From contig NZ_JAUSXL010000001.1 of assembly GCF_030815975.1 (NCBI RefSeq), positions 558,001-622,000 of the forward strand: a stretch of 64,000 nucleotides of DNA. The letters are read 5' to 3'. The DNA comes from Variovorax paradoxus. GTDB taxonomy: Bacteria; Pseudomonadota; Gammaproteobacteria; Burkholderiales; Burkholderiaceae_C. Positions 1 through 64,000 of the stretch are shown in pieces; the stretch's first letter is position 1, and every line of letters begins with the position of its first letter. The position numbers were made by a program, and so were the translations under genes. Under the pieces are notes generated by a model. The model did not search any database. It was given only the letters and a program-made list of their open reading frames with translations, and had not been told where the DNA came from.

Positions 1-747
1 CTGGCCATCGGCCGCTGGTTCCTGGCGCACGGCTACAGCGTCGCGCTGCTCGACATCGACGGCGCCACGCTCGACCAGGCAGTGGCCGAGCTCGCGCAGC
101 CTGCGAAGGTGCTGGGCCTGCACTGCGATGTGTCGAAGCCGTCGCAGGTCGACAGCGCCGCCAAGGCCGTGGTCGAGCGCTTCGGCCGTGTCGACGCGCT
201 GGTCAACAACGCCGGCGTGGCGGTGTTCAAGCCGGTGCTGCAGACCTCCTTCGAGGAGTGGCGCACCGTGCTCGGCACCAACCTGGACGGCGCGTTCCTG
301 TGCACGCAGGCCTTCGGCGTGCTGATGGTCGCGCGCGGGAGCGGCGCGGTGGTGAACATCGCCTCCATCTCCGGGCTGCGCGCCAGCACGCTGCGGGTCG
401 CCTACGGCACCAGCAAGGCAGCGCTCATCCACCTGACCAAGCAGCATGCGGTGGAGCTGGGCAACGCCGGCGTGCGCGTGAACGTGATCGCGCCGGGGCC
501 GGTGGAAACCGAGATGGCCAAGCTCGTGCACAGCGTGGCGATCCGCTCCGACTACTACGACACCATTCCGCTCGGCCGCTACGGCACGCCGGAAGAAATG
601 GCCAACGCCGTGGGCTTCCTGTGCAGCGACGACGCGAGCTTCATCAACGGCCAGGTGCTGGCTGTCGATGGCGGCTTCGATGCCGCCGGCGTCGGCCTGC
701 CGACCCTGCGCCGGGGCCTGCACGTGCCTGCCGCCGACCACGCCTGA
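1..747 (+). CDS. SDR family oxidoreductase, 5'-truncated by window edge
   Basis: NAD(P)-dependent short-chain dehydrogenase/reductase. The frame is open from base 1, so the true start and the N-terminal glycine-rich cofactor motif lie upstream of the window. Visible residues (numbered from base 1) include NNAG at 69-72, the catalytic serine region IASIS near 120-124, and the YxxxK pair in YGTSK at 135-139, followed by the usual PGPVET segment and a C-terminal INGQVLAVDGG. All core catalytic residues are present. It ends 17 bases before the thiolase gene and is co-directional with the thiolase and acyl-CoA ligase, so a 3-hydroxyacyl-CoA or related oxidoreductase role in the same acyl-CoA pathway is a reasonable inference. 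The substrate is not determined. Confidence 0.9.
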   Translation: MAIGRWFLAHGYSVALLDIDGATLDQAVAELAQPAKVLGLHCDVSKPSQVDSAAKAVVERFGRVDALVNNAGVAVFKPVLQTSFEEWRTVLGTNLDGAFLCTQAFGVLMVARGSGAVVNIASISGLRASTLRVAYGTSKAALIHLTKQHAVELGNAGVRVNVIAPGPVETEMAKLVHSVAIRSDYYDTIPLGRYGTPEEMANAVGFLCSDDASFINGQVLAVDGGFDAAGVGLPTLRRGLHVPAADHA

Positions 748-764
748 CAAGAAAGGACCGCCCA

Positions 765-1934
765 ATGACCACCAACGCCTGCATCATCGGCTGGGGACAC
801 ACGCCTTTCGGCAAGCTCGATGCCGTGGACAGCGAAGCACTCATCCGGTCCGCGGTCGAGCCCGCGCTGCGAACCGCGGGGCTCGCCGCGGCCGACATCG
901 ACGGCATCTTCGTCGGCCACTTCAACAGCGGCTTCCTGCCGCAGGACTTCAGCGCATCGCTGGTGGGCCTGGCGCTGCCCGAGCTGCGCCACGTTCCCGC
1001 AGTGCGCATGGAAAACGCATGCGCCACCGGCTCGGCCGCGATCTGGGCCGCACTCGATGCGGTGCAGTGTGGGCGGGTGCGGCATGCGCTGGTGGTCGGC
1101 TTCGAGATCATGAATGCCGTGCCCGGCCCGCGCATCGCCGAGACGCTGCTGCGCTGCTCCTATGTCAAGGAAGAGGGCGCCACCCCGGCGGGCTTTGCCG
1201 GTGTGTTCGGCCAGATCGCGGGCGAGTACTTCGAGCGCTTCGGCGACCAGAGCGATGCGCTGGCCGCCATCTCGGCCAAGAACCACGCGAACGGCGTGCA
1301 CAACCCCTTTGCGCACATGCGGCGCGACCTGGGTTTCGGCTTCTGCCGCCAGCCGTCGGAGAAGAACCCGTTTGTCGCGGGTCCGCTCAAGCGCTCCGAC
1401 TGCTCGCTGGTGTCCGACGGCGCGGCGGCGCTGGTCATCTCGGCCGGGCCGATCGCGTCGGCGACGGTGCCGGCGGTGCGCTGGCGCTCGCGCACGCAGG
1501 TCAACGACTACCTGCCGCTGTCGCGCCGCGATCCGACCCGCTTCGAGGGCGCGGCGCTCGCGTGGCAGCGGGGGCTGGCCGCGGCGGGGCTGTCGCTTCA
1601 TGATCTGGGCTTCGTCGAGACGCACGACTGCTTCACCATTGCGGAGCTGCTCGAGTACGAAGCCATGGGCCTGGCGCCGCACGGGCAGGGCGCGCGCGTG
1701 ATCCTCGATGGCGTGAGCCGCAAGGACGGTCGGCTGCCCGTCAACCCGTCAGGCGGGCTGAAGTCGCGCGGTCATCCGATCGGCGCCACGGGTGTGTCGC
1801 AGCATGTGATGGCTGCGATGCAGCTGGCCGGCCTCGCGGGCGACATGCAGGTCGGCTCGGGCAAGCCGGGCGCGGTCTTCAACATGGGCGGTGCGGCCGT
1901 TGCCAACTACCTGAGCGTGCTGGAGGCCGCATGA
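765..1934 (+). CDS. Thiolase family protein (SCP2/acetyl-CoA acetyltransferase-like)
   Basis: Thiolase-fold enzyme of 389 residues that would cleave or condense 3-ketoacyl-CoA. The start is the ATG at 765, preceded by a purine-rich GAAAGGA ribosome site; the frame stays open upstream only as a shadow of the SDR gene. Cys86 in MENACATGSAA is the acyl-accepting cysteine. The late motif NPSGGLKSRGHPIGATG carries the catalytic His at about 337. The second C-terminal cysteine of classical biosynthetic thiolases (CxG) is absent and the segment reads NMGGAA, as in SCP2-type thiolase-like proteins. The stop overlaps the next start (ATGA), so translation with the acyl-CoA ligase is coupled. Confidence 0.9.
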   Translation: MTTNACIIGWGHTPFGKLDAVDSEALIRSAVEPALRTAGLAAADIDGIFVGHFNSGFLPQDFSASLVGLALPELRHVPAVRMENACATGSAAIWAALDAVQCGRVRHALVVGFEIMNAVPGPRIAETLLRCSYVKEEGATPAGFAGVFGQIAGEYFERFGDQSDALAAISAKNHANGVHNPFAHMRRDLGFGFCRQPSEKNPFVAGPLKRSDCSLVSDGAAALVISAGPIASATVPAVRWRSRTQVNDYLPLSRRDPTRFEGAALAWQRGLAAAGLSLHDLGFVETHDCFTIAELLEYEAMGLAPHGQGARVILDGVSRKDGRLPVNPSGGLKSRGHPIGATGVSQHVMAAMQLAGLAGDMQVGSGKPGAVFNMGGAAVANYLSVLEAA

Positions 1935-3547
1935 GTGCAGCGCCAAGCGGTGCACCCGTGAGCCAAGCGCGGGCGATGAACCTGTCCGCCCTGCTGTCGC
2001 AGACGGCCGCGCTGTTTCCGGACCGGCCGGGGCTGATCCAGGGCGAGCGGCAGTGGACCTGGCGCAAGATCGACGCCCGCGTCGATGCGCTGGTGCAGGC
2101 GCTGCGATCGCTCGGCATGCGGCCGGGCGACAAGCTGCTCGTGATGTCGCGCAACAACCCGGCGCTGTTCGAGAGCTGCTGGGCCGCCTTCCGCCTGGGT
2201 GCCGTGTGGGTGCCGGTCAACTTCCGGCTCACGCCGCCCGAGGTCGCCTACCTGGGCAGCGCGAGCGAGGCGAGCGTGATGCTGGCCGAGGACTGTTTTG
2301 CCGAGCATGTGGAGGCGGTGAAGGCCGCGTCTTCGCATCTGCGCTCGGTCATCACGATCGGCCTTCCGCGCGCCGGTGAACACGGCTACGAGCCGCTGCT
2401 CGCGGCCAACGCCGATGCGCCCGCGGCGATGGCGCAGGTCGATGCCGACCAGCCGCTGTGGTACTTCTACACCTCGGGCACCACGGGCCGCCCGAAGGCC
2501 GCCGTGCTCACGCACGGGCAGATGGCCTTCGTCGTGACCAGCCACCTGGCCGACCTGATCCCGGGCACCACCGAGCACGACTGCTCGATCGCCGTCGCGC
2601 CGCTGTCGCATGGTGCGGGCATCCATGCGCTGCTCAACGTGGCCCGCGGCGCGGCGACGGTGCTGCTCGCCTCCGACAGGCTGGAGCCGGCCACCTTCTG
2701 GGCGCTGGTGGAGCGGCACCGCGTGACCAACGTCTTCACCGTGCCGACCATCGTCAAGATGCTGGTGGAAGACCCGGCCGTCGACCGGTTCGACCACGGT
2801 TCGCTGCGCTACGTGGTCTATGCGGGCGCACCGATGTACCGCGCGGACCAGAAGCGCGCGCTGCAGAAGTTGGGCAAGGTGCTGGTGCAGTACTTCGGGC
2901 TGGGCGAGGTCACGGGCTGCATCACGGTGCTGCCGCCGGCCATGCATGCGGCCGACGACGACGATCCGGACGCCCACATCGGCTGCTGCGGCCGGGCCCG
3001 CACCGGCATGGAAGTGGCCATCCTCGACGCGCGGATGCAGCCGGTGCCCGCGAGCACCGTGGGCGAGATCTGCTGCCGCGGGCCGGCCGTGTTCGCGGGC
3101 TATTTCAACAACCCCGAGGCCACGCAGAAGGCGCTGCAGGGCGGCTGGTTCCACACCGGCGACCTCGGCCGCATGGACGCGCGCGGGCTGCTCTATATCA
3201 CCGGCCGCGAATCCGACATGTACATCTCGGGCGGCTCCAACGTGTACCCGCGCGAGGTGGAGGAAATTCTGCTGATGCATCCGGCCGTGCGCGAAGTGGC
3301 GGTGCTCGGCATCGCGGACGAGAAGTGGGGCGAGGTGGGCGTGGCGGTGATCGTGTCTTCGCAGCCCGGCCTCACGGCCGAGCAGCTGCTGCAGCACCTG
3401 GACGGCCGCTGCGCGAAGTACCGCTGGCCGCGGCACATCTTCTTCTGGGATGCGCTGCCGAAGTCCGGCTACGGAAAGGTCGCCAAGGCCGACATCCGCA
3501 AGCGGCTCGTCGAACGCGGCGAGGTGAAGGAGATCGCCACCATCTGA
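1931..3547 (+). CDS. AMP-dependent acyl-CoA synthetase/ligase
   Basis: ATP-dependent carboxylate-CoA ligase of 538 residues. It activates a carboxylic acid to the acyl-adenylate and then the CoA thioester. Seen: the P-loop-like YTSGTTGRPK near residues 180-189, the adenylate-binding YFGLGEVTG, the hinge-preceding GWFHTGDLG, the SGGSNVYPREVEEIL block, and the C-terminal catalytic lysine motif YGKVAKADIRKRL. The first ATG overlaps the thiolase stop. A second in-frame ATG at 1979 starts exactly where homology to the family begins, so the first 16 residues may not be translated. With the upstream thiolase and SDR it makes a short beta-oxidation-like unit, presumably fed by the TRAP transporter that follows. 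Confidence 0.92.
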   Translation: MSAAPSGAPVSQARAMNLSALLSQTAALFPDRPGLIQGERQWTWRKIDARVDALVQALRSLGMRPGDKLLVMSRNNPALFESCWAAFRLGAVWVPVNFRLTPPEVAYLGSASEASVMLAEDCFAEHVEAVKAASSHLRSVITIGLPRAGEHGYEPLLAANADAPAAMAQVDADQPLWYFYTSGTTGRPKAAVLTHGQMAFVVTSHLADLIPGTTEHDCSIAVAPLSHGAGIHALLNVARGAATVLLASDRLEPATFWALVERHRVTNVFTVPTIVKMLVEDPAVDRFDHGSLRYVVYAGAPMYRADQKRALQKLGKVLVQYFGLGEVTGCITVLPPAMHAADDDDPDAHIGCCGRARTGMEVAILDARMQPVPASTVGEICCRGPAVFAGYFNNPEATQKALQGGWFHTGDLGRMDARGLLYITGRESDMYISGGSNVYPREVEEILLMHPAVREVAVLGIADEKWGEVGVAVIVSSQPGLTAEQLLQHLDGRCAKYRWPRHIFFWDALPKSGYGKVAKADIRKRLVERGEVKEIATI

Positions 3548-3608
3548 TCACATCGACGCTGACCCGGACGACCAGATCCATTCATACAAAAGGACAAGGA
3601 GACAAACC

Positions 3609-4622
3609 ATGAGCATCACCCGCCGCACCGTGCTTCGATCGACGGCACTCGCCGCCAGCCTCGCCGTGCCCATGCACCGGGCCTTCGCGCAGAAGGCCGA
3701 GTTCAACTACAAGTACGCGAACAACCTGCCGGTCACGCATCCGCTGAACATCCGCGCCAAGGAGATGGCCGACGCCATCCGCGCCGAGACCGGCGGCCGC
3801 GTCGACATCCAGATCTTCCCGAGCAACCAGCTGGGCTCCGACACCGACATGCTGAGCCAGCTGCGCTCGGGCGGCGTCGAGTTCTTCACGCTGTCGGGGC
3901 TGATCTTGTCCACGCTCGTGCCGTCCGCATCGATCAGCGGCGTGGGCTTTGCCTTCAACGACTACGCGAGCGTGTGGAAGGCCATGGACGGCGAGCTGGG
4001 TGCTCATATCCGCCAGCAGATCGCCAAGGCCAACATCGTGCCGATGGAGAAGATCTGGGACAACGGCTTCCGGCAGATCACGTCGTCGAGCCGGGCCATT
4101 GCCGGGCCGCAGGACATGAAGGGCTTCAAGATCCGCGTGCCGGTGTCGCCGCTGTGGACCTCGATGTTCAAGGCGCTCGAGGCCGCGCCCACGTCCATCA
4201 ACTTTGCCGAGGTGTATTCGGCGCTGCAGACCAAGATCGTCGACGGGCAGGAGAACCCGCTGGCCATCATCGCGACGGCCAAGCTCTACGAGGTGCAGAA
4301 GTTCTGCTCGCTGAGCAACCACATGTGGGACGGCTTCTGGTTCCTGGCCAACCGCCGCGCCTGGGACAAGCTGCCCGCCGAGCTGCGCACCGTGGTGGCG
4401 AAGCACATCAATGCGGCCGGCATGAAGGAGCGCGCCGACGTGGCCGAACTCAACGCCGGGCTGCAGAAGGAACTGGCCGCCAAGGGCATGGCCTTCAACC
4501 AGCCGGATTCCGCCGCCTTCCGCGACCAGCTGCGCAAGGCCGGCTTCTACGGCGAGTGGAAGGCCAAGTACGGCGACGAGGCCTGGGCGCTGCTCGAGCG
4601 CAGCGCGGGCAAGCTTGCATGA
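3609..4622 (+). CDS. TRAP transporter substrate-binding protein (DctP family)
   Basis: Periplasmic solute receptor of 337 residues for a tripartite ATP-independent transporter. These receptors usually bind organic acid anions and hand them to a sodium-coupled permease. The N-terminus MSITRRTVLRSTALAASL has a twin-arginine-like signal, with cleavage likely after AFA near residue 27. Family features seen are the early NNLPVTHP segment, QLRSGGVEFF, the conserved carboxylate-binding arginine region KIRVPVSPLW, and EVYSALQTKIVDGQENPL. A good ribosome site (AAGGAGA) precedes the ATG. The gene end overlaps the fused permease (ATGA). Placement after the acyl-CoA genes suggests that the acid activated by the ligase is the transported substrate; this is inference. 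Confidence 0.92.
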   Translation: MSITRRTVLRSTALAASLAVPMHRAFAQKAEFNYKYANNLPVTHPLNIRAKEMADAIRAETGGRVDIQIFPSNQLGSDTDMLSQLRSGGVEFFTLSGLILSTLVPSASISGVGFAFNDYASVWKAMDGELGAHIRQQIAKANIVPMEKIWDNGFRQITSSSRAIAGPQDMKGFKIRVPVSPLWTSMFKALEAAPTSINFAEVYSALQTKIVDGQENPLAIIATAKLYEVQKFCSLSNHMWDGFWFLANRRAWDKLPAELRTVVAKHINAAGMKERADVAELNAGLQKELAAKGMAFNQPDSAAFRDQLRKAGFYGEWKAKYGDEAWALLERSAGKLA

Positions 4623-6487
4623 GCGGGCCGGCCCTCGGCCTGGCGGCCGGCGCGCGCGTGGACGCGCCCCGGCTGTCCGCCATCGAGCGCCGGCTCGGGA
4701 CGCTGGTCGACATCGCGGCCGGCGGCCTGGTGCTGGCCGACGTGGCCGTGCTGCTCGCGGGCGTGCTGGCACGCTTCGTGTTCCACAGCCCGCTGGTCTG
4801 GTCCGACGAGCTGGCATCGATCCTGTTCATCTGGCTCGCGATGCTGGGCGCGGTGGTCGCGCTGCGGCGCGGCGAGCACATGCGCATGACCGCGCTGGTC
4901 TCGATGCAGCCGCCGTCGCGGCGCCCGCTGTTCGAAGCCCTGGCGCTGTGCGCGGCGCTCGCGTTCCTGGCGATGGTGGCGTGGCCGGCGTGGGAGTACG
5001 CATCGGAAGAGCGCTTCATCACCACGCCCGCGCTGAACATCTCGAATGCATGGCGGGCCGCGGCGCTGCCGGTGGGCATCGGGCTGATGGGGCTGTTCGC
5101 GGTGCTCAGGCTGCTGCGCGACGTGGAGTGGCGGATCACGGCCAAGGCGGTGGCGATCGTGGCCGTGCTGATCGTGGCGTTCACGCTGGGCCGCTCGGTG
5201 TTCCAGGACCTCGGGCGGCTGAACCTGCTGGTGTTCTTCGTCGGCGTGGTGCTGGCGGGCGTGCTCGCGGGCATTCCCATTGCCTTTTCGTTCGGTCTCG
5301 GCACCTTCGGCTATCTGGCGCTGGCCACCGACACGGCGCTGCCCGTGATCGTGGGCCGCATGGACGAGGGCATGTCGCACCTGATCCTGCTGGCGGTGCC
5401 GCTGTTCGTGTTCCTCGGGCTGCTGATCGAGATGACCGGCATGGCCAAGGCCATGGTCGCATTCCTCGCGGGCCTTCTGGGGCATGTGAAGGGCGGGCTG
5501 TCGTACGTGCTGGTGGGGGCGATGTATCTCGTGTCGGGCATCTCGGGCTCCAAGGCGGCCGACATGGCGGCGGTGGCGCCGGCGCTTTTTCCCGAGATGA
5601 AGCAGCGCGGCGCGAGCGAAGGCGAGCTTGTCGCGCTGCTGGCCGCGACCGGTGCCCAGACCGAGACGGTGCCGCCCAGCCTGGTGCTGATCACCATCGG
5701 TTCGGTCACGGGCGTGTCGATCGCCGCCTTGTTCACGGGCGGCCTGCTGCCGGCCGTGGTGCTGGGGCTGATGCTGTGCGTGGTCGTGTACTTTCGCTGC
5801 CGCGGCGAGGACCTGGGCCAGGTCGTGCGCGCGCCGTGGCGCGAGGTCGGCCGGCTCGCCGTGGTGGCGCTGCCGGCGCTGGCCTTGCCGTTCGTGATTC
5901 GCGCGGCGGTGGTCGAGGGCGTGGCCACCGCGACCGAGGTCTCGACCATCGGCATCGTGTATGCCGTGGTCGCGGGGCTCGTCGTGTACCGGCAGTTCGA
6001 CTGGAAGCGGCTGGGGCCGATGCTCGTCGCGACGGCATCGCTCTCGGGCGCCATCCTGCTGATCATCGGCACCGCGACGGCCATGGCCTGGGGCCTCACG
6101 CAATCGGGCTTCTCGCGCCTGCTGGCCGAAGCGATGACCGGCCTGCCCAGCGGCGCGCCGATGTTCCTGGCGGTATCGCTGGTGATCTTCGTGGTGCTGG
6201 GCAGCGTGCTCGAGGGCATTCCGGCCATCGTGCTGTTCGGCCCGCTCCTGTTTCCCATCGCGCGGCAGCTGGGCATCCACGAGGTGCACTACGCGATGGT
6301 GGTGGTGCTGTCGATGGGCCTCGGCCTGTTCGCGCCGCCGCTGGGCGTGGGCTACTACGCGGCCTGCGCGATCGGACGCGTGCATCCCGACGCGGGCATC
6401 CGGCCGATTGCGGGCTACATGGTGGCGCTGCTGGTGGGGACGATTGCGGTGGCGGCGATTCCTTGGCTGTCCATTGGGTTTCTTTGA
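4619..6487 (+). CDS. Fused TRAP transporter permease, DctQ-DctM
   Basis: Inner-membrane permease of 622 residues that fuses the small DctQ domain (about residues 1-175, four membrane helices, with the LVWSDELASILFIWLAMLGA signature) to the large DctM domain (about 185-622, roughly a dozen hydrophobic helices). DctM signatures seen are GIPIAFSFGLGTFGYLAL, SGISGSKAADMAAVAPAL and GSVLEGIPAIVLFGPLLFPIA. The start ATG at 4619 overlaps the DctP stop. The last 71 bases (6417-6487) recur at 19851-19920, where they are not part of any intact permease gene. The C-terminus looks complete here, so this is the parental or intact copy. Confidence 0.92.
   Translation: MSGPALGLAAGARVDAPRLSAIERRLGTLVDIAAGGLVLADVAVLLAGVLARFVFHSPLVWSDELASILFIWLAMLGAVVALRRGEHMRMTALVSMQPPSRRPLFEALALCAALAFLAMVAWPAWEYASEERFITTPALNISNAWRAAALPVGIGLMGLFAVLRLLRDVEWRITAKAVAIVAVLIVAFTLGRSVFQDLGRLNLLVFFVGVVLAGVLAGIPIAFSFGLGTFGYLALATDTALPVIVGRMDEGMSHLILLAVPLFVFLGLLIEMTGMAKAMVAFLAGLLGHVKGGLSYVLVGAMYLVSGISGSKAADMAAVAPALFPEMKQRGASEGELVALLAATGAQTETVPPSLVLITIGSVTGVSIAALFTGGLLPAVVLGLMLCVVVYFRCRGEDLGQVVRAPWREVGRLAVVALPALALPFVIRAAVVEGVATATEVSTIGIVYAVVAGLVVYRQFDWKRLGPMLVATASLSGAILLIIGTATAMAWGLTQSGFSRLLAEAMTGLPSGAPMFLAVSLVIFVVLGSVLEGIPAIVLFGPLLFPIARQLGIHEVHYAMVVVLSMGLGLFAPPLGVGYYAACAIGRVHPDAGIRPIAGYMVALLVGTIAVAAIPWLSIGFL
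6417..6487 (+). repeat. Direct repeat, copy 1 (3' end of TRAP permease gene)
   Basis: These 71 bases encode the last ~23 residues of the permease and its stop. The same sequence is at 19851-19920 in the same orientation, with one missing base near the left end (ATGGTGGCG versus ATGGTGCG) and one synonymous change (GCG to GCT). Similarity stops at the stop codon. The two copies bracket the 13.4-kb module. Confidence 0.9.
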
Positions 6488-6516
6488 GGGGGCCAGCGTT
6501 TCGAGGGCTTCAGGCC

Positions 6517-6538
6517 CCGAGGATGAAAGAGTCCTCGG
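6517..6538. terminator. Candidate bidirectional stem-loop between convergent genes
   Basis: Perfect 7-bp inverted repeat CCGAGGA / TCCTCGG with an 8-base loop in the 80-base gap between the permease stop (6487) and the stop of the minus-strand dehydrogenase (6568). The position suits a terminator, but there is no T-tract on either side, so it is weak as an intrinsic terminator. Confidence 0.35.
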
Positions 6539-6567
6539 ATTCCGCTGCTGCGTGGTTGCCAGCCTCG

Positions 6568-7524
6568 TCAATATCCGCGGGATGGCTCGACGATGTTGTC
6601 GGGCAGGTCGCCGGCTGAGACGCGGAGGATGTTGGCCGCGATCTGCTTGGCCGAGGATGACGGGATGGCCACTGATGCGAGGTGCGGGGTGATGAGCACG
6701 TTGGGCATGCTCCACAGCGCATCTCCGGTCGGCAGGGGTTCGTGCTCGAAGACATCCAGCGTTGCCGCGCCGATGTGGCCACTCTGGAGGAGTTCCGTCA
6801 ACGCGGCCTGATCCACCAGGGTGCCCCTGGCGACGTTGACGAATGCAGCGCCGGGCCGTAATTTTTCGAGGCGGGCGCGATCGAAGAGATGCCTTGTCTG
6901 CGGCGTGAGCGGCAGCATCAGGACGACGATGTCCGCTTGGCCAATCACGGAATCGAGCGTCTCCATGCCGGCCGAACACTCCACGCCATCGATCTGCGCA
7001 AGGCTGCGCGACCAGCCCAGTGTTCTGAACCCCTGGCGCTGAATTTCATGCGCTGCCTTGGCTCCCAAATGCCCCAGTCCCAGCACCGCGACGGTTATTT
7101 CCTCCGGCGAACGCGGGTGGCGATAGGCCCACCGGCCTGAGCGCTGGGCCTGCTCGAAGACCGGAATATCTCGGGCGTGCCGGAGCACCGCGAACAGGAC
7201 ATACCCGGCCATCATTCGCGACATCTGCGGATCGGTAATCCGGGTGATGGGAACGTTCCCTGGGAGGTCGTCGCGTCCCACCAGCGAGTCGACTCCGGCG
7301 CCCAGGTTGATGATCAGCCGCAGGTTCGTCATGCGTTCGAAAATGCCCTGCGGGGGTTTCCAGACCATGGCGTAGTCGATCTCTTCCGGCCGCTCGGTCT
7401 GGCTTGCGTGAATCACCTGGAGTGCCGGAAGCTGGGTCTGAAGCGCCTTCTTCCAGGTCTGGAAATCGTCGAAGTCGCTATAGAAGGCCAGGGTGCCGAC
7501 AGCCGCTGCTTCAGGAAACGTCAT
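6568..7524 (-). CDS. D-isomer-specific 2-hydroxyacid dehydrogenase, GhrA-like
   Basis: NAD(P)H-dependent reductase of 2-oxoacids, closest in layout to glyoxylate/hydroxypyruvate reductase A. The ATG at 7524 gives 318 residues; an in-frame TTG at 7530, overlapping the stop of the upstream gene, is a possible alternative start. Seen: the Rossmann motif GLGHLG near residue 145, ARGTLVD with the substrate-binding arginine, Glu in DVFEHEPLP, and the catalytic His in ITPHLAS. It is the last gene of a tight five-gene minus-strand run (ABC ATPase, quinone oxidoreductase, GST, dehydroquinase-like, this gene). A second GhrA-like paralogue is at 58456-59388. Confidence 0.88.
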   Translation of the reverse strand: MTFPEAAAVGTLAFYSDFDDFQTWKKALQTQLPALQVIHASQTERPEEIDYAMVWKPPQGIFERMTNLRLIINLGAGVDSLVGRDDLPGNVPITRITDPQMSRMMAGYVLFAVLRHARDIPVFEQAQRSGRWAYRHPRSPEEITVAVLGLGHLGAKAAHEIQRQGFRTLGWSRSLAQIDGVECSAGMETLDSVIGQADIVVLMLPLTPQTRHLFDRARLEKLRPGAAFVNVARGTLVDQAALTELLQSGHIGAATLDVFEHEPLPTGDALWSMPNVLITPHLASVAIPSSSAKQIAANILRVSAGDLPDNIVEPSRGY

Positions 7525-7526
7525 CT

Positions 7527-8000
7527 TCAAGAAACCTGTTTGTTCTTTCGCACCAGGCGCGCGACGGCCTCGATGGCGAGTTCATAGCCGTCTCCGCCAA
7601 GTCCGGCAATGACACCATCCGCCACCTTGGATATGTAGGAGTGATGGCGGAAGGGCTCGCGCTTCCAGATATTGCTCATGTGGGCTTCGATGATCTTCCC
7701 GGGAAAAGACAGCAGGGCATCCAGGATGGGGATGGACGTGTAGGTCAAACCGGCCGCATTGATGACGATGCCGTCCGCGACGCCGCGGGCTTCCTGGATC
7801 CAGTCGATCAGCTGTCCTTCATGGTTCGACTGCAGAAAGCGCAGGCGGACCTCCAGCGAGGCGGCCTTTTGCTCGCAGCGCGACTGCAGGACGGGGAAAC
7901 TGTCCGTGCCGTAGTTCTTGGTGGAATCCAGGCCGTAGAGGTTGGCGTTGGGGCCGTTCAGGAACCAGACGGAGATGGGAGGATTCGAGGTTTCGGTCAT
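7527..8000 (-). CDS. Type II 3-dehydroquinase (AroQ)-like protein with altered active site
   Basis: Small flavodoxin-fold protein of 157 residues. It aligns end to end with type II 3-dehydroquinate dehydratases: LNGPNANLYG at 14-23, QSNHEGQLIDW at 57-67, and EAHMSNIWKREPFRHHS at 105-121. Kept residues: Tyr30 (catalytic Tyr), Asn81, Glu105, His107. Changed residues: the mobile-loop position that is normally the catalytic Arg in the GTREPEIYG segment is Asp25 here, and the substrate-binding NPGAYTHTS segment reads NAAGLTYTS, so its His is Tyr87. Family knowledge says the Arg is essential for dehydroquinase activity, so a different substrate is likely. It sits in a catabolic operon rather than with shikimate genes, with 7-base spacing to GST and 2 bases to the GhrA-like gene. 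Confidence 0.8.
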   Translation of the reverse strand: MTETSNPPISVWFLNGPNANLYGLDSTKNYGTDSFPVLQSRCEQKAASLEVRLRFLQSNHEGQLIDWIQEARGVADGIVINAAGLTYTSIPILDALLSFPGKIIEAHMSNIWKREPFRHHSYISKVADGVIAGLGGDGYELAIEAVARLVRKNKQVS

Positions 8001-8007
8001 CGTTTTC

Positions 8008-8628
8008 TCAAGCTTCGTAGGGTTGGGTGGCCTGCATGGCGGGCAGGCGCTGGAAAGCTTCGTTCCAACGGGCGGCGATGCCGCATTTCGCGCGCCAGTT
8101 CAGCTCGGGAAATCGGAAGTCCAGATACCCCAATGCGCAGCCGACGGTGATCTCGCCGATGGTGGGCTTGTCGTGGGCCAGCTCGGATGCAATGGTTTCG
8201 ATCGAGGCGAGGCAGGCCGTGACTTTGGTCAACAGGGCCTCGCGCCAGGTGGGCCACTGGAATTCGGGGGGACGCGCCGTCAGCTCGTAGCGCGCCAGCA
8301 GCGCGGCGTCGAGCAGGCCATCGCCCAGCGCCTGGCGGCTGAGCGCCGTCCATCGATCGGCGCCGGACGCGGGAAATATCGTCCCTGCGTCCGCTTGGCT
8401 GGCCAGGTACTCGCAGATCACGCGGCTGTCGTAGAGGACCTGACCGTCTTGCAGGATCAGGGTCGGCACCTTGGCGAGCGGGTTGTGAGCCGCGATGCGC
8501 GGGTCGCGTCGAACCGGATGAGCGGCGCTGTCCAGGAGTTGGATTTTCTCGGCCTGTCCGGTCAGATGCGCACACACCATGACCTTTCGCACGAAGGGCG
8601 AGGTCGGAGCAAAGAGGAGTTTCATCAT
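8008..8628 (-). CDS. Glutathione S-transferase family protein
   Basis: GST of 206 residues with an N-terminal thioredoxin-like domain (MKLLFAPTSPFVRKV, then the glutathione-binding KVPTLILQDG and the acidic YDSRVICEYL block) and an all-helical C-terminal domain. Function would be glutathione conjugation, isomerisation or reductive chemistry on a catabolic intermediate. The ATG at 8628 overlaps the quinone oxidoreductase stop (ATGA); a second ATG follows immediately at 8625. The longer upstream frame is only a shadow of the preceding gene. Membership of a catabolic operon suggests an isomerase or detoxification step; this is inference. Confidence 0.9.
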   Translation of the reverse strand: MMKLLFAPTSPFVRKVMVCAHLTGQAEKIQLLDSAAHPVRRDPRIAAHNPLAKVPTLILQDGQVLYDSRVICEYLASQADAGTIFPASGADRWTALSRQALGDGLLDAALLARYELTARPPEFQWPTWREALLTKVTACLASIETIASELAHDKPTIGEITVGCALGYLDFRFPELNWRAKCGIAARWNEAFQRLPAMQATQPYEA

Positions 8629-9638
8629 CAGGGCACCAGCACCAGCTTGCCGAACACCTTGCCGCTTTCCAGCATGGCATGCGATGCCGCGGCCTCGCCG
8701 ACCGGAAAAGTGGCGTGGATGCGCGGCGCGATCCACCGGCTTCTCAGCAGCGGCATGACGTGGTGGGCCAGGCGCTTGGCCATGCGGGCCTTTTCGGCGT
8801 GGCTTTGCGGACGCATGGTGGAGGAGTGCAGGCTCAGCTGGCGCTGCATCAGTGTCAGCAGTTCGATGCTGACCGCCGAGCCCTGCATGAAAGACAGGCT
8901 GACATGCCGTCCGCCGAAAGCCATGGCTTGAAGATTGCGGCGCACATAGTCGCCGCCGACGATGTCGAGCACCACGTCCACTCCACGCCCCGCGGTGTAG
9001 TCCAGGCAGGCCTGGGTGAAGTCGGTGGTGGGCCAGCAGATCGCCAGATCGGCGCCGAGGGCCTTCAGTTCGGGAAACCGGGCTTCATCGCTGTCGGTCA
9101 CGATGACCGTGCAGCCGGCCACATGGGCCATCTGGATCGCCAGGGTGCCGATGCCGCCCGCGGCGCCGTGGATGAGCACCGTCTCGCCCATCGCCAGACG
9201 CCCGAGTTCGAACAGGTTGTGCCAGACGGTGAAGAGTCCTTCGGGCAAGGCCGCGGCCTCGATGTCGGACAGAGGGGCCGGCACGACGAAGGAATGATCG
9301 ACCGACGCCGTGCACCACGGCGCATAGCCTCCACCGGGCACCAGGCTCATGAGCCGCTGGCCCACCAGCGCGCTGTCGGCACCCGGGCCGCAGGCGACCA
9401 CCTCGCCACACACCTCCAGTCCGAGGATATCGGTGATGCCGGGCGCGGGCTTGGCGATGCCCTGGCGCTGCATGACATCGGGCCGGTTGATGCCGGCGGC
9501 CAGCACGCGCAGCAGGACTTCGCCGGCGCCGGGGACGGGCATGGGGCGCTCGGCCAGCACCAGCACGCTGGCATCGCCGGGCTCCCGGGCGACGATGGCT
9601 TGCATTGAACTTGGAAGGGAGGTTCTGATGTCGGTCAT
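8628..9638 (-). CDS. NAD(P)H:quinone oxidoreductase, MDR family (PIG3-like)
   Basis: Medium-chain dehydrogenase/reductase of 336 residues without the structural-zinc cysteine cluster, which places it with quinone/enoyl reductases. Seen: an N-terminal GroES-like fold with GEVLLRVLAAGINRPDVMQRQG, the cofactor motif IHGAAGGIGTLAIQMAH, and a C-terminal segment ending GKLVLVP. It follows the ABC ATPase gene by 18 bases and overlaps the GST start, so it belongs to the same transcript. It probably reduces an alpha,beta-unsaturated ketone or quinone produced in the pathway, but the substrate is unknown. Confidence 0.9.
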   Translation of the reverse strand: MTDIRTSLPSSMQAIVAREPGDASVLVLAERPMPVPGAGEVLLRVLAAGINRPDVMQRQGIAKPAPGITDILGLEVCGEVVACGPGADSALVGQRLMSLVPGGGYAPWCTASVDHSFVVPAPLSDIEAAALPEGLFTVWHNLFELGRLAMGETVLIHGAAGGIGTLAIQMAHVAGCTVIVTDSDEARFPELKALGADLAICWPTTDFTQACLDYTAGRGVDVVLDIVGGDYVRRNLQAMAFGGRHVSLSFMQGSAVSIELLTLMQRQLSLHSSTMRPQSHAEKARMAKRLAHHVMPLLRSRWIAPRIHATFPVGEAAASHAMLESGKVFGKLVLVP

Positions 9639-9656
9639 GGGGTTTGCCGGGGGCTG

Positions 9657-10805
9657 TTACTTTCGGGAGCTGAAGACGCTGATGCCCTCATCGAGAAGCG
9701 CCAGTCCGACGACCGAGCCGACGGGCCAATGCTGCATGGCGCCCAGGCCTGCACTGCGCACCGTGACCACCTGCCGGGCCGTCCTCGGAACATCCACATC
9801 CACGTAGGTGTTGATGTGGTCACCCTGGAAGACATGGTGGATTACGGTGCCGCTCAGGACCGAACCGGCATGCAGGTTCTCCAGCAGGATGTGTTCCGGC
9901 CGGACGTAGACGTCCAGCCTTTCGCCTTCGTGCGATGCATCGACCAGTCGGGCCTGCGGAAGGCTGAGATAGCCGGAGCCCAGGCGCAGCTGGATCTCGT
10001 GGGCGGTCTTGCCGTGGTAGTGGGCCGGCAGGATGTTCACGTCGCCAAGAAAGGACGCCACGAACGGATCCTGCGGACTGCGGTACAGGTCGGCCGGCGA
10101 TGCGATCTGGCGGATGACGCCGGCCGACATCACGGCGATGCGGTCCGACATCGCCAGCGCCTCGCCCTGATCGTGGGTGACGAAGACCGTCGTCAGGCCC
10201 AGGCGGCGCTGGATCTCGCGAATCTCGACCTGCATCGAGCCGCGCAAGCTCTTGTCCAGGGCAGAGAAGGGCTCGTCGAGCAGCAGCACCTTGGGCTGGA
10301 TGATCAGTGCGCGCGCCAGCGCCACACGCTGCTGCTGGCCACCGGAGAGTTCGCGCGGCTTGCGGTGCCCCAGACCGGTGAGCTTGACCATGGCCATCGC
10401 TTCCTTGACGCGCTGGGCCACCTCGTCCTTGGGTACGCCCCGCATCCGCAGGCCATAGCCGATGTTGCGCTCCACGGTCATGTGCGGAAAGAGCGCGTAG
10501 TTCTGAAAGACGATGCCGATCTGCCGCTTGTGCGGCGGATCGCTGGTCACCGGCTGCCCCTCGATGAAGATCTCGCCGCTGTCGGCCTCGGCAAAGCCCG
10601 CGATCAGGTTGAGCAGCGTCGTCTTGCCGCAGCCCGACGGACCCAGCAGGGTAAGGAATTCGCCACGCTTGATCTTCAGCGAGACCTCGTGCAGCACGGT
10701 CTGGTCGTGGTACTTCTTGACCACGCCTTCCAGGCTGACGGCTGTGTCGGCCTGCGGATGCGAAAGGCTGGGCTGCGCTGCAGGGTCGGAGTGGACTACT
10801 TTCAT
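9657..10805 (-). CDS. ABC transporter ATP-binding protein, PotA/spermidine-putrescine type
   Basis: ATPase of an importer of the polyamine/opine class. The chosen ATG at 10805 gives 382 residues; a TTG six codons upstream is less likely. Walker A GPSGCGKTT, Q-loop FQNYALFP, signature LSGGQQQR, Walker B VLLLDEPFSALD and H-loop VTHDQGEA are all intact. The C-terminal TOBE-like regulatory domain follows from about residue 285. The matching binding protein and two permeases are not adjacent: they lie on the plus strand at 17088-19819, with six genes in between. No other PotA-type ATPase is present in the window, so these parts plausibly form one transporter. Confidence 0.9.
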   Translation of the reverse strand: MKVVHSDPAAQPSLSHPQADTAVSLEGVVKKYHDQTVLHEVSLKIKRGEFLTLLGPSGCGKTTLLNLIAGFAEADSGEIFIEGQPVTSDPPHKRQIGIVFQNYALFPHMTVERNIGYGLRMRGVPKDEVAQRVKEAMAMVKLTGLGHRKPRELSGGQQQRVALARALIIQPKVLLLDEPFSALDKSLRGSMQVEIREIQRRLGLTTVFVTHDQGEALAMSDRIAVMSAGVIRQIASPADLYRSPQDPFVASFLGDVNILPAHYHGKTAHEIQLRLGSGYLSLPQARLVDASHEGERLDVYVRPEHILLENLHAGSVLSGTVIHHVFQGDHINTYVDVDVPRTARQVVTVRSAGLGAMQHWPVGSVVGLALLDEGISVFSSRK

Positions 10806-11071
10806 GCTCGAACGATAAGCCAAGGGTCCGTGTCCGGTCCTTTGCCAAATTTGATGCGGCCCCTCGGAAAAACGAAAGGTCTCGATGGCCGCGGGGCACA
10901 GGTCCCAGCGAGGGCCTTGCGGGCAGCGCTTTGCTTTTTCCTAAGCCCTGAATCCGAAAAACGTGATTTTCAAATGCGGTGTGCTTCTTCAGACTCGCCT
11001 GCATCGATGGCTGGTGTCTCCAGGCTTGCCTGGCGACCTGCATCAGTGGCGATCTTCTTTAGGAAACACAA
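10806..11071. promoter_or_regulatory. Divergent control region of the module
   Basis: This 266-base gap separates the minus-strand ATPase operon from the plus-strand monooxygenase gene and must hold both promoters. It is less GC-rich than the genes. Two near-identical CSGAAAAACG words are present (10865-10874 and 10954-10963), and TTTTCCTAA at 10936-10944. The related word TTTAGGAA recurs at 16870-16877 in the module's other divergent region. These are candidate binding sites for the LysR protein encoded at 14675-15634. No convincing -35/-10 pair was identified. Confidence 0.4.
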
Positions 11072-12322
11072 ATGTCAGTGGAAAAAATCAATACCTTGGT
11101 GGTCGGCGCGGGTCAGGCCGGCATCGCCATGAGCGAGCATCTTTCGCTCGTGGGTGTGCCGCATGTGGTGCTGGAGCGCAAGCGGATCGCGGAACGTTGG
11201 CGCTCGGAGCGTTGGGATTCCCTGGTCGCAAATGGCCCCGCCTGGCATGACCGTTTTCCAGGGTTGAAGTTCGAAGGAGTTTCGCCGGAGGCATTTCCAC
11301 CGAAAGAGCGCATGGCGCAGTATTTCGAGGACTACGCCGCCATGCTGAAGGCGCCCGTACGCACCGGTGTCGACGTCAAGCAGGTGGAGCGCAACGTGGG
11401 TCGCCCGGGCTTCAAGGTCACGACCTCCGAGGGGGTCATCGAAGCGACCAACGTCGTTGCGGCCACCGGTCCCTTCCAGATTCCGGCCTATCCGAAGATC
11501 GTTCCCGAAACCGACAGCATCCAGCAGCTGCATTCCTCGGTGTACAAGAACCCGGGTCAGTTGCGGGAAGGCGCCGTGCTGGTCGTGGGGGCGGGTGCCT
11601 CCGGCTCGCAGATCGCCGAGGAGTTGCGCAAGGCGGGCAAGACGGTCTATCTCTCGGTGGGAGAGCACTACCGCCCGCCGCGTTCCTACCGCGGCCGCGA
11701 CTACTGCTGGTGGCTGGGTGCCCTGGGCCTGTGGGACGAGGTCAAGATCAAGCCCAAGAAGCAGCACGTCGCGTTCGCCGTCAGTGGCTACGAGGGGGGC
11801 AAGACGGTCGATTTCCGTCGCCTTGCGCACATGGGCGTGACGCTGGTCGGCCTGACCAAGACCTACAAGGACGGTGTCATCGAGTTCGAAGAAGGCCTGG
11901 CCAGGAATGTTGCGGAAGGCGACCAGGCGTACTTCGACGTGCTGCGCGAAGCGGATGCCTACATTGAGCAGAACGGCTTGCCCTTTGCGCCGGAGCCCGA
12001 AGCCTGGGAACTGCTGCCGGACCCGGACTGCCTCAAGGAGCCGATCATGAGCCTGGATCTCGCCAAGGCCGGCATCACGACGATTCTCTGGGCCACCGGA
12101 TTCACCTTCGACTACAGCTGGCTGAAGGTCAATGCCTTCGATGAAAAGGGCGCGCCGTTTCACAAGCGGGGCATTTCCGCCGAGAGCGGCATCTACTTCC
12201 TGGGACTGCCGAACCTGGTCAACCGCGCTTCGTCCTTCATCTACGGCGTGTGGCACGACGCGAAATACATCGCCGACCATATCGCGGTCCAGGACGCGTA
12301 CATGTCGTACGGCAAGACCTGA
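11072..12322 (+). CDS. Flavin-containing monooxygenase-like FAD/NAD(P) oxidoreductase
   Basis: Two-dinucleotide-fold flavoprotein of 416 residues. The first Rossmann motif VGAGQAG (about residues 11-17) binds FAD and the second VGAGASG (about 172-178) binds NADPH, with ATGPFQIPAYP between them and the late LWATGFTFDYSWL motif typical of FMO/YUCCA-like and Baeyer-Villiger-like proteins. The class oxygenates N or S atoms, ketones, or decarboxylates 2-oxoacids. It is the first plus-strand gene of the module; AGGA just upstream of the ATG serves as ribosome site. The next gene, an alpha-hydroxyacid oxidase, starts 6 bases after the stop, so the two are probably cotranscribed. Confidence 0.88.
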   Translation: MSVEKINTLVVGAGQAGIAMSEHLSLVGVPHVVLERKRIAERWRSERWDSLVANGPAWHDRFPGLKFEGVSPEAFPPKERMAQYFEDYAAMLKAPVRTGVDVKQVERNVGRPGFKVTTSEGVIEATNVVAATGPFQIPAYPKIVPETDSIQQLHSSVYKNPGQLREGAVLVVGAGASGSQIAEELRKAGKTVYLSVGEHYRPPRSYRGRDYCWWLGALGLWDEVKIKPKKQHVAFAVSGYEGGKTVDFRRLAHMGVTLVGLTKTYKDGVIEFEEGLARNVAEGDQAYFDVLREADAYIEQNGLPFAPEPEAWELLPDPDCLKEPIMSLDLAKAGITTILWATGFTFDYSWLKVNAFDEKGAPFHKRGISAESGIYFLGLPNLVNRASSFIYGVWHDAKYIADHIAVQDAYMSYGKT

Positions 12323-12328
12323 GCCTGC

Positions 12329-13471
12329 ATGGCCGAGATCACCTGCATCGAAGACCTGCGCCGCCTGGCGAAGAAACGCGTGCCCCGGATGTTCTACGAC
12401 TACGTGGATGGCGGCTCGTGGACCGAATACACCTACCGTGCCAACGAAGAGGACTTCGGCAAGATCGAGTTTCGCCAGCGCGTGGCGGTGGACATCACCG
12501 AGCGCAGCACCGCCAGCACCATGGTCGGCCAGGCGGTCAGCATGCCGGTGGCGATCGCGCCCACGGGTCTCGCCGGCATGCAGCATGCCGATGGCGAGAT
12601 CCTGGCGGCGCGCGCGGCGCAGAAGTTCGGCATACCGTTCACTTTGTCGACCATGAGCATCTGCCCGATCGAGGCGGTGGCCGAAGCGACCGGCCGCCAT
12701 CCGTTCTGGTTCCAGCTCTATGTGCTGCGCGACCGGACGTTCGTGGAAGCCCTGATCGAGAGGGCCCGGAATGCCAACTGTTCCGCGCTCGTGGTCACCA
12801 TGGACCTGCAGGTATTCGGACAGCGGCACAAGGACAAGAAGAACGGGCTGTCCACTCCCCCTCGGCCGACCCTGCGCAACCTCGTGAACCTGGCGAGCAA
12901 GCCGCGCTGGTGCTTGAACATGCTGGGCACCCGGCATCGCCGTTTCGGCAACATCGTCGGGCACGCGAAGGGCGTGGACAACATCGGCTCGCTGGTGGAG
13001 TGGACCCGGGAACAGTTCGATCCACGCCTGTCGTGGCAAGACATCGAATGGATCAAGAAGCGCTGGAACGGCAAGCTGATCGTCAAGGGCATCCAGGATC
13101 CCGAGGACGCGCGGCTGGCGGTGGAAAGCGGGGCCGATGCCATCGTGGTGTCCAACCACGGCGGGCGGCAGCTCGATGGCGCCTCGTCGTCGATCTCCAC
13201 CCTGCCACGCATCGTGGAGGCCGTCGGACAACAGGTGGAGGTGCACATGGATGGCGGCATCCGCTCAGGGCAGGATGTGCTGAAGGCGATCGCACTCGGC
13301 GCGCGCGGCACCTACATCGGCCGCGCCATGATGTACGGCCTGGGCGCCCTGGGAGAGAAAGGCGTTGCCACGGCCTTGCACCTCATTCAGAACGAACTCG
13401 ACCTCTCCATGGCCTTCTGCGGCAAGACGGATGTCCGCGGCGTCGACCGCGAAATCCTGCGCATGCGCTGA
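12329..13471 (+). CDS. FMN-dependent alpha-hydroxyacid oxidase/dehydrogenase (LldD-like)
   Basis: TIM-barrel flavoenzyme of 380 residues that oxidises L-2-hydroxyacids to 2-oxoacids. Seen: the N-terminal FDYVDGG-type segment (FYDYVDGGSW), the FMN-binding PVAIAPTGLAGM, WFQLYVLRDR, and the catalytic His in SNHGGRQLDG followed by the phosphate-binding DGGIRSGQDVLKA and ARGTYIGRA. The length matches L-lactate dehydrogenase (LldD) and the mandelate/glycolate oxidase subgroup. The substrate cannot be chosen from sequence. It ends 3 bases before the stop of the convergent M20 gene. Confidence 0.9.
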   Translation: MAEITCIEDLRRLAKKRVPRMFYDYVDGGSWTEYTYRANEEDFGKIEFRQRVAVDITERSTASTMVGQAVSMPVAIAPTGLAGMQHADGEILAARAAQKFGIPFTLSTMSICPIEAVAEATGRHPFWFQLYVLRDRTFVEALIERARNANCSALVVTMDLQVFGQRHKDKKNGLSTPPRPTLRNLVNLASKPRWCLNMLGTRHRRFGNIVGHAKGVDNIGSLVEWTREQFDPRLSWQDIEWIKKRWNGKLIVKGIQDPEDARLAVESGADAIVVSNHGGRQLDGASSSISTLPRIVEAVGQQVEVHMDGGIRSGQDVLKAIALGARGTYIGRAMMYGLGALGEKGVATALHLIQNELDLSMAFCGKTDVRGVDREILRMR

Positions 13472-13474
13472 GGC

Positions 13475-14656
13475 CTACTGGCAGAGGAAGTCGACGAGGG
13501 CGGCCATCATCCGGTCGCAGGCTTCGATCTGCGACAGTTCCACGTATTCATCGGCCTTGTGCGCCACCTCGATGCTGCCGGGACCGCAGATCAGCACCGG
13601 GGTTTCGCGCCAGCTCTGCTTGAACAAGCCGCCCTCGGATCCGAAATCGACCTTGGTGCAGCGGGTGCCGGGGGGCAGCAAGGAACCGAGCAAGCCGACG
13701 GCCGGCGAATCCTCGGGCGTGCTCAGGCTGGGATAGCTGTTGGTCAGCTGGATGTCCGGCAAGGAGGCCTCGGGATGCACCGCATCGGCCGCCACGCGGT
13801 CGACCAGGCGCTGCAGCACGCGGGCCAGGATCTCCTCCGGCTGGTCTTGCGAGACATGGCGAATCTCAAAGCTGACCTCGCATTCGCTGGGCACGATGTT
13901 CAGGGCCCGTCCGCCGTGGATCACGCCGACATGGACCGTGGAGTAGGGCACGCCGTAGCCCTCCTCGCGAGGGCCGGTCTCCGACAGTTCACGCTGTACC
14001 TCGCGCACCGACGCGACCAGGTCGCTCGCCATGTGGACGGCGTTGATGAATCTGGGCGCCAAGCCAGAATGGCCGGCCTGGCCACAGCAGACTGCCCGAT
14101 AGGCGGACTTGCCCTTGTGACCCGTGCCGATACGCATCAAGGTGGGCTCGCCGACGATGCAAAGGTAGGGCGCGGGAAGGTCGTTCTCGAGCCGGCGCAG
14201 CAGGTGACGCACGCCGACGCAGCCGATCTCCTCGTCGAAGGACAGGGCCAGTTGCAGAGGTCGCCTCAGCGGTCTGCGGGCCGCAGCCACCATGGCGATG
14301 ACGGCGCAGGCGACGAAGCCCTTCATGTCGGCCGAGCCGCGTCCGTAGATGCGGCCATCCTTGTGCGTGGCCTCGAAGGGCGGCGAAGTCCAGGGCTGAC
14401 CGTCCACGGGCACCACGTCGGTGTGTCCGGAGAGCAGGACACCCGGAACGCCTTGCGGACCCACCGTGGCGAACAGGTTGGTCCTGGTGGCGTCCTGTGG
14501 GTCCGGTGCAAGGGTCGATTCGATGCCGGCTTTCGCCAGGATCTCTTGCACCTTGTGGATGAGCCCGACATTCGGTTTCAGGGAAACCGAGGGGAAGGCA
14601 ATCAGGGTTTCCAGCAGCGAGATGCTGGACATGCTTGCGGCACTTTCTTGATCCAT
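13475..14656 (-). CDS. M20 family metallohydrolase, acetylornithine deacetylase (ArgE)-like
   Basis: Zinc-dependent amidohydrolase of 393 residues. Metal-site motifs are intact: SGHTDVVPV (His and the catalytic Asp), GRGSADMKG (bridging Asp), DEEIGCVG (catalytic Glu and metal Glu), and a C-terminal metal His in VAHKADEYV. The dimerisation-domain His is in QAGHSGLAP. The family removes acyl groups from amino acids, the ArgE subgroup from N2-acetylornithine. Within a catabolic module with a polyamine/opine-type transporter it more probably deacylates an imported N-acyl compound than works in arginine synthesis; this is inference. The LysR gene ends 18 bases before its start, so it heads the neighbour's transcript. 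Confidence 0.88.
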   Translation of the reverse strand: MDQESAASMSSISLLETLIAFPSVSLKPNVGLIHKVQEILAKAGIESTLAPDPQDATRTNLFATVGPQGVPGVLLSGHTDVVPVDGQPWTSPPFEATHKDGRIYGRGSADMKGFVACAVIAMVAAARRPLRRPLQLALSFDEEIGCVGVRHLLRRLENDLPAPYLCIVGEPTLMRIGTGHKGKSAYRAVCCGQAGHSGLAPRFINAVHMASDLVASVREVQRELSETGPREEGYGVPYSTVHVGVIHGGRALNIVPSECEVSFEIRHVSQDQPEEILARVLQRLVDRVAADAVHPEASLPDIQLTNSYPSLSTPEDSPAVGLLGSLLPPGTRCTKVDFGSEGGLFKQSWRETPVLICGPGSIEVAHKADEYVELSQIEACDRMMAALVDFLCQ

Positions 14657-14674
14657 GGCGATGCGTTGGGCGCT

Positions 14675-15634
14675 TCAGGGCGCTGCGATGTGGGGGTCGA
14701 AGAATCTCGCCGCGCTCATGCCGGGGATGTACTGGTCGGAGATGTAGGCGCGGCAGCGCTCCATGAAGACACGGGTCAGCCGCGACTGCTTCATCGGCTT
14801 GTACGTGGCCAGGCCAAGCTGCATCGGGCGATTGGTGCCGGCCAGGCGCACACGCACCATGCGTTTGCCGTCGAGCGCCTGGTTCGATTTGGGCCGCACG
14901 TTGAACAGCGCATACCCGATGCCGTTGGCCACCATGGAGCGCACCACTTCCTCGGACCGCGAGCGCGCCACGATGTTCGGCGTGACGCCGGCCTTGGCGA
15001 AAAGCGAGGTGAAATACTCCCGGCTCATCGGCAGGTCGAGCAGCACGTAGGGCTGGGCCGCCAGCTCCTCGAACGTGACGGCCTTCTCCTGCGCCAACGG
15101 ATGCAGTTCGCTCACCAGCACATAAGGCGGCAGCGTCGCCAGGGTTTCGAACTCGATGTCGTCGCCCAGGTGCAGGTCGTAGGTGATCGCCAGATCGATC
15201 TCGAGCGCACGGATCTTGTTCATCAAGACCACCTGGTCGCCTTCGACCATCTCCACTTCCACCGTCTCGAACGCTCGAGAAAATCCGAAGATGACCTCGG
15301 GTGCAATCATGGCGGTGAGCGACTGGAAGCTGCCCACCCGCAAAACGCCTTGCATGACATCGCTCGAATCCGAGGCGATCTCATACAGGCGGGAGGACTG
15401 GTCGAGCACGTCTTCGCACTGCCGCAGCACCAGGGTGCCGATGGCGGTCAGTCCCAGTCCCTTGGAAGGATGGCGGACGAACAACTGCACGTTGAGTTCG
15501 GACTCGAGATGCGCAATGGCCGCGGAGATCGAAGGCGAGGAGATATGGATCTGCGCCGACGCAGCGGCGATGCTGCCGTGCGTCGCGGTGGCGACAAAGT
15601 ACTCCATCTGGCGCAAGGAAACGCGGTTGAGCAT
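14675..15634 (-). CDS. LysR-type transcriptional regulator
   Basis: DNA-binding regulator of 319 residues: an N-terminal winged helix-turn-helix (LRQMEYFVATATHGSIAAAS... through about residue 65) and a periplasmic-binding-like effector domain (about 90-300). The start was placed at the ATG at 15634 because family homology begins there; the longer frame upstream is a shadow of the DUF1028 gene. It is the only dedicated regulator inside the 13.4-kb module and is likely to control both divergent regions (10806-11071 and 16791-17087). Confidence 0.9.
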   Translation of the reverse strand: MLNRVSLRQMEYFVATATHGSIAAASAQIHISSPSISAAIAHLESELNVQLFVRHPSKGLGLTAIGTLVLRQCEDVLDQSSRLYEIASDSSDVMQGVLRVGSFQSLTAMIAPEVIFGFSRAFETVEVEMVEGDQVVLMNKIRALEIDLAITYDLHLGDDIEFETLATLPPYVLVSELHPLAQEKAVTFEELAAQPYVLLDLPMSREYFTSLFAKAGVTPNIVARSRSEEVVRSMVANGIGYALFNVRPKSNQALDGKRMVRVRLAGTNRPMQLGLATYKPMKQSRLTRVFMERCRAYISDQYIPGMSAARFFDPHIAAP

Positions 15635-15699
15635 GTCGAGGTAGAGAAGAGGCTGGGGAGCGGCGCGGGACGTTGACAGTCCAGTGTACCGGCGGCCCT

Positions 15700-16371
15700 T
15701 CAGAGGTTTCCAGGCACCCCGAAGCTGGGGGCTGCGCGCGGGTCGAGCGCCCGAGTGATGTAGGCCTGCAGCTGCGGTTCGTACACCTTCCAGGTGGCGT
15801 AGAGGGCCTGCACCGGGTCGAGCTCCACCCAGTCCAGCCGCAGATCCACGATCGGCCAGTTTTGCTCCCCGTAGACCAGCAGGCCGGCCGAATGCACGGG
15901 GCCTTCCTCGCCACCGGCCGCCTGGCCGGCGAGCATGGCCTGCATCAGGCGTTCGGCCAGCGGGCCTTCGGCGCCCTCGAATGCCGAGAGCATCGCCTGG
16001 GGCACCTCGCATGTGAGCAGCATGTTGCCGGCGCAGGCAGCATGCGTGCCGACCACGCTGGCCAGGGTGCCGAGCGCCTTGGCCCCGGTGAAAACCACCG
16101 GCGGGTTCGACGCATCGATAGCCATCACCTGGCGGTAGTCGATGAAGGGACGCTTTTGCAACTCGGCCACCGCTTGCGCCGGTGTCAGTCCGCTGGCGAG
16201 CAGGTCCAGGGCGAGCGGGCCCAGGTCCGGATCGGTGATGTTCTGGCTGGCGGCGGCGCCCACGTGCGTGCGGCCGCGGATGCAACGCGCGGCGACTGCG
16301 GGGGAGGACGAGGCAACGGCGGCACCGAACTGCCCGGTGGCGGGGCAGCGCGCGATGATGGAGAACGTCAT
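15700..16371 (-). CDS. DUF1028 domain protein (Ntn-hydrolase-like)
   Basis: Protein of 223 residues matching the DUF1028 family from its first residues: MTFSIIARCPATGQFGAAVASSS, then AAARCIRGRTHVGAAASQN and SAGLLVYGEQNWPIVDLRLD. The family is predicted to have an N-terminal-nucleophile hydrolase fold and is often found beside RidA, M20 peptidases and polyamine/amino-acid transporters, as here. No catalytic activity is established. It starts 5 bases after the RidA stop and precedes the LysR gene by about 65 bases. Confidence 0.85.
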   Translation of the reverse strand: MTFSIIARCPATGQFGAAVASSSPAVAARCIRGRTHVGAAASQNITDPDLGPLALDLLASGLTPAQAVAELQKRPFIDYRQVMAIDASNPPVVFTGAKALGTLASVVGTHAACAGNMLLTCEVPQAMLSAFEGAEGPLAERLMQAMLAGQAAGGEEGPVHSAGLLVYGEQNWPIVDLRLDWVELDPVQALYATWKVYEPQLQAYITRALDPRAAPSFGVPGNL

Positions 16372-16376
16372 GGGGC

Positions 16377-16790
16377 TCAGTCGGGAATCATGGCCGTGGC
16401 ATCAATTTCCACCAGCCATTCCGGACGGGCCAGGGCAGACACCACGATGCCTGTCGATACAGGGAAAACCCCTTTCAGCCAGCGGCCCACGACGAGATAG
16501 ACGGCCTCGCGGTAACGTGGATCGATGATGTAGATCGTGATCTTGCAGATGTCCTGGAGTTCGCCGCCGGCCTCCTTGAGCAGCATCGCTATGTTCGCCA
16601 TGGCCTGCTCTGCTTGACCGCTGACATCCCCGATACAGACGCTCTTGGACGTTTCAAGGTCCTGTCCGATCTGCCCGCGCAGGAAAACGGTGCTGCCTCG
16701 AGCGACAACGGCCTGGCAAAGGTCGTTGTCGAGCTTCTGTTCCGGGTACGTGACCTTGGTATTGAAAGGCCGGATGCGGGTGTGTTTCAT
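16377..16790 (-). CDS. RidA family protein
   Basis: Small trimeric-barrel protein of 137 residues from the ATG at 16790 (an upstream in-frame TTG at 16820 is rejected as start). RidA-family members hydrolyse reactive enamine/imine intermediates or act as amidohydrolases. Seen: the early RPFNTKV segment, GQIGQDLET, the central AMANIAMLLKEAG, and the C-terminal arginine in ALARPEWLVEIDATA that corresponds to the substrate-carboxylate-binding Arg. It is the first gene of the minus-strand run RidA / DUF1028 / LysR / M20. A RidA protein implies that the pathway makes an unstable imine, for example after amine or amino-acid oxidation. Confidence 0.88.
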   Translation of the reverse strand: MKHTRIRPFNTKVTYPEQKLDNDLCQAVVARGSTVFLRGQIGQDLETSKSVCIGDVSGQAEQAMANIAMLLKEAGGELQDICKITIYIIDPRYREAVYLVVGRWLKGVFPVSTGIVVSALARPEWLVEIDATAMIPD

Positions 16791-17087
16791 GTTGCTGAGG
16801 GCTGATGACGGGAACGGCAATGGTCATCGGCGCCGGACATCGGTGCCATTTGTATTTTCCGGGCGACCGTTTAGGAATTTCCGAGCTTTGCCCGCGGACC
16901 CGCGCCCATCAGGAAAATTGAGGCACCTCTAAGTAAAAGGCGACTTGGCCGCAGGTCGCGAGTTCCACATCATCCGGTCGCTGAGGTGAGTGGACATGGT
17001 GCTGGCGCAACGCTTGCATCTTCAGGCAACTCGCCGACGGATTGCCAGCTCCGACCAACGTTCAACTTTTCGATCTGAGGGTTTTCA
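16791..17087. promoter_or_regulatory. Divergent control region, RidA operon / transporter operon
   Basis: Non-coding gap of 297 bases with both promoters. It is noticeably AT-richer than the surroundings around 16850-16935. It contains TTTAGGAATTTCC at 16870-16882 and a related AGGAAAATTG at 16911-16920, resembling words in the module's other control region. No clear hairpin or riboswitch was seen. Confidence 0.35.
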
Positions 17088-18116
17088 ATGATTCGCAAGC
17101 TTCTGACACTGTGCGTGCTTTCCGCCACGCTGGCCGCCACATCGGCCTACTCGCAGGACAACGCCCTGGTGGTGAGCACGTGGGGTGGCAGCTTCCGCGA
17201 CCTCATCGACGAGAACATCGGCAAGGAGTTCACGAAGCAGACCGGCGTGCCGGTGAAGTACGTGACCGGCGGCACCATCGACCGCCTGAACAAGGCCAAG
17301 CTCGCCTCCAAGCCCGAAAGCGACATCACGTTCACGACCTCGCATGTCGGCTGGCTCTACGTGAACAGCGACCTGTTCGAGCAGCTCGACAACAGCAAGA
17401 TCCCGAACGCCAGCCGCCTGGTCGACCGCGCCAGGATCAGCCCGTACCACATCGGCAGCTGGGCCTATGTGTATTCCATCGGCTATCGCGCCGACCTGCT
17501 GCCGCCCAGCGTCAAATTCGAAAGCTGGAATGACCTGTGGAATCCGGCCCTGAAAGGCAAGATCAGCGCCCCTGACTTCGACCCCAGCCACTTGATTGCG
17601 GTTGCCGCCATGCTGTCGGGCGGAGATGCCAGGTCCTGGGAAAAAGGCCAGGACAAACTCAAGGCGCTCAAGCCCAACTTCAAGGCGTTCTATACCAACG
17701 ATGCCAATGCGCAGCAATTGATCGCCACCGGGGAAACGCCCGTGGAAGTCATTCTTTCGATGAACGCGTACCACATGGCCAGCCAGGGCGTGCCGATCAA
17801 GGTGGTCATGCCCAAGGAAGGTGCGGTGCTCGGCGTTGACACCATGGCCATCATGAAGGGAAGCACCAAGGCCGACCTGGCCCACAAGTTCCTGAACATC
17901 GCGCTGTCGCCCGAAGTGCAGTCAAGGATCGTGGCTTCGAAGAAAGCCAGCCCGGTCGTCGACAACGCAACGGTTTCGGCCGAAGACGCCAAGCTGCCGG
18001 GCGTATTCACCACCAAGGCACAGTGGGACACCCAGACCATCGTCATCGACAACAAGCTGCGCGCCGAGAAGACTGCCGAGTGGCGCAAGTGGTTCACCGA
18101 GAACATCATGAACTGA
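17088..18116 (+). CDS. ABC transporter substrate-binding protein, PotD/spermidine-putrescine class
   Basis: Periplasmic binding protein of 342 residues with a Sec signal peptide (positively charged MIRK, hydrophobic core, cleavage near residues 21-23 at AYSQ). The mature domain opens with ALVVSTWGGSFRD, typical of extracellular solute-binding family 1 members of the polyamine/opine/thiamine group, and contains WNDLWNPALKGKI. No lipobox was seen. The permease gene follows after 31 bases. The ligand is unknown; polyamines, opines or other cationic nitrogen compounds are typical for the class. Confidence 0.9.
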   Translation: MIRKLLTLCVLSATLAATSAYSQDNALVVSTWGGSFRDLIDENIGKEFTKQTGVPVKYVTGGTIDRLNKAKLASKPESDITFTTSHVGWLYVNSDLFEQLDNSKIPNASRLVDRARISPYHIGSWAYVYSIGYRADLLPPSVKFESWNDLWNPALKGKISAPDFDPSHLIAVAAMLSGGDARSWEKGQDKLKALKPNFKAFYTNDANAQQLIATGETPVEVILSMNAYHMASQGVPIKVVMPKEGAVLGVDTMAIMKGSTKADLAHKFLNIALSPEVQSRIVASKKASPVVDNATVSAEDAKLPGVFTTKAQWDTQTIVIDNKLRAEKTAEWRKWFTENIMN

Positions 18117-18147
18117 CCCCGTTGGGTCTCTGGAACAAGGTTCAGGA

Positions 18148-18996
18148 ATGCGCTCCGATCTACGGGCCTGGCTGGTATCTCCAGCCGTCATTGTTGCGAT
18201 GGGCATCGCCGTCTCACTGGCCGCGGTGTTCCAGTTCAGCTTTCGGGCGTTTGTTCCCGGCTCACTGGATGTCGGCGGGCTGACCTTCGCCAATTTCTCC
18301 GGCATGGGTAAGTCGATCTATCTCGATGCGTTTGCCAATACCTTGTTGCTGAGTGTGGAGACGACGGTGTTCTCGCTTGTCGCCGCCTATCCCCTGGCCT
18401 ACGCCCTGGTTCGCGTGAAGAACCGGGCTCTCAAATCCTTCATCCTGATCGTTTCGATCACGCCGCTATTCCTGGGTGAAATCGTCCGGACCTACTCGTG
18501 GATCGCCGTGCTGGGCAGCAACGGCTTCATCAACGGCACCTTGCGAAAGCTCGGCTTGATCGAATGGCCATTCGAACTCATGTTCACCCACTTGGGCGTG
18601 CTCGTCGCGCTGGTGCACGTGACGATTCCCGTGGTGGTCCTGATGCTCGCCACGGCGATCTCGCACATCAACCGCGACTATGAAAAGGCCGCGCAAAGCC
18701 TGGGCGCGGGCCCCGTCAAGACTTTCGTCACGGTCACGCTGCCTCTTTCGATGCCGGGCATTCTGGCCAGCATCACGACCGCCTTTGCCTGGACCTTCAG
18801 TGCCTTTGCGACGCCCCAGATGATTGGCGGAGGCCGCGTGCCCACGGTGTCGACCCTGGTCTACCAACTCGGCTTTTCCTCCATGAATTTTCCGCTGGCA
18901 GCCAGCCTGAGCGTGATGGGGCTGCTGATGACGACCGCGGCGCTCTTTGCCTTGGGACTCTTGACGAAGCGCCTGAAGGCCGCTGGAGGACACTGA
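18148..18996 (+). CDS. ABC transporter permease, PotB-like
   Basis: Inner-membrane permease of 282 residues with six predicted membrane helices. The ATPase-coupling EAA loop reads EKAAQSLGAGPVKTFVTVTL around residues 180-200. The start is the ATG at 18148, preceded by CAAGGTTCAGG. It sits between the binding protein and the second permease (one base gap), in the usual PotD-B-C order. Its base composition is visibly less GC-rich than genes outside the module. Confidence 0.9.
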   Translation: MRSDLRAWLVSPAVIVAMGIAVSLAAVFQFSFRAFVPGSLDVGGLTFANFSGMGKSIYLDAFANTLLLSVETTVFSLVAAYPLAYALVRVKNRALKSFILIVSITPLFLGEIVRTYSWIAVLGSNGFINGTLRKLGLIEWPFELMFTHLGVLVALVHVTIPVVVLMLATAISHINRDYEKAAQSLGAGPVKTFVTVTLPLSMPGILASITTAFAWTFSAFATPQMIGGGRVPTVSTLVYQLGFSSMNFPLAASLSVMGLLMTTAALFALGLLTKRLKAAGGH

Positions 18997-18997
18997 A

Positions 18998-19819
18998 ATG
19001 AAAATCCGAAGTTCCCTGCCTCTGCCGCTGCGTGTTGCCGGGCCGCTGCTGATCGCCATCCTGCTTGCATTCGTATTGTTGCCGGTGGTGGTGGTGACGA
19101 TCGCCGCATTCAACGAAAAAGCGATCCTTGCTTTTCCGCCTGAATCGTATTCACTCAAGTGGTTTGCGCGGGTGTTCAGCTATCCGGATTTCCAGGAAGG
19201 ATTTCGCTCAAGCATGGTCGTCACCGGATGGTCCTCTTTCCTTGCTTTGGTGATCGGGACGTGTCTATCCATCGCCGTGAAGCGGTTGGAGTTCCGGGGC
19301 AAGCAGCTCCTTCTCGCGATCCTGCATTCGCCGCTGGTGGTGCCGCATTTCACGTTGGGGCTGGGCCTGCTCATTCTGGTGTCGCAGACCTCGGTGCAAC
19401 GTGGATACGGCATCGTCATCCTGTGCCACGTCATGCTGGTGCTGCCCTTCGTGCTCAGGAGCGTCTATGTTTCCATGGAGAACCTGGACGAACGGCTCGA
19501 GCAGGCGGCGGGCAGTCTGGGCGCGCCGCCGGTGAAGGTGCTTTTCACCATCACGGTTCCTCTTTTGGCTCCGGGGCTCTTCGGTGGATGGCTGTTCGCT
19601 GCCATCATGTCATTCAGCGAATTCACTGCATCGCTTTTCGTGACGACACAGGACACGCAGACGCTGCCGGTGGCCATGTACAACTATGTTCGGGAGTTTG
19701 CCGACCCGACCCTGGCGGCGCTCTCCGCTGTCTACATTGCGGTGACGGCGGCACTGCTTGCGTTTGCCAACTATTTTCTGGGCTTGGGGAAAGTCCTCAA
19801 TATCGAGGACAACCATTAG
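18998..19819 (+). CDS. ABC transporter permease, PotC-like
   Basis: Second transmembrane subunit, 273 residues, six hydrophobic helices. Its EAA loop is EQAAGSLGAPPVKVLFTITV near residues 167-186. It completes the transporter whose ATPase is at 9657-10805. The stop lies 31 bases before the second copy of the TRAP 3'-end repeat, so it is the last intact gene of the 13.4-kb module. Confidence 0.9.
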   Translation: MKIRSSLPLPLRVAGPLLIAILLAFVLLPVVVVTIAAFNEKAILAFPPESYSLKWFARVFSYPDFQEGFRSSMVVTGWSSFLALVIGTCLSIAVKRLEFRGKQLLLAILHSPLVVPHFTLGLGLLILVSQTSVQRGYGIVILCHVMLVLPFVLRSVYVSMENLDERLEQAAGSLGAPPVKVLFTITVPLLAPGLFGGWLFAAIMSFSEFTASLFVTTQDTQTLPVAMYNYVREFADPTLAALSAVYIAVTAALLAFANYFLGLGKVLNIEDNH

Positions 19820-19850
19820 CGTAGCGCTGAGGGCGCGGGACACGCCCGGG

Positions 19851-19920
19851 ACATGGTGCGCTGCTGGTGGGGACGATTGCGGTGGCTGCGATTCCTTGGC
19901 TGTCCATTGGGTTTCTTTGA
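19851..19920 (+). repeat. Direct repeat, copy 2 (orphan 3' end of a TRAP permease gene)
   Basis: These 70 bases match 6417-6487 except for one deleted base and one synonymous substitution. They would encode ALLVGTIAVAAIPWLSIGFL and the stop in the same orientation, but no upstream permease sequence exists here; the PotC-like gene ends 31 bases before. Next to it on the right is the broken end of an AbiEii-type gene. It is a recombination scar or an insertion-site remnant. Confidence 0.9.
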
Positions 19921-19969
19921 CGGGGCGGGACCCGCTATGAGGAGTTGGCGGCTTTGCCCCTGGCGCCTG

Positions 19970-20434
19970 GAAGACGCTGTCGTCGGCCCAGCGATCCGAG
20001 TTCGCGAGCAGCTTGCTTGCGGCCATGTCCAGCACGGTGAGCGTCGCGATGTCGCCGATGCGGTCTTGCTCGCCCGGCCCATCGAGTCCGATGCGTGCTT
20101 CGAGCACGATCTCGAACTTGATATCGACGTCGCCCACACGCACCGTCGATCGGATGCCATATTGATCGGCGCGAAGTTCGCCGGTCTGCTGGATCTTCGC
20201 GCCCTTGCGGGCGAGCGCGTTCAGGCCTTGGTCGCCGGTTAGCAGCTGGCGCAGCTGCCGGTAGCCATCGATATCGGAAACGAGGAAGTCGATGTCCACC
20301 GACTCGCGGTACTCGCCATAGCGAAGCGCGATGGCCGTGCCGCCGCCGAACAGGCAGTGGTTCTCGGCGAGCAGTTCGGCGTCGAGCATTGCAAGTGCCT
20401 CGGCGACCCGTCGGTGGTGCGGGCGTTCAAACAT
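19970..20434 (-). pseudogene. Nucleotidyltransferase AbiEii/AbiGii toxin family gene, 3'-truncated
   Basis: Type IV toxin-like nucleotidyltransferase (DUF1814 family). Starting at the ATG at 20434, residues 1-155 follow the family: CLFGGGTAIALRYGEYRESV with the GG...DID-type nucleotidyltransferase core (SVDIDFLVSD), GIRSTVRVGDVDIKFEIVLE, and LDMAASKLLANSDRWADDSVF. Homology ends abruptly at 19970. Full-length members continue with RDLIDLAM and roughly 70-90 more residues, which are missing. The frame stays open by chance into sequence antisense to the PotC-like gene, so a readthrough product could be made but would lack the native C-terminus. The start overlaps the end of the XRE gene by 8 bases. 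Confidence 0.8.
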
Positions 20435-20897
20435 GCAGCGGCTTCCTGCCCAATGTGCGTGCCAGTTCGTCAAGCAGGTGCCGCTCTCGCGCATCGAGCG
20501 CGGATGCGGCGACATGGCGCCAATTGCGTTCGTACGTGGCCCATGCCTCTTCGGGCGTGAGTTCGGTGCTCGGTGCCAGCTGCCAGGCGAGCCGGCGCAG
20601 TTGGGCGTAGTCGGCGATTCGCACGCCGCCCGAAACCGGCGCCGGGGGGGCGAATTGCGTTGACGGGACCACGTCGACATCCAGGCCCAGCGCCGCGAGG
20701 GCATTCATGTACGCACCCATCGTGACCGAGGGCTCGCCGCGTTCGATGCGGTGCAGTGTCATGCGGGACACGCCTGCCGCTTCCGCCGCCGTGGTGGCGC
20801 TGACCTTCAGGGCCTTGCGGCGAGCATGGATACGCCGGCCGAATGCAGTGAGGCGGCGATCGGCCGCGGGGACGAGAAGTGGGGCTGCAGAAGGCAT
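20427..20897 (-). CDS. XRE-family helix-turn-helix regulator, probable antitoxin partner
   Basis: Protein of 156 residues with an HTH_3-type domain at about residues 15-75 (FGRRIHARRKALKVSATTAA, then AGVSRMTLHRIERGEPSVTM). The C-terminal half is of the type found in regulators paired with AbiEii-like nucleotidyltransferases. It overlaps the truncated toxin gene by 8 bases, which indicates a former bicistronic unit. A palindrome lies directly upstream (20915-20936), so autoregulation is plausible. If the toxin is dead, the antitoxin is retained without its target. Confidence 0.85.
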   Translation of the reverse strand: MPSAAPLLVPAADRRLTAFGRRIHARRKALKVSATTAAEAAGVSRMTLHRIERGEPSVTMGAYMNALAALGLDVDVVPSTQFAPPAPVSGGVRIADYAQLRRLAWQLAPSTELTPEEAWATYERNWRHVAASALDARERHLLDELARTLGRKPLHV

Positions 20898-20914
20898 ATG
20901 TGTATCTCATATTA

Positions 20915-20936
20915 GACAAAATCAGGAGATTTGTCC
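20915..20936. promoter_or_regulatory. Inverted repeat upstream of XRE gene, candidate autoregulatory operator
   Basis: GACAAAATC / GATTTGTC (one extra A in the left half) is centred about 28 bases before the XRE start codon, in a short AT-rich stretch within GC-rich DNA. The position over the promoter fits an operator for the encoded HTH protein. The rest of the gap to 21129 shows nothing recognisable. Confidence 0.5.
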
Positions 20937-21129
20937 AGAATGAGAGACATCAAGCAAGGAAAGAATGCCTGCCGCATTCGACAAATTCCCGATCGGAAAC
21001 AGGGCCTTCCGCCGCACGTCGCCTCACGTGTTGTAGCGTCTCGATGGTCGCCCGCCAGCACCGCACCGCCAGCACCGCAGTACCGCGCATGCCCGCGGCC
21101 ACCGAGGTCGCGACACCATGAAGCCTTGA

Positions 21130-21723
21130 ATGCAGCAACAAGCCATCTCCGCCCACGACATCTTTCCGCACATCCGCATCGTCATGGGCATGGTGATCGG
21201 CCTTGGCGTGACGCGGCTTTTGTCGGGCGTGGCGCGCATCGTGCAGCACCCGGCGCAGTACCGGCTCTATGCGGTGCACCTTGCCTGGGTGGCTTCGGTG
21301 CTGCTGGCGCTGGTGCATTTCTGGTGGTGGGAGTTCGGCCTCTACCAGATCGAGAGCTGGACCTTCGGCACCTATGCCTTCATCGTCAGCTACGCGATCG
21401 TGCTGTTCCTGCTGTGCGCGCTGCTCTTTCCGGACAGCATGCGCGATTACGCGAGCTATGAAGACTATTTCTATGCCCGCCGCGCCTGGTTCTTCGGCTT
21501 GCTGGCCGCGACCTATCTGCTCGACGTGGTCGACACGCTGATCAAGGGAGAGGCGCACTTCGCCCGCTTTGCGCTGGAGTACCTGATCCGCACGCCCGTG
21601 CTTGTGACGCTGTGCATGGTGGCAGCCAAGAGTACCAGCCAGCGCTTTCACACCGTCTTCGTGGCGGCCACGCTGGTCTACCAGCTGTCGTGGATCTTTC
21701 GATTCTTCGATACCTTGGGCTGA
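21130..21723 (+). CDS. Conserved hypothetical multi-pass membrane protein
   Basis: Protein of 197 residues with five to six hydrophobic segments (about residues 15-35, 47-66, 78-100, 118-135, 150-165, 173-193). Notable pieces are VIGLGVTRLLSG in the first helix, a tryptophan-rich LVHFWWWEFG, and a hydrophilic loop DSMRDYASYEDYFYARRAWF. No enzyme or transporter family is recognised. It stands alone between the XRE promoter and the PhoD-like gene. The ATG is the first in-frame start, but no strong ribosome site is visible. Confidence 0.7.
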   Translation: MQQQAISAHDIFPHIRIVMGMVIGLGVTRLLSGVARIVQHPAQYRLYAVHLAWVASVLLALVHFWWWEFGLYQIESWTFGTYAFIVSYAIVLFLLCALLFPDSMRDYASYEDYFYARRAWFFGLLAATYLLDVVDTLIKGEAHFARFALEYLIRTPVLVTLCMVAAKSTSQRFHTVFVAATLVYQLSWIFRFFDTLG

Positions 21724-21886
21724 TGGTCCGGTGCTTGCGCGAGCGGCACGCCGCGCGCTCCCGGCTGACGCGCGCATCGGCGGCAGCCTACGTTGAAAAC
21801 CAAGGTCTTCACATTCAATGGCGCCGACGTCGAACGGGGACCGAGGCGTGCCGTGCGTCTTGCCGTCGGCGGATCAGGAGACAGCC

Positions 21887-23665
21887 ATGCGCACCCGCGA
21901 TGAGAAGAAGAACGACGAGGCAAGCCATGCAATTCACGACGCAGACACCGACCCCCCGCAAGCCCTGACTGGCACCACGCGACGCTCCCTCTTGCGCAGC
22001 GCCGTGCTGTTCGCGATGTTCTCGGGCAGCGGCATCAGCTTGACCGGCTGTGGTGGTGGCGGTGGTGGCGGAGGAGGAGGCATCGGCATCGGTGGTGGCG
22101 GCGGCAGCCCGCCCGACAGCGCGGGCTCGGTGTTCAAGCACGGCATCGCGAGCGGCGATCCGTTGTCCGACCGCGTGATCCTCTGGACCCGCGTGACGGC
22201 GCCCGCACCGGGTACCCTGAACATCGATTGGGAGGTGGCCAGCGACGAGCGCTTCGGCATCATCGTCGCGCGCGGCATCGCGAGCACCGGCCCCGAGCGC
22301 GACTACACGGTCAAGGTGGACGCCATGGGCCTCCAGCCGGCCAGCACCTATTTCTATCGCTTCTCCATGGGCCACGAGAACTCGCCCATCGGCCGCACCA
22401 AGACGCTGCCCGTGGGCGGCGTGTCGCAGGCCAGGCTGGCGGTGGTGTCGTGCTCCAACTTCCCGAGCGGCTACTTCAATGTCTATGCCGACATCGCCAG
22501 GCGCACCGACATCGACGTGGTGCTGCACCTGGGAGACTACATCTACGAGTACGGCCGGGTGGGCTATGCGTCGCAGCTCGCCATTGCCATCGACCGCGAG
22601 TCGAACCCCGACCACGAGATCCTGACGCTCGCGGACTACCGCCTGCGCCATGCGCAGTACCGCACCGACAGCGACCTGCGCGCCCTGCATGCGCGGCTGC
22701 CGATGATCGCGGTGTGGGACGATCACGACGTGGCGGACGACGCGTGGTCCGGCGGGGCCGAGAATCACGACGAAGCAACCGAGGGCAGCTTTGCCGCACG
22801 GCGCGCGGCGGCCGTGCAGGCCTACCACGAGTGGCTGCCGACGCGGCTGCCCGACCCGGCCAACCCGCTGCGGATCTACCGTTCGTTCGACTTCGGCACG
22901 CTGGCATCGATGCACATGCTCGACACCCGGCTGATCGGCCGCGACAAGCAGGTCACGCTGGCGCAGTACCTGGCCGGCGAGGCCTCGGCCGCCACGCGGC
23001 AGCTGATGGGGCAGCCGCAGGTGGATTGGCTCGCCGAGCGCATGGCCGCATCGCCCTGCACCTGGCAGGTGCTCGGCCAGCAGGTGCTCATGATGCGCAT
23101 GCTCATTCCGTTGAGCATCGCGACCGACTTCTCCCTCGAGACGCTGACCGCCTACCTGGCGGCGCTGGCGCTTCCGGACTCCGCGCGCAGCGCCAGCCAG
23201 CGGGCCCTGGTCACCCAGCAGAAGGTGCCCTACAACCTGGACGCCTGGGACGGCTACCCGGCCGCGCGCGACACGGTGCTTGCCATGGCGCGCAGCCAGG
23301 GCAAGAACCTGATCTCGCTGGCCGGCGACACGCACAACGCCTGGGCCGGGAACCTCACCGACGCCTCCGGGCAGCGGCTCGGCGTGGAGTTCGGCACTTC
23401 CTCGGTGTCTTCTCCCGGCTTCGAGCGGGCGCTGCCGCTGATCGCCAACGACCTGCTGGCCGATGGCTTCCGGCGCATGGTCGACGACCTGCGCTACGCC
23501 GAGACCAGCAAGCGCGGCTATGCGGTGCTGACGCTGACGCCGGCCGAGGCGCGCTGCGACTATATCGAGATCAGCACGGTGCTGAGCCGCGACTATTCGG
23601 TGAGGCTGGCCGCCACGCTGCGCGCGCTGCCGGGTGTCGGCAACCTGCAGGTGCTCGCTGCCTGA
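21887..23665 (+). CDS. PhoD-like alkaline phosphatase/phosphodiesterase, predicted Tat lipoprotein
   Basis: Secreted metallophosphoesterase of 592 residues. The ATG at 21887 was chosen because GGAG lies 8-10 bases upstream and the N-terminus then carries a Tat motif (TRRSLLRS, about residues 28-35) followed by a hydrophobic stretch and the lipobox LTGC. After that cysteine comes a run of ten glycines, then another glycine-rich stretch. The PhoD N-terminal domain (VFKHGIASGDPLSDRVILWTR) and the catalytic domain follow: HLGDYIYEYG, AVWDDHDVADDAW, and SLAGDTHNAW with the metal-binding His/Asp residues. It probably scavenges phosphate from phosphodiesters at the membrane surface. It ends convergently with the NmrA-like gene. 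Confidence 0.9.
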   Translation: MRTRDEKKNDEASHAIHDADTDPPQALTGTTRRSLLRSAVLFAMFSGSGISLTGCGGGGGGGGGGIGIGGGGGSPPDSAGSVFKHGIASGDPLSDRVILWTRVTAPAPGTLNIDWEVASDERFGIIVARGIASTGPERDYTVKVDAMGLQPASTYFYRFSMGHENSPIGRTKTLPVGGVSQARLAVVSCSNFPSGYFNVYADIARRTDIDVVLHLGDYIYEYGRVGYASQLAIAIDRESNPDHEILTLADYRLRHAQYRTDSDLRALHARLPMIAVWDDHDVADDAWSGGAENHDEATEGSFAARRAAAVQAYHEWLPTRLPDPANPLRIYRSFDFGTLASMHMLDTRLIGRDKQVTLAQYLAGEASAATRQLMGQPQVDWLAERMAASPCTWQVLGQQVLMMRMLIPLSIATDFSLETLTAYLAALALPDSARSASQRALVTQQKVPYNLDAWDGYPAARDTVLAMARSQGKNLISLAGDTHNAWAGNLTDASGQRLGVEFGTSSVSSPGFERALPLIANDLLADGFRRMVDDLRYAETSKRGYAVLTLTPAEARCDYIEISTVLSRDYSVRLAATLRALPGVGNLQVLAA

Positions 23666-23671
23666 GCGTTC

Positions 23672-23686
23672 ACCGCGCTCCGCGGT
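23672..23686. terminator. Short GC stem-loop between convergent genes
   Basis: ACCGCG CTC CGCGGT forms a perfect 6-bp stem with a 3-base loop in the 20-base gap between the phosphatase stop (23665) and the stop of the minus-strand gene (23686). No T-tract follows, so its role as terminator is only suggested by position. Confidence 0.35.
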
Positions 23687-24546
23687 CAGGAGTGCGCCAC
23701 CAGGCCGCGGATGTAAGCCTCGAGCGTGGTCGAGCCCCGCAACGCATCGTCGGGCATGTCGAAGCTGGCGTCGACGCTCACCGCGGTCATTCGCGCATAC
23801 GACTCCGCCGCAGCTTCGGAAAAACCGAGGCTGCGGTAGGCCTCCTGCCACTTGCTGCGCGGCGTGACGTCGAGCTCGACCGGCCGGCCGAGTGCTTTCG
23901 AAAACGCCTTCGCCACGTCGGCCGAGGAGTAGCGCCTCGGACCCTCCACGTAGCGGATGCCGATGTCGTCGAGGGAGGACACCAGCCTGCGGGCCGCCAT
24001 CTCGCCGAGGTCGTGCGGCGCGGCCATGGGGATGGCGAGGTCGGGGTCGTACATCGTGGGCAGCCTGCCCGTGCTGCGCACGGCGCCGAGCAGTCCGTCC
24101 CAGTTGCTCATGTAGTAGGCCGCGCGGTTGATGGCCGCCGGAATGGATTGGCGGCGCAGGCCCTCTTCGAGTTCCCACAGGACGCTCAGATCGCCGATGC
24201 GCTCGCCGGGCTGCGCGCCGCCGGTCGATTCCGCCACGACCTTCTGCAGCCCCGAGCCCTCCAGCGCAGACAGGATGTTGGCGACCGTGCGCCTCTCGAT
24301 GGCGTCGGTGTCCGCCGCCGTGTCCGCGGATGGATTGAGCAGGAAGGCGCGGCTGCCGTGCTGCAACGCCGCGCGCAGCGACGCCACGTCTTCAACGTTT
24401 GCCTCGGCGATCGCGGCGCCTTTTGCGCGCCACGCGCCGGCGCGGTTCGCGTCGCGCGTGACGATTGTCACTTGTTCGCCGCGGCCGAGCAGCGCCTGCG
24501 CGACCGCCGAGCCGACATGTCCTGTGCCACCCATGATGACGTACAT
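23686..24546 (-). CDS. NmrA-like NAD(P)-binding protein (atypical SDR)
   Basis: Protein of 286 residues with the atypical Rossmann motif IMGGTGHVGSAVAQAL at the N-terminus (GGxGxxG at about residues 5-11), VVAESTGGAQ around 110-120, and no YxxxK pair, as in NmrA/HSCARG-type redox sensors and quinone oxidoreductase-like SDRs. The ATG at 24546 is preceded by GGAGAG; longer frames upstream are not supported. The next gene upstream on this strand (AadA-like) ends 110 bases away. No target or substrate can be assigned. Confidence 0.85.
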   Translation of the reverse strand: MYVIMGGTGHVGSAVAQALLGRGEQVTIVTRDANRAGAWRAKGAAIAEANVEDVASLRAALQHGSRAFLLNPSADTAADTDAIERRTVANILSALEGSGLQKVVAESTGGAQPGERIGDLSVLWELEEGLRRQSIPAAINRAAYYMSNWDGLLGAVRSTGRLPTMYDPDLAIPMAAPHDLGEMAARRLVSSLDDIGIRYVEGPRRYSSADVAKAFSKALGRPVELDVTPRSKWQEAYRSLGFSEAAAESYARMTAVSVDASFDMPDDALRGSTTLEAYIRGLVAHS

Positions 24547-24655
24547 GCGTGTCTCTCCCGTTCGTTGTGCCTGGAGGAAAGCCTGGTGGAGCGCGACTGC
24601 GGCGCATGTCGTTCGGTTTTTGAACCGACCCTTCGCCACGGCGCGGCGCAATGGC

Positions 24656-25276
24656 TCACCGCGCGGGCGCAGGGCCTGCGCAGACGCCCTCGATCACCAT
24701 TTTGGTGTAGCGCACGAACGCCGCGACCTGGGTAGGACGATCGCCCAAGTTGTCCGGCGTATGGCCCAGGTAGGCCGCATGCGCGCTCGCCAGCACGGGC
24801 CGGTGCTCGCTTGGCAGACGCTCGAGCGCCCATGCGGCGGCGGCATCCTTGGGCGCGATCTCGCCGGCGCTCGCACTGAACCAGATGCGCGCGAGCGCGA
24901 GCACCACATTGCGCTCGTCGCCCTGCCAGTCCGGCGCATCGTTCCACTGCGCAACGGTGTCCAGCAGCGACCGCGAGAAATCGGCGCGGGGCACGGGGTC
25001 GAACAGTTCGGCCGCGGGCGGTCCCATCACGCAGACGCTGTGCTGCCTGAGCTTGCTGAGCAGGATCGCAAGGTCATGGTCCGGCATGGCGGGCTCGACG
25101 ATGCCGGCCTGCAGCTCCTCGCGCAGCCATTCGCCGAACTGCAGTTCGCGCAGCGGCGGATAGCGCCAGGGCACGACTTCGTCCAGCATCACGAGCGCCA
25201 GGTGGCGCTCGAGCACGGCGCGCGCCTGCGACAGCTGCGGGATGATTTCAGGGGGCAGTGAAAGCGAAGCGGACAT
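24656..25276 (-). CDS. AadA-like aminoglycoside nucleotidyltransferase with internal deletion of catalytic core
   Basis: The C-terminal ~170 residues match ANT(3'')-type streptomycin/spectinomycin adenylyltransferases closely (VPWRYPPLRELQFGEWLRE, DHDLAILLSKLRQHSVCVMG, DWQGDERNVVLALARIWFSA, GEIAPKDAAAAWALERLPSE). The first ~25 residues match the family N-terminus (LSQARAVLERHL). The ~55-60 residues that should lie between them, with the GSAVDGGLKPxSDIDLLV motif, its two metal-binding aspartates and the catalytic glutamate, are absent, and the frame is intact across the junction near 25195. Length is 206 residues against about 260 for the family. The product is predicted to be inactive as an adenylyltransferase; it could be annotated as a pseudogene. 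Confidence 0.82.
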   Translation of the reverse strand: MSASLSLPPEIIPQLSQARAVLERHLALVMLDEVVPWRYPPLRELQFGEWLREELQAGIVEPAMPDHDLAILLSKLRQHSVCVMGPPAAELFDPVPRADFSRSLLDTVAQWNDAPDWQGDERNVVLALARIWFSASAGEIAPKDAAAAWALERLPSEHRPVLASAHAAYLGHTPDNLGDRPTQVAAFVRYTKMVIEGVCAGPAPAR

Positions 25277-25327
25277 CGCGGCCGATGTTAAGGGCCGTGG
25301 AAATGGGCAGGCGATGAACGCCGCAGT

Positions 25328-26314
25328 TCAATCCACACGGATGTTGCGCGCCTTCACGACGCGGCTGTAGATCTCCGCGTCGCGGCGCACCATCGCGCTC
25401 ATCTCGGCGCGCGAGACGCCCAGCGGCTCGCTGTTGAGGTCCTTGATGCGCTTGGCGAGGTCCGGGTCCTTGCTGGCTTCCACGAACACCGCATTGAACC
25501 GGTTGAGCACCGCGGCAGGCGTGTTCGCGGGCGCCCAGATGCCGTGCCACGACATCATCGAGAAGCCCGGCATCACCTCCGAGAGCGTGGGCACGTCCGG
25601 CAGCGCGGGATGACGCGTGGGCCCCGAGTACGCCAGCGCCTGCACGCGGCCGCTGCTGATCAGCGGATAGCCCGTGGCGATGGGCTCCATCAGCGTGTCG
25701 ACCTGGCCGCCGACGAGATCGGCGATGGGGCTGGCGCGGTAAGGCACATGCAGCATGGTGATGCCCACCTCGTCCTTCAGGGACTCGACGATCAGCTGCG
25801 ACGGGCTTCCCGCACCGTAGGAGGCGTGCGAGTAGATGCCTGGCTTTTCCTTTGCCGCGGCCACGAGCTCCTTGAGGGTCTTGGCCGGGAACTTGGTGTT
25901 GGCGATCAGCACGAGGCCCTGGCGCGTCGTGGTGGCGACGGGGACCAGGTCCTTCTCCGGGTCGAACGGCAGCTTGCTGTAGATGTACGGGTTGATCGTG
26001 AACGCCGTCGACAGGTTGTAGAGGAAGGTGTAGCCGTCCGCCGGCGCCTTGGCGACGGTGTCCGACGCAAGGTTGCCGGCCGTGCCGGGCTTGTTGTCGA
26101 TGAGCACGGGCACGCCGAGCTTGCGGCTCGCATAGTCGCCGTACATGCGCGCGAAGATGTCGGGCGGCGTGCCGGGGGCGAACCCCACGACGATCCTGAT
26201 CGGCTTGCTCGGCCATTCCGGTGCCTGGGCACCTGCATGGCCCGTGGCCAGGCTGCCGGCGAGGCCCAGCACCAGGCCGAGCATTTTCTTGACGAGGGTT
26301 GTTGTCGAACGCAT
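25328..26314 (-). CDS. Bug/TctC-family tripartite tricarboxylate transporter receptor 1
   Basis: Periplasmic binding protein of 328 residues with a Sec signal (MRSTTTLVKKMLGLVLGLAG..., cleavage near AGAQ, residue ~29). Family signatures: WPSKPIRIVVGFAPGTPPDI, GVPVLIDNKPGTAGNLASD, ADGYTFLYN, and LHVPYRASPIADLVGGQVDT. CAAGGAGAC before the ATG is a strong ribosome site. It is the last gene of the minus-strand operon that begins with the CaiB-type transferase. No TctA/TctB membrane genes are nearby, as is usual for the expanded Bug families of betaproteobacteria, so it may be a sensor or use a permease encoded elsewhere. Confidence 0.92.
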   Translation of the reverse strand: MRSTTTLVKKMLGLVLGLAGSLATGHAGAQAPEWPSKPIRIVVGFAPGTPPDIFARMYGDYASRKLGVPVLIDNKPGTAGNLASDTVAKAPADGYTFLYNLSTAFTINPYIYSKLPFDPEKDLVPVATTTRQGLVLIANTKFPAKTLKELVAAAKEKPGIYSHASYGAGSPSQLIVESLKDEVGITMLHVPYRASPIADLVGGQVDTLMEPIATGYPLISSGRVQALAYSGPTRHPALPDVPTLSEVMPGFSMMSWHGIWAPANTPAAVLNRFNAVFVEASKDPDLAKRIKDLNSEPLGVSRAEMSAMVRRDAEIYSRVVKARNIRVD

Positions 26315-26364
26315 GCTTGTCTCCTTGGGCTGATGGGTGCCCGTTTTGGGTTGTTCTGTCTTCT

Positions 26365-27333
26365 TCAATCCACCTGCGCGCCGGAGCGGCGCACGGCCTC
26401 GCCCCACTTCGCGATCTCCGCCGCGGCGAAGGCGGCCATTTCCGATGCGTTCATCGCCATGGGTTCGATGCCCTGTGCCGCGAGCTTGTCGCGCACCCCG
26501 GGCTGGGCGAGCACCGCCTGCGTGGCGTCGCGCAGGCGGTCGCGCTGCGCGGCGGGCATGTCGGCCGGCGCATACAACATGAACCACGCGACCAGGTCGA
26601 AGTCCGGAATGCCCTGCTCGGCCAGCGTGGGCACATCGGGCGCGGCCATGCTTCGCCGGGCGCTCGATGCGCCCAGCGCGCGCAGCTTGCCGGCGCGGAT
26701 CTGCGGCAGCACGGCGGCCGGGTGATAGAACATGAATTGCACGTTCCCCGCCCTCACCTCGGTGAGCGCCTGGGCGCCGTCGCGATAGGGCACATGCACG
26801 AAGTCCTTGCCGAGCCGCAGGTTGAGCAACTCGCCCGCCAGATGCCCCGAGGTGCCGTTGCCGGCCGAGGCAAAACTCACCGACTTGCCGCTGGCCTGGC
26901 GCAGGTCCGCCACCGTTTTCCACGGCGCCGCAGCGGGCACGACCAGCAGCGTGGGCGTGGCACCGACGAAGCCCAGGGGCACGAAGTCGCGCTGCGGCTG
27001 GTAGGACAGGCGCTTGTAGAGCGAGGCGTTGATGGCATGCGTGCCCACGGTGCCCAGCAGAACGGTGTGTGCGTCCGCCCCCGAGCGAGCCACCAGCTCG
27101 CTGCCGATGGCCCCGCCCGCGCCGGGCCGGTTGTCGACGATTACCGCCTGCGACAGCTGGCGCCCGAGTGCGTCGGCCAGCACCCGTCCCACGATGTCGG
27201 TCGTGGTGCCGGCCGCGAAGGGCACGACCAGCTTGAGGGGGCGCGCGTTGCCTGCCTGGGCCCATGCGCTGCTGCCCTGCGCAAGCATCGCTGCGGCCAC
27301 AAGCGCCGCGGCCAGGATCGCGCGGCGTTTCAT
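26365..27333 (-). CDS. Bug/TctC-family tripartite tricarboxylate transporter receptor 2
   Basis: Second receptor of this operon, 322 residues, with a signal peptide MKRRAILAAALVAAAMLAQG and cleavage at AWAQ near residue 26. Signatures: LKLVVPFAAGTTTDIVGRVL, VIVDNRPGAGGAIGSE, FVHVPYRDGAQALTEVRAG. It is clearly divergent from receptor 1 in the ligand-loop regions, so the two are unlikely to be recent duplicates. The start overlaps the end of the citryl-CoA lyase-like gene by 4 bases. Confidence 0.92.
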   Translation of the reverse strand: MKRRAILAAALVAAAMLAQGSSAWAQAGNARPLKLVVPFAAGTTTDIVGRVLADALGRQLSQAVIVDNRPGAGGAIGSELVARSGADAHTVLLGTVGTHAINASLYKRLSYQPQRDFVPLGFVGATPTLLVVPAAAPWKTVADLRQASGKSVSFASAGNGTSGHLAGELLNLRLGKDFVHVPYRDGAQALTEVRAGNVQFMFYHPAAVLPQIRAGKLRALGASSARRSMAAPDVPTLAEQGIPDFDLVAWFMLYAPADMPAAQRDRLRDATQAVLAQPGVRDKLAAQGIEPMAMNASEMAAFAAAEIAKWGEAVRRSGAQVD

Positions 27334-28136
27334 GGCGCCTTCCCGAAGCCCGCAGGCACGGTGCCTTTGTACTGCAGCTCGCGCGTGGCCTGGTGGGACA
27401 GCGCAAAGCCGCTCGGCATCTCGGCTTCTTCCGCGAGGTGCGCGATCAGCCCCGCGGTGCGCGCGAGGATGGGCACGCCCCGCAGCGACGCCACCGGAAA
27501 GCCCACGCCCAGCAGCACCGCCGGAATCGCCGCGGAGACGTTCATGCGCAGGTCCTTGCCGACGATGCCCGGGATCGCTTCTTCCAGCGCCTGGGCGATG
27601 CGCACGTAGCGCAGGTCGGCGCCCGCTTGCGTCGCCACTTCGATCAGCCGGTCGACGCGCGGATCGCGTTCCTTGTGCAGCGGATGGCCGTAGCCCGGGA
27701 TCGCGGCGCGCGCGGCCTTGAGTTCGGTGATGGCCGCGGCGGCGGCCTGCTGCAGCGTGGCGCCCGCATCCATGCGCGCCGCCACATCCATGAACAGGCG
27801 CCCGGCCGTTTCCGAAGCGCCGAGGATGACCGAGCCGCAGCCGAGGATGCCGGCCGCCACCGCGCCCTGCAGCGCATCGGGCGCGGCCGCGAAGGTCATG
27901 CGGCTGGCCTGCACGCTCGGCACGAGGCCGTGCTCGGCAATCGCCACCAGCGTGGCATCGAGCACGGCGCTGCACGCGGCATCGGGGCGGCGCCCGGTGA
28001 GAAGCAGGAAGAAATAGTCGGTGAACGACAGGTGCCCGATCAGCTCCTGGCACAGGTCCTGGCCGCGCACGACGATGGTGTGTTCATCCGAGGTGCAGAT
28101 GGCGGTGCGCGGGACGGTGGACTTTCCGATTTTCAT
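27330..28136 (-). CDS. Citrate synthase-superfamily protein, citryl-CoA lyase type
   Basis: Protein of 268 residues, shorter than citrate synthase (about 430) and equal in length to the stand-alone citryl-CoA lyase-like proteins. Seen: HLSFTDYFFLLLTGRRP at the N-terminus, a glycine-rich LQGAVAAGILGCGSV, and the conserved IPGYGHPLHKERDPR with the substrate His. The class cleaves or forms 3-hydroxy-3-carboxyacyl-CoA esters. With a CoA-transferase and a ring-cleavage dioxygenase in the same operon, it may split a CoA-activated ring-cleavage product; this is inference. Confidence 0.85.
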   Translation of the reverse strand: MKIGKSTVPRTAICTSDEHTIVVRGQDLCQELIGHLSFTDYFFLLLTGRRPDAACSAVLDATLVAIAEHGLVPSVQASRMTFAAAPDALQGAVAAGILGCGSVILGASETAGRLFMDVAARMDAGATLQQAAAAAITELKAARAAIPGYGHPLHKERDPRVDRLIEVATQAGADLRYVRIAQALEEAIPGIVGKDLRMNVSAAIPAVLLGVGFPVASLRGVPILARTAGLIAHLAEEAEMPSGFALSHQATRELQYKGTVPAGFGKAP

Positions 28137-28148
28137 GGGCGTCGTCTT

Positions 28149-29069
28149 TCAGGCGTGGCGGGGTTCGAGGCGGAAGTCGTAGTGCGCGGACCAGTAGGGC
28201 GTCTCGAGCGATCTGCCGTCCGGCGCGCGGCCCGGCGGGTGGGACTCGAAGTCCACGATCAGCCGCGGCCGCACGCCGAACACGGCATCGGACTCGATGT
28301 ACGGGCTGCCCGCCACGAACAGGTGCGTGGTCACGGGCACATGGCCCGGCGCCGAGACCATCATGTGGATGTGACCGGGGCGGTTCGGATGGCGGCCCAT
28401 GGCCTCCAGCATGCGGCCCACGGGGCCATCGACCGGAATCGGGTAGAAGCTCGGCCGGATTGACCAGAACCAGTAGCGGCCTTCGTGGTCGGTGCGGATG
28501 CGCGCGCGCGCCTGCATTGCGGCGCCCTCGACCTGCATGTCGTACACGCCCTCGCCGTCGCCCGACCAGATGTCGAGCAGCGCGCCTTCGAGCGGCTGGC
28601 CATGGGTGTCGGTGACGCGGCCGCTGTAGAAGGTCGGCTCGCCGCGGGCGCCCTGGGCCACGTCGGCGCCGAGCGGCAGATCGGGCGCGCCTTCCCAGTA
28701 GAAGGGGCCCTGCACGGTGGCATGCGTGGCCTCGGTGAGTTCGGTGGCTTCGGTCGCTGCGTTCGCAGCCCGGCCGCGCTTGCCCGCGGCGGCGCGCAGC
28801 TGGTCCAGGATCACGACCATCATCGAGGCGCCCAGCGTGTCCGACAGCAGGATGAACTCCTGGCGCTTGTCGGTGCAGGTCTGGCCCGTGGCCGTCAAAA
28901 ATTCGATGCCCTGCATCCATTCGTCGGGCTTCAGGTCCACCTCGCGGATGAAGGCATGCAGGTGTGTGATCAGCGACTGCATGAGCTGCAGGAAGCGCGC
29001 ATCGCGCGTTCCCTCCAGGCTCTGCAGCACGGTCTGCGTCAGCTCGCTTTCGCTCGATGGGGTGGTCAT
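28149..29069 (-). CDS. Intradiol ring-cleavage dioxygenase (catechol/hydroxyquinol 1,2-dioxygenase-like)
   Basis: Non-heme Fe(III) dioxygenase of 306 residues. The N-terminal dimerisation domain (about 1-100) precedes the catalytic beta-sandwich with VQGPFYWEGAP, LLDIWSGDGEGVYD, and the four predicted iron ligands Tyr176, Tyr209, His233 and His235 (the last two in RPGHIHMMVSAPGH). Cleavage is between the two hydroxyls of a catechol or hydroxyquinol. The residues 92-118 linker is unusually rich in Ala/Thr/Glu repeats (ATEATELTEATHAT). It follows the CaiB-type gene by 48 bases in the same operon. Confidence 0.9.
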   Translation of the reverse strand: MTTPSSESELTQTVLQSLEGTRDARFLQLMQSLITHLHAFIREVDLKPDEWMQGIEFLTATGQTCTDKRQEFILLSDTLGASMMVVILDQLRAAAGKRGRAANAATEATELTEATHATVQGPFYWEGAPDLPLGADVAQGARGEPTFYSGRVTDTHGQPLEGALLDIWSGDGEGVYDMQVEGAAMQARARIRTDHEGRYWFWSIRPSFYPIPVDGPVGRMLEAMGRHPNRPGHIHMMVSAPGHVPVTTHLFVAGSPYIESDAVFGVRPRLIVDFESHPPGRAPDGRSLETPYWSAHYDFRLEPRHA

Positions 29070-29117
29070 GGTGCTCTTGTCTCCTGGCTCGTTTTGTCTT
29101 GGAAGGCTGCGCCGGGG

Positions 29118-30281
29118 TCAGCGCCCGGCGTTGGGTGGCTGCCCCAGGCGCTGGCGGATCGGCTCGACGATGGCCGCGTTGTCGGCGCCGAGCATGGGCG
29201 GCGCCGTCACCTCGAGCGCGCGCTCGCCGTCGAAGCTCACCGGCGAGCGGATCGTGTGCCACTCGCCGCCTTCGGGATGCGGCGCGCTCACCTGCAGCTG
29301 CAGGTGCCGCGCCTGCGGGTCTTCCATGGCTTCGCGCGTGTCGTACATGGGCGCATGCGGCACGTCCTCGGCCTCGAGCCGGGCGCACCACGCCGCGCGG
29401 GCCTGCTGGCGGAACACGTCGCCGAGCAATGCGATCAGGTCTTCCTGGTGCGCGATGCGCGACTCGCGTGACGCAAAGCGCGGGTCCGCGAACAGGCGAG
29501 GGCGCTCGATGGCGTTGGCCAGGCCCTGCCAGAACTTCTCGGGCGAGGACATGTGCAGCGCGATCCACAAGCCGTCCGCGCACTCCAGCACATAGGACTG
29601 CGAGACGCTCGGACGGCTGAACGGACCCATGACCTCGCCCTCCGAAAAGAAGTGCGTGAACGCGTCGAGGTTGAAGTGGCACATCGCTTCCAGCATCGAC
29701 ACCTCGACCGCGCGCCCGCGGCCGGTGCGGCCCCGTTCGACCAGCGCGCCGAGCACGCCGTAGGCGGCGTAGAAGCCGGTCATGGCGTCGGCGAGCGCGG
29801 GGCCCACCACGCGCGGGTTGGCCGGGTTCACCAGCAGCTTGAGGAAGGCGCTCGCGGCCTGCGCCACCGTGTCGTAGGCGGGGCGCCCGGCCGCGGGGCC
29901 GGTCTGCCCGAAGCCGCTGATGGCGCAATACACGAGCCGTGGATTGAGCGCCCGCAGCCTCGATTCGCCGGCGCCCAGCCGCTCGGCGGCACCGGGGCGG
30001 AAATTCTGGATGTAGACGTCCGCGTCCTTGACCAGCTCGTCGAACACGGCCGCGTCCTCGGGCAGCTTCGGGTTGAGGGTGACGCTGCGCTTGTTGCGGT
30101 TGTAGGTCTGGAAGTGCGGGCTGTAGAGGCCGCCGCGGAAGGCGCGGAACGGATCGCCCGCGCCGGGCTGCTCGATCTTGACCACCTCGGCGCCCAGGTC
30201 CGCGAGGAACATGCCGGCGGCCGGCCCGGTGATGAACGTGCCTTGTTCCAGCACCTTGATGCCGCTGAGGACTTTTTGCAC
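29118..30281 (-). CDS. CaiB/BaiF family (class III) CoA-transferase
   Basis: CoA-transferase of 387 residues moving CoA between carboxylic acids. Seen: the N-terminal GIKVLEQGTFITGPAAG, FLADLGAEVVKIEQPGAGDP, the RNKRSVTLNPK block, and DAMTGFYAAYGVLGALVERG, where the catalytic aspartate of the family lies. It is the first gene of the minus-strand operon and is divergent from a LysR gene. The start ATG at 30281 is preceded by AGGAGA. Confidence 0.92.
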   Translation of the reverse strand: MQKVLSGIKVLEQGTFITGPAAGMFLADLGAEVVKIEQPGAGDPFRAFRGGLYSPHFQTYNRNKRSVTLNPKLPEDAAVFDELVKDADVYIQNFRPGAAERLGAGESRLRALNPRLVYCAISGFGQTGPAAGRPAYDTVAQAASAFLKLLVNPANPRVVGPALADAMTGFYAAYGVLGALVERGRTGRGRAVEVSMLEAMCHFNLDAFTHFFSEGEVMGPFSRPSVSQSYVLECADGLWIALHMSSPEKFWQGLANAIERPRLFADPRFASRESRIAHQEDLIALLGDVFRQQARAAWCARLEAEDVPHAPMYDTREAMEDPQARHLQLQVSAPHPEGGEWHTIRSPVSFDGERALEVTAPPMLGADNAAIVEPIRQRLGQPPNAGR

Positions 30282-30343
30282 CGGGAGGTCTCCTGTCGTT
30301 GTTGTCGGGGGCTGGAGAAACTTTAGGTTGCATCCATGAATTC

Positions 30344-30361
30344 GGAAAATGATTGTTTTCC
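30344..30361. promoter_or_regulatory. Inverted repeat in the CaiB/LysR divergent region
   Basis: GGAAAA-N6-TTTTCC lies 63 bases before the CaiB start and 44 bases before the LysR start. Its dyad symmetry and AT content fit a LysR-type (T-N11-A-like) operator. Further partial repeats of CATCGAT follow to 30390. Confidence 0.5.
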
Positions 30362-30404
30362 ATCGTTAGCATCGATGCCATCGATCATTGCTCCGAGGAA
30401 CGCC

Positions 30405-31307
30405 ATGGAACTCCGACACCTGCGCTACTTCATCGCCCTGTCGGGCTCGCTCAACTTCACGCGCGCTGCCGAGCGCCTGCACGTGACGCAGTCGACGCTG
30501 TCGCACCAGATCAAGCAGCTCGAGGAGGAGATCGGCGTTGCGCTGTTCGACCGCATCGGCAAGCGCGTGAGCCTGACCGACGCCGGCGACGAGTTCCTGC
30601 ACTACTGCACCAAGGCCCTGCACGAGATCGACCTGGGCCTGGGTGCGCTGCGCCGGGACAGCTCCGACGTGACCGGCGAATTGCGCGTCGGCTCCACGCA
30701 CACCTTCAACCTCGGCTTCATCCCTGATTGCATCGCGAGCTTCCAGGCGCGGCACCCGCGCGTGAAGGTGGTGGTCGAGGAGCTGTCGGCCGACCAGATC
30801 GCCGCGCGCCTGCAGCAAGGCACGCTGGACCTGGGCATCGCCTACCGGCCGAGCGTGCCCGGGCCGCTGCAGTTCGAGCCGCTCTACAACGAGGAGATGG
30901 TGCTGGTGGTGGCCAAAAAACATCCGCTCGCGCGGCGCAAGCGCGTGCGCATGGTGGAGCTGCACCGCCTGCCGATGGTGCTGCTGCCGGCCAGCTTTGC
31001 CACGCGCCAGATGCTGGACGAATGCTTTCGCTCCTGCGGCGCGCAGCCGCACGTGGTGGCGGAGATCAACACGCTCGCGCCGATGATGGACCTGGTCGCC
31101 AAGACGCAGCTCGCGTCCATCGTGGCCGCGAACGTGGTGAACCCGCTTTCGGGGCTCGTGGTCATCCGGCTGGAAAGCCCCACGCCCGTGCGCACGCCCG
31201 GCATGCTGTGGTCGCCCGTGGCGCGCGACGCGGCGGCCACGCGCGCGTTCTCGACCATCGTGCGCAAGCTGGCGCTGCGCAGCAGCCTGCAGGGTGCCGT
31301 ACGTTGA
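30405..31307 (+). CDS. LysR-type transcriptional regulator (CynR-like)
   Basis: Regulator of 300 residues. The ATG at 30405 gives the canonical start MELRHLRYFIALS; a longer frame from 30336 lacks family support. The HTH is about residues 18-37 (NFTRAAERLHVTQSTLSHQI) and the effector-binding domain about 90-295. It is divergent from the CaiB / dioxygenase / citryl-CoA lyase / Bug operon and probably activates it in response to an intermediate. Confidence 0.92.
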   Translation: MELRHLRYFIALSGSLNFTRAAERLHVTQSTLSHQIKQLEEEIGVALFDRIGKRVSLTDAGDEFLHYCTKALHEIDLGLGALRRDSSDVTGELRVGSTHTFNLGFIPDCIASFQARHPRVKVVVEELSADQIAARLQQGTLDLGIAYRPSVPGPLQFEPLYNEEMVLVVAKKHPLARRKRVRMVELHRLPMVLLPASFATRQMLDECFRSCGAQPHVVAEINTLAPMMDLVAKTQLASIVAANVVNPLSGLVVIRLESPTPVRTPGMLWSPVARDAAATRAFSTIVRKLALRSSLQGAVR

Positions 31308-31358
31308 CGACCTGACGGGGACAACTGCGCATTCGTGGCGCTCTGGTAGAAAGTGGCC

Positions 31359-32501
31359 ATGACCGTCTCGCTCGCGGCTTCCCTCCTCGAACTCGCACTC
31401 GGATCGGAACTCGGAGCTTCCGGCGATGCCGGGCGCAACCGCTGCACGCTCGAAGGTGTGACCTGGCACCCCATGCCGGACGGCGCCGTCGAACTCCGGG
31501 TCCGGCGATTCGAGGCGACAGCGCTGCGGCTTGCGTCGGGGCCGCTCGTCCTCGAAATCGGCCGCATCGACGTGCATGAACTGGTGGCCCAGCTGCGCAC
31601 CGAGGCCGGCGTGCCGCGCCTGGCGTCGGTCCAGGCGGGCGCGGCCGAGGTCTCGGGAATGAAGCTGCATGGCCCGTTGGTGCTGCCGCCGCAGATCCAG
31701 AAGATCCGCGAGGCAAGCCAGGGCGCAGATACAGCAGCAGCAACGCCCGGCGTGGCGGCCGGCCAGGCTGCGGCCGATGCGTGGCGCCTTGCTCCCCTCG
31801 GCGAGGCCGAAGGCACGATCCGCGGCCAGATCACCGACGCGCACCTGCTGTTCGACGCCGAGGTGACGGTGCCGATACGCCACGGCCAGATCGATTTCAA
31901 TGATGCGGCCGTCGAGCATGTCGGCCCCGACTCGCGCATGGGCGTAAGCCGGATGGGCATTTATGTCGACGCGCCCAACGGGCGCAGCTACCTGTACCAG
32001 TTCGCCGCCGCACCGGTCGCGGGCGTGGTGTTCGAGCACCGCGGGGCCCTGCTGGGCCCTTGGGTTTCCGAGCGCGGTAAGTTGCAGCTGCGAGACTTCG
32101 CGGAGTCGATGCTGCGCCAGGGCCGCCGCGGCCCGGGCCAGGGGCTGACGCAGCAGGCGCGCCTGCTGCTGGGGCGCACGTCGCTCTCGGGCGAGGTGCA
32201 GCTTGGCGAGGGGCTCATTGCCGTGCCGGGCTTGCAAGTGCACCTCGAGGGACGCAACGCAATAGGACTGCGCTCCCAGTTTGTCGGCCGCGGCCTGACG
32301 GTCGAGATGGCTTCACTGACGGCTCGCGATGCCGTAGCGGCCTGGCAGGGCGCGCAGATGGGCTTCGACCGGACGACGGCGAAGCTGGAACTCGAGATCC
32401 TTGTCGAAGGTCCGGCGATGCGCTTCGCGCTCCATGTCGAGAACGGCACAGTCGCGGGGCTGCGGATGGATCTGCAGCGACGATGGCCGGGCCGCGGCTG
32501 A
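31359..32501 (+). CDS. Hypothetical protein, beta-rich, AsmA-like flavour
   Basis: Protein of 380 residues from the ATG at 31359 (a GTG two codons upstream is possible). I do not recognise the family. The composition is of alternating hydrophobic and polar residues with many short beta-strand-like pieces and repeated phrases such as VELRVRRFEATALRLASGPL, MEASLTARD-like segments and a C-terminal FALHVENGTVAGLRMDLQRR. This resembles repeats of AsmA/lipid-transfer-type proteins, but that is a guess. No signal peptide or membrane helix is clear. An Ala/Thr-rich linker is at about residues 120-145. It is isolated from the LysR gene by 51 bases and ends 52 bases from the convergent MocR gene. Confidence 0.6.
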   Translation: MTVSLAASLLELALGSELGASGDAGRNRCTLEGVTWHPMPDGAVELRVRRFEATALRLASGPLVLEIGRIDVHELVAQLRTEAGVPRLASVQAGAAEVSGMKLHGPLVLPPQIQKIREASQGADTAAATPGVAAGQAAADAWRLAPLGEAEGTIRGQITDAHLLFDAEVTVPIRHGQIDFNDAAVEHVGPDSRMGVSRMGIYVDAPNGRSYLYQFAAAPVAGVVFEHRGALLGPWVSERGKLQLRDFAESMLRQGRRGPGQGLTQQARLLLGRTSLSGEVQLGEGLIAVPGLQVHLEGRNAIGLRSQFVGRGLTVEMASLTARDAVAAWQGAQMGFDRTTAKLELEILVEGPAMRFALHVENGTVAGLRMDLQRRWPGRG

Positions 32502-32553
32502 GACGATGTCCGACGATGGCTGGCGCGGTGGATTGCGTCCCCGCACGGATACT

Positions 32554-33999
32554 TCAGGGCCCGCGGCCCAAGGCCATGCGCAGCTTCGCTGCAAGCTGCT
32601 GCGCATGCAGCGCGGAGCCGACATTGGTGAAGCCGATCAGCAGCCCTTCGTCGCGGAAGCTCGCCGTGCCCCGCGCGGACAGCGGCTGGCAGTTCAGCCC
32701 GGCTTGTTGCGCTCGGCGGGCCAGCTCCTCGTCGCCTTCGCGCTGACGGTCGAAGCGCGCGATCAGGTGCATGCCGCCGCCCTGCAGGTCGATGCGCACA
32801 TCCTTGCCGAAGGCCTTCAGCAGCGCGGCCGCGAGCATCTGGCGGCGGCGCGCATAGAGCAGCCGCATCTTCTTGAGGTGGCGCGAGAAGTGGCCTTCGC
32901 GAATGAAGTCGGCCACCACCGCCTGCGTGATCTGCGGACATCCGTTGGACCCTGTCCGCGCGGCCTCGCCGAAGGCGCCGCGCAGTGCATCGGGCACCAC
33001 CACGTAGCCCAGCGCCAACCCGGGGTACAGCACCTTCGAGAAGCTGCCGGCGTAGAGCACGCGGTCGTGGCGGTCGAGGCTCTTGAGCGCGGGCAGCGGT
33101 GGGCCGGCGTAGCGGTATTCGCCGTCGTAGTCGTCCTCGACGATCCAGGCCTTCGCCTGCGAGGCCCAGTCGAGCAGCTGCAGCCGACGCGCGAGCGACA
33201 TCGAGACACCCAGCGGCGCCTGGTGCGAAGGCGTGACGACGGCCATCCTCGCCTTCGCTGCCTTGCGCATGCCGCGCGCAACGACCAGGCCTTCCTCGTC
33301 CACCGGGACGGGCACCGTGCGCTGGCCGGCGCTGCGCAGCACCTCCTGCGTCGGCGGATAGCCGGGGTCTTCCACCCACACGCGGTCGTCCTTGTCGAGC
33401 AGCGCGTGCGAGATGAGCGCGAGCGATGCGCGGTAGCCGCCGGTCACGAAGACCTGCGAGGGGTGGCACGCGACGCCACGCGACACCCGCAGGTAGGCGG
33501 CAATGGCCGTGCGCAGCGGCAGGTGGCCCGAGGGATCGCCATAGAACATGTCGGCTGCGGTTGTTGCCCTGGCGCGGCGCGACACCAGGCGCGCCCAGAG
33601 CTTGCGCGGGAAGGCATCGAGTGCGGGAATGCCCAGCTGCAAGGGCGGCGGCGGCGCGGGTTCGGCGAGTACCGGGTCGAAAGCCCGCGCCTCGGCTTGC
33701 CGGGGCAGACGGCGCACCGACCGCGGTGAAGGGAGGGAGGGCGAGACCACCGTGCCCGCCTGGCCCTGTGGCGAGAAATAACCTTCGCCCGCGAGCTGGT
33801 TGTAGGCCGTCTCGACGGTGCCCCGCGCCACGCCCAGTTCGCTGGCCAGGCTGCGTGCGGAGGCCACGCGATCGCCCGGGCGAAGCAGACCTTGCTCGAT
33901 GGCCGTGCGGAAACGCTCGTAGATCTGCCGGTGCAGCGGCGTGGACGTTGCGCGTTCGATCTTCAGGAGGGCCTGGGAAGATTTCTTCTCTTGGATCAT
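32554..33999 (-). CDS. MocR-family regulator (GntR HTH fused to class I aminotransferase)
   Basis: PLP-dependent transcription factor of 481 residues. The N-terminal GntR winged helix is at about residues 15-85 (PLHRQIYERFRTAIEQGLLR, then ARSLASELGVARGTVETAYN). The C-terminal fold-type I aminotransferase-like domain carries the PLP lysine in AGSFSKVLYPGLALGY and EDDYDGEYRY with the cofactor-binding Asp/Tyr. MocR proteins usually regulate divergently encoded genes for PLP, GABA or amino-acid metabolism; here the divergent neighbour is an epimerase-like gene and a cupin, with only 87 bases between. Confidence 0.92.
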   Translation of the reverse strand: MIQEKKSSQALLKIERATSTPLHRQIYERFRTAIEQGLLRPGDRVASARSLASELGVARGTVETAYNQLAGEGYFSPQGQAGTVVSPSLPSPRSVRRLPRQAEARAFDPVLAEPAPPPPLQLGIPALDAFPRKLWARLVSRRARATTAADMFYGDPSGHLPLRTAIAAYLRVSRGVACHPSQVFVTGGYRASLALISHALLDKDDRVWVEDPGYPPTQEVLRSAGQRTVPVPVDEEGLVVARGMRKAAKARMAVVTPSHQAPLGVSMSLARRLQLLDWASQAKAWIVEDDYDGEYRYAGPPLPALKSLDRHDRVLYAGSFSKVLYPGLALGYVVVPDALRGAFGEAARTGSNGCPQITQAVVADFIREGHFSRHLKKMRLLYARRRQMLAAALLKAFGKDVRIDLQGGGMHLIARFDRQREGDEELARRAQQAGLNCQPLSARGTASFRDEGLLIGFTNVGSALHAQQLAAKLRMALGRGP

Positions 34000-34086
34000 G
34001 GCCCATTCATTTTGACGAATCTTGGCTCTTTGGAATAGGGCATCGAAAACCTAAGCTTCGGACATCCAGCAGAAAGAGGACATGCG

Positions 34087-34830
34087 ATGAGCGAGACGAT
34101 ATTCGTGGCGGGTGCGACCGGGGCCGTCGGTAGCGCGCTCGTGCCCTTGTTGGTCGACGCGGGCTACACCGTGTACGGCGGCACCCGGCGTGCCGAGCGC
34201 GCGCAGGCGCTGGAGGCCCGCGGTGCGATTCCGGTCGTGGTCGATGTGTTCGACGCGCAGGCGCTGCGCGCGGCGCTGATGCGCATTGCACCGGCGATCG
34301 TGATCCACCAGCTCACCGACTTGCCGCCGGACCTCGATCCGAAGCTGATGGTCGACGCCGCCCATCGCAACGCACGCGTGCGCACCGAGGGCACGCGCAA
34401 CCTCGTGGCCGCGGCGCTGGCCGCCGGCAGCCGCCGGCTGGTGGCGCAGAGCATCGCCTGGGCCTATGCGCCCGGGGCGACCCCGCATGTCGAGGAACAT
34501 CCGCTCGATCTCGCGGCCGAAGGCACGCGCGGCGTCAGTGTGGGCGGCGTGGCGGCGCTGGAGCGCAGCGTGCTGGGCGCGGCAGGCCTCACGGGCACGG
34601 TGCTGCGCTACGGGCAGTTCTACGGTCCGGGCACGTCGACCGCCGAGCCCAGGGGCGCGTGTCCGGTCCATGTGGAAGCTGCGGCCTGGGCGGCAGTGCT
34701 GGCGCTGCGGCATGCGCACGGCGGTGTTTTCAACATCGCCGAGGACAACCCCGAGGTCAGCAGCGAGAAAGCGAAACGCGAGCTGGGCTGGCAGGCATCG
34801 CTGCGGCTGCGGCATGGAGTTGCATCGTGA
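34087..34830 (+). CDS. NAD-dependent epimerase/dehydratase-like protein
   Basis: Extended-SDR-like protein of 247 residues. The N-terminal IFVAGATGAVGSALVPLL holds the GxxGxxG cofactor motif; YxxxK is not evident (the region reads QSIAWAYAPG), so catalysis of the classical kind is doubtful. The C-terminal FNIAEDNPEVSSEKAKRELGW is typical of NAD(P)-binding sugar-epimerase-like proteins. The end overlaps the start of the cupin gene (GTGA), implying coupled translation. It is divergent from MocR and probably its target. Confidence 0.85.
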   Translation: MSETIFVAGATGAVGSALVPLLVDAGYTVYGGTRRAERAQALEARGAIPVVVDVFDAQALRAALMRIAPAIVIHQLTDLPPDLDPKLMVDAAHRNARVRTEGTRNLVAAALAAGSRRLVAQSIAWAYAPGATPHVEEHPLDLAAEGTRGVSVGGVAALERSVLGAAGLTGTVLRYGQFYGPGTSTAEPRGACPVHVEAAAWAAVLALRHAHGGVFNIAEDNPEVSSEKAKRELGWQASLRLRHGVAS

Positions 34831-35366
34831 AGGCATCCCGGCTTCATCGCGGCCCGCTCGGCGCCGGCGTCGCGGCGCTCTCCCTGGTGCTGGCCGCAGG
34901 CTGGGCGCTGATGCCGCACGGCAACCGGCAGGAGGCGGCGCAATGGTTCGCCGATGTGTGCAGCAGCGTGGCCCGGCCGATGTTCTCGTCGGTGCCGGCG
35001 CCCGCGGGCTCGGGCGCCGATGCGAGGCCCGCGACCTCGGTCAAGGTGCTTTCGTGCGAGGCATTGCCGAACGTGCCGGGCAAGTCGGTGACCACCGTGC
35101 TCGTCGACTTTCCGCCGCTGGCCTATTCGCCGGCCCATCGGCATCCGGGCTCGGTGACCGCGATCATTCTCGAAGGCACGATCCGCTCGCAGCTCGGCGG
35201 CGGACCGGTGGGCACCTACAAGAGCGGCGAGACCTTCTTCGAGCCGCCGCGCACGCTGCATCTCTTTGCGGAGAACCCCGATCCCGTGCGCCCTGCGAAA
35301 CTGGTGGCGGTGTTCGTTGCCGACGAGAACTGCGGCCCGCTGGTGCTGCCGCCCGATGCCGATTGA
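34827..35366 (+). CDS. Cupin-domain protein with N-terminal membrane anchor/signal
   Basis: Protein of 179 residues starting at the GTG at 34827, which overlaps the epimerase stop. A hydrophobic segment at about residues 10-30 (LGAGVAALSLVLAAGWALM) is a signal peptide or anchor. The cupin core follows: DFPPLAYSPAHRHPGSVTAI (metal-ligand-type His pair), the glycine-rich turn, and ETFFEPPRTLHLFAENPD. Family members bind small ligands or metals; no activity is assigned. It is exported if the N-terminus is used as read. Confidence 0.8.
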   Translation: MKASRLHRGPLGAGVAALSLVLAAGWALMPHGNRQEAAQWFADVCSSVARPMFSSVPAPAGSGADARPATSVKVLSCEALPNVPGKSVTTVLVDFPPLAYSPAHRHPGSVTAIILEGTIRSQLGGGPVGTYKSGETFFEPPRTLHLFAENPDPVRPAKLVAVFVADENCGPLVLPPDAD

Positions 35367-35392
35367 GGGGGCTCATCGAGGTGCAAACGGCG

Positions 35393-35833
35393 TCAGATGT
35401 CCCTCGTCGTTCCAAAGCCGGACAGCGTCCGAAGCAGCGCCGTCATCGACTTTGCGGCCAGCGCCGGTACGTCTGCGGTGTCCACCCACTTGAACTGGTC
35501 CACCTCGGGCGTCATCGCGCCTGAGGCATGGTGAGGAAAGAAGCTCGTGCACTTGCACGCCGCAATGTCGCAGTCGCGCGTGTGCACGAAGACGCGGAAC
35601 AGGTGCAGGTCCTTGCTTGGGCGGTAAGGCATGCGCCCGAGTTCCTCCATCGAATCCGGGGCCAGCTCGATGCCCGTCTCTTCCCGGACTTCACGGACGG
35701 CCGCCTCGCGCGCGGACTCGCCTGCTTCTGCGCCGCCCTTGGGGATGTCCCAGTGCTTCTGGCCCGTTGCATGCGCCATGAGAAGCTGGCCTTGCTCGTT
35801 GACGATGAGCACGCCGTAGGAAGTGGTTTTCAT
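35393..35833 (-). CDS. NUDIX hydrolase
   Basis: Protein of 146 residues with a complete Nudix box, from GGAEAGESAREAA into VREVREETGIEL (about residues 33-57), preceded by HWDIPKGG. It hydrolyses a nucleoside-diphosphate-linked compound, substrate unknown. The start ATG at 35833 overlaps the stop of the upstream LysR gene (ATGA); the much longer frame upstream is a shadow. It is an odd partner for a regulator gene, perhaps coupled only for expression. Confidence 0.9.
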   Translation of the reverse strand: MKTTSYGVLIVNEQGQLLMAHATGQKHWDIPKGGAEAGESAREAAVREVREETGIELAPDSMEELGRMPYRPSKDLHLFRVFVHTRDCDIAACKCTSFFPHHASGAMTPEVDQFKWVDTADVPALAAKSMTALLRTLSGFGTTRDI

Positions 35834-36729
35834 CAGACGTCGCTCGCCTGCGCCAGCAGCCAGTCCCTGAAGACCTGCAGCGACTGCATCTGCGCGGACT
35901 CTTCCGGGTAGACGAGGTAGTAGCCCTTGGCATAGCGCCATTTGCGGCGCGACAGCCGCCGCAGGCGCCCCGAAGCCATCATGTCGTCGCTCATGTAGGG
36001 CGGCAGCAGCGCCACGCCCATGCCGGCAACGGCGGCGTTGAGGGCCATGGACATGATGTCGTAGCGCGGCCCCTCGCGTCCTGCTTCGGCCGCGATGCCC
36101 TCGCGCGCGAACCATTCGTCCCATGCGCCGGGCAGGGTTTGATGGTGGATCAAGGCCGAGCGCGGCGTGTTCGCATCGACGGCCGCGCCGTGGGCGGCGA
36201 TCCATGCGGGGGCCGCGTAAGGCGAGAGGATCAGCGGCAGCACGAACTCGCTGTGCAGGCCCGGACGCTGGCCATCGCCGAACTCCAGCGATGCATCGAC
36301 CGGCGTGGCGCTGAAATCCACCGGCCCCACGCGCGTGCCCAGGTTGAGCGTGATTTCTCCATGCTCGCGCGTGAACGCAGGCAGGCGCGGAATCAGCCAG
36401 TAGCTGCCGATCGACGCACCGACCGACAGCGACAACTCGCCTCCCCGGCCCTTGAGCGCCATGACGTTGGCCGTGGCACGTTCCAGCCGCTGCAGCAGCG
36501 GCGCGACTTCGCCCAGGTAGTAGCGGCCCGCGTCCGTCAAGGCCAGGGCCTCGCGCCGCCGTGTGAAGAGCTTGACGCGAAGACGCTCTTCCAGCGTCTG
36601 GACTTGTCGGCTCACCGCGCCCTGCGTGAGGCGCAGCTCTTGCGCGGCGGCGGTGAAGGAGCGCAGGCGCGCGCTGGCTTCCAGGCACATCAGGGACATC
36701 GTCGACGGAGCGCGGACGTGATGGTTCAT
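35833..36729 (-). CDS. LysR-type regulator, GcvA-like
   Basis: Regulator of 298 residues, start set at the ATG at 36729 (MNHHVRAPSTMSLMCLEA). The HTH is around residues 17-45 (RSFTAAAQELRLTQGAVSRQ). The GcvA-like effector domain has SYWLIPRLPAF and GLHSEFVLPLILSPYAAPAW. It is divergent from the Bug / DSD1 / D-aminoacylase genes, whose expression it probably controls, and is translationally coupled to a NUDIX gene. Confidence 0.9.
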   Translation of the reverse strand: MNHHVRAPSTMSLMCLEASARLRSFTAAAQELRLTQGAVSRQVQTLEERLRVKLFTRRREALALTDAGRYYLGEVAPLLQRLERATANVMALKGRGGELSLSVGASIGSYWLIPRLPAFTREHGEITLNLGTRVGPVDFSATPVDASLEFGDGQRPGLHSEFVLPLILSPYAAPAWIAAHGAAVDANTPRSALIHHQTLPGAWDEWFAREGIAAEAGREGPRYDIMSMALNAAVAGMGVALLPPYMSDDMMASGRLRRLSRRKWRYAKGYYLVYPEESAQMQSLQVFRDWLLAQASDV

Positions 36730-36890
36730 GAGAAAAGAACAAGTATGGTGCGTGCGCACGCTGGTATTGGCTCTGCGCACCGGTGGCGTGCATGAGAAAA
36801 GCGCATGCTAAACCCATAAAACATGGCTTGTCCAAGGCGGCTTGCAAACGGATCATGGCGGCACCGATTCTTCATTGCCGGAGTTCTGCC
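36730..36890. promoter_or_regulatory. Divergent control region, GcvA-like LysR / Bug operon
   Basis: 161 bases. It contains an 11-base direct repeat CATGAGAAAAG (36727-36737 and 36791-36801, spaced 64 bases) and a perfect 12-base palindrome GCGTGCGCACGC at 36750-36761. Both are candidate sites for the divergent regulator. An AT-rich TAAACCCATAAAACATG lies at 36809-36825 and may be part of a promoter. Confidence 0.45.
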
Positions 36891-37862
36891 ATGCGTCCAC
36901 GTGCCTTGCTGTGTGCTCTCGTCCTCGCCGCGGTGGCGGTGGTCTCGATGCCGGTCCTTGCGGCCTATCCCGACAAGGCGATCCGCCTGATCGTGCCCTC
37001 GGCCCCGGGCGGCGCGCCCGACGCGCTGATGCGCGCACTGGGCGCGCAGCTGTCGCAACAGATGGGCGTGCCCATCGTGATCGACAACAAGCCCGGTGGC
37101 TCCTACACGATCGGCACCATGGACCTCGTCCACTCGGCGCCGGACGGCTACACGCTGGCCTACGGCAACATCGTCTCGCTGGCCACCAACCGGTCGCTGC
37201 TGCCCAACGTGCCGTACGACGTCGAGAAAGACCTGACGCTGGTCGCCAACACGCTGCGCCTGTCCAACCTGCTGATCGTCAACAACGACCTGCCGGTGAA
37301 GAGCGTGCCCGAGCTGATTGCCTACGCTAAGAAGAACCCGGGCAAGCTGGCCTTCGCATCCGACGGCAACGGCACCACCGCGCATCTGGGCGTCGAGCTC
37401 TTCAAGTCCATGACCGGCACCGACATGCTGCACGTGCCCTACAAGGCCGCGACGGCGGCGATCACCGACCTGATCGGCGGCGGCGTGCAACTCATGATGG
37501 TCAACACGCCGGTGTCCGGCCCGCAGGCCCAGGCGGGCAAAGTGAGGGCGCTGGGCATCTCGTCGCGCCAGCGCTCGCCCACCTATCCGGACATTCCCAC
37601 CATTGCCGAAGCCGGCGTACCGGGCTTCGAGGTGGAGGCCTGGGGCGGCATCATCGGGCCGGCCCGCATGCCCAAGGAGGTGGTGGAGCGGCTCAATGCC
37701 GAGATCCGTACCGCGCTGGCCAACCCGGCGTTGCGCGAGCGCTTCAGGCTGCTGGGTGCCGAGACCGATTTCGGAACCTCGGAGCAGTTCCTCGCACTCT
37801 CGCGCCGCGAAACGGTCAAGTGGGCCAAGATCGTCAAGGACTCGGGTGCGAAGATCGATTGA
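36891..37862 (+). CDS. Bug/TctC-family tripartite tricarboxylate transporter receptor 3
   Basis: Periplasmic receptor of 323 residues from the ATG at 36891 (signal MRPRALLCALVLAAVAVVSM, cleavage near VLAAYP, residue ~24). Signatures: YPDKAIRLIVPSAPGGAPDA, VPIVIDNKPGGSYTIG, SAPDGYTLAYG, LHVPYKAATAAITDLIGG. It heads an operon with a DSD1-type PLP enzyme (37 bases downstream) and a D-aminoacylase, so it may deliver a D-amino acid or N-acyl derivative; this is inference, as Bug receptors mostly bind carboxylates. Confidence 0.9.
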   Translation: MRPRALLCALVLAAVAVVSMPVLAAYPDKAIRLIVPSAPGGAPDALMRALGAQLSQQMGVPIVIDNKPGGSYTIGTMDLVHSAPDGYTLAYGNIVSLATNRSLLPNVPYDVEKDLTLVANTLRLSNLLIVNNDLPVKSVPELIAYAKKNPGKLAFASDGNGTTAHLGVELFKSMTGTDMLHVPYKAATAAITDLIGGGVQLMMVNTPVSGPQAQAGKVRALGISSRQRSPTYPDIPTIAEAGVPGFEVEAWGGIIGPARMPKEVVERLNAEIRTALANPALRERFRLLGAETDFGTSEQFLALSRRETVKWAKIVKDSGAKID

Positions 37863-37899
37863 AGGCCCGACCGATTCCTCCAACGAACCCCGCTGACCC

Positions 37900-39015
37900 A
37901 TGACTCCCTGGAAAGCCGCAAGGCCTGGCGACCGCCTCGACGCCATCGATACGCCCGCGCTCGTGCTCGACCTCGATGCATTCGAACGCAACCTCGCGCG
38001 CATGGCCGAGGCGCTGCGCGGCAGCGGCGTGTGCCTGCGTGCCCATGCCAAGTGCCACAAGACGCCGGAGATCGCGCTGCGCCAGGTGGCCCTGGGAGCG
38101 GTCGGCATCTGCTGCCAGAAGGTCAGCGAGGCGGCGGTGTTCGTGGCGGCCGGCGTCGGCGACGTGCTGGTCACCAACCAGGTGATGGGCGAGACCAAGC
38201 TGCGCCACCTGGCCGCGCTGGCCCGCCGCGCGCGCATGGGCGTGCTGGTCGATCACCCGCAACAGGTGCAGGCGCTGGCCGCCGTGGCGCAGGCAGAGGG
38301 CGTGACGCTGGATGTCTATGTCGAGGTCAACGTCGGTGCCAACCGCTGCGGCGTGGCCCCCGGCGAAGAAGCCGTGCGGCTTGCGCAGCGGGTCGCGGCC
38401 AGCCCGCCGCTGCGCTTCATGGGCCTGCACTGCTACCACGGGCCAGCCCAGCATCTGCGCGCACCGCAGGACCGCGCCGCGGCCATTGCCGGTGCCGCAG
38501 AAGCCGCACGCGTGACCCGCGCGGCCATCGAGACCTGCGGCATCGCCGTCGAGCGCGTGACGGGGGCGGGCACCGGCAGCTTCCTGCACGAGCGCGACTC
38601 CGGCGTCTTCAACGAGATCCAGGCCGGCTCCTACGTCTTCATGGACCGCGACTACGGCGACAACCAGCGCGGCGAGAACGACGTCGCATTCGAGCATGCC
38701 CTGTTCGTGCGCACCACCGTCATGAGCCGCGCCACGCCCGAGCGCGCCGTGGTCGACGCCGGCCTCAAGGCCTCCAGCGTGGATTCGGGCATGCCCACCG
38801 TGTGGCAGCGCAGCGACCTGCGCTACCTGAAAGCCTCCGACGAGCACGGCGTGCTGGCCACGGCCGATGCCGCCGCGCTTTCCCTGGGCGACCCGCTGAT
38901 GCTGGTGCCCGGCCATTGCGACCCGACCGTCAACCTCTACGACGACCTGGTCTGCGTGCGCGGCGAGCGGGTGGAGGCCCTGTGGCCGATCGCCGCGCGC
39001 GGCGCGCTGCTGTAA
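37900..39015 (+). CDS. DSD1-family PLP enzyme (D-threonine aldolase / D-serine dehydratase-like)
   Basis: Fold-type III PLP enzyme of 371 residues, alanine-racemase-like barrel plus the D-serine-dehydratase-like C-terminal domain. PLP lysine is in LRAHAKCHKTPEIA (about residues 46-60). GAGTGSFLHER and VDAGLKASSVDSG follow. The C-terminal metal-binding PGHCDPTVNLYDDLV contains the His/Cys pair of the family. Reactions known in the family are cleavage of D-threonine or 3-hydroxy-D-aspartate and dehydration of D-serine. Adjacent D-aminoacylase supports D-amino acid breakdown. Confidence 0.88.
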   Translation: MTPWKAARPGDRLDAIDTPALVLDLDAFERNLARMAEALRGSGVCLRAHAKCHKTPEIALRQVALGAVGICCQKVSEAAVFVAAGVGDVLVTNQVMGETKLRHLAALARRARMGVLVDHPQQVQALAAVAQAEGVTLDVYVEVNVGANRCGVAPGEEAVRLAQRVAASPPLRFMGLHCYHGPAQHLRAPQDRAAAIAGAAEAARVTRAAIETCGIAVERVTGAGTGSFLHERDSGVFNEIQAGSYVFMDRDYGDNQRGENDVAFEHALFVRTTVMSRATPERAVVDAGLKASSVDSGMPTVWQRSDLRYLKASDEHGVLATADAAALSLGDPLMLVPGHCDPTVNLYDDLVCVRGERVEALWPIAARGALL

Positions 39016-39038
39016 CCCCTTTCTACCCAAGGTATCCG

Positions 39039-40490
39039 ATGCAGGAAAAATTCGACCTTCTGATCCGCAACGCCAGCATCGTCGATGGCACCGGCGCGCC
39101 CCGCTTCACGGGCGACATCGGCATTCGCGGCGACCGCATCGCCCGCATCGGCGATCTGTCCGCAGCGCACGGCGCGGTGGAGATCGACCGGGCAGGGCGC
39201 ATTGCGGCGCCCGGCTTCATCGATGCGCACACCCATGACGACCGCCTCATGCTGTCCGCTCCCGACATGGCGCCCAAGGTCAGCCAGGGCATCACCACCG
39301 TGATCGCGGGCAACTGCGGCATCTCGCTGGCTCCGATGCCGGGCGGCATCACGCAGCCGGTCACGCCGCCATTGAACCTGCTCGACGAAGAAGGCGGCTG
39401 GTTCTCCTTTCCCACCTTCGCCTCGTACATCGAGGAACTGCGCGCCAAGCCCGCGGCCACCAATTGCGCGCTGCTCGTCGGCCACACCACCCTGCGCGTT
39501 GCGACGCTGGACGATCTGGGCCTGCCGGCCACCGACGAACAGATCGCCCGCATGCGCGCGCTGGTGCAGGAAGCGCTCGAGGCCGGCGCCATCGGCGTTT
39601 CCACCGGTCTCTATTACGAACCCGCGGTCGCGGCGCCCACCGAGGAAGTGATCGAAACCTGCCGCCCGCTGAAGGCATTCAACGGCGTGTATTGCACCCA
39701 CATGCGCAACGAGGCGGACCAGGTGATCGACTCGCTGGAGGAAACCTTCCGCGTCGGCCGAGAGGTCGGCGTGCAGGTGGTGATCTCGCACATGAAGGTG
39801 GTGGGGCCGGCGAACCATGGCCGCTCGCAAGAGGCGCTGTCCTTCATCGAGAAGAACATGGCCACCCAGCCCATCTGCCTGGACTGCTACCCCTACACGG
39901 CCGGCTCGACCATCCTCTCGTCCGACCGCGCCGCGACTTCGTCGCGCGTGATCGTGAGCTGGTCGAAACCCATGCCCGAGCATGCGGGCCAGGACCTGGA
40001 CGCGATCGCGAAGAAGCTGGGCGTCAGCCAGGACGAAGCGATCCGCCGGCTCAGCCCGGCCGGCGGCATCTACTTCAGGCTGGACGAGGCCGACGTGCAG
40101 CGCATCCTGAAGTTCGACAACACCATGATCGGCTCCGACGGCCTGCCGCACGATGCGGCGCCGCATCCGCGGCTGTGGGGCAGCTTTCCGCGCGTGCTGG
40201 GGCACTACGGGCGCCTGCTCGGTCTGTTCCCGCTGGAAACCGCCATCTACAAGATGACCGGACTGACGGCGAAGAACTTCGGCCTGAAAGACCGCGGCGT
40301 GCTGAAGGAAGGCGCGTACGCCGACCTGGCCCTGTTCGACGCGGACACCGTGGACGAGGCCGCCACCTACGAAACACCCATGGCGCCGGCCCGTGGCATC
40401 GAGGCGGTGATCGTCAACGGCGCGATCGTGTGGCGCAATGGCGGGTCGACGGGCGCGCGGCCGGGGCGGGTGCTGGCGCGCGAGGTGTGA
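39039..40490 (+). CDS. N-acyl-D-amino-acid deacylase (D-aminoacylase)
   Basis: Amidohydrolase-superfamily zinc enzyme of 483 residues. Seen: the N-terminal composite beta domain (LLIRNASIVDGTG), metal site GFIDAHTHDD (about residues 62-71), the cysteine in GNCGIS, HMRNEADQVIDS, the SHMKVVG block with a metal His, CYPYTAGSTIL, and the C-terminal Asp in MIGSDGLPHD. It hydrolyses N-acyl-D-amino acids to the D-amino acid. The start ATG at 39039 follows AAGGTATCC, 23 bases after the PLP-enzyme stop. Confidence 0.92.
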   Translation: MQEKFDLLIRNASIVDGTGAPRFTGDIGIRGDRIARIGDLSAAHGAVEIDRAGRIAAPGFIDAHTHDDRLMLSAPDMAPKVSQGITTVIAGNCGISLAPMPGGITQPVTPPLNLLDEEGGWFSFPTFASYIEELRAKPAATNCALLVGHTTLRVATLDDLGLPATDEQIARMRALVQEALEAGAIGVSTGLYYEPAVAAPTEEVIETCRPLKAFNGVYCTHMRNEADQVIDSLEETFRVGREVGVQVVISHMKVVGPANHGRSQEALSFIEKNMATQPICLDCYPYTAGSTILSSDRAATSSRVIVSWSKPMPEHAGQDLDAIAKKLGVSQDEAIRRLSPAGGIYFRLDEADVQRILKFDNTMIGSDGLPHDAAPHPRLWGSFPRVLGHYGRLLGLFPLETAIYKMTGLTAKNFGLKDRGVLKEGAYADLALFDADTVDEAATYETPMAPARGIEAVIVNGAIVWRNGGSTGARPGRVLAREV

Positions 40491-40585
40491 AAGCCGGGTG
40501 CCCCCCAGGTGATAGGCTGCGCAGTTGTGCCAACTCGGCAACGTCTCCAGTGAGGGAGCGCCGGCCTTGCAGACGAGGTAACCGC

Positions 40586-41284
40586 TTGGACAGTCGCATC
40601 ATCGTGTCGCTCGACTTTGCCACCGCTTCATCGGCAGCAGGCCTCGTGCGGCAATTGGGCCCCGCAGCGACGTTCTACAAGGTCGGCTTGCAGTTGCTGA
40701 CCGCAGCCGGGCCTTCGGTCGTGCGCGAGCTCGTGGACGGAGGCAAGCGTGTGTTCCTGGACCTCAAGCTGCTGGAGATTCCGAGTTCGGTTGCGGCGGC
40801 CGTGACCGCAGTGGGGCAGATCGGCGCCTCGATGGTGACTGTCCATGCCTCGGGCGGCTCGGCGGTGCTTCGGTCCGCGGTCGAGGCCGCGCGCCACTTT
40901 CCTCGATTGAAGGTACTCGCACTCACCGTCATCACCAGCATGGACGACGAAGACCTGCGCGAAGTGGGTGTGGGCTCGACAGTGCGCGAACAGGTTCTGC
41001 GCCTCGCACGGCTTGCCGTTGCCGCGGGATGCCACGGCGTCGTCGCTTCGCCGCTCGAAGCGCGGATGCTCCGGGAGACTCTCCCATCGGACACGCTGAT
41101 CGTCACACCCGGCATACAGCTGGCCGGTGATTCGAAGAAGGGCGACCATGCGCGCTTCACCACGGCGGCGCAGGCCATCGGCGCTGGCGCGACGCATGTG
41201 GTCGTCGGCCGTCCGATATCACGCGCTTCGAATCCCGCAGATGCCTTTGCCGCACTGCGCGCGGAGCTGTCGGCAGCGCGGTGA
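40586..41284 (+). CDS. Orotidine 5'-phosphate decarboxylase-like protein (PyrF superfamily)
   Basis: TIM-barrel protein of 232 residues of the OMP decarboxylase suprafamily. The likely start is the TTG at 40586, with AGGT eight bases upstream; no ATG fits. Kept: IIVSLDF (first Asp), FYKVG (Lys), FLDLK (catalytic Asp-x-Lys), VHASGGSAVL, VVVGRPIS (phosphate Arg). Changed: the second catalytic Asp of DLKFHDIP is Glu (DLKLLEIP), and PGIR, whose Arg contacts the phosphate, is PGIQ. It may be a divergent OMPDC or another suprafamily activity. It sits convergent with an RpiR gene rather than with pyrimidine genes. Confidence 0.75.
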   Translation: MDSRIIVSLDFATASSAAGLVRQLGPAATFYKVGLQLLTAAGPSVVRELVDGGKRVFLDLKLLEIPSSVAAAVTAVGQIGASMVTVHASGGSAVLRSAVEAARHFPRLKVLALTVITSMDDEDLREVGVGSTVREQVLRLARLAVAAGCHGVVASPLEARMLRETLPSDTLIVTPGIQLAGDSKKGDHARFTTAAQAIGAGATHVVVGRPISRASNPADAFAALRAELSAAR

Positions 41285-41293
41285 AAGCAAGCG

Positions 41294-42265
41294 CTATTCG
41301 ATCTTCAGGTCGGCAATGAAATGTTCACGCCGTTCAAGCGCCTTCAGTGCCTTCTTCCCTAGATCGGTGGCGATCAGGTTCAGCAGGCCCTCGCAGAAGA
41401 TGACGTAGGCGCCCATCGAGTTGCTGAAGAAGGCGCTGCCGTGCGGCACGAAGAACGCATGTTTCGCGAAGGTCGCAAGCGGCGATGCCCGGTTGTCGGT
41501 GATGGCGATGACCACCATTCCCGCGGCGGCCGCGGCCGCTGCCGTCTCGGCGATGCTGCGCGTGTAGGGCTCGACGCTCGTCACCACCACCAGGTCGCCA
41601 GGCTGCAACTGGGCCAGCCCTTCGGCAACGCCGAGCCCGTGCGGATCGAGCAGTGCCACATCGCCTCGCACCATGGCGAGGCCGTAGCTCAGGAAGCTCG
41701 CCAGCGCGCTGAATTGCCGAAGCCCGTGTACGCGGACTCGCGGCGCCGTGGCAAGCAGCCGGGCTGCCTGCTTCAATTCGTCGGCCGAGAGCTGCGCGAG
41801 GAAGCCCTCGATGTTCGCGATCGAATCCTTGGCAATCTGCACCATGGTTGCGATTTCCGGACGCTCGCTGCCAGGCCCCGATTGCGAGCGCTCGGAGGCA
41901 TGCGCGACCAATCGACCGGCCTGCTCGCTGTAGAAGTGGCGGTGATGCGAGGCCAGGCCGTCGCGGAACACCGTCTGGAAATCGACGAAGCCCGCATAGC
42001 CGAGCCGGGTCGCCAGGCGCGTCAGCGTCGATGCGTTCACACCCAGCGATTCGGCCAACTCGGTGATCGTGCGCACCGCCACCTCTTCCGGGCGTTCGAC
42101 CAGGCGTGCCAGCACGCTGTGCGCCTTGCCGCCCATCGAGATCAGCGCATCGCCCCGGCCCACGCGCACCGTCAGTGCGCGCAGCGCCTCGACAGTGCGT
42201 GGTGGCGAGGCGTTGGACCCGGTGTCAGGCGGAGTGGGCGCGCTGGCTTTTTTCGGTGCTTGCAT
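41294..42265 (-). CDS. MurR/RpiR-family transcriptional regulator
   Basis: Regulator of 323 residues: HTH_6 domain (about residues 40-115, ITELAESLGVNASTLTRLAT) and a C-terminal SIS domain (about 160-290, RVRVHGLRQFSALASFLSYG, VVVTSVEPYTRSIAETAAAA). SIS domains of this class sense phosphorylated sugars or related ligands. Its start overlaps the end of the C45 gene by 41 bases, so it is the last member of the glnHPQ/C45 run and is the best candidate to bind the palindrome at 45476-45520. Confidence 0.9.
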   Translation of the reverse strand: MQAPKKASAPTPPDTGSNASPPRTVEALRALTVRVGRGDALISMGGKAHSVLARLVERPEEVAVRTITELAESLGVNASTLTRLATRLGYAGFVDFQTVFRDGLASHHRHFYSEQAGRLVAHASERSQSGPGSERPEIATMVQIAKDSIANIEGFLAQLSADELKQAARLLATAPRVRVHGLRQFSALASFLSYGLAMVRGDVALLDPHGLGVAEGLAQLQPGDLVVVTSVEPYTRSIAETAAAAAAAGMVVIAITDNRASPLATFAKHAFFVPHGSAFFSNSMGAYVIFCEGLLNLIATDLGKKALKALERREHFIADLKIE

Positions 42266-43283
42266 GGCCGTCGATCATATGGAATCGTGGCGGCTGCGCT
42301 GGATGCTCGTACACCTGCCATTCGATGCGCGACGCACCGATGCGGATGTCTGCCGTTGCCATCGTGTTCTCGCCATCGCTGTCGGCCGGATCGGCGCGCA
42401 GGATCGGAAACGCAGCATCGCCATGGTCGGCAAGCACGCGCAGGGGATCGGCTGCATTCGAATCGCCGCCCGCCAGCAGGGCGTTGCCGCGATGCTGGCG
42501 GTGCTGCGACGAGCCAGTGACGATCTGCGGCAGATCGCGCAGCGTCGCGTGCAGCGCATGGTTGGCATGCAACGCGCGGCCCGTGATCTCGACGGCCGAG
42601 CAGGCTTCGGAGCTGAACTCCACGCTGAGCAGTCGAGGCTCATCACGGTGCGCCAGGGTGAGGTGGAAGCCTCCCGCGCGTTCGGTTGAACGAAGCAGCG
42701 CGAGTGCCTGTTCCAGGTTCGCCGCCTCGAGCAGTGCCCGCGCCAGCACCATCCGCGGCACGCCGGGGCGCACCCCCAGGCATCGCAGGTTGTTGACTGT
42801 CACGGCCAGGCCGCCTTCGGTCACCGCGAAGGTGTGCCCAGGCAGCGATCCGGGATAGACGAACGATGCGAAGGATGCGCCGCCCTCCACCGCGCAGGCC
42901 GCAATTGCGCAATGTCCGGCAAAGGCCGGATCGCCGTCTTCGTTGTGCGTGATGCGACGCAGCGTACCGGCCTCTTGCACGGTGGTGCACCCGTCGGGCG
43001 CCATGGCCCACAGATCGCCGCGGCAGTTCCACAGGAACACGTCTTCGAACGGCAGTTCCAGGCCGGCGGCCAGGCCCTGCAGTTCGTCCCAGACGCGCGG
43101 AAAACCTGTCTGTACCTGGGCGGCCATGGCCTTGGACATCGCCGTACCGCGGTGATGCACGACTGTGGCCCAGGCAGGGGATCGCTGCGTGTAGCCGTGC
43201 ATCGCCGCGGCGCCGAAACGGCCCAGGGCGCGGCCGGTTTCGAAGGGCGAGCCTCCGGCTTCAAGGTAGATCAATCTCGGCAT
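42225..43283 (-). CDS. C45-family peptidase/acyltransferase (isopenicillin-N acyltransferase-like)
   Basis: Ntn-fold autoproteolytic enzyme of 352 residues. The predicted nucleophile is Cys99 in APDGCTTV, preceded by FLWNCRGDL, followed by the characteristic THNEDGDP and GHTFAVTEGGLAVTVNNL. The family processes itself before the Cys and acts on acyl-amide bonds. It starts one base before the GlnQ-like gene ends, i.e. it is inside the glnHPQ transcript, which suggests that it releases or modifies an acyl-amino acid that the transporter imports. Confidence 0.88.
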   Translation of the reverse strand: MPRLIYLEAGGSPFETGRALGRFGAAAMHGYTQRSPAWATVVHHRGTAMSKAMAAQVQTGFPRVWDELQGLAAGLELPFEDVFLWNCRGDLWAMAPDGCTTVQEAGTLRRITHNEDGDPAFAGHCAIAACAVEGGASFASFVYPGSLPGHTFAVTEGGLAVTVNNLRCLGVRPGVPRMVLARALLEAANLEQALALLRSTERAGGFHLTLAHRDEPRLLSVEFSSEACSAVEITGRALHANHALHATLRDLPQIVTGSSQHRQHRGNALLAGGDSNAADPLRVLADHGDAAFPILRADPADSDGENTMATADIRIGASRIEWQVYEHPAQPPRFHMIDGHASTEKSQRAHSA

Positions 43284-43284
43284 G

Positions 43285-44013
43285 TCACTCCACGTGTTGC
43301 AGGAAATCGCGCAGGCGCTGGTTCGGTGGGTTGTCCAGAAGTCCGGCGGGGTGGCCGTCGACCGTGATGTGGCCGTGTTCCATGAAGATCAGCCGCGTGC
43401 CGACCTTGCGGGCGAACTGCATCTCGTGGGTCACGACCACCATCGTCATGCCCTCTTCAGCCAACGCCTGCATGACGCGCAAGACCTCCTGGCGCAACTC
43501 GGGGTCGAGCGCGGAGGTCGGTTCATCGAAAAGCATCAGCTTCGGCTTGACGGCCAGCGCGCGGGCGATGGCCACGCGCTGCTGCTGCCCGCCAGAAAGC
43601 TCGCTCGGGTAGTGGTGCATGCGTTCGGCCAGGCCGACCTTGCCGAGCAGTTCCTTCGCCTGGGCGTGGGCCTGCGCCTTGGAGGCACCACGCACCTGGC
43701 GCGGCCCGAAGGCCACGTTCTCCAGTGCCGTCATCTGCGGGAACAGGTTGAACTGCTGGAACACCATGCCCGCCTCCTGGCGGATCTCGCGCGTCACGGC
43801 ATTGCCGCCGCGCACGCTCAGCCCGCCGACCAGCAGGTCGCCGCCGTTGATCTGCTCCAGCGCGTTGATGCAACGCAGCAGCGTCGACTTGCCCGAACCC
43901 GAGGGGCCGATCAGCACGACGACCTCGCCCTGGCCGATCTGCAGGTTCACCCGGTCGAGCACCACATTGGCACCGAAGTGCTTCTCGACATTCTTGAATT
44001 CAACGATGTTCAC
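43285..44013 (-). CDS. glnQ: Polar amino acid ABC transporter ATP-binding protein, GlnQ
   Basis: ATPase of 242 residues. The GTG at 44013 overlaps the permease stop (GTGA) and is the likely start; the ORF is longer only as a shadow. Walker [11 protein letters not shown]-loop FQQFNLFP, signature LSGGQQQR, Walker [14 protein letters not shown]-loop VTHEMQFA are intact. It closely resembles E. coli GlnQ in length and motifs and energises the adjacent permease. Confidence 0.93.
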
Positions 44014-44666
44014 AGGACGCGCATCCTTCTTTCGACGGTTCTCAGGCCCAGCGTCAGCACCCCGATCAGCATGAGATAGATCACCGCGACGGCGCTCCAG
44101 ATCTCGATGGCGCGGAAATTGGCCGCCATGATCTCCTGCCCCTGGCGGGTCAGTTCGCCAACGCCGATGACGATGAAGAGCGAGGTGTCCTTCAGGCTCA
44201 CGATGAACTGGTTGCCCAGCGCCGGCGTCATGCGCCGAAAGGCGACCGGGCCGACGACGAACGCCAGCACGCGCCACCGGGGCAGCCCCATCGCCAGCCC
44301 GGCTTCGCTCAGGCCCCTGGGCACCGAAAGGAAGGCACCGCGCACGATCTCAGCGATGTAGGCGCCGGAGTTGATGATGATCGAGGCAATGGCCGCGGTC
44401 ATCGGGTCGACGCGCACGCCCAGCAGCCCGGGCAGCGCGAAGTAGATGAACATGACCTGCACCACGATGGGCGTGCCGCGCACCAGTCCCACGTAGGCAA
44501 AGCCGATGCTGCTGACGAATCTGCCGCCATAGGCGCGCATCAAGCCGAACAGCAAGCCCAGCAAGGTGCCGCCCAGCAGTCCTGCCACCGTGATGAGCAC
44601 CGTGAGCCGGGCTCCCTTCAGCAAGGCCGGCAGTGCGCCCGCGATCACTGACCAGTCGAAATCCAT
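44010..44666 (-). CDS. glnP: Polar amino acid ABC transporter permease, GlnP
   Basis: Inner-membrane permease of 218 residues with about five helices, start ATG at 44666 ([18 protein letters not shown]). [20 protein letters not shown] and [20 protein letters not shown] match E. coli GlnP very closely, as does the EAA-loop region [20 protein letters not shown] and [20 protein letters not shown]. It transports glutamine or a closely related amino acid. Confidence 0.93.
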
Positions 44667-44688
44667 GATTTGCTCCGCTGCTGCTCGA

Positions 44689-45438
44689 TCAGGACTTCGG
44701 CGGCTCGGTCTTGAACCACTTCCGGTAGATTGCCGCGTAGCGCCCATCCGCCTTGATCTTTGCCAGCGCGCCGTTCACCTGCGCCACCAGCGGACTGCCC
44801 TTCGGAAAGCCGATGCCGTACTGCTGCGCCATCATCTGCGGGCCGACCGCCTTCGCCTTGCCTGCACCTGCGGTGGCGATGTAGTAGAGGACATTGGGCG
44901 TGTCATGCATGGCGGCCTCCACGCGGCCGGTCATCAGCTCGAGGTAGGCGTTGTCGATGTTCGGGAACTGGCGCAGCTCCGTGCCGGCGAAGTTGGCCTT
45001 CGCATAGTCGGCGGCAGAGGTGCCCGTCTTGATGGCCAGGGTCTTGCCCTTCAGGTCCGCCACGCCGGTGATCTTGCTGGCGGTGGGCACCATGAGGATG
45101 AAGCCGCTGTCGTAGTAGCCGTCCGAGAAGTCGATGACCTTCTTGCGCTCGTCCTTGATGGTGATGCCCGCCAGTGCGACATCGACATTCCGGGTCTGCA
45201 GTGCCGGCAGGATGCCGCTGAAGTCCATCGGTTGCAGCTTGTAGTCGAGCTTGAGTTCCTTCGCAACCGCGTCCCACAGGTCGATGTCGAAACCCACGTA
45301 TTTGTCGCCCTCCTTGAATTCAAAGGGGACAAAGGCTGTATCGACGGCGACGAGCAAAGGGCCGGCCGCGAGGGCGGGGGCGGCGATCGACGTGGCGAGC
45401 GTCGCGGCTGCGAGCAGCTTGAGAACAAGTTTCTTCAT
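44689..45438 (-). CDS. glnH: Glutamine-type ABC transporter substrate-binding protein, GlnH
   Basis: Periplasmic binding protein of 249 residues with a Sec signal ([20 protein letters not shown], cleavage near PALAAG, residue ~25). [20 protein letters not shown] and [40 protein letters not shown] and [20 protein letters not shown] track E. coli GlnH almost residue by residue, including the ligand-contact Asp/Arg/Thr positions. AGAAGGA before the ATG is the ribosome site. The 45-bp palindrome lies 38 bases upstream. Confidence 0.93.
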
Positions 45439-45475
45439 GACAATCCTTCTGGAGGTGACAGACTCACCGAATTGG

Positions 45476-45520
45476 TGCAAATGTATTTGCGTATTTGCAG
45501 AATACGCAAATACATTTGCA
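45476..45520. promoter_or_regulatory. Perfect 45-bp palindrome upstream of glnH, candidate operator pair
   Basis: Two perfect 20-base arms (45476-45495 and 45501-45520) flank TGCAG. Each arm also contains a small dyad, GCAAAT-N2-ATTTGC (45477-45490 and 45506-45519), centred 29 bases apart. The tract is AT-rich in otherwise GC-rich DNA and begins 38 bases before the glnH start. Two operator half-structures for a dimeric or tetrameric regulator are the simplest reading; in RNA it could also form a 20-bp hairpin. Confidence 0.7.
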
Positions 45521-45661
45521 TAATGTGTGCCATGTCCGGCGTTCGCCGCAAGCCCGGGTTTGCCCGGGGCAGCCTTCGGCGCGACCGCCGCGCAGAAAAA
45601 AGATGAAGGCGGGTTCAGCCCAGTTGCGGACGCCGCGCGAAAACCGCGCTGTCCATCGTGC

Positions 45662-46692
45662 TCAGGCCGCCTGCCGCCATGCGACAAGTCCTGCTGTCCG
45701 CGCCCGTACTTCCGGCGACGCCAGGCATGTGGCGACGGCCTCGTAGCCTGGAGCGCCGGGACAGGGGACGACCTGCGTCGGTGGACTGTGGTTCGCGGGG
45801 CACAGGATGATCGCCTCGTCCGGACCGACGGCAGCCAGGTCGAGGATCGCGCAGGAGCGGGTGAGCATGAAGATCGGCCGCGCGTGCGGTCCGCGGCGGC
45901 GCAGCCGGGCGATCAGCGCCTCCTGGGTGGGCTGGTCCAACCCGTGCTCGATCAGGTCCACGACCACGGCACCGGCCCTTCTGCTTCCAGCCCGGCCAGC
46001 AATGCAAGCAGGGCATCGGAGGGCGTCGCGCCGTCCTCCACGAGCCAGGCCAGCGCGCGATCGAGCCGAGACTTCAATAGAGAGGCGCCATCGATCCGTG
46101 GTCTTGCCGCGGTGCCGCTCTCTGCCAGCCGGTCCAGCCCCAGCCAGGCCGCGTTGGGCAGTGCTTCGGCAATGCGCTGCGCCAGCCGGGTCTTGCCGCT
46201 GCCGAGCGGACCGACGATGTAATTGAGCGGCCGGATGTCGCGAAGCTCGAATCGCTCCCCGCCCCAGGGCCAAGGCAGGTCGAAGGCAAGGCGCATTTCG
46301 CAGGCGGGTGCCAGCAGGCCCGCCAGTTCGCCGATGGTCGGTGTCTGGCCCTGCGCAACGCCGCTTCGCAAGCCGCGGACCTTGTCGACGGTGTGCGTAA
46401 GCTGCTGAAGCTGCGCCTCCAGCGCAGTCTGGTGCGCGGCCAATGCTTGCTCCAGGCCTTGGGAGTTGCCCTCCAGCACCCGCCCGACCTGGGCAAGACT
46501 GAAGCCGAGCGCGCGAAGCGCGACGATCTCGCCTGCGCGGGCCATCTCCGCCGGGCCATAGGCTCGCCATCCCGCGGTGGTTCTGCCGGGTTCAACCAGG
46601 CCGCGCTGCTCGTAGAGCCGCAAGGCCTTGGCCGAAACGCCGAGCCGTCTCGCCGCTTCGGATGGACTCAAATACGGGGCGGAAGATCGCAT
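45662..46692 (-). pseudogene. MerR-family regulator fused to a P-loop ATPase domain, frameshifted
   Basis: The frame starting at 46692 encodes a MerR HTH (LSPSEAARRLGVSAKALRLY, about residues 8-27), a linker helix, and a P-loop GPLGSGKTRLAQRIAEAL (about 140-158), then stops at 45952. The rest of the ATPase, [20 protein letters not shown] and [17 protein letters not shown], continues in another frame from about 45975 to 45662. Inserting one base in the GGG/CCC run at 45976-45978 restores a single ~340-residue product. It is either a genuine frameshift, a sequencing error in a homopolymer, or programmed shifting; the first two are more likely. Confidence 0.75.
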
Positions 46693-46781
46693 GAAATGTT
46701 CCTTTCGATGGATCTTCCCCTTTTAGGGGGTGCCCCTGGGGCCGGGTCAAGCTGGAACGCCGAAAAGGCGCGATCGCCGCC

Positions 46782-48260
46782 TCAAAGCCCGCCCTGGCAC
46801 AGGTACTTGGTATGCATGTAGTCGTCGAGCCCGTGCACCGAGCCTTCGCGTCCGTAGCCCGATTCCTTCACGCCGCCGAAGGGCGCGGCTTCGGCGGCCA
46901 GCGCGCCTTCGTTGATGCCGACGATGCCCGATTCGAGTGCCTCGGCCACGCGCCAGATGCGGCGCACGTCGGTCGAGTAGAAGTAGGCGGCAAGTCCGAA
47001 GGGCGTGTCGTTGGCGGCCGCGATCACCTCGGCCTCGGTCTCGAAGCGCGTGACCGGCACCACCGGCCCGAAGGTCTCTTCGCAGCTGCATTCCATGCCT
47101 GAATCGGCATTCACCAGCACGGTCGGCGCGTAGTAGTTGGGGCCGTCGCAGCGCGCGGAGCGCAGCCGCTTGCCGCCGACCACAATGCGCGCGCCCTTCG
47201 ACACCGCTTCGCGCACATGGCGTTCGATCTTGTCGACCGCGCGTGCGTTGATCATCGGGCCGATCTGCGAATCGGGCTCGGTGGCCGGGCCGACCTTGAG
47301 CGCGTCCACCCGCGCGGCCAGCTTGTCGACGAAGGCGTCGTGCACCTTGGCCTGCACGAACACGCGGTTCGGGCTCACGCAGGTCTGGCCGCCGTTGCGG
47401 AACTTGGCGGCCATGAGGCCTTCGACCGCGGCATCGACGTCGGCGTCTTCGAACACGACGAAAGGCGCATTGCCGCCGAGCTCGAGCGACAGCTTCTTGA
47501 GCGTGTCGGCCGAGGCGCGCGCCAGGTGCTTGCCCACCGGCGTGGAGCCGGTGAAGCTGATCTTGCGCACGCGCGCATCGGCGAGCCACACGTCCACCAC
47601 CTCGGGCGTGCGCTCGCGCGAGGCCGTCACGATGTTGAGCACGCCGGCCGGCACGCCGGCTTCCTGGGCCAGCTTCACGAGCGCGAGCGAGGTCAGCGGC
47701 GTGTCCTCGGCCGGCTTGCACACCACGGTGCAGCCCGCGGCCAGCGCGGGCGCGATCTTGCGCGCGATCATCGCGGCCGGAAAGTTCCACGGGGTGATCG
47801 CGGCGACCACGCCCACGGGCTCCTTCAGCGCCAGCATGCGGCGACCCGTGACCGGCGCGGGAATCACTTCGCCATTGGCGCGCGTGGCTTCTTCGCCGAA
47901 CCATTCGACATAGCTGGCCGCATAGGCCACTTCGCCGCGGCCTTCGGCCAGCGGCTTGCCTTGTTCGCGCGAAATGAGGCGACCCAGGTCCTCCTGGTGC
48001 GCGAGCATCAGGTCGTTCCAGCGCTTGAGGATCTGCGCGCGCTGCTTGGCCGGCACGGCGCGCCAGGCGGGGAAGGCGGCATGCGCCGCGTCGACCGCGG
48101 CGCGTGCGTCGGCAGCGGTGCCGTCGGGCACGCTCGAGAAGACGCCATCGGTGGCGGGGTCGGTCACGTCGAGGCGGCGGCCGTCGCTGGCTTCGCGCCA
48201 ATCGGCGCCGATGAGCTGTTGGCCGGGCAGCAGGTCCTGGTGTTCAAGGGTCAGTGTCAT
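46782..48260 (-). CDS. gabD: NAD(P)-dependent succinate-semialdehyde dehydrogenase
   Basis: Aldehyde dehydrogenase of 492 residues. Seen: WNFPAAMIARKIAPALAAGC, FTGSTPVGKHLA, catalytic Glu in ELGGNAPFVVF, catalytic Cys in NGGQTCVSPNRV, and the C-terminal EESGYGREGSVHGLDDY-type segment (ESGYGREGSVHGLDDYMH). The layout fits GabD-type enzymes that oxidise succinic semialdehyde to succinate, the last step of GABA/putrescine breakdown. Other aldehydes cannot be excluded. The next gene upstream is the tartrate-dehydrogenase-like gene, 140 bases away with a repeat between. Confidence 0.88.
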   Translation of the reverse strand: MTLTLEHQDLLPGQQLIGADWREASDGRRLDVTDPATDGVFSSVPDGTAADARAAVDAAHAAFPAWRAVPAKQRAQILKRWNDLMLAHQEDLGRLISREQGKPLAEGRGEVAYAASYVEWFGEEATRANGEVIPAPVTGRRMLALKEPVGVVAAITPWNFPAAMIARKIAPALAAGCTVVCKPAEDTPLTSLALVKLAQEAGVPAGVLNIVTASRERTPEVVDVWLADARVRKISFTGSTPVGKHLARASADTLKKLSLELGGNAPFVVFEDADVDAAVEGLMAAKFRNGGQTCVSPNRVFVQAKVHDAFVDKLAARVDALKVGPATEPDSQIGPMINARAVDKIERHVREAVSKGARIVVGGKRLRSARCDGPNYYAPTVLVNADSGMECSCEETFGPVVPVTRFETEAEVIAAANDTPFGLAAYFYSTDVRRIWRVAEALESGIVGINEGALAAEAAPFGGVKESGYGREGSVHGLDDYMHTKYLCQGGL

Positions 48261-48309
48261 GGTCGATTCGGGGTTCGTTGAATTCGGCAAGGAGATCCCT
48301 TCCAGGAAC

Positions 48310-48399
48310 ACCGCGGAACCGGCTTTGCCGGGCCGCTGGTGTTGCCCCCGGAGAGGGGGGTGGCGTAGCGACACGAAGTGCGCGAAGCCTGGGGGTGAG
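48310..48399. repeat. GC-rich intergenic repeat with multiple short stem-loops
   Basis: The 139-base gap between two minus-strand genes carries CCGGC-TTT-GCCGG (48319-48331) and CCCCC-GGAGA-GGGGG (48345-48359), then a block with GTAGCGACACGAAGTGCGC. From experience of Comamonadaceae genomes this type of sequence recurs between genes; copy number cannot be checked from this window. It could reduce read-through or stabilise mRNA between the two genes. Confidence 0.55.
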
Positions 48400-49485
48400 T
48401 CAATTCGCCACGCGTTCGGCGATGGCCATGCCCAGCTCGGTGGTCGAGGCCGTGCCGCCCAGGTCGCGCGTGCGCGGCCCGTCGCGAAGCACCGCCTCGA
48501 TGGCGCCCAGGATCGCATCGTGCGCGGCGCGGCCCGCGCCCTGGCCTTGCGTGAGGAAGTCCAGCATCAGCGCGCCCGACCAGATCATGGCGATCGGGTT
48601 GGCGATGTTCTGGCCGTAGATGTCGGGGGCCGAGCCGTGCACCGGCTCGAACAGCGACGGAAACCTGCGCTCGGGATTGAGGTTGGCCGAAGGCGCAAGG
48701 CCGATGGTGCCGGTGGTGGCCGGCCCCAGGTCGGAGAGGATGTCGCCGAACAGGTTGCTTGCCACCACCACGTCGAAGCGCGTGGGCTGCAGCACGAAGC
48801 GCGCCGAGAGAATGTCGATGTGCTGCTTGTCGATCGTCACCTCGGGATAGTCGCGGCCGATAGCATCGGCGCGGCCGTCCCACCAGGGCATGCTGATCGC
48901 AATGCCGTTGCTCTTGGTGGCCACCGTGAGGTGCTTCCTCTTGCGCGACTGGGCGAGCTCGCAGGCATAGCGCAGCACGCGGTCGGTGCCGTGGCGCGAG
49001 AACACCGACTCCTGGATCACGATCTCGCGCTCGGTGCCCTCGTACATCACGCCGCCGAGCGAGGTGTACTCGCCTTCGGTGTTCTCGCGCACCACGAGGT
49101 AGTCGATGTCGCCGGGCTTGCGGCCGGCCAGCGGGCAGGGCACGCCTTCGAACAGGCGCACCGGGCGCAGGTTGATGTACTGGTCGAACTCGCGGCGGAA
49201 CTTCAGGAGCGATCCCCAGAGCGACACATGGTCCGGCACGGTGGCGGGCCAGCCGACGGCGCCGAAGTACAGCGCGTCGACGCCCTGGAGCTGTTCCTTC
49301 CAGTCGTCCGGCATCATCTGGCCGTGCTCGGCGTGGTAGTCGCAGCTGGCCCAGGCCATGGTGCGGCAGTCGAGCTCGAAGCCGAAGCGCTCCGCGGCGG
49401 CCTGCACCACGCGCAGGCCTTCGGGCATCACTTCCTTGCCGATGCCGTCGCCGGCGATCAGCGCAATGCGGAATGTGGGAATCAT
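48400..49485 (-). CDS. Tartrate dehydrogenase / isopropylmalate-isocitrate dehydrogenase family
   Basis: NAD-dependent beta-decarboxylating dehydrogenase of 361 residues. Seen: the N-terminal IALIAGDGIGKEVMPEGLRV, NLRPVRLFEG, YLVVRENTEGEYTSLGG, and the metal-binding signature SNLFGDILSDLGPATTGTIG. The length and WGSLLKFRREFDQYIN match the tartrate dehydrogenase/decarboxylase (TtuC-like) branch, which also acts on malate-type acids. The start ATG at 49485 overlaps the ABC ATPase stop (ATGA). Confidence 0.9.
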   Translation of the reverse strand: MIPTFRIALIAGDGIGKEVMPEGLRVVQAAAERFGFELDCRTMAWASCDYHAEHGQMMPDDWKEQLQGVDALYFGAVGWPATVPDHVSLWGSLLKFRREFDQYINLRPVRLFEGVPCPLAGRKPGDIDYLVVRENTEGEYTSLGGVMYEGTEREIVIQESVFSRHGTDRVLRYACELAQSRKRKHLTVATKSNGIAISMPWWDGRADAIGRDYPEVTIDKQHIDILSARFVLQPTRFDVVVASNLFGDILSDLGPATTGTIGLAPSANLNPERRFPSLFEPVHGSAPDIYGQNIANPIAMIWSGALMLDFLTQGQGAGRAAHDAILGAIEAVLRDGPRTRDLGGTASTTELGMAIAERVAN

Positions 49486-51122
49486 GCGAGTGCCTCCCGG
49501 GTGGATGTGACTGCCGCGCGGTCCATGTCGTCGAGCCAGCCCTGGCGCAGCTCGGGCACCGAGCGCGCGAGCAGCTGGTAGTAGGGGTGGTGAGGCCCGC
49601 GCTCGTAGTCGGCGCGCGCCACCTGCGAGAGCTTGCGGCCATGCTGCATCACCACGATCTCGTCGCACACCGAGCGCACCGTGTGCAGATCGTGGCTGAT
49701 GAACAGGTAGGACACGCCGAGCTCGCGCCGCAGCTCGGCCATGAGGTCGAGCACCGCCGCGGCCACGACGGTGTCGAGCGCGGAAGTCACCTCGTCGCAC
49801 AGGATCAGGTCGGGCTCGGCCGCCAGCGCGCGCGCCAGGTTGACGCGCTGCTTCTGTCCGCCCGAAAGTCCGCCCGGCAAACGGTCGGCCACCGTGTGCG
49901 GCAGCTTCACGAGGTCGAGCAGTTCATGGATGCGCCGCTTGAGCGGTTCGCCGCGCAAGCCCTTGTAGAACTGCAGCGGCCGCGCCAGGATGCGCCAGAT
50001 GGTCTGCGACGGGTTCAGCGCCGTGTCGGCCATCTGGAACACGATCTGGATGCGGCGCAGCTGCTCGCGCTCGCGCTGCTGCAGCGTGGGCTCGAGCGCG
50101 TGCCCGTCGAACATGACGGTCCCGTGGCAGGGCTTGAGCAGGCCGGCGACGGCCCGCGCCAGCGTGGTCTTGCCGGAGCCCGATTCGCCGATCACGCCAA
50201 TGGCCTGCCCGCGGTAGAGCTTGAGGTTGATGTCCTCGAGGATGATCTTGGCCGGCTGGCCCTTGGCGTCCACCGCGCCATAGCCGCACGAAAGCTCCTG
50301 CACGTCGAGCAGCAGCGCGGAATCGCCCGAGGCCTGGCCCGACGCGCGCACCGCGGGCCGCGCCGCTGCCAGCAGGCACTTCGTGTAGTCGTCGGCCGGG
50401 GCAGCGAGGATCTGGCCGGTCGCGTTGAGCTCGCTCATCTTGCCGTTGCGCAGCACCAGGATGTGGTCGGCCATCTGCGCGACCACGGCCAGGTCGTGGC
50501 TCACGTACACCGCGGTGGCGCGGCGCTCGCGCACCACGCGGCGAAAGGCGCGCAGCACCTCGATCTGCGTCGTCACGTCGAGCGCGGTGGTCGGCTCGTC
50601 GAGGATCACCAGCTCGGGGTCGCCGATCAGCGCCATCGCCGCCATCAGCCGCTGCAGCTGGCCGCCGGAGACCTGGTGCGGATAGCGCGCGCCGATGGTT
50701 TCGGGATCGGGCAGCGCCAGTTCCCGGAACAGCTGCACCGCCTTGGCCTCGGCCTCGGCCCGCTTGCACAGGCCGTGGATGACGGTCGGCTCGACCACCT
50801 GGTCCATGATCGTGCGCGAGGGATTGAAGGAGGCGGCCGCGCTCTGCGCAATGTAGGAGACCGTGCGGCCGCGCAGCGAGCGCTGCTGCGCCGCATCGAG
50901 CGCCAGCACGTCGGTGTCGCCGATCTGCACGCGGCCCGCCGAGATGCGGCAGCCGTGGCGTGCATAGCCCATCAGCGCCAGCGCGGTGGTGGTCTTGCCG
51001 GAGCCCGACTCGCCGATCAGCGCCAGCACTTCGCCGGGCTGCACCGAAAAGCTCAGGTTGTCGACCAGCGTGCTGCTGCCCGCGCAGATGCGGAGGCCCT
51101 GGACAGTGAGTGGTGCGCCCAT
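49482..51122 (-). CDS. Peptide/nickel-type ABC transporter ATPase, two nucleotide-binding domains fused
   Basis: Double-ATPase of 546 residues, equivalent to DppD plus DppF in one chain. The first domain (about 1-265) has GESGSGKTT, VSGGQLQRLM and LVILDEPTTALD. The second (about 285-546) has GESGSGKTT, LSGGQKQRVN and LILCDEVTSALD. The second Walker B Asp is followed by Glu as expected, so both sites look functional. The start ATG at 51122 overlaps the permease stop. Confidence 0.92.
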   Translation of the reverse strand: MGAPLTVQGLRICAGSSTLVDNLSFSVQPGEVLALIGESGSGKTTTALALMGYARHGCRISAGRVQIGDTDVLALDAAQQRSLRGRTVSYIAQSAAASFNPSRTIMDQVVEPTVIHGLCKRAEAEAKAVQLFRELALPDPETIGARYPHQVSGGQLQRLMAAMALIGDPELVILDEPTTALDVTTQIEVLRAFRRVVRERRATAVYVSHDLAVVAQMADHILVLRNGKMSELNATGQILAAPADDYTKCLLAAARPAVRASGQASGDSALLLDVQELSCGYGAVDAKGQPAKIILEDINLKLYRGQAIGVIGESGSGKTTLARAVAGLLKPCHGTVMFDGHALEPTLQQREREQLRRIQIVFQMADTALNPSQTIWRILARPLQFYKGLRGEPLKRRIHELLDLVKLPHTVADRLPGGLSGGQKQRVNLARALAAEPDLILCDEVTSALDTVVAAAVLDLMAELRRELGVSYLFISHDLHTVRSVCDEIVVMQHGRKLSQVARADYERGPHHPYYQLLARSVPELRQGWLDDMDRAAVTSTREALA

Positions 51123-52027
51123 CAACGTGCTCCTCTTTCGCGCGCGGCACGGCCGGGCAGGTTGTCGATGACGAGATTGACCGCGATGGTCAGGCTCGCG
51201 ATGGCGAGTGCAGGCACGATCACCGAGGCGCCGCCCATGGCCAGCGCACCGATGTTTTCGCGCACCAGGGAACCCCAGTCGGCCACCGGCGGCTGGATGC
51301 CCAGGCCGAGGAAGCTCAGGCTCGCCAGCAGCAGCACGACATAGACGAAGCGCAGGCCCAGGTCGGCCAGCATCGGGCCCGCGATGTTGGGCAGGATCTC
51401 GCGCAGCATGATGTAGAGCGTGCCCTCGCCGCGCGTGCGCGCCACGGTCACGTAGTCGAGTGCGTTGATGTTGACGGCCAGCGAGCGCGCGATGCGGTAG
51501 GCGCCCGGCACATAGATGATGCCCGCCATGACCACCAGCATCGGCACCGAGGAGCCGAAGCCCGCCACCATGATGAGCGCGAACATCTTGCTCGGGATCG
51601 CGGTCAGCGTGTCCAGCCCGCGGCTGAGCACCGCGTCGATCCAGCGGCCGCTGGCGGCAGCCAGCAGCGCCAGCACGGTGCCGGTGCCGCTTGCCAGCAG
51701 TGTGGCCAGCAGTGCGACGCCGACCGTGTAGCGCGCCCCTTCGATGACGCGCGCCAGCATGTCGCGGCCGAGGTAGTCGGTGCCCAGCCAGTGCACCGCG
51801 CTGATCGGCGCGAAGACGTTCGAGGTGCCCGCGGCTGCCATGCTGTGCGACAGCAGCCACGGCCCGAGCAGCGCCGCGAGCACCCAGAACAGCAGCACCG
51901 CGAGGCCGAGCAGGCCGGAGGGTCCGAAGCCGCCGAGCCGGCGCAGCAGGTTGCTTCGCCGCGCGGGCGGCGCGGCGGCGGCGGAAGCCGTGGCATCCGG
52001 GGCCAGGGTGGAGGTGGTCGTTTCCAT
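51122..52027 (-). CDS. Peptide-type ABC transporter permease, DppC-like
   Basis: Permease of 301 residues with a long cytoplasmic N-terminus rich in Ala/Pro (residues 1-35), then about five to six helices. HWLGTDYLGRDMLARVIEGA and the EAA-like YVTVARTRGEGTLYIMLREI loop identify the DppC/OppC subfamily. It is coupled by overlap to the ATPase gene and lies 10 bases from the next permease. Confidence 0.9.
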   Translation of the reverse strand: METTTSTLAPDATASAAAAPPARRSNLLRRLGGFGPSGLLGLAVLLFWVLAALLGPWLLSHSMAAAGTSNVFAPISAVHWLGTDYLGRDMLARVIEGARYTVGVALLATLLASGTGTVLALLAAASGRWIDAVLSRGLDTLTAIPSKMFALIMVAGFGSSVPMLVVMAGIIYVPGAYRIARSLAVNINALDYVTVARTRGEGTLYIMLREILPNIAGPMLADLGLRFVYVVLLLASLSFLGLGIQPPVADWGSLVRENIGALAMGGASVIVPALAIASLTIAVNLVIDNLPGRAARERGAR

Positions 52028-52037
52028 GGAGTTGGCC

Positions 52038-52994
52038 TCAACGGTGCCGCAGCCGCGGGTTGGCGAGAATGCCGCAGACGTCGGCGGTCGTCACCAGGAT
52101 CAGATAGGCGCAGCAGAAGATCATGGCGCAGGTCTGCACCAGCGGCATGTCGCGCTGCGACACGCCGTCGACCATCAGCTTGGCGATGCCGGGGTAGTTG
52201 AAGATGGTCTCGACGATGATCACGCCGCCCAGCAGGTACGACAGGCTCAGCGCCACCGCGTTGGCGATCGGCCCCACCGCATTGGGCAGCGCATGCGCCA
52301 GCACCATGCGCATCGGCGAGGCGCCCTTGAGGCGCACCATCTCGATGTAGGGCGCCTCCAGCTGGTCGATCACCGCCGCGCGGGTCATGCGCATCATCTG
52401 CGCCACGATCACGCAGCACAGCACCAGCACCGGCATCGCGAAGGCGCGCAGCATCTGGCCTAGCGACTCGATGTCGTTGACGAAGGACAGCGCCGGCAGC
52501 CAGCGCAGCTGCACCGCGAACACCAGCACCGCGAGCGTCGCGACCAGGAACTCCGGCACCGACACCACGCCCACCGCGGCGGTGGAAGCCGCGCGGTCGA
52601 ACCACGAGCCGCGCCACACCGCCGATGCGATGCCGAGCGTCAACGCGATCGGCACCGAGAACAGCGCCGTGACGGCGGCGAGCAGCAGCGAATTCGGCAG
52701 GCGGCTGGCAACGAGCTCGCCGACCGGCATCTGCGTGGTGCTCGACGTGCCGAGATCGCCCTTCAGCAACCCGCCGAGCCAGCGCGCATAGCGCAGCGGC
52801 GCCGGCACGTCCAGGCCCATCTGGACACGCAACGCAGCCACCGCTTCGGGTGTCGCGTCCTGGCCGAGCTGCTCCTGCGCGGCATCGCCGGGCAGCACCG
52901 AGGTGATCGCGAATACGACCACCGACACCGCCAGCAGCGACAGCAGCGCGAGCACCAGCCGCTGGCCGAGGAGCCTGAGGATCACGGGGTTCAT
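52038..52994 (-). CDS. Peptide-type ABC transporter permease, DppB-like
   Basis: Permease of 318 residues from the ATG at 52994. LGQRLVLALLSLLAVSVVVF is helix 1. LGLDVPAPLRYARWLGGLLK-type segment (MGLDVPAPLRYARWLGGLLK), GDLGTSSTTQMPVGELVASR and MVRLKGASPMRMVLAHALPN identify the DppB/OppB subfamily. It follows the binding-protein gene, whose stop is 37 bases upstream. Confidence 0.9.
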   Translation of the reverse strand: MNPVILRLLGQRLVLALLSLLAVSVVVFAITSVLPGDAAQEQLGQDATPEAVAALRVQMGLDVPAPLRYARWLGGLLKGDLGTSSTTQMPVGELVASRLPNSLLLAAVTALFSVPIALTLGIASAVWRGSWFDRAASTAAVGVVSVPEFLVATLAVLVFAVQLRWLPALSFVNDIESLGQMLRAFAMPVLVLCCVIVAQMMRMTRAAVIDQLEAPYIEMVRLKGASPMRMVLAHALPNAVGPIANAVALSLSYLLGGVIIVETIFNYPGIAKLMVDGVSQRDMPLVQTCAMIFCCAYLILVTTADVCGILANPRLRHR

Positions 52995-53031
52995 CGCAAT
53001 GCTCCGGTGGCGACGCGCTGTGGGCGCTGCG

Positions 53032-54654
53032 TCATGCATCCAGCCATACGTTCTCGGCGAAGTTGTAGCCCATGAGGCCGCCCAGCGGAATGGGCGACAG
53101 GCCCTTGAGCTTGGAGGTGTGGCCGTCGATGCTCGAGAGGAACAGCGGGATGCCGATGCCGGCCTCCTGGTGGATCATGGTCTGCATGTCGGCGTACATC
53201 TGCTTGCGCTTGGCCAGGTCGGTCTCGGCGCGCGAAGCCAGCAGCAGCTGGTCGAACTTCTCGCTTTTCCAGCGCGACTCGTTCCACGCCGCACCCGACT
53301 GGAAGAACTGCGTCAGCAGCACGTCGGCGCTCGGGCGCGGGTTCACGTTGCCAAAGCCCACATGGCTGTTGAGCCAGTGGTTCGACCAGTAGCCGTCGGC
53401 CGGCATGCGCTTGATGTCGATCTCCAGCCCCGCGCGCTGCGCCGTCTGCTGCAGCAGCAGCGCCATCTCCACCGAGTAGAGCGCCGCGGGCGAAGCCACC
53501 ATCGGCACCTTGCCCGTGATGCCGGACTTCTGCAGGTGGAACTTCGCCTTGTCGAGGTCGAAGGGACGCTGCGGCAGGCCGGCGAAGTAGAAGCGGTTGG
53601 TCGGATCGACCGGCTGGTCGTTGGCCACCGCGGCATAGTCGAGCGCGATGGTCTTCTTCATCTGCTCGCGGTCGAACAGGTGCTTCATGCCGAGCACGAA
53701 GTCCGGGTTGGCACCGGGACCCACGTCCTTGCGCATCACGAGGTCGGAGTACTGGCCGGACTGGGTGACGAAGATGCCGAAGCCCGGCGTGCCCTTCACG
53801 CGTTCCACCGAGCGCGGATTGACCGAGCCCACCAGGTCCATGCCGCCCGACAGCAGCGCGTTGACGCGCGCGCTCTCGTCGCCGATGCCGATGAATTCGA
53901 TTTCGTCGAGGTAGGGCTTGCCGGGCTTCCAGTAGGCGTCGTTGCGTACCATCAGCGAGCGCACGCCGGGCTTGAACTCCTTGAGCTTGTAGGGACCGGT
54001 GCCGATGCCGGCGTTGAAGTCGGTGGTGCCTTCCTTGACGATGTGAAAGTGGAAGGTGCCCAGGATCACGGGCAGGTCGGCGTTCGGCGAGGTGAGCACG
54101 AAGGTCACCTCGTTCGGGCCGGTGGCCTTGGCGCTTTCGATCTGGTCGGCAAGGATCTTGGCCTTGGAGGCGGTGGCCGCATCCTTGTGGCGCAGGATCG
54201 AGAACACCACGTCGGCGGGGGAGAGGGCCTTGCCGTCGTGGAAGGTCACGCCGCGGCGCAAGGTGAAGACCCAGGTCTTGGCGTCCTTGGTGGTGAACGA
54301 TTCGGCCAGCGCGGGCTGCGGCGTGAGCGTGCCGTCCAGCGTGGTCAGGCCGTTGTAGATCATGTTGCAGCGCGAGTAGTCGGTCTGGTTCGACTGCTTG
54401 GCCGGATCGAGCGTGTCGGTGGCCGCGGCCGTGGCGCCCGCCACCCGGATGCGCCCGCCACGCCGTGGCGTCTGCGCATGGGCGGACACGGCCATGCCCG
54501 CGAGACTGCCGGCGAGGGTGGCCTGCATGCCGCCGGCCATCAGCATTGCCAGGATGTCGCGGCGCGAGGCGCCGCGCTTGAGCGACTCCATCACACGAAG
54601 GCTTTCGCCGGGACCGACGAGGTTTTCGAACCTCTTGTTGCTGCTGTCGCTCAT
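53032..54654 (-). CDS. Peptide/polyamine-type ABC transporter substrate-binding protein (SBP family 5)
   Basis: Large binding protein of 540 residues with a Tat-type signal (ASRRDILAMLMAGGMQATLA, about residues 29-48, cleavage near AHAQ). The family-5 core follows: ATDTLDPAKQSNQTDYSRCN, LRRGVTFHDGKALSPADVVF and NADLPVILGTFHFHIVKEG. Ligands in this family are peptides, opines, polyamines or nickel. Operon partners downstream (two permeases, ATPase, tartrate-type dehydrogenase, SSADH) indicate import of a carbon and nitrogen source that ends as succinate. Confidence 0.92.
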   Translation of the reverse strand: MSDSSNKRFENLVGPGESLRVMESLKRGASRRDILAMLMAGGMQATLAGSLAGMAVSAHAQTPRRGGRIRVAGATAAATDTLDPAKQSNQTDYSRCNMIYNGLTTLDGTLTPQPALAESFTTKDAKTWVFTLRRGVTFHDGKALSPADVVFSILRHKDAATASKAKILADQIESAKATGPNEVTFVLTSPNADLPVILGTFHFHIVKEGTTDFNAGIGTGPYKLKEFKPGVRSLMVRNDAYWKPGKPYLDEIEFIGIGDESARVNALLSGGMDLVGSVNPRSVERVKGTPGFGIFVTQSGQYSDLVMRKDVGPGANPDFVLGMKHLFDREQMKKTIALDYAAVANDQPVDPTNRFYFAGLPQRPFDLDKAKFHLQKSGITGKVPMVASPAALYSVEMALLLQQTAQRAGLEIDIKRMPADGYWSNHWLNSHVGFGNVNPRPSADVLLTQFFQSGAAWNESRWKSEKFDQLLLASRAETDLAKRKQMYADMQTMIHQEAGIGIPLFLSSIDGHTSKLKGLSPIPLGGLMGYNFAENVWLDA

Positions 54655-54723
54655 GATGGGTTACTCCTGGATTGATCCCTTGGGTTGAAGAACACGAAAC
54701 GAAAACGCGTAGCTCGCAGGCGC

Positions 54724-56019
54724 TCAGGCCAGCCTGTCCTTGAGCGTGTAGTAGAGGCCCACCGCCGGCAGGAACCAGGGCGGACCGAAGTGGCCGGGAA
54801 TGGCGGGCCAGTCGCGGCCCTGCCAGGGGTTGGCGCCCGCGTCGCCGTTCATCACGGCGGCCATGCGCTCGCCCATGTGAACCGACATCTGCGTGCCATG
54901 GCCGCTGTAGCCCATGGCGTAGTAGAGGCCGTCGCGTTCGCCGGCATGGGGCAGGCGGTCCTGCGTGATGTCGACGAGGCCGCCCCAGCAATAGTCGAGC
55001 CGCACGGCGCCGAGCTGCGGAAAGGTCTGGGCCAGTCCGGCGCGCAGGATCTCGCCGCTTGCGGCATCGGCCTGCGGGCTGGAGACCGAGAAGCGCGCGC
55101 GGCCGCCGAACACCAGCCGGTGGTCGGCCGTGAGCCGGAAGTAGTGGTGGATGTTCGCCACCGTGGTGTAGGTGCGCCGCGCCGCGAGCAGCACCAGCGC
55201 GCGGTCCGCACCGAGCGGTTCGGTGACGACGATGAAGCTGCCGATCGGCACGATGCGCCGGCGCAGCCAGCCGAAGCTGCCATAGCCGCCGTGGCGCGTG
55301 GCGCCGGTGGCCAGCAGCACCTGCTGCGCGGTGACGACGGCACCGCCGGCGGTGTGCAGCCGGTGCACATGGCCCTGGCCCAGGCGCTCGATGCGGTTCA
55401 CCGCAGTGCCGGTGTGGATCTGCGCTCCGTAGCGCTGCGCGGCCTCGGCCAGGCCGTGGGCGAAGCGGCCCATGTGCATCTGGCCGCTGCGCTTGTAGAG
55501 CAGGCCGCCGTGAAAGCGCTCGCTCTGCACCTCGCCGCGCACCTGCGCCGCGTCGAGGATCTCGACGTCGGTATCCACGCCGTCATGGACCAGGCGCTCG
55601 GCGCTGCGTTCGAGTGCGGCCATCTGGTGGGCGCGCGTGGCGAGCTTGAGCTTGCCGTGGCGCATGAAGTCGCAGTCGATGGCTTCGTCGCGCACGAGCC
55701 GCGCCACGGTGTCCACCGCGTCGTCGTAGGCGCGGTACCAGGCGCGGGCCTTGTCGATGCCGACCTTGGCGGCCACGTCGGCATAGTCCACCGCCAGCCC
55801 GTTGTTGACGTGCCCGCCGTTGCGCCCCGACGCCTCGGCCGCCACCCGCGTGCCGGCCTCCAGTACCGCGACGCGCGCACCGCGCCGGGCCAAGGTCCGC
55901 GCCGCCGAGAGGCCGGTGAAGCCCCCGCCGACGATCGCGACGTCGACCTGCGCCGGCAGCTCGTGCGCCTCCGGGGCGAACGCAGGCGCCGAATCGGTCC
56001 AGTAGGAGTCGAGCTTCAT
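54724..56019 (-). CDS. FAD-dependent amine/amino-acid oxidoreductase (DAO family, PuuB-like)
   Basis: Flavoprotein of 431 residues, start ATG at 56019. FAD motif VAIVGGGFTGLSAARTLARR (about residues 27-46), RNGGHVNNGLAVDYADVA, LLATGATRHGG, RFSVSSPQADAASG and the C-terminal YCWGGLVDITQDRLPHAG with GYSGHGTQMSVHMGER. This matches the gamma-glutamylputrescine oxidase / glycine-oxidase-like group. A role in oxidising an amine before SSADH action is plausible. It ends 70 bases before the start of the binding-protein gene. Confidence 0.88.
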   Translation of the reverse strand: MKLDSYWTDSAPAFAPEAHELPAQVDVAIVGGGFTGLSAARTLARRGARVAVLEAGTRVAAEASGRNGGHVNNGLAVDYADVAAKVGIDKARAWYRAYDDAVDTVARLVRDEAIDCDFMRHGKLKLATRAHQMAALERSAERLVHDGVDTDVEILDAAQVRGEVQSERFHGGLLYKRSGQMHMGRFAHGLAEAAQRYGAQIHTGTAVNRIERLGQGHVHRLHTAGGAVVTAQQVLLATGATRHGGYGSFGWLRRRIVPIGSFIVVTEPLGADRALVLLAARRTYTTVANIHHYFRLTADHRLVFGGRARFSVSSPQADAASGEILRAGLAQTFPQLGAVRLDYCWGGLVDITQDRLPHAGERDGLYYAMGYSGHGTQMSVHMGERMAAVMNGDAGANPWQGRDWPAIPGHFGPPWFLPAVGLYYTLKDRLA

Positions 56020-56047
56020 GGCGTGAGGCTGATGCTGGAAAAAAAGA

Positions 56048-56713
56048 TCAGAGCCCGACGACGCCGGGCAGCCCGCCGATGTCCTGGATCTCGGTATAGC
56101 GGTAGGCCGGATTGCCCGGGCCATGGCCGCGATTGACGAACACCTTGTTGACGATGCCGATGTCGTCCGCCGACATCAGGTCGTAGCGCAGGCTGGACGA
56201 CACGTGCAGCACGTCTTCCGGATTGCAGCCGAGCGAGTCGAGCATGTATTCGAAAGCCTGCAGCCGCGGCTTGTAGGCCTGGGCCTGCTGCGCGGTGTAA
56301 ACGCGGTGGAAGGGCGCGCCGAGCATCGCCACGTTCTTCTGGATCTGGTCGTCCGAGGCGTTCGACAGGATGACCAGCGGAATTTCTTTCGCCACCTTGG
56401 CCAGGTCGGCGGCCACGTCGTCGTGCGGACCCCAGGTGGGCACGGCGTCGTAATATTTCTGGCCGTCGCTGTCGAGGTACTGGATCTTCCACTTCTTGCA
56501 CAGGCGCCGCACCGCGTTCTTCAGCACCACCTCGTAGGGCTGCCACGCGCCCAGCACTTCGTCGAAGCGGTAGGCGGTGAAGTCGGCGACGAACTGATCC
56601 ATCTGCTCGGGCTTGATGCGGTCGGCGAAGAGGTCGGTGGTCAGCTCCTTCATGCGGAACCGGGTGAGGGTGCCGTAGCAGTCGAAGGTCACGTATTTGG
56701 GACGGAAGGTCAT
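56048..56713 (-). CDS. HAD-family hydrolase, haloacid dehalogenase type II-like
   Basis: Protein of 221 residues with HAD motifs: nucleophile Asp in VTFDCYGTLTRF (motif I), VILSNASDDQI (motif II Ser), KPRLQAFEYML (motif III Lys), and SSLRYDLMSADDIG (motif IV). The cap domain is at about 18-100. Members hydrolyse 2-haloacids or phosphates. It precedes the FAD oxidoreductase gene by 28 bases, so it is the first gene of the operon. Confidence 0.9.
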   Translation of the reverse strand: MTFRPKYVTFDCYGTLTRFRMKELTTDLFADRIKPEQMDQFVADFTAYRFDEVLGAWQPYEVVLKNAVRRLCKKWKIQYLDSDGQKYYDAVPTWGPHDDVAADLAKVAKEIPLVILSNASDDQIQKNVAMLGAPFHRVYTAQQAQAYKPRLQAFEYMLDSLGCNPEDVLHVSSSLRYDLMSADDIGIVNKVFVNRGHGPGNPAYRYTEIQDIGGLPGVVGL

Positions 56714-57216
56714 GGTCTCGGGTCCTGTGTAAAAGGTGGCAAATGCGACAAACTCATTACGAAGCGATTGCAGCACGCCGTCGCTCGGGGGATGTAGGGA
56801 AAAACGACTCCTGCCGAAACGAAGCTGCGGTTTGCGGGGGTGGCGACGGCATGCCGTGCGGTATGCCCTTCATGCGTGCGGCCGTGCACCTCAGTGCGTC
56901 GCGGCAAAGTCGACGGGCACGTTTTTGAAGCGCAGCCTGGCTTCGAATGGCCTGGCGTTCCAGGTCCTTGCCGGAGCATGTTGAGCGAATCGAAGGCTTG
57001 CATGGCGGCAGGTCGTGGAAGTGGTCGTCGATCCTAGGCAGGTTGGCACGGCATTTGTGTGCGTATGCAGGCGCTCCGCCGCAGCGAATTGCAAAACCGG
57101 GGGGTGCTGCAACCGAAGCTTGCAAGTTGCGAAAGAGGCCGATTTCGGTCTGGTGCGGCGCGGCAATGTCGTCCAAGATGGATGCGCCAATCCTTCGCAA
57201 CAGAGAGTTTTCCCCT
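56714..57216. promoter_or_regulatory. 503-base divergent intergenic region with a weak sigma-54-like site
   Basis: No credible gene was found; the open frames through it lack family matches and codon bias. It separates the minus-strand HAD-led operon from the plus-strand GNAT gene and must hold promoters for both. A TGGCACG-N4-TTGT sequence at 57044-57058 resembles a sigma-54 -24/-12 element but has T for the invariant C at the -12 GC. No hairpin or riboswitch was seen. Confidence 0.3.
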
Positions 57217-58095
57217 ATGCCTGAACCCACTTCAAACGCACCCGCCATGGATGGCGTGGTGCTCAGGCCGATGACGGCCGCCGACCTTCCACAGGCGCAT
57301 GCGCTTTCGGCCGAACTGCGCTGGCCGCACCGCCCTGCCGACTGGGAGCAGGTGTTCTCGCATGCCGACGGCATTGCGGTCGAGCGCGATGGCGAGATCA
57401 TCGCGACCGGTCTGCGCTGGCGCTGGGGCGAGAGCCACGCCACCATCGGCCTGGTGATCGTCACGCCCGCCTGCCAGGGCCGCCGCATCGGGCACCGCCT
57501 GATGAGCGCGCTGCTCGAAGGGCTGGAAGACCGCACGGTGCTGCTGCATGCCACGTCGGAAGGGCGCGGGCTCTACGAGCGGCTGGGCTTCGTGCGAACC
57601 GGCGAGATGCGGCAGCACCAGGGCATTGCGCAGCCGGCGCCGCTGGTCGCGCTGCAGCCGGGCTGGCGCCTGCGGCCGGCGGGCCTCAACGAACTGCCGG
57701 CGCTGCAGGCGCTCGACGCGGCGGCACGCGGCATGCCGCGCGATGCACTCGTCGGCGAGCTGCTGCAAAGCGCCGATGCCTGCGTGGTGCTCGACCACGA
57801 TAACGAGCCGAAGGGTTTCGCGATGCTGCGGCGCTTTGGGCGTGGGCATTCGATCGGCCCGGTGGTCGCGCCCGACGCCGAGGGCGCGAAGGCGCTGATC
57901 GCGCATCTCGCGGGGCTGAATGCCGGGCACTTCACGCGTATCGACATCGACTTCGACAGCGGCCTGGCCGAATGGCTCGAGAGCATCGGGCTGCTGCGCG
58001 TGGATGCGCCGACGACGATGGTGCGGGGTGCGCCGCTTGCTGTTGCGGCGCAAGGGCCGTCGCTGTTCGCGATCGTTACGCAGGCTGTTGGGTAG
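57217..58095 (+). CDS. GNAT-family N-acetyltransferase, two domains
   Basis: Protein of 292 residues. The first GNAT domain (about residues 8-145) has the acetyl-CoA pyrophosphate loop VTPACQGRRIGHRLMSALLE. The second half (about 150-292) is a degenerate acetyltransferase-like domain (QPGWRLRPAGLNELPALQAL, ADACVVLDHDNEPKGFAMLR), as in YitH/HslE-type proteins. The acceptor is unknown. The ATG at 57217 follows AGAGAG. It stands alone before the repeat region. Confidence 0.88.
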   Translation: MPEPTSNAPAMDGVVLRPMTAADLPQAHALSAELRWPHRPADWEQVFSHADGIAVERDGEIIATGLRWRWGESHATIGLVIVTPACQGRRIGHRLMSALLEGLEDRTVLLHATSEGRGLYERLGFVRTGEMRQHQGIAQPAPLVALQPGWRLRPAGLNELPALQALDAAARGMPRDALVGELLQSADACVVLDHDNEPKGFAMLRRFGRGHSIGPVVAPDAEGAKALIAHLAGLNAGHFTRIDIDFDSGLAEWLESIGLLRVDAPTTMVRGAPLAVAAQGPSLFAIVTQAVG

Positions 58096-58150
58096 GGTGA
58101 AAGCTTGCTGTTCGGGGCGCTGCTGCTGTTCAGGGCGCGCTCCCGCCGAC

Positions 58151-58220
58151 GGGGTACCTTGCTCCGCGAATGTCCCCCGCCCTTCGGGCTCCTCCTTGAT
58201 TTCGCTGCGCAAGGCACCCC
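58151..58220. repeat. Structured repeat element A
   Basis: About 70 bases with a terminal stem GGGGTACCTTGC (58151-58162) pairing to GCAAGGCACCCC (58209-58220), 11 of 12 matches. It encloses TCCGCGAATGTCCCCCGCCC, TTC, GGGC and TCCTCCTTGATTTCGCT. Inside is GCCC-TTC-GGGC. It is an inverted copy of element B (58281-58374), with compensatory differences in the stems. Confidence 0.75.
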
Positions 58221-58280
58221 ATCGACGGGAGCGTTGGACAGAGCGGTTGTTGATCAGCTGTACACCAAGAGCGTGCCCTG

Positions 58281-58374
58281 GTGCACAGGGCATCGGGTAC
58301 TCCCCGCAGCGAAATAAAGGAGGAGCCGAAGGCGGGGGACATTCGCGGAGGGGAGTACCCGGTGGCCTGTGCAC
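58281..58374. repeat. Structured repeat element B (inverted relative to A)
   Basis: A 25-base outer stem (58281-58305 with 58350-58374, 23 of 25 matches) encloses AGCGAAATAAAGGAGGAGCC, GAA, GGCGGGGGACATTCGCGGA, the reverse complement of the core of element A. The terminal stem is TACTCCCC / GGGGAGTA here against TACCTTGC / GCAAGGCA in A, and the inner loop stem is GCC/GGC against GCCC/GGGC. Differences are paired, so structure is kept. Confidence 0.75.
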
Positions 58375-58375
58375 G

Positions 58376-58447
58376 CGCCCCGAACAACAGCGCCCCGAAC
58401 AACAGCGCCCCGAACAACAGCACCAAGAACAACAGCGCCAAGAACAC
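58376..58447. repeat. 15-base tandem repeat (minisatellite)
   Basis: Unit CGCCCCGAACAACAG is perfect three times (58376-58420), followed by a variant CACCAAGAACAACAG and a partial CGCCAAGAACAC. It ends nine bases before the reductase ATG at 58456. Its frame is open and continues into the reductase, so an N-terminal (TAPRT)n extension is possible from an ATG at 58369. The reverse complement of the unit recurs in degenerate form at 58108-58137. Confidence 0.8.
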
Positions 58448-58455
58448 ACCTCCTC

Positions 58456-59388
58456 ATGAACACCACCTTTCTCTACAAGTCCGACCCCGCGCGCGGCCGC
58501 CAATGGGCCGAAGTGTTCAGCCGCCACCGCCCCGACATCGACTTCCGCATCTGGCCCGACATCGGCGACCCGGCCCAGGTGCGCTTTCTCGCAGCCTGGG
58601 TGCCGCCGGAAGACATTGCCGAGCGCTTTCCGAACCTCGAAGTGCTGTTCTCCTCGGGCGCGGGTGTAGACCAGTTCGACTTCGCGGCGCTGCCGCCCGA
58701 GCTGCCGGTGGTGCGCATGGTCGAGCCCGGCATCGTGCGCGGCATGGTCGAGTACGTGACGCATGCGGTGCTCGGCCTGCACCGCGACATGCCGCAGTAC
58801 CGGCGCCAGCAGCAGGAAGGCCGGTGGCAGCCGCTGCCGGTGCGGCCCGCAAGCGAGCGGCGCGTGGGTGTCCTGGGGCTGGGCTCTCTCGGCCAGGCCG
58901 TGCTGGCGCAGTTGGTCTCATTGGGTTTCGACTGCGCGGGTTGGAGCCGCTCCCGGCACGCCGTCGATGGCGTGCAATGCCATGCAGGCGCCGACGAGCT
59001 GCCCGCCTTTCTGGCGCGCACCGACATCCTCGTGTGCCTGCTGCCGCTCACCGATTCGACGCGCGGCTTTCTGAATGCAAGGCTGTTCTCGATGCTGCCG
59101 ATGGGCGCGGGGCTGGTGCACGTGGGCCGCGGGCCGCACCTGGTCGAATCCGACTTTCTGGAAGCGCTCGCCAGCGGCCAGATCGGCGATGCCGTGCTCG
59201 ACGTGGCCGACCCCGAGCCGCTGCAGCCCGCGCATGCCTTCTGGCGCCATCCGCGCATCCAGCTCACGCCGCACATCGCGAGCATGACGCAGCCGCTGAG
59301 CGCCGCGGAGGCCGTGCTCGACAACCTGCGCCGCTTCGAAGCCGGCGAGCCGATGATCGGCCGCGTCGACCGCGCCAAGGGCTACTGA
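58456..59388 (+). CDS. GhrA-like D-isomer 2-hydroxyacid dehydrogenase (second paralogue)
   Basis: Reductase of 310 residues, start ATG at 58456 (MNTTFLYKSDPARGRQWAEV). GLGSLGQAVL is the cofactor motif (about residue 138); VGRGPHLVE, DVADPEPLQPAHAFW and LTPHIAS contain the Arg, Glu and His of the family. Compared with the copy at 6568-7524, the gene is in a different neighbourhood (aminotransferase downstream). No Shine-Dalgarno was found before the ATG; a longer form through the tandem repeat is possible. Confidence 0.88.
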   Translation: MNTTFLYKSDPARGRQWAEVFSRHRPDIDFRIWPDIGDPAQVRFLAAWVPPEDIAERFPNLEVLFSSGAGVDQFDFAALPPELPVVRMVEPGIVRGMVEYVTHAVLGLHRDMPQYRRQQQEGRWQPLPVRPASERRVGVLGLGSLGQAVLAQLVSLGFDCAGWSRSRHAVDGVQCHAGADELPAFLARTDILVCLLPLTDSTRGFLNARLFSMLPMGAGLVHVGRGPHLVESDFLEALASGQIGDAVLDVADPEPLQPAHAFWRHPRIQLTPHIASMTQPLSAAEAVLDNLRRFEAGEPMIGRVDRAKGY

Positions 59389-59539
59389 AGAAAGCCCGGC
59401 CGCATGATGTGCTGTGGCGGCGCGCATAACCGCAGCCTGCTTCGCGCGGCGCCCCCAAAGCAGCACCATGCCATGCGGCAGGCGACCTAAGCTCATGGCA
59501 TCGAAAGCTTCCTTCGCTCTCGCTTCAATCGACACCGCC

Positions 59540-60943
59540 ATGACGCACCCCACCGCATTGCCCCGCCACGCCACGCTCGACGCCATCGACCGCACCCACC
59601 TGATCCACCCCGTGTCGCCCTGGCGCACGCACGAGGAGCGCGGCCCCACCGTGCTGGCCTCGGCGCGCGGTGCATGGCTCACGGATGCGAACGGGCATGA
59701 ACTGCTCGACGCCTTCGCCGGCCTGTGGTGCGTGAACGTGGGCTACGGCCAGGAGAGCGTGGTCCAGGCCGCGGCCGAGCAGATGCGGCGGCTGCCGTAC
59801 GCCACCGGCTACTTTCACTTCAGCAGCGAGCCGGCCATCCGCCTCGCGGAAAAGCTGGTGCAGATCGCGCCCGCATCGCTGACGCGCGTGTACCTGACGC
59901 TCGGTGGCTCCGAGGCGGTCGATGCCGCCGTGCGCTTCATCGTGCAGTACTACAACGCCATCGGCAAGCCGTCGAAAAAGCAGTTCATCGCCTTGGAGCG
60001 CGGCTACCACGGCTCGTCCTCGACCGGCGCGGGCCTCACGGCCTTGCCGGTCTTTCATCGCGGCTTCGACCTGCCGCTGCCCACGCAGCACTACATTCCG
60101 TCGCCCAACCCCTACCGCCATGCGGACGGCGCCGACCCGCAGGCCTTGATCGCCGCATCGGTGGCCTCGCTGCGCGCCAAGGTGGCAGAGCTCGGCGCGG
60201 ACAACGTGGCCGCCTTCTTCTGCGAGCCGATCCAGGGTTCGGGCGGCGTCATCGTGCCGCCCAAGGGCTGGCTCAAGGCCATGCGCGATGCCGCGCGCGA
60301 GCTCGACATTCTCTTCGTCGTCGACGAGGTCATCACCGGCTTCGGCCGCACCGGCCCCATGTTCGCCTGCGAGGCCGAAGGCGTGGAGCCCGACCTCATG
60401 ACCATGGCCAAGGGCCTAACCTCCGGCTACGTGCCGATGGGTGCAACGATGCTGTCCGAGAAGGTCTACGCCGGTATTGCCGACGGTGCGCCCGCGGGCG
60501 TGCCGATCGGCCACGGCGCGACCTATTCGGCGCATCCGGTGAGCGCCGCGGTCGCGCTCGAGGTGCTGCGCCTGTACGAAGAGGGCGGCGTGCTCGCCAA
60601 CGGCCAGCGCGGGGCGGCGCATTTCGCGGCCGGGCTCGATGCATTGCGCGCGCACCCCCTGGTCGGCGATTCACGCCATCGCGGCCTGCTCGGCGCGCTG
60701 GAGCTGGTGAGCGACAAGCGGAGCAAGCGCGGCTTCGACGCGGCTCTCCGCCTTGCGGACCGCATCTTTGCCGCCGGCTACCGCAACGGCCTGGTGTTTC
60801 GCTCCTTCGGCGACCACATCCTCGGTTTTGCGCCGGCGCTCACCTTCACCGAGGACGAGTTCGCCCAGATGTTCGTGCGCCTGAAGAAAACGCTCGACGA
60901 GGTGCTGGCCGCCGCCGACGTGCGCGCGGCTCTGGCGGCCTGA
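59540..60943 (+). CDS. Class III aminotransferase (omega-amino acid/polyamine-pyruvate type)
   Basis: PLP aminotransferase of 467 residues. The ATG at 59540 is preferred (MTHPTALPRHATLDAIDRTH); one at 59495 is also in frame. Seen: GLWCVNVGYGQESVVQAAAE, GGSEAVDAAVRF, YHGSSSTGAGL, ILFVVDEVITGFGRTG, and the PLP-lysine motif MTMAKGLTSGYVPMGA. The layout fits beta-alanine/GABA/putrescine-pyruvate transaminases. A Lrp/AsnC regulator follows, and it could feed semialdehyde to the SSADH at 46782-48260. Confidence 0.9.
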   Translation: MTHPTALPRHATLDAIDRTHLIHPVSPWRTHEERGPTVLASARGAWLTDANGHELLDAFAGLWCVNVGYGQESVVQAAAEQMRRLPYATGYFHFSSEPAIRLAEKLVQIAPASLTRVYLTLGGSEAVDAAVRFIVQYYNAIGKPSKKQFIALERGYHGSSSTGAGLTALPVFHRGFDLPLPTQHYIPSPNPYRHADGADPQALIAASVASLRAKVAELGADNVAAFFCEPIQGSGGVIVPPKGWLKAMRDAARELDILFVVDEVITGFGRTGPMFACEAEGVEPDLMTMAKGLTSGYVPMGATMLSEKVYAGIADGAPAGVPIGHGATYSAHPVSAAVALEVLRLYEEGGVLANGQRGAAHFAAGLDALRAHPLVGDSRHRGLLGALELVSDKRSKRGFDAALRLADRIFAAGYRNGLVFRSFGDHILGFAPALTFTEDEFAQMFVRLKKTLDEVLAAADVRAALAA

Positions 60944-61014
60944 GCGGGAAAGCACTGCCCCGGGACCGCGCCGGCAAAGCAGAATCGGATCCTCTTTCGT
61001 TTTTCAGGACCGCC

Positions 61015-61509
61015 ATGTCTGAAGCTTTCAAGATCGACCGACTCGACCTGCGCATCCTGGCCCAGCTGCAGCAGAACGGGCGCATGACCAACGTCGACCT
61101 CGCGGATGCGGTCGGCCTGTCGCCCAGCCCCTGCCTGATCCGCGTGAAGCGGCTGGAGCAGGCCGGCTACATCGCCGGCTACGGCGCGCACCTGCGGCTC
61201 GAGAAGCTCGGCGACACGCTCACCGTGTTTACCGAGGTCACGCTGCAGGACCATCACCGCGAAGACTTCGTGCGCTTCGAGGCCGCGATCCGCGAGGTGG
61301 ACGAGGTGCTCGAATGCCACCTGGTGAGCGGCGGCTACGACTACCTGCTGCGCTTCCTGACGCGCGGCGTCAACCACTACCAGGAAGTGATCGAGGAGCT
61401 GCTCGAACGCAACATCGGCATCTCCAAGTACTTCAGCTACATCGTCATCAAGTCGCCGTTCATCAAGACGCATTGCCCGATCGAACGGCTGTTTCCGCAT
61501 CCGCGCTGA
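61015..61509 (+). CDS. Lrp/AsnC-family transcriptional regulator
   Basis: Protein of 164 residues: HTH (about residues 8-60, LDLRILAQLQQNGRMTNVDL and VGLSPSPCLIRVKRLEQAGY) and the RAM/AsnC effector domain (about 70-150, VLECHLVSGGYDYLLRFLTR). It lies between the aminotransferase and the three-gene flavoenzyme, whose transcription it probably regulates in response to an amino acid. The start ATG at 61015 is unambiguous. Confidence 0.92.
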   Translation: MSEAFKIDRLDLRILAQLQQNGRMTNVDLADAVGLSPSPCLIRVKRLEQAGYIAGYGAHLRLEKLGDTLTVFTEVTLQDHHREDFVRFEAAIREVDEVLECHLVSGGYDYLLRFLTRGVNHYQEVIEELLERNIGISKYFSYIVIKSPFIKTHCPIERLFPHPR

Positions 61510-61528
61510 CCGGCGCTTTCGACTGCCC

Positions 61529-61915
61529 ATGCCCGAACAACCCTCGTCCAGTTCCTCTCGCCCGCCGGCCCGCTTCGTGCGGCTCGCAGAAACCGACCGG
61601 CCCGCGCTGGCCTTCCAGATCGACGGCCAACCAGCCACCGCGCTGGCAGGCGACACGCTGCTGGTGGCGCTGCTGAGCCAGGGCCGCCGGGTGCGGGACA
61701 GCGAGTTCGGCGACGGCGCGCGCGCCGGCTTCTGCCTGATGGGCGCCTGCCAGGACTGCTGGGTGTGGGCCGCGTCGGGCGCGCGGCTGCGTGCCTGCTC
61801 GACCGCAGTGGAGGCGGGCATGTCCGTGCTCACGCGGCCACCCGTGGGGCAGTGGCCCATGACACCCGATCTGAAGGAACTGCTGGCACGCCAGGCCGCG
61901 GAGAGCGGCGCATGA
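61529..61915 (+). CDS. Small (2Fe-2S)-binding subunit, HcnA/OoxA-like
   Basis: Protein of 128 residues with a plant-type [2Fe-2S] motif: FQIDGQPATALAGDTLLVAL, GFCLMGACQDCWV and a later Cys in LRACSTA supply four cysteines. The domain is the N-terminal part of sarcosine-oxidase-alpha/HcnA type proteins. It is coupled to the next gene (ATGA overlap) and is the small subunit of a three-gene flavoenzyme. Confidence 0.88.
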   Translation: MPEQPSSSSSRPPARFVRLAETDRPALAFQIDGQPATALAGDTLLVALLSQGRRVRDSEFGDGARAGFCLMGACQDCWVWAASGARLRACSTAVEAGMSVLTRPPVGQWPMTPDLKELLARQAAESGA

Positions 61916-63327
61916 GCGGCACCTCTTCCGGCGCATCTTCCGGCGCACCGCGCGTGGTCGTGGTGGGTGCCGGGCCCGCGGGCGTGCGCGCGGCGCAGGC
62001 ATTGGTGCAGGCCGGCGTACGGCCGATCGTGGTCGACGAAGGCCGGCGCGATGGCGGCCAGATCTATCGCCGCCAGCCCGAAGGGTTCAGGCGCCCCTAC
62101 GCCAAGCTCTATGGCACCGAGGCCGGCAAGGCGCAGGCGCTGCACCGCGACTTCGATGCGCTGCGCGGCCAGGTCGACTACCGCAGCGATACGCTGGCCT
62201 GGAACCTCAGCGAAGGCGCGCTGCACGTCGTGCGCGGCGGCGAGCCGCAGGTGCTGCCGTTCGATGCGCTCATCGTCTGCTCCGGCGCCACCGATCGGTT
62301 GATGCCCGTGCCGGGCTGGCACCGTGCCGGCTGCTACAGCCTGGGTGCCTCGCAGATCGCGCTGAAGGCGCAGGCCTGTGCGATCGGTGCGCGCACCGTC
62401 TTTCTCGGCAGCGGTCCGCTGCTGTACCTCGTCGCCTCGCAATATGTGCAGGCCGGCGCGCAGGTGATGGCCGTGCTCGACACCTCGCCATCGGCCAAGA
62501 GCTGGGGCGCGATGGCCGGGCTGCTCGCGCGGCCGCGGCTCGCGTTGCGCGGGCTGGCATTGATCCGCGACTTGCGCCGTGCCGGTGTGAAGGTGCTGCA
62601 GGGCGTGGTGCCGCTGCGCATCGACGGCGACGACAGCGCGGGCGTGCAGGCCGTGGCCGTGCGCGATGCCCAAGGCCACGCGCATCGCTTCGAATGCGAC
62701 GCGGTCGGCCTCGGCTGGCATCTGCGCGCCGAAACGCAACTGGCCGACCTGGCGCGCTGCGAGTTCGACTTCGAGCCGGTCAGCCGCCAATGGCTGCCGC
62801 GCATCGATGCCGACGGGCGCAGCAGCACGCGCGGCGTGTACCTGGCGGGCGATGGCGCCCGCATCCTCGGCGCCGATGGTGCGGAGACCGCCGGCCGGCT
62901 GGCGGCGCTCGCGGCACTGGCCGACCTGGGCCACGCGACGGGCAGGGCGCTCCACGACGCGGAAGCAAGTGCATTGCGGCGTACGCTGGCGCAAATGAAC
63001 CGCTTTCGCGAAGGCCTGGCGCGCGCCTTTCCATGGCCGCATGCGCAAGCCGCCGCGCTGCCCGACGATGCCGTGGTGTGCCGCTGCGAAAGCGTCACGG
63101 CCGGCGAGCTTCGCCGCTGCGTCAACGAGATGGACAGCCGCGAAGTCAACCGCGCCAAGGCCTTCAGCCGTGTCGGCATGGGCCGCTGCCAGGGCCGCTT
63201 CTGCGGCCATGCCTCGGCCGAGATCGTCGCGCAGGCCAGTGGCGTGCCGATCGAACTCGTGGGCCGCCTGCGCTCGCAGGCGCCGGTCAAGCCCTTGGCG
63301 ATGAGCACGCGCGAGGTTCAGGCATGA
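61912..63327 (+). CDS. FAD/NAD(P)-dependent oxidoreductase, HcnB/OoxB-like middle subunit
   Basis: Protein of 471 residues. FAD motif VVVVGAGPAGVRAAQALVQA (about residues 15-35), GLGWHLRAETQLADL, AGDGARILGADGAETAGRLA. A C-terminal BFD-like [2Fe-2S] domain has CRCESVTAGELRRCVNEMDS and GMGRCQGRFCGHAS. The layout is that of HcnB, opine oxidase subunit A and other dye-linked L-proline/opine dehydrogenases. Overlaps both neighbours by 4 bases. Confidence 0.9.
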   Translation: MSGTSSGASSGAPRVVVVGAGPAGVRAAQALVQAGVRPIVVDEGRRDGGQIYRRQPEGFRRPYAKLYGTEAGKAQALHRDFDALRGQVDYRSDTLAWNLSEGALHVVRGGEPQVLPFDALIVCSGATDRLMPVPGWHRAGCYSLGASQIALKAQACAIGARTVFLGSGPLLYLVASQYVQAGAQVMAVLDTSPSAKSWGAMAGLLARPRLALRGLALIRDLRRAGVKVLQGVVPLRIDGDDSAGVQAVAVRDAQGHAHRFECDAVGLGWHLRAETQLADLARCEFDFEPVSRQWLPRIDADGRSSTRGVYLAGDGARILGADGAETAGRLAALAALADLGHATGRALHDAEASALRRTLAQMNRFREGLARAFPWPHAQAAALPDDAVVCRCESVTAGELRRCVNEMDSREVNRAKAFSRVGMGRCQGRFCGHASAEIVAQASGVPIELVGRLRSQAPVKPLAMSTREVQA

Positions 63328-64000
63328 GCGAAATCACCAACACCGACGTGCTGATCCTGGGCGGTGGCCTCATGGGCACCACCGCCGCCTTCTTCCTGCG
63401 CCGGCAGCACGGCCTGTCGGTCACGCTGCTCGAGCGCGAACTGGTGGGCCGCCAGGCCAGCGGCACCAACTTCGGCAATGTGCGCCGGCAGGGCCGCGCG
63501 CTGGAACAGATGCCGCTGGCCAACCGCGCGCGCGCCGTGTGGGGCCGCGTGAAGGAACTGCTGGGCGAAGACCTGGAGTTCGTGCCCTACGGCCACTTGC
63601 GCGTCTGCTACACCGACAAGCAGGCCGCCGCGCTCGAGCAGCATGCGCGGGACGTGAAGCCGTTTGGCCTCGACCTCGAACTCTTCAACGCCGGGCAGCT
63701 GCGCAAGCGCTGGGGCATCTTCGCGCCCGAGGTGGTGAGCGGCTCGCTTTCGCCGAACGACGGCCATGCCAATCCGCGCCTGGCCGGGCCGGCCTTCGCA
63801 AGGGCGGCCCGGCGGGCCGGCGCGAACATCGTCGAGCAGGCCGAGGTGATGCAGGTCGAGCACGACGCCGCGGGCTTCACGGCCCATACGGCCGACGGGC
63901 GGCGCTTTCGCGCGGCGCAGCTGCTGGTGGCCTGCGGTGCCTGGTCGAACCGCATGGCCGAACAGTTCGGCGAGGCCGTGCCGATGGAGGCGCGCGGCCC
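63324..64000 (+). CDS. FAD-dependent oxidoreductase (DadA/HcnC-like), 3'-truncated by window edge
   Basis: The first 225 codons of a DAO-family flavoenzyme run off the right edge. The start overlaps the middle-subunit stop (ATGA). FAD motif TDVLILGGGLMGTTAAFFLR (about residues 8-27), NFGNVRRQGRALEQMPLANR, and LLVACGAWSNRMAEQFG are seen. It is the catalytic large subunit that would oxidise the C-N bond of glycine, an opine or another N-substituted amino acid in the HcnABC/OoxAB group. Confidence 0.9.
   Translation, partial: MSEITNTDVLILGGGLMGTTAAFFLRRQHGLSVTLLERELVGRQASGTNFGNVRRQGRALEQMPLANRARAVWGRVKELLGEDLEFVPYGHLRVCYTDKQAAALEQHARDVKPFGLDLELFNAGQLRKRWGIFAPEVVSGSLSPNDGHANPRLAGPAFARAARRAGANIVEQAEVMQVEHDAAGFTAHTADGRRFRAAQLLVACGAWSNRMAEQFGEAVPMEARG

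Follow-up and report, generated by a model that had tools for sequence, protein, structure and literature searches.

Does the direct repeat that brackets a segment of acquired DNA mark the place where that segment was inserted? The question is raised by a locus in Variovorax paradoxus, within a stretch of 64,000 nucleotides (the window) on a 766,610-base (0.77-Mb) contig of a genome that is assembled in two contigs and is 99.98% complete. The 3′ end of a TRAP permease gene occurs here twice, on either side of 13.4 kb of catabolic and transport genes. An earlier sequence-only reading of the window took this to be either an acquired segment or the outcome of recombination between two TRAP loci. 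Comparison with related genomes leads to a different account of the repeat: the window is probably a hybrid, in which a lineage with one allele of the locus acquired the segment from a donor with another allele, the repeat being a scar that the donor DNA brought with it.

Organization of the locus

The window begins within an SDR-family dehydrogenase gene (1..747, plus strand; Pfam adh_short_C2), the 5′ end of which lies outside it. This is followed on the same strand by an operon (765..6487) that by Pfam assignment encodes a thiolase (765–1934), an AMP-binding CoA ligase (1931–3547), the TRAP protein DctP (3609–4622) and a fused DctQM protein (4619–6487; Pfam DctQ and DctM). The end of the intact dctM forms the left copy of the repeat (6417..6493, plus strand), while the right copy (19851..19926, plus strand) is a non-coding relic of the dctM 3′ end that has no permease body. 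The duplication and its direct orientation are as first described, and it extends past the gene, to 6493 and 19926 respectively. Compared without gaps, 67 of 69 bases are identical (6425–6493 against 19858–19926). When the copies are aligned in full with a gap (6417–6493 against 19851–19926) they differ by one deleted base (GTGGCGC/GTGCGC), a GCG/GCT change inside dctM and one difference right after the stop codon. The longest exact word common to both is 33 bases, whereas shuffling the window 20 times under an order-1 Markov model gives no exact repeat longer than 20 bases.

Between the copies lies a module of 13.3 kb with 14 predicted genes (6566–19819). As proposed from the sequence, it has its own LysR regulator, transporter and enzymes. 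The left arm is on the minus strand, and comprises genes assigned by Pfam and NCBIfam to a D-2-hydroxyacid dehydrogenase (6568–7530), a type II dehydroquinase (7527–8000), a glutathione S-transferase (8008–8736), a PIG3-type quinone oxidoreductase (8628–9638) and a PotA-like ABC ATPase (9657–10823). The middle of the module has a flavin-dependent oxidoreductase (11072–12322) and an FMN-dependent L-lactate dehydrogenase-like gene (12329–13471) on the plus strand, and then on the minus strand an M20/acetylornithine-deacetylase-like hydrolase (13475–14656), the LysR regulator (14675–15610), a DUF1028 gene (15700–16371) and a Rid-family gene (16377–16820). The right arm returns to the plus strand with an ABC solute-binding protein (17088–18116) and two ABC permeases (18148–18996 and 18998–19819), so that the sole ATPase seen, the PotA-like protein, sits on the opposite arm from the permeases. 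To judge from the gene families, the module probably encodes a regulated pathway for uptake and breakdown of an acylated or amine-containing substrate, the hydrolase, Rid and PotA-like genes giving no more than a tentative hint of what the substrate is. Among the matches listed in the literature for DUF1028 or RidA there is no paper on the function of such a cluster.

The GC content of the module is 63.3% (6566–19850), lower than in the flanks (69.4% for 1–6487 and 68.5% for 21130–64000), which bears out the impression gained from the sequence. No integrase or transposase family was reported by the family scan of the 14 predicted genes, again as first noted, and a repeat search gave no IS-sized repeats at the module ends, where the neighbours are the operon and the AbiE genes. 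A composite transposon was considered and rejected because there are no flanking insertion sequences at these ends. ARAGORN finds no tRNA in the window. Elsewhere in the window there is a 15-bp tandem repeat (58375–58449) that adjoins an inverted repeat with 33-base arms (58149–58363).

To the right of the relic, on the minus strand, is an AbiEii-like toxin frame (19927..20436), identified by Pfam AbiEii and by comparison with the related genomes G017, G019 and G044, and then a helix-turn-helix gene (20427..20897; Pfam HTH_31 and HTH_3) that is antitoxin-like by position. The toxin gene had been thought to be cut off at 19970. It is in fact disrupted there by a deletion, with 237 bp fewer than in G017 and 238 bp fewer than in G019 and G044 (in alignment coordinates), and in the list of open reading frames the frame now extends through the relic to 19610. 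In G017 the stretch that is deleted from the window has GAA at both ends. G043 has another, larger deletion in its AbiEii-like gene; the difference between the two deletions indicates that the gene decays repeatedly at this locus. Beside AbiE (window 20950–21750, compared with loci L099, L100, L101, L102 and L214) relatives have extra DNA of varying size, about 0.4 kb in G044, 1.7 kb in G043, 5 kb in G060 and 6 kb in G019, and this stretch looks like a hotspot. On the plasmid NZ_CP138514 about 9 kb separates the relic from the remnants of AbiE.

Two alleles in related genomes

The locus occurs in relatives as two alleles. In allele A the SDR gene is followed by the thiolase/CoA-ligase/TRAP operon and then by AbiE. 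This is found in G019, G043, G044 and G060, all of which match the window from 1 to 6483–6493 (∼94%) and pass from there directly into the AbiE flank, with no module. They contain the empty site expected for an accessory segment exchanged at a shared locus, and provide the arrangement, DctQM directly followed by the right flank, that the sequence-only reading had suggested looking for in other genomes. In allele B the module replaces the operon, starting just past the stop codon of the SDR gene and reaching the final ∼76 bp of dctM, which persist as a relic. There are three records of it: G017, G042 and the plasmid NZ_CP138514 (V. paradoxus SPNA7). In G017 and G042 window 1–752 is joined to 6566–19972, followed by the AbiE flank, and the left junction on the plasmid is identical (752 to 6566); all three lack the operon. 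The SDR gene is therefore the left homologous flank common to both alleles, the homology of the B genomes stopping at 752, and in each B record 8 bases lie between the SDR stop codon and the first base shared with the window. The scrap of dctM remaining to the right of the module is 76 bases in G017, 73 in G042 and 21 in NZ_CP138514, or 30 in the last if an ambiguous GTGGCGCTG is included.

The window combines the two. It is A up to 6493, continues with a filler of 72 bp, and is from there on the module of B with its dctM scrap. The part of the module common to relatives begins at 6566, so that 6494–6565 is a separate filler, and the left end first proposed for the segment has to be moved inward to 6566.

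Allele A is ancestral and allele B derived, since five of the six outgroup loci carry the A arrangement: they have window 1 to ∼6490 at 81–85%, in one or two pieces, without the module. The sixth (G071) lacks 823–3406. The module is absent from all six within the 20 kb taken per locus. Within the genus, the dctM end is matched in 38 of 101 genomes (E up to 0.001), many at 71–86%. The solute-binding/permease part is found at an identity of at least 80% in 12 of the 101 (the window's own genome included, and two as contig-end fragments); some match to it is present in 52, short in those beyond the 12. The absence of the module from the four A genomes and from five of the six outgroup loci supports the view of it as an acquired segment, and it is neither in place in all close relatives nor core-like in composition.

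Fourfold-site divergence provides a measure of relative age. Compared with the window, the module has a divergence of 0.056 in G017, 0.074 in G042 and 0.081 in NZ_CP138514, and of 0.100 at a second location in G044. The corresponding values are 0.127–0.135 for the TRAP operon (four A genomes), 0.107–0.164 for the SDR flank (about 150 sites each), 0.148–0.163 for the far right flank where at least 400 sites are compared, and 0.240 for the far right flank of G019 (100 sites). The SDR-flank and AbiE comparisons have fewer than 200 sites each, and the toxin stretch 19975–20436 was excluded from the age argument because the frame used had two stops. The module thus differs from the B genomes by about half the amount measured for the TRAP operon and for most flanks, so between the window and the B genomes the segment is younger than what surrounds it, unlike the pair G017 and NZ_CP138514, where the SDR flank (0.065) and module (0.064) are alike and give no signal of recent transfer. 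On an rpoB tree the A and B genomes are intermixed, the support for placing the window's own genome being 80/80 only. On this evidence the module entered or left the window's lineage after these lineages separated.

The same data bear on the possibility that operon, module and repeat together are ancestral, the operon having then been lost from the B genomes and the module from the A genomes by recombination across the repeat. Such a history requires fewer transfers to account for the right side common to the window and B, the 69-bp repeat could yield a deletion of the module, and the precise junction of 752 to 6566 could itself be a deletion. We nevertheless consider it unlikely. Five of the six outgroup loci have the operon with neither module nor relic, the module differs from that of the B genomes by only about half as much as the flanks do, each A genome would have to lose the module, the A genomes being mixed with the B genomes in the rpoB tree, and the filler is present in no B record.

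Origin of the repeat and of the junctions

Each copy of the repeat can be assigned to an allele. The left copy has the A states throughout. The right copy shares its 1-bp deletion with the relic of G017 (that of G042 is without it), has a C after the stop codon that is also present in the relics of both G017 and G042, and has a flank state otherwise found in G017 alone. GCT says nothing about its allele, as the A genome G060 also has GCT. We also considered two paralogous TRAP loci as the source of the copies, and rejected them: in this genome no other DctQM match is better than C2:6676–8430, at 75% identity. The suggested recombination between two TRAP loci is therefore right in that TRAP sequences recombined, and needs amending in that these are alleles of one locus. 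From the sequence comparison the two copies are best read as an intact gene and the relic left when the operon was replaced, and the repeat as a scar brought along with the module from the donor, not a product of the insertion of the module. If two alleles of one locus have met on one replicon in this way, the repeat is neither an attachment site nor a target-site duplication.

Insertion at a tRNA gene is common but not obligatory for integrase-type genomic islands, IMEs and ICEs. That the window has direct repeats at both ends of the segment, one of them being the 3′ end of a gene, is what would be expected if an integrase-borne island had inserted at the end of dctM to generate attL and attR. 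We regard this as extremely improbable, given that there is no integrase in the 14 genes and no tRNA in the window, that B records have a dctM scrap on one side of the module only, and that the module elsewhere has other flanks, with no dctM end seen adjoining it. An element of the genomic island, IME or ICE class was rejected on this basis, the repeats being two dctM alleles and single-copy in B. A direct repeat around the insert would also result from a Campbell-type insertion, in which one crossover at the end of dctM took in a circle of module and relic. Such an event would predict mosaic copies, but the left is wholly A-type and the right wholly relic-type, and the sequence after the left copy differs from what follows the relic in B; there is accordingly very little chance that this occurred.

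The hybrid reading, that an A-type lineage acquired the module from a B-type donor, is in our view the probable one. The left junction of the window is not homologous, and it is here that the filler (6494..6565, no strand assigned), which contains a predicted hairpin, is found. There is no match to the filler in the 100 other genus genomes or in plasmids, nor do the sequences 3′ of dctM in the six outgroup loci resemble it. A search of 399 family genomes gave, apart from the window's own genome, two weak hits, 24 and 32 bases long; the first 22–32 bases of the filler (6490–6521) match two family genomes (L248 and L249) at 88–96%, possibly a small dispersed motif or chance. The absence of the filler from every B record means that the actual donor is not among them. 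It bears also on whether the junctions are an assembly artefact. They are known here from the assembly alone, and both parent alleles occur in related strains, yet misjoining known alleles would produce neither the right-side deletion nor a filler that the other searched genomes lack. With the genome in two contigs and 99.98% complete, an artefact is very unlikely.

In the proposed acquisition, DNA of the donor comprising the module, the relic and sequence at least to about 19970 would have entered an A-type cell. Homology or near-homology would account for the join at the right end. Beyond 19970 the window is 96.0 and 95.6% identical to G017 over two 250-bp intervals, after which identity is ∼89–93%; there is no clear step. 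At the left end illegitimate end joining would have left the resident dctM intact, with the filler at the join. Judged from the sequences at the joins, the left junction looks illegitimate and the right is compatible with homology. Ku-family genes are present in all 10 genomes searched and ComEC-family genes in all 7, which makes end joining and DNA uptake possible. Homology-facilitated illegitimate recombination, as set out in PMC3240628, has one homologous and one illegitimate end, and the junction pattern that we infer is the same. That work concerns small molecules in E. coli experiments, and the present case is instead a natural 13-kb segment with 72 bp of filler at one join, reconstructed from sequence. 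The sequence-only reading foresaw neither the B allele nor a filler without a match, nor a repeat that travels with the module.

The B records and the window have an identical left edge of the module (6566) despite differing neighbours. This is an unexplained coincidence under any single history.

The module at other loci and the turnover of catabolic clusters

The cluster is widespread, with related 14-gene clusters in Burkholderiales. For the M20 gene 518 relatives were confirmed; 80 of their loci were kept, and 25 of these encode at least 13 of the 14 module proteins at an identity of at least 60%. Near-complete clusters are present in Variovorax, Cupriavidus, Ottowia, Pseudorhodoferax, Xenophilus and others. 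Eight of the 25 near-complete loci lack the FMN dehydrogenase and no other protein; its gene (12329–13471) is missing from an otherwise collinear module in G023, G009, G087 and G057. The module also occurs at other locations. In G044 it is additionally present on the large contig, where G043 has a different 4.3 kb, with 511 unmatched bases to its right. G022 and G023 have it at one common locus, and G069 at another, the right flank of which is module-free in G022 and G023. In G023 (C43; L236/L237) a 12-kb stretch adjoins the module, ending within about 60 bases of its left end and carrying, from the translations, branched-chain-type ABC transport genes and enzymes; G022 has 128 bases at that position.

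Six left contexts were compared, namely the B junction, the window, the G044 large contig, G022, G023 and G069, in which the modules are ∼91–98% identical to that of the window. Exact matching extends only 1–5 bases outward from the stop codon of the outermost gene, and of the 30 positions there 6–15 agree, near chance. G009, G087 and G057, which are more distant, match over a longer stretch outside the outermost gene, about 35 bases or more. That the cluster is a mobile unit in its own right, one with a fixed left end that moves from locus to locus and from replicon to replicon although it brings no recombinase, appears quite unlikely to us. In that reading the left edge might be set by, for example, a trans-acting nuclease or a preferred break; for its sharpness we offer nothing beyond selection for whole operons and chance.

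Gene-cluster turnover of this kind at an integrase-less hotspot is an already known process. Horizontal-transfer hotspots without integrases, turned over by homologous recombination at their flanks, are described by Oliveira et al. 2017 (PMC5635113). Like those, the present locus shows conserved flanks between which an accessory cluster is exchanged from strain to strain, inserts of other sizes in the same interval, and no visible mobility gene. That study is statistical and genome-wide; here a single window holds both alternative units, and its relic shows in what order the events took place.

Two consequences follow. A direct repeat around an acquired segment can mimic an attachment site and yet be the remnant of an earlier allele replacement, so that such repeats alone are no proof of the footprint of an integrase. 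The 69-bp repeat around 13.4 kb is also a testable substrate, as RecA-dependent crossing-over within it could delete the module and restore the A arrangement. At one locus across Variovorax species, exchange of whole catabolic units has been followed by their stacking, and no mobility gene is seen.
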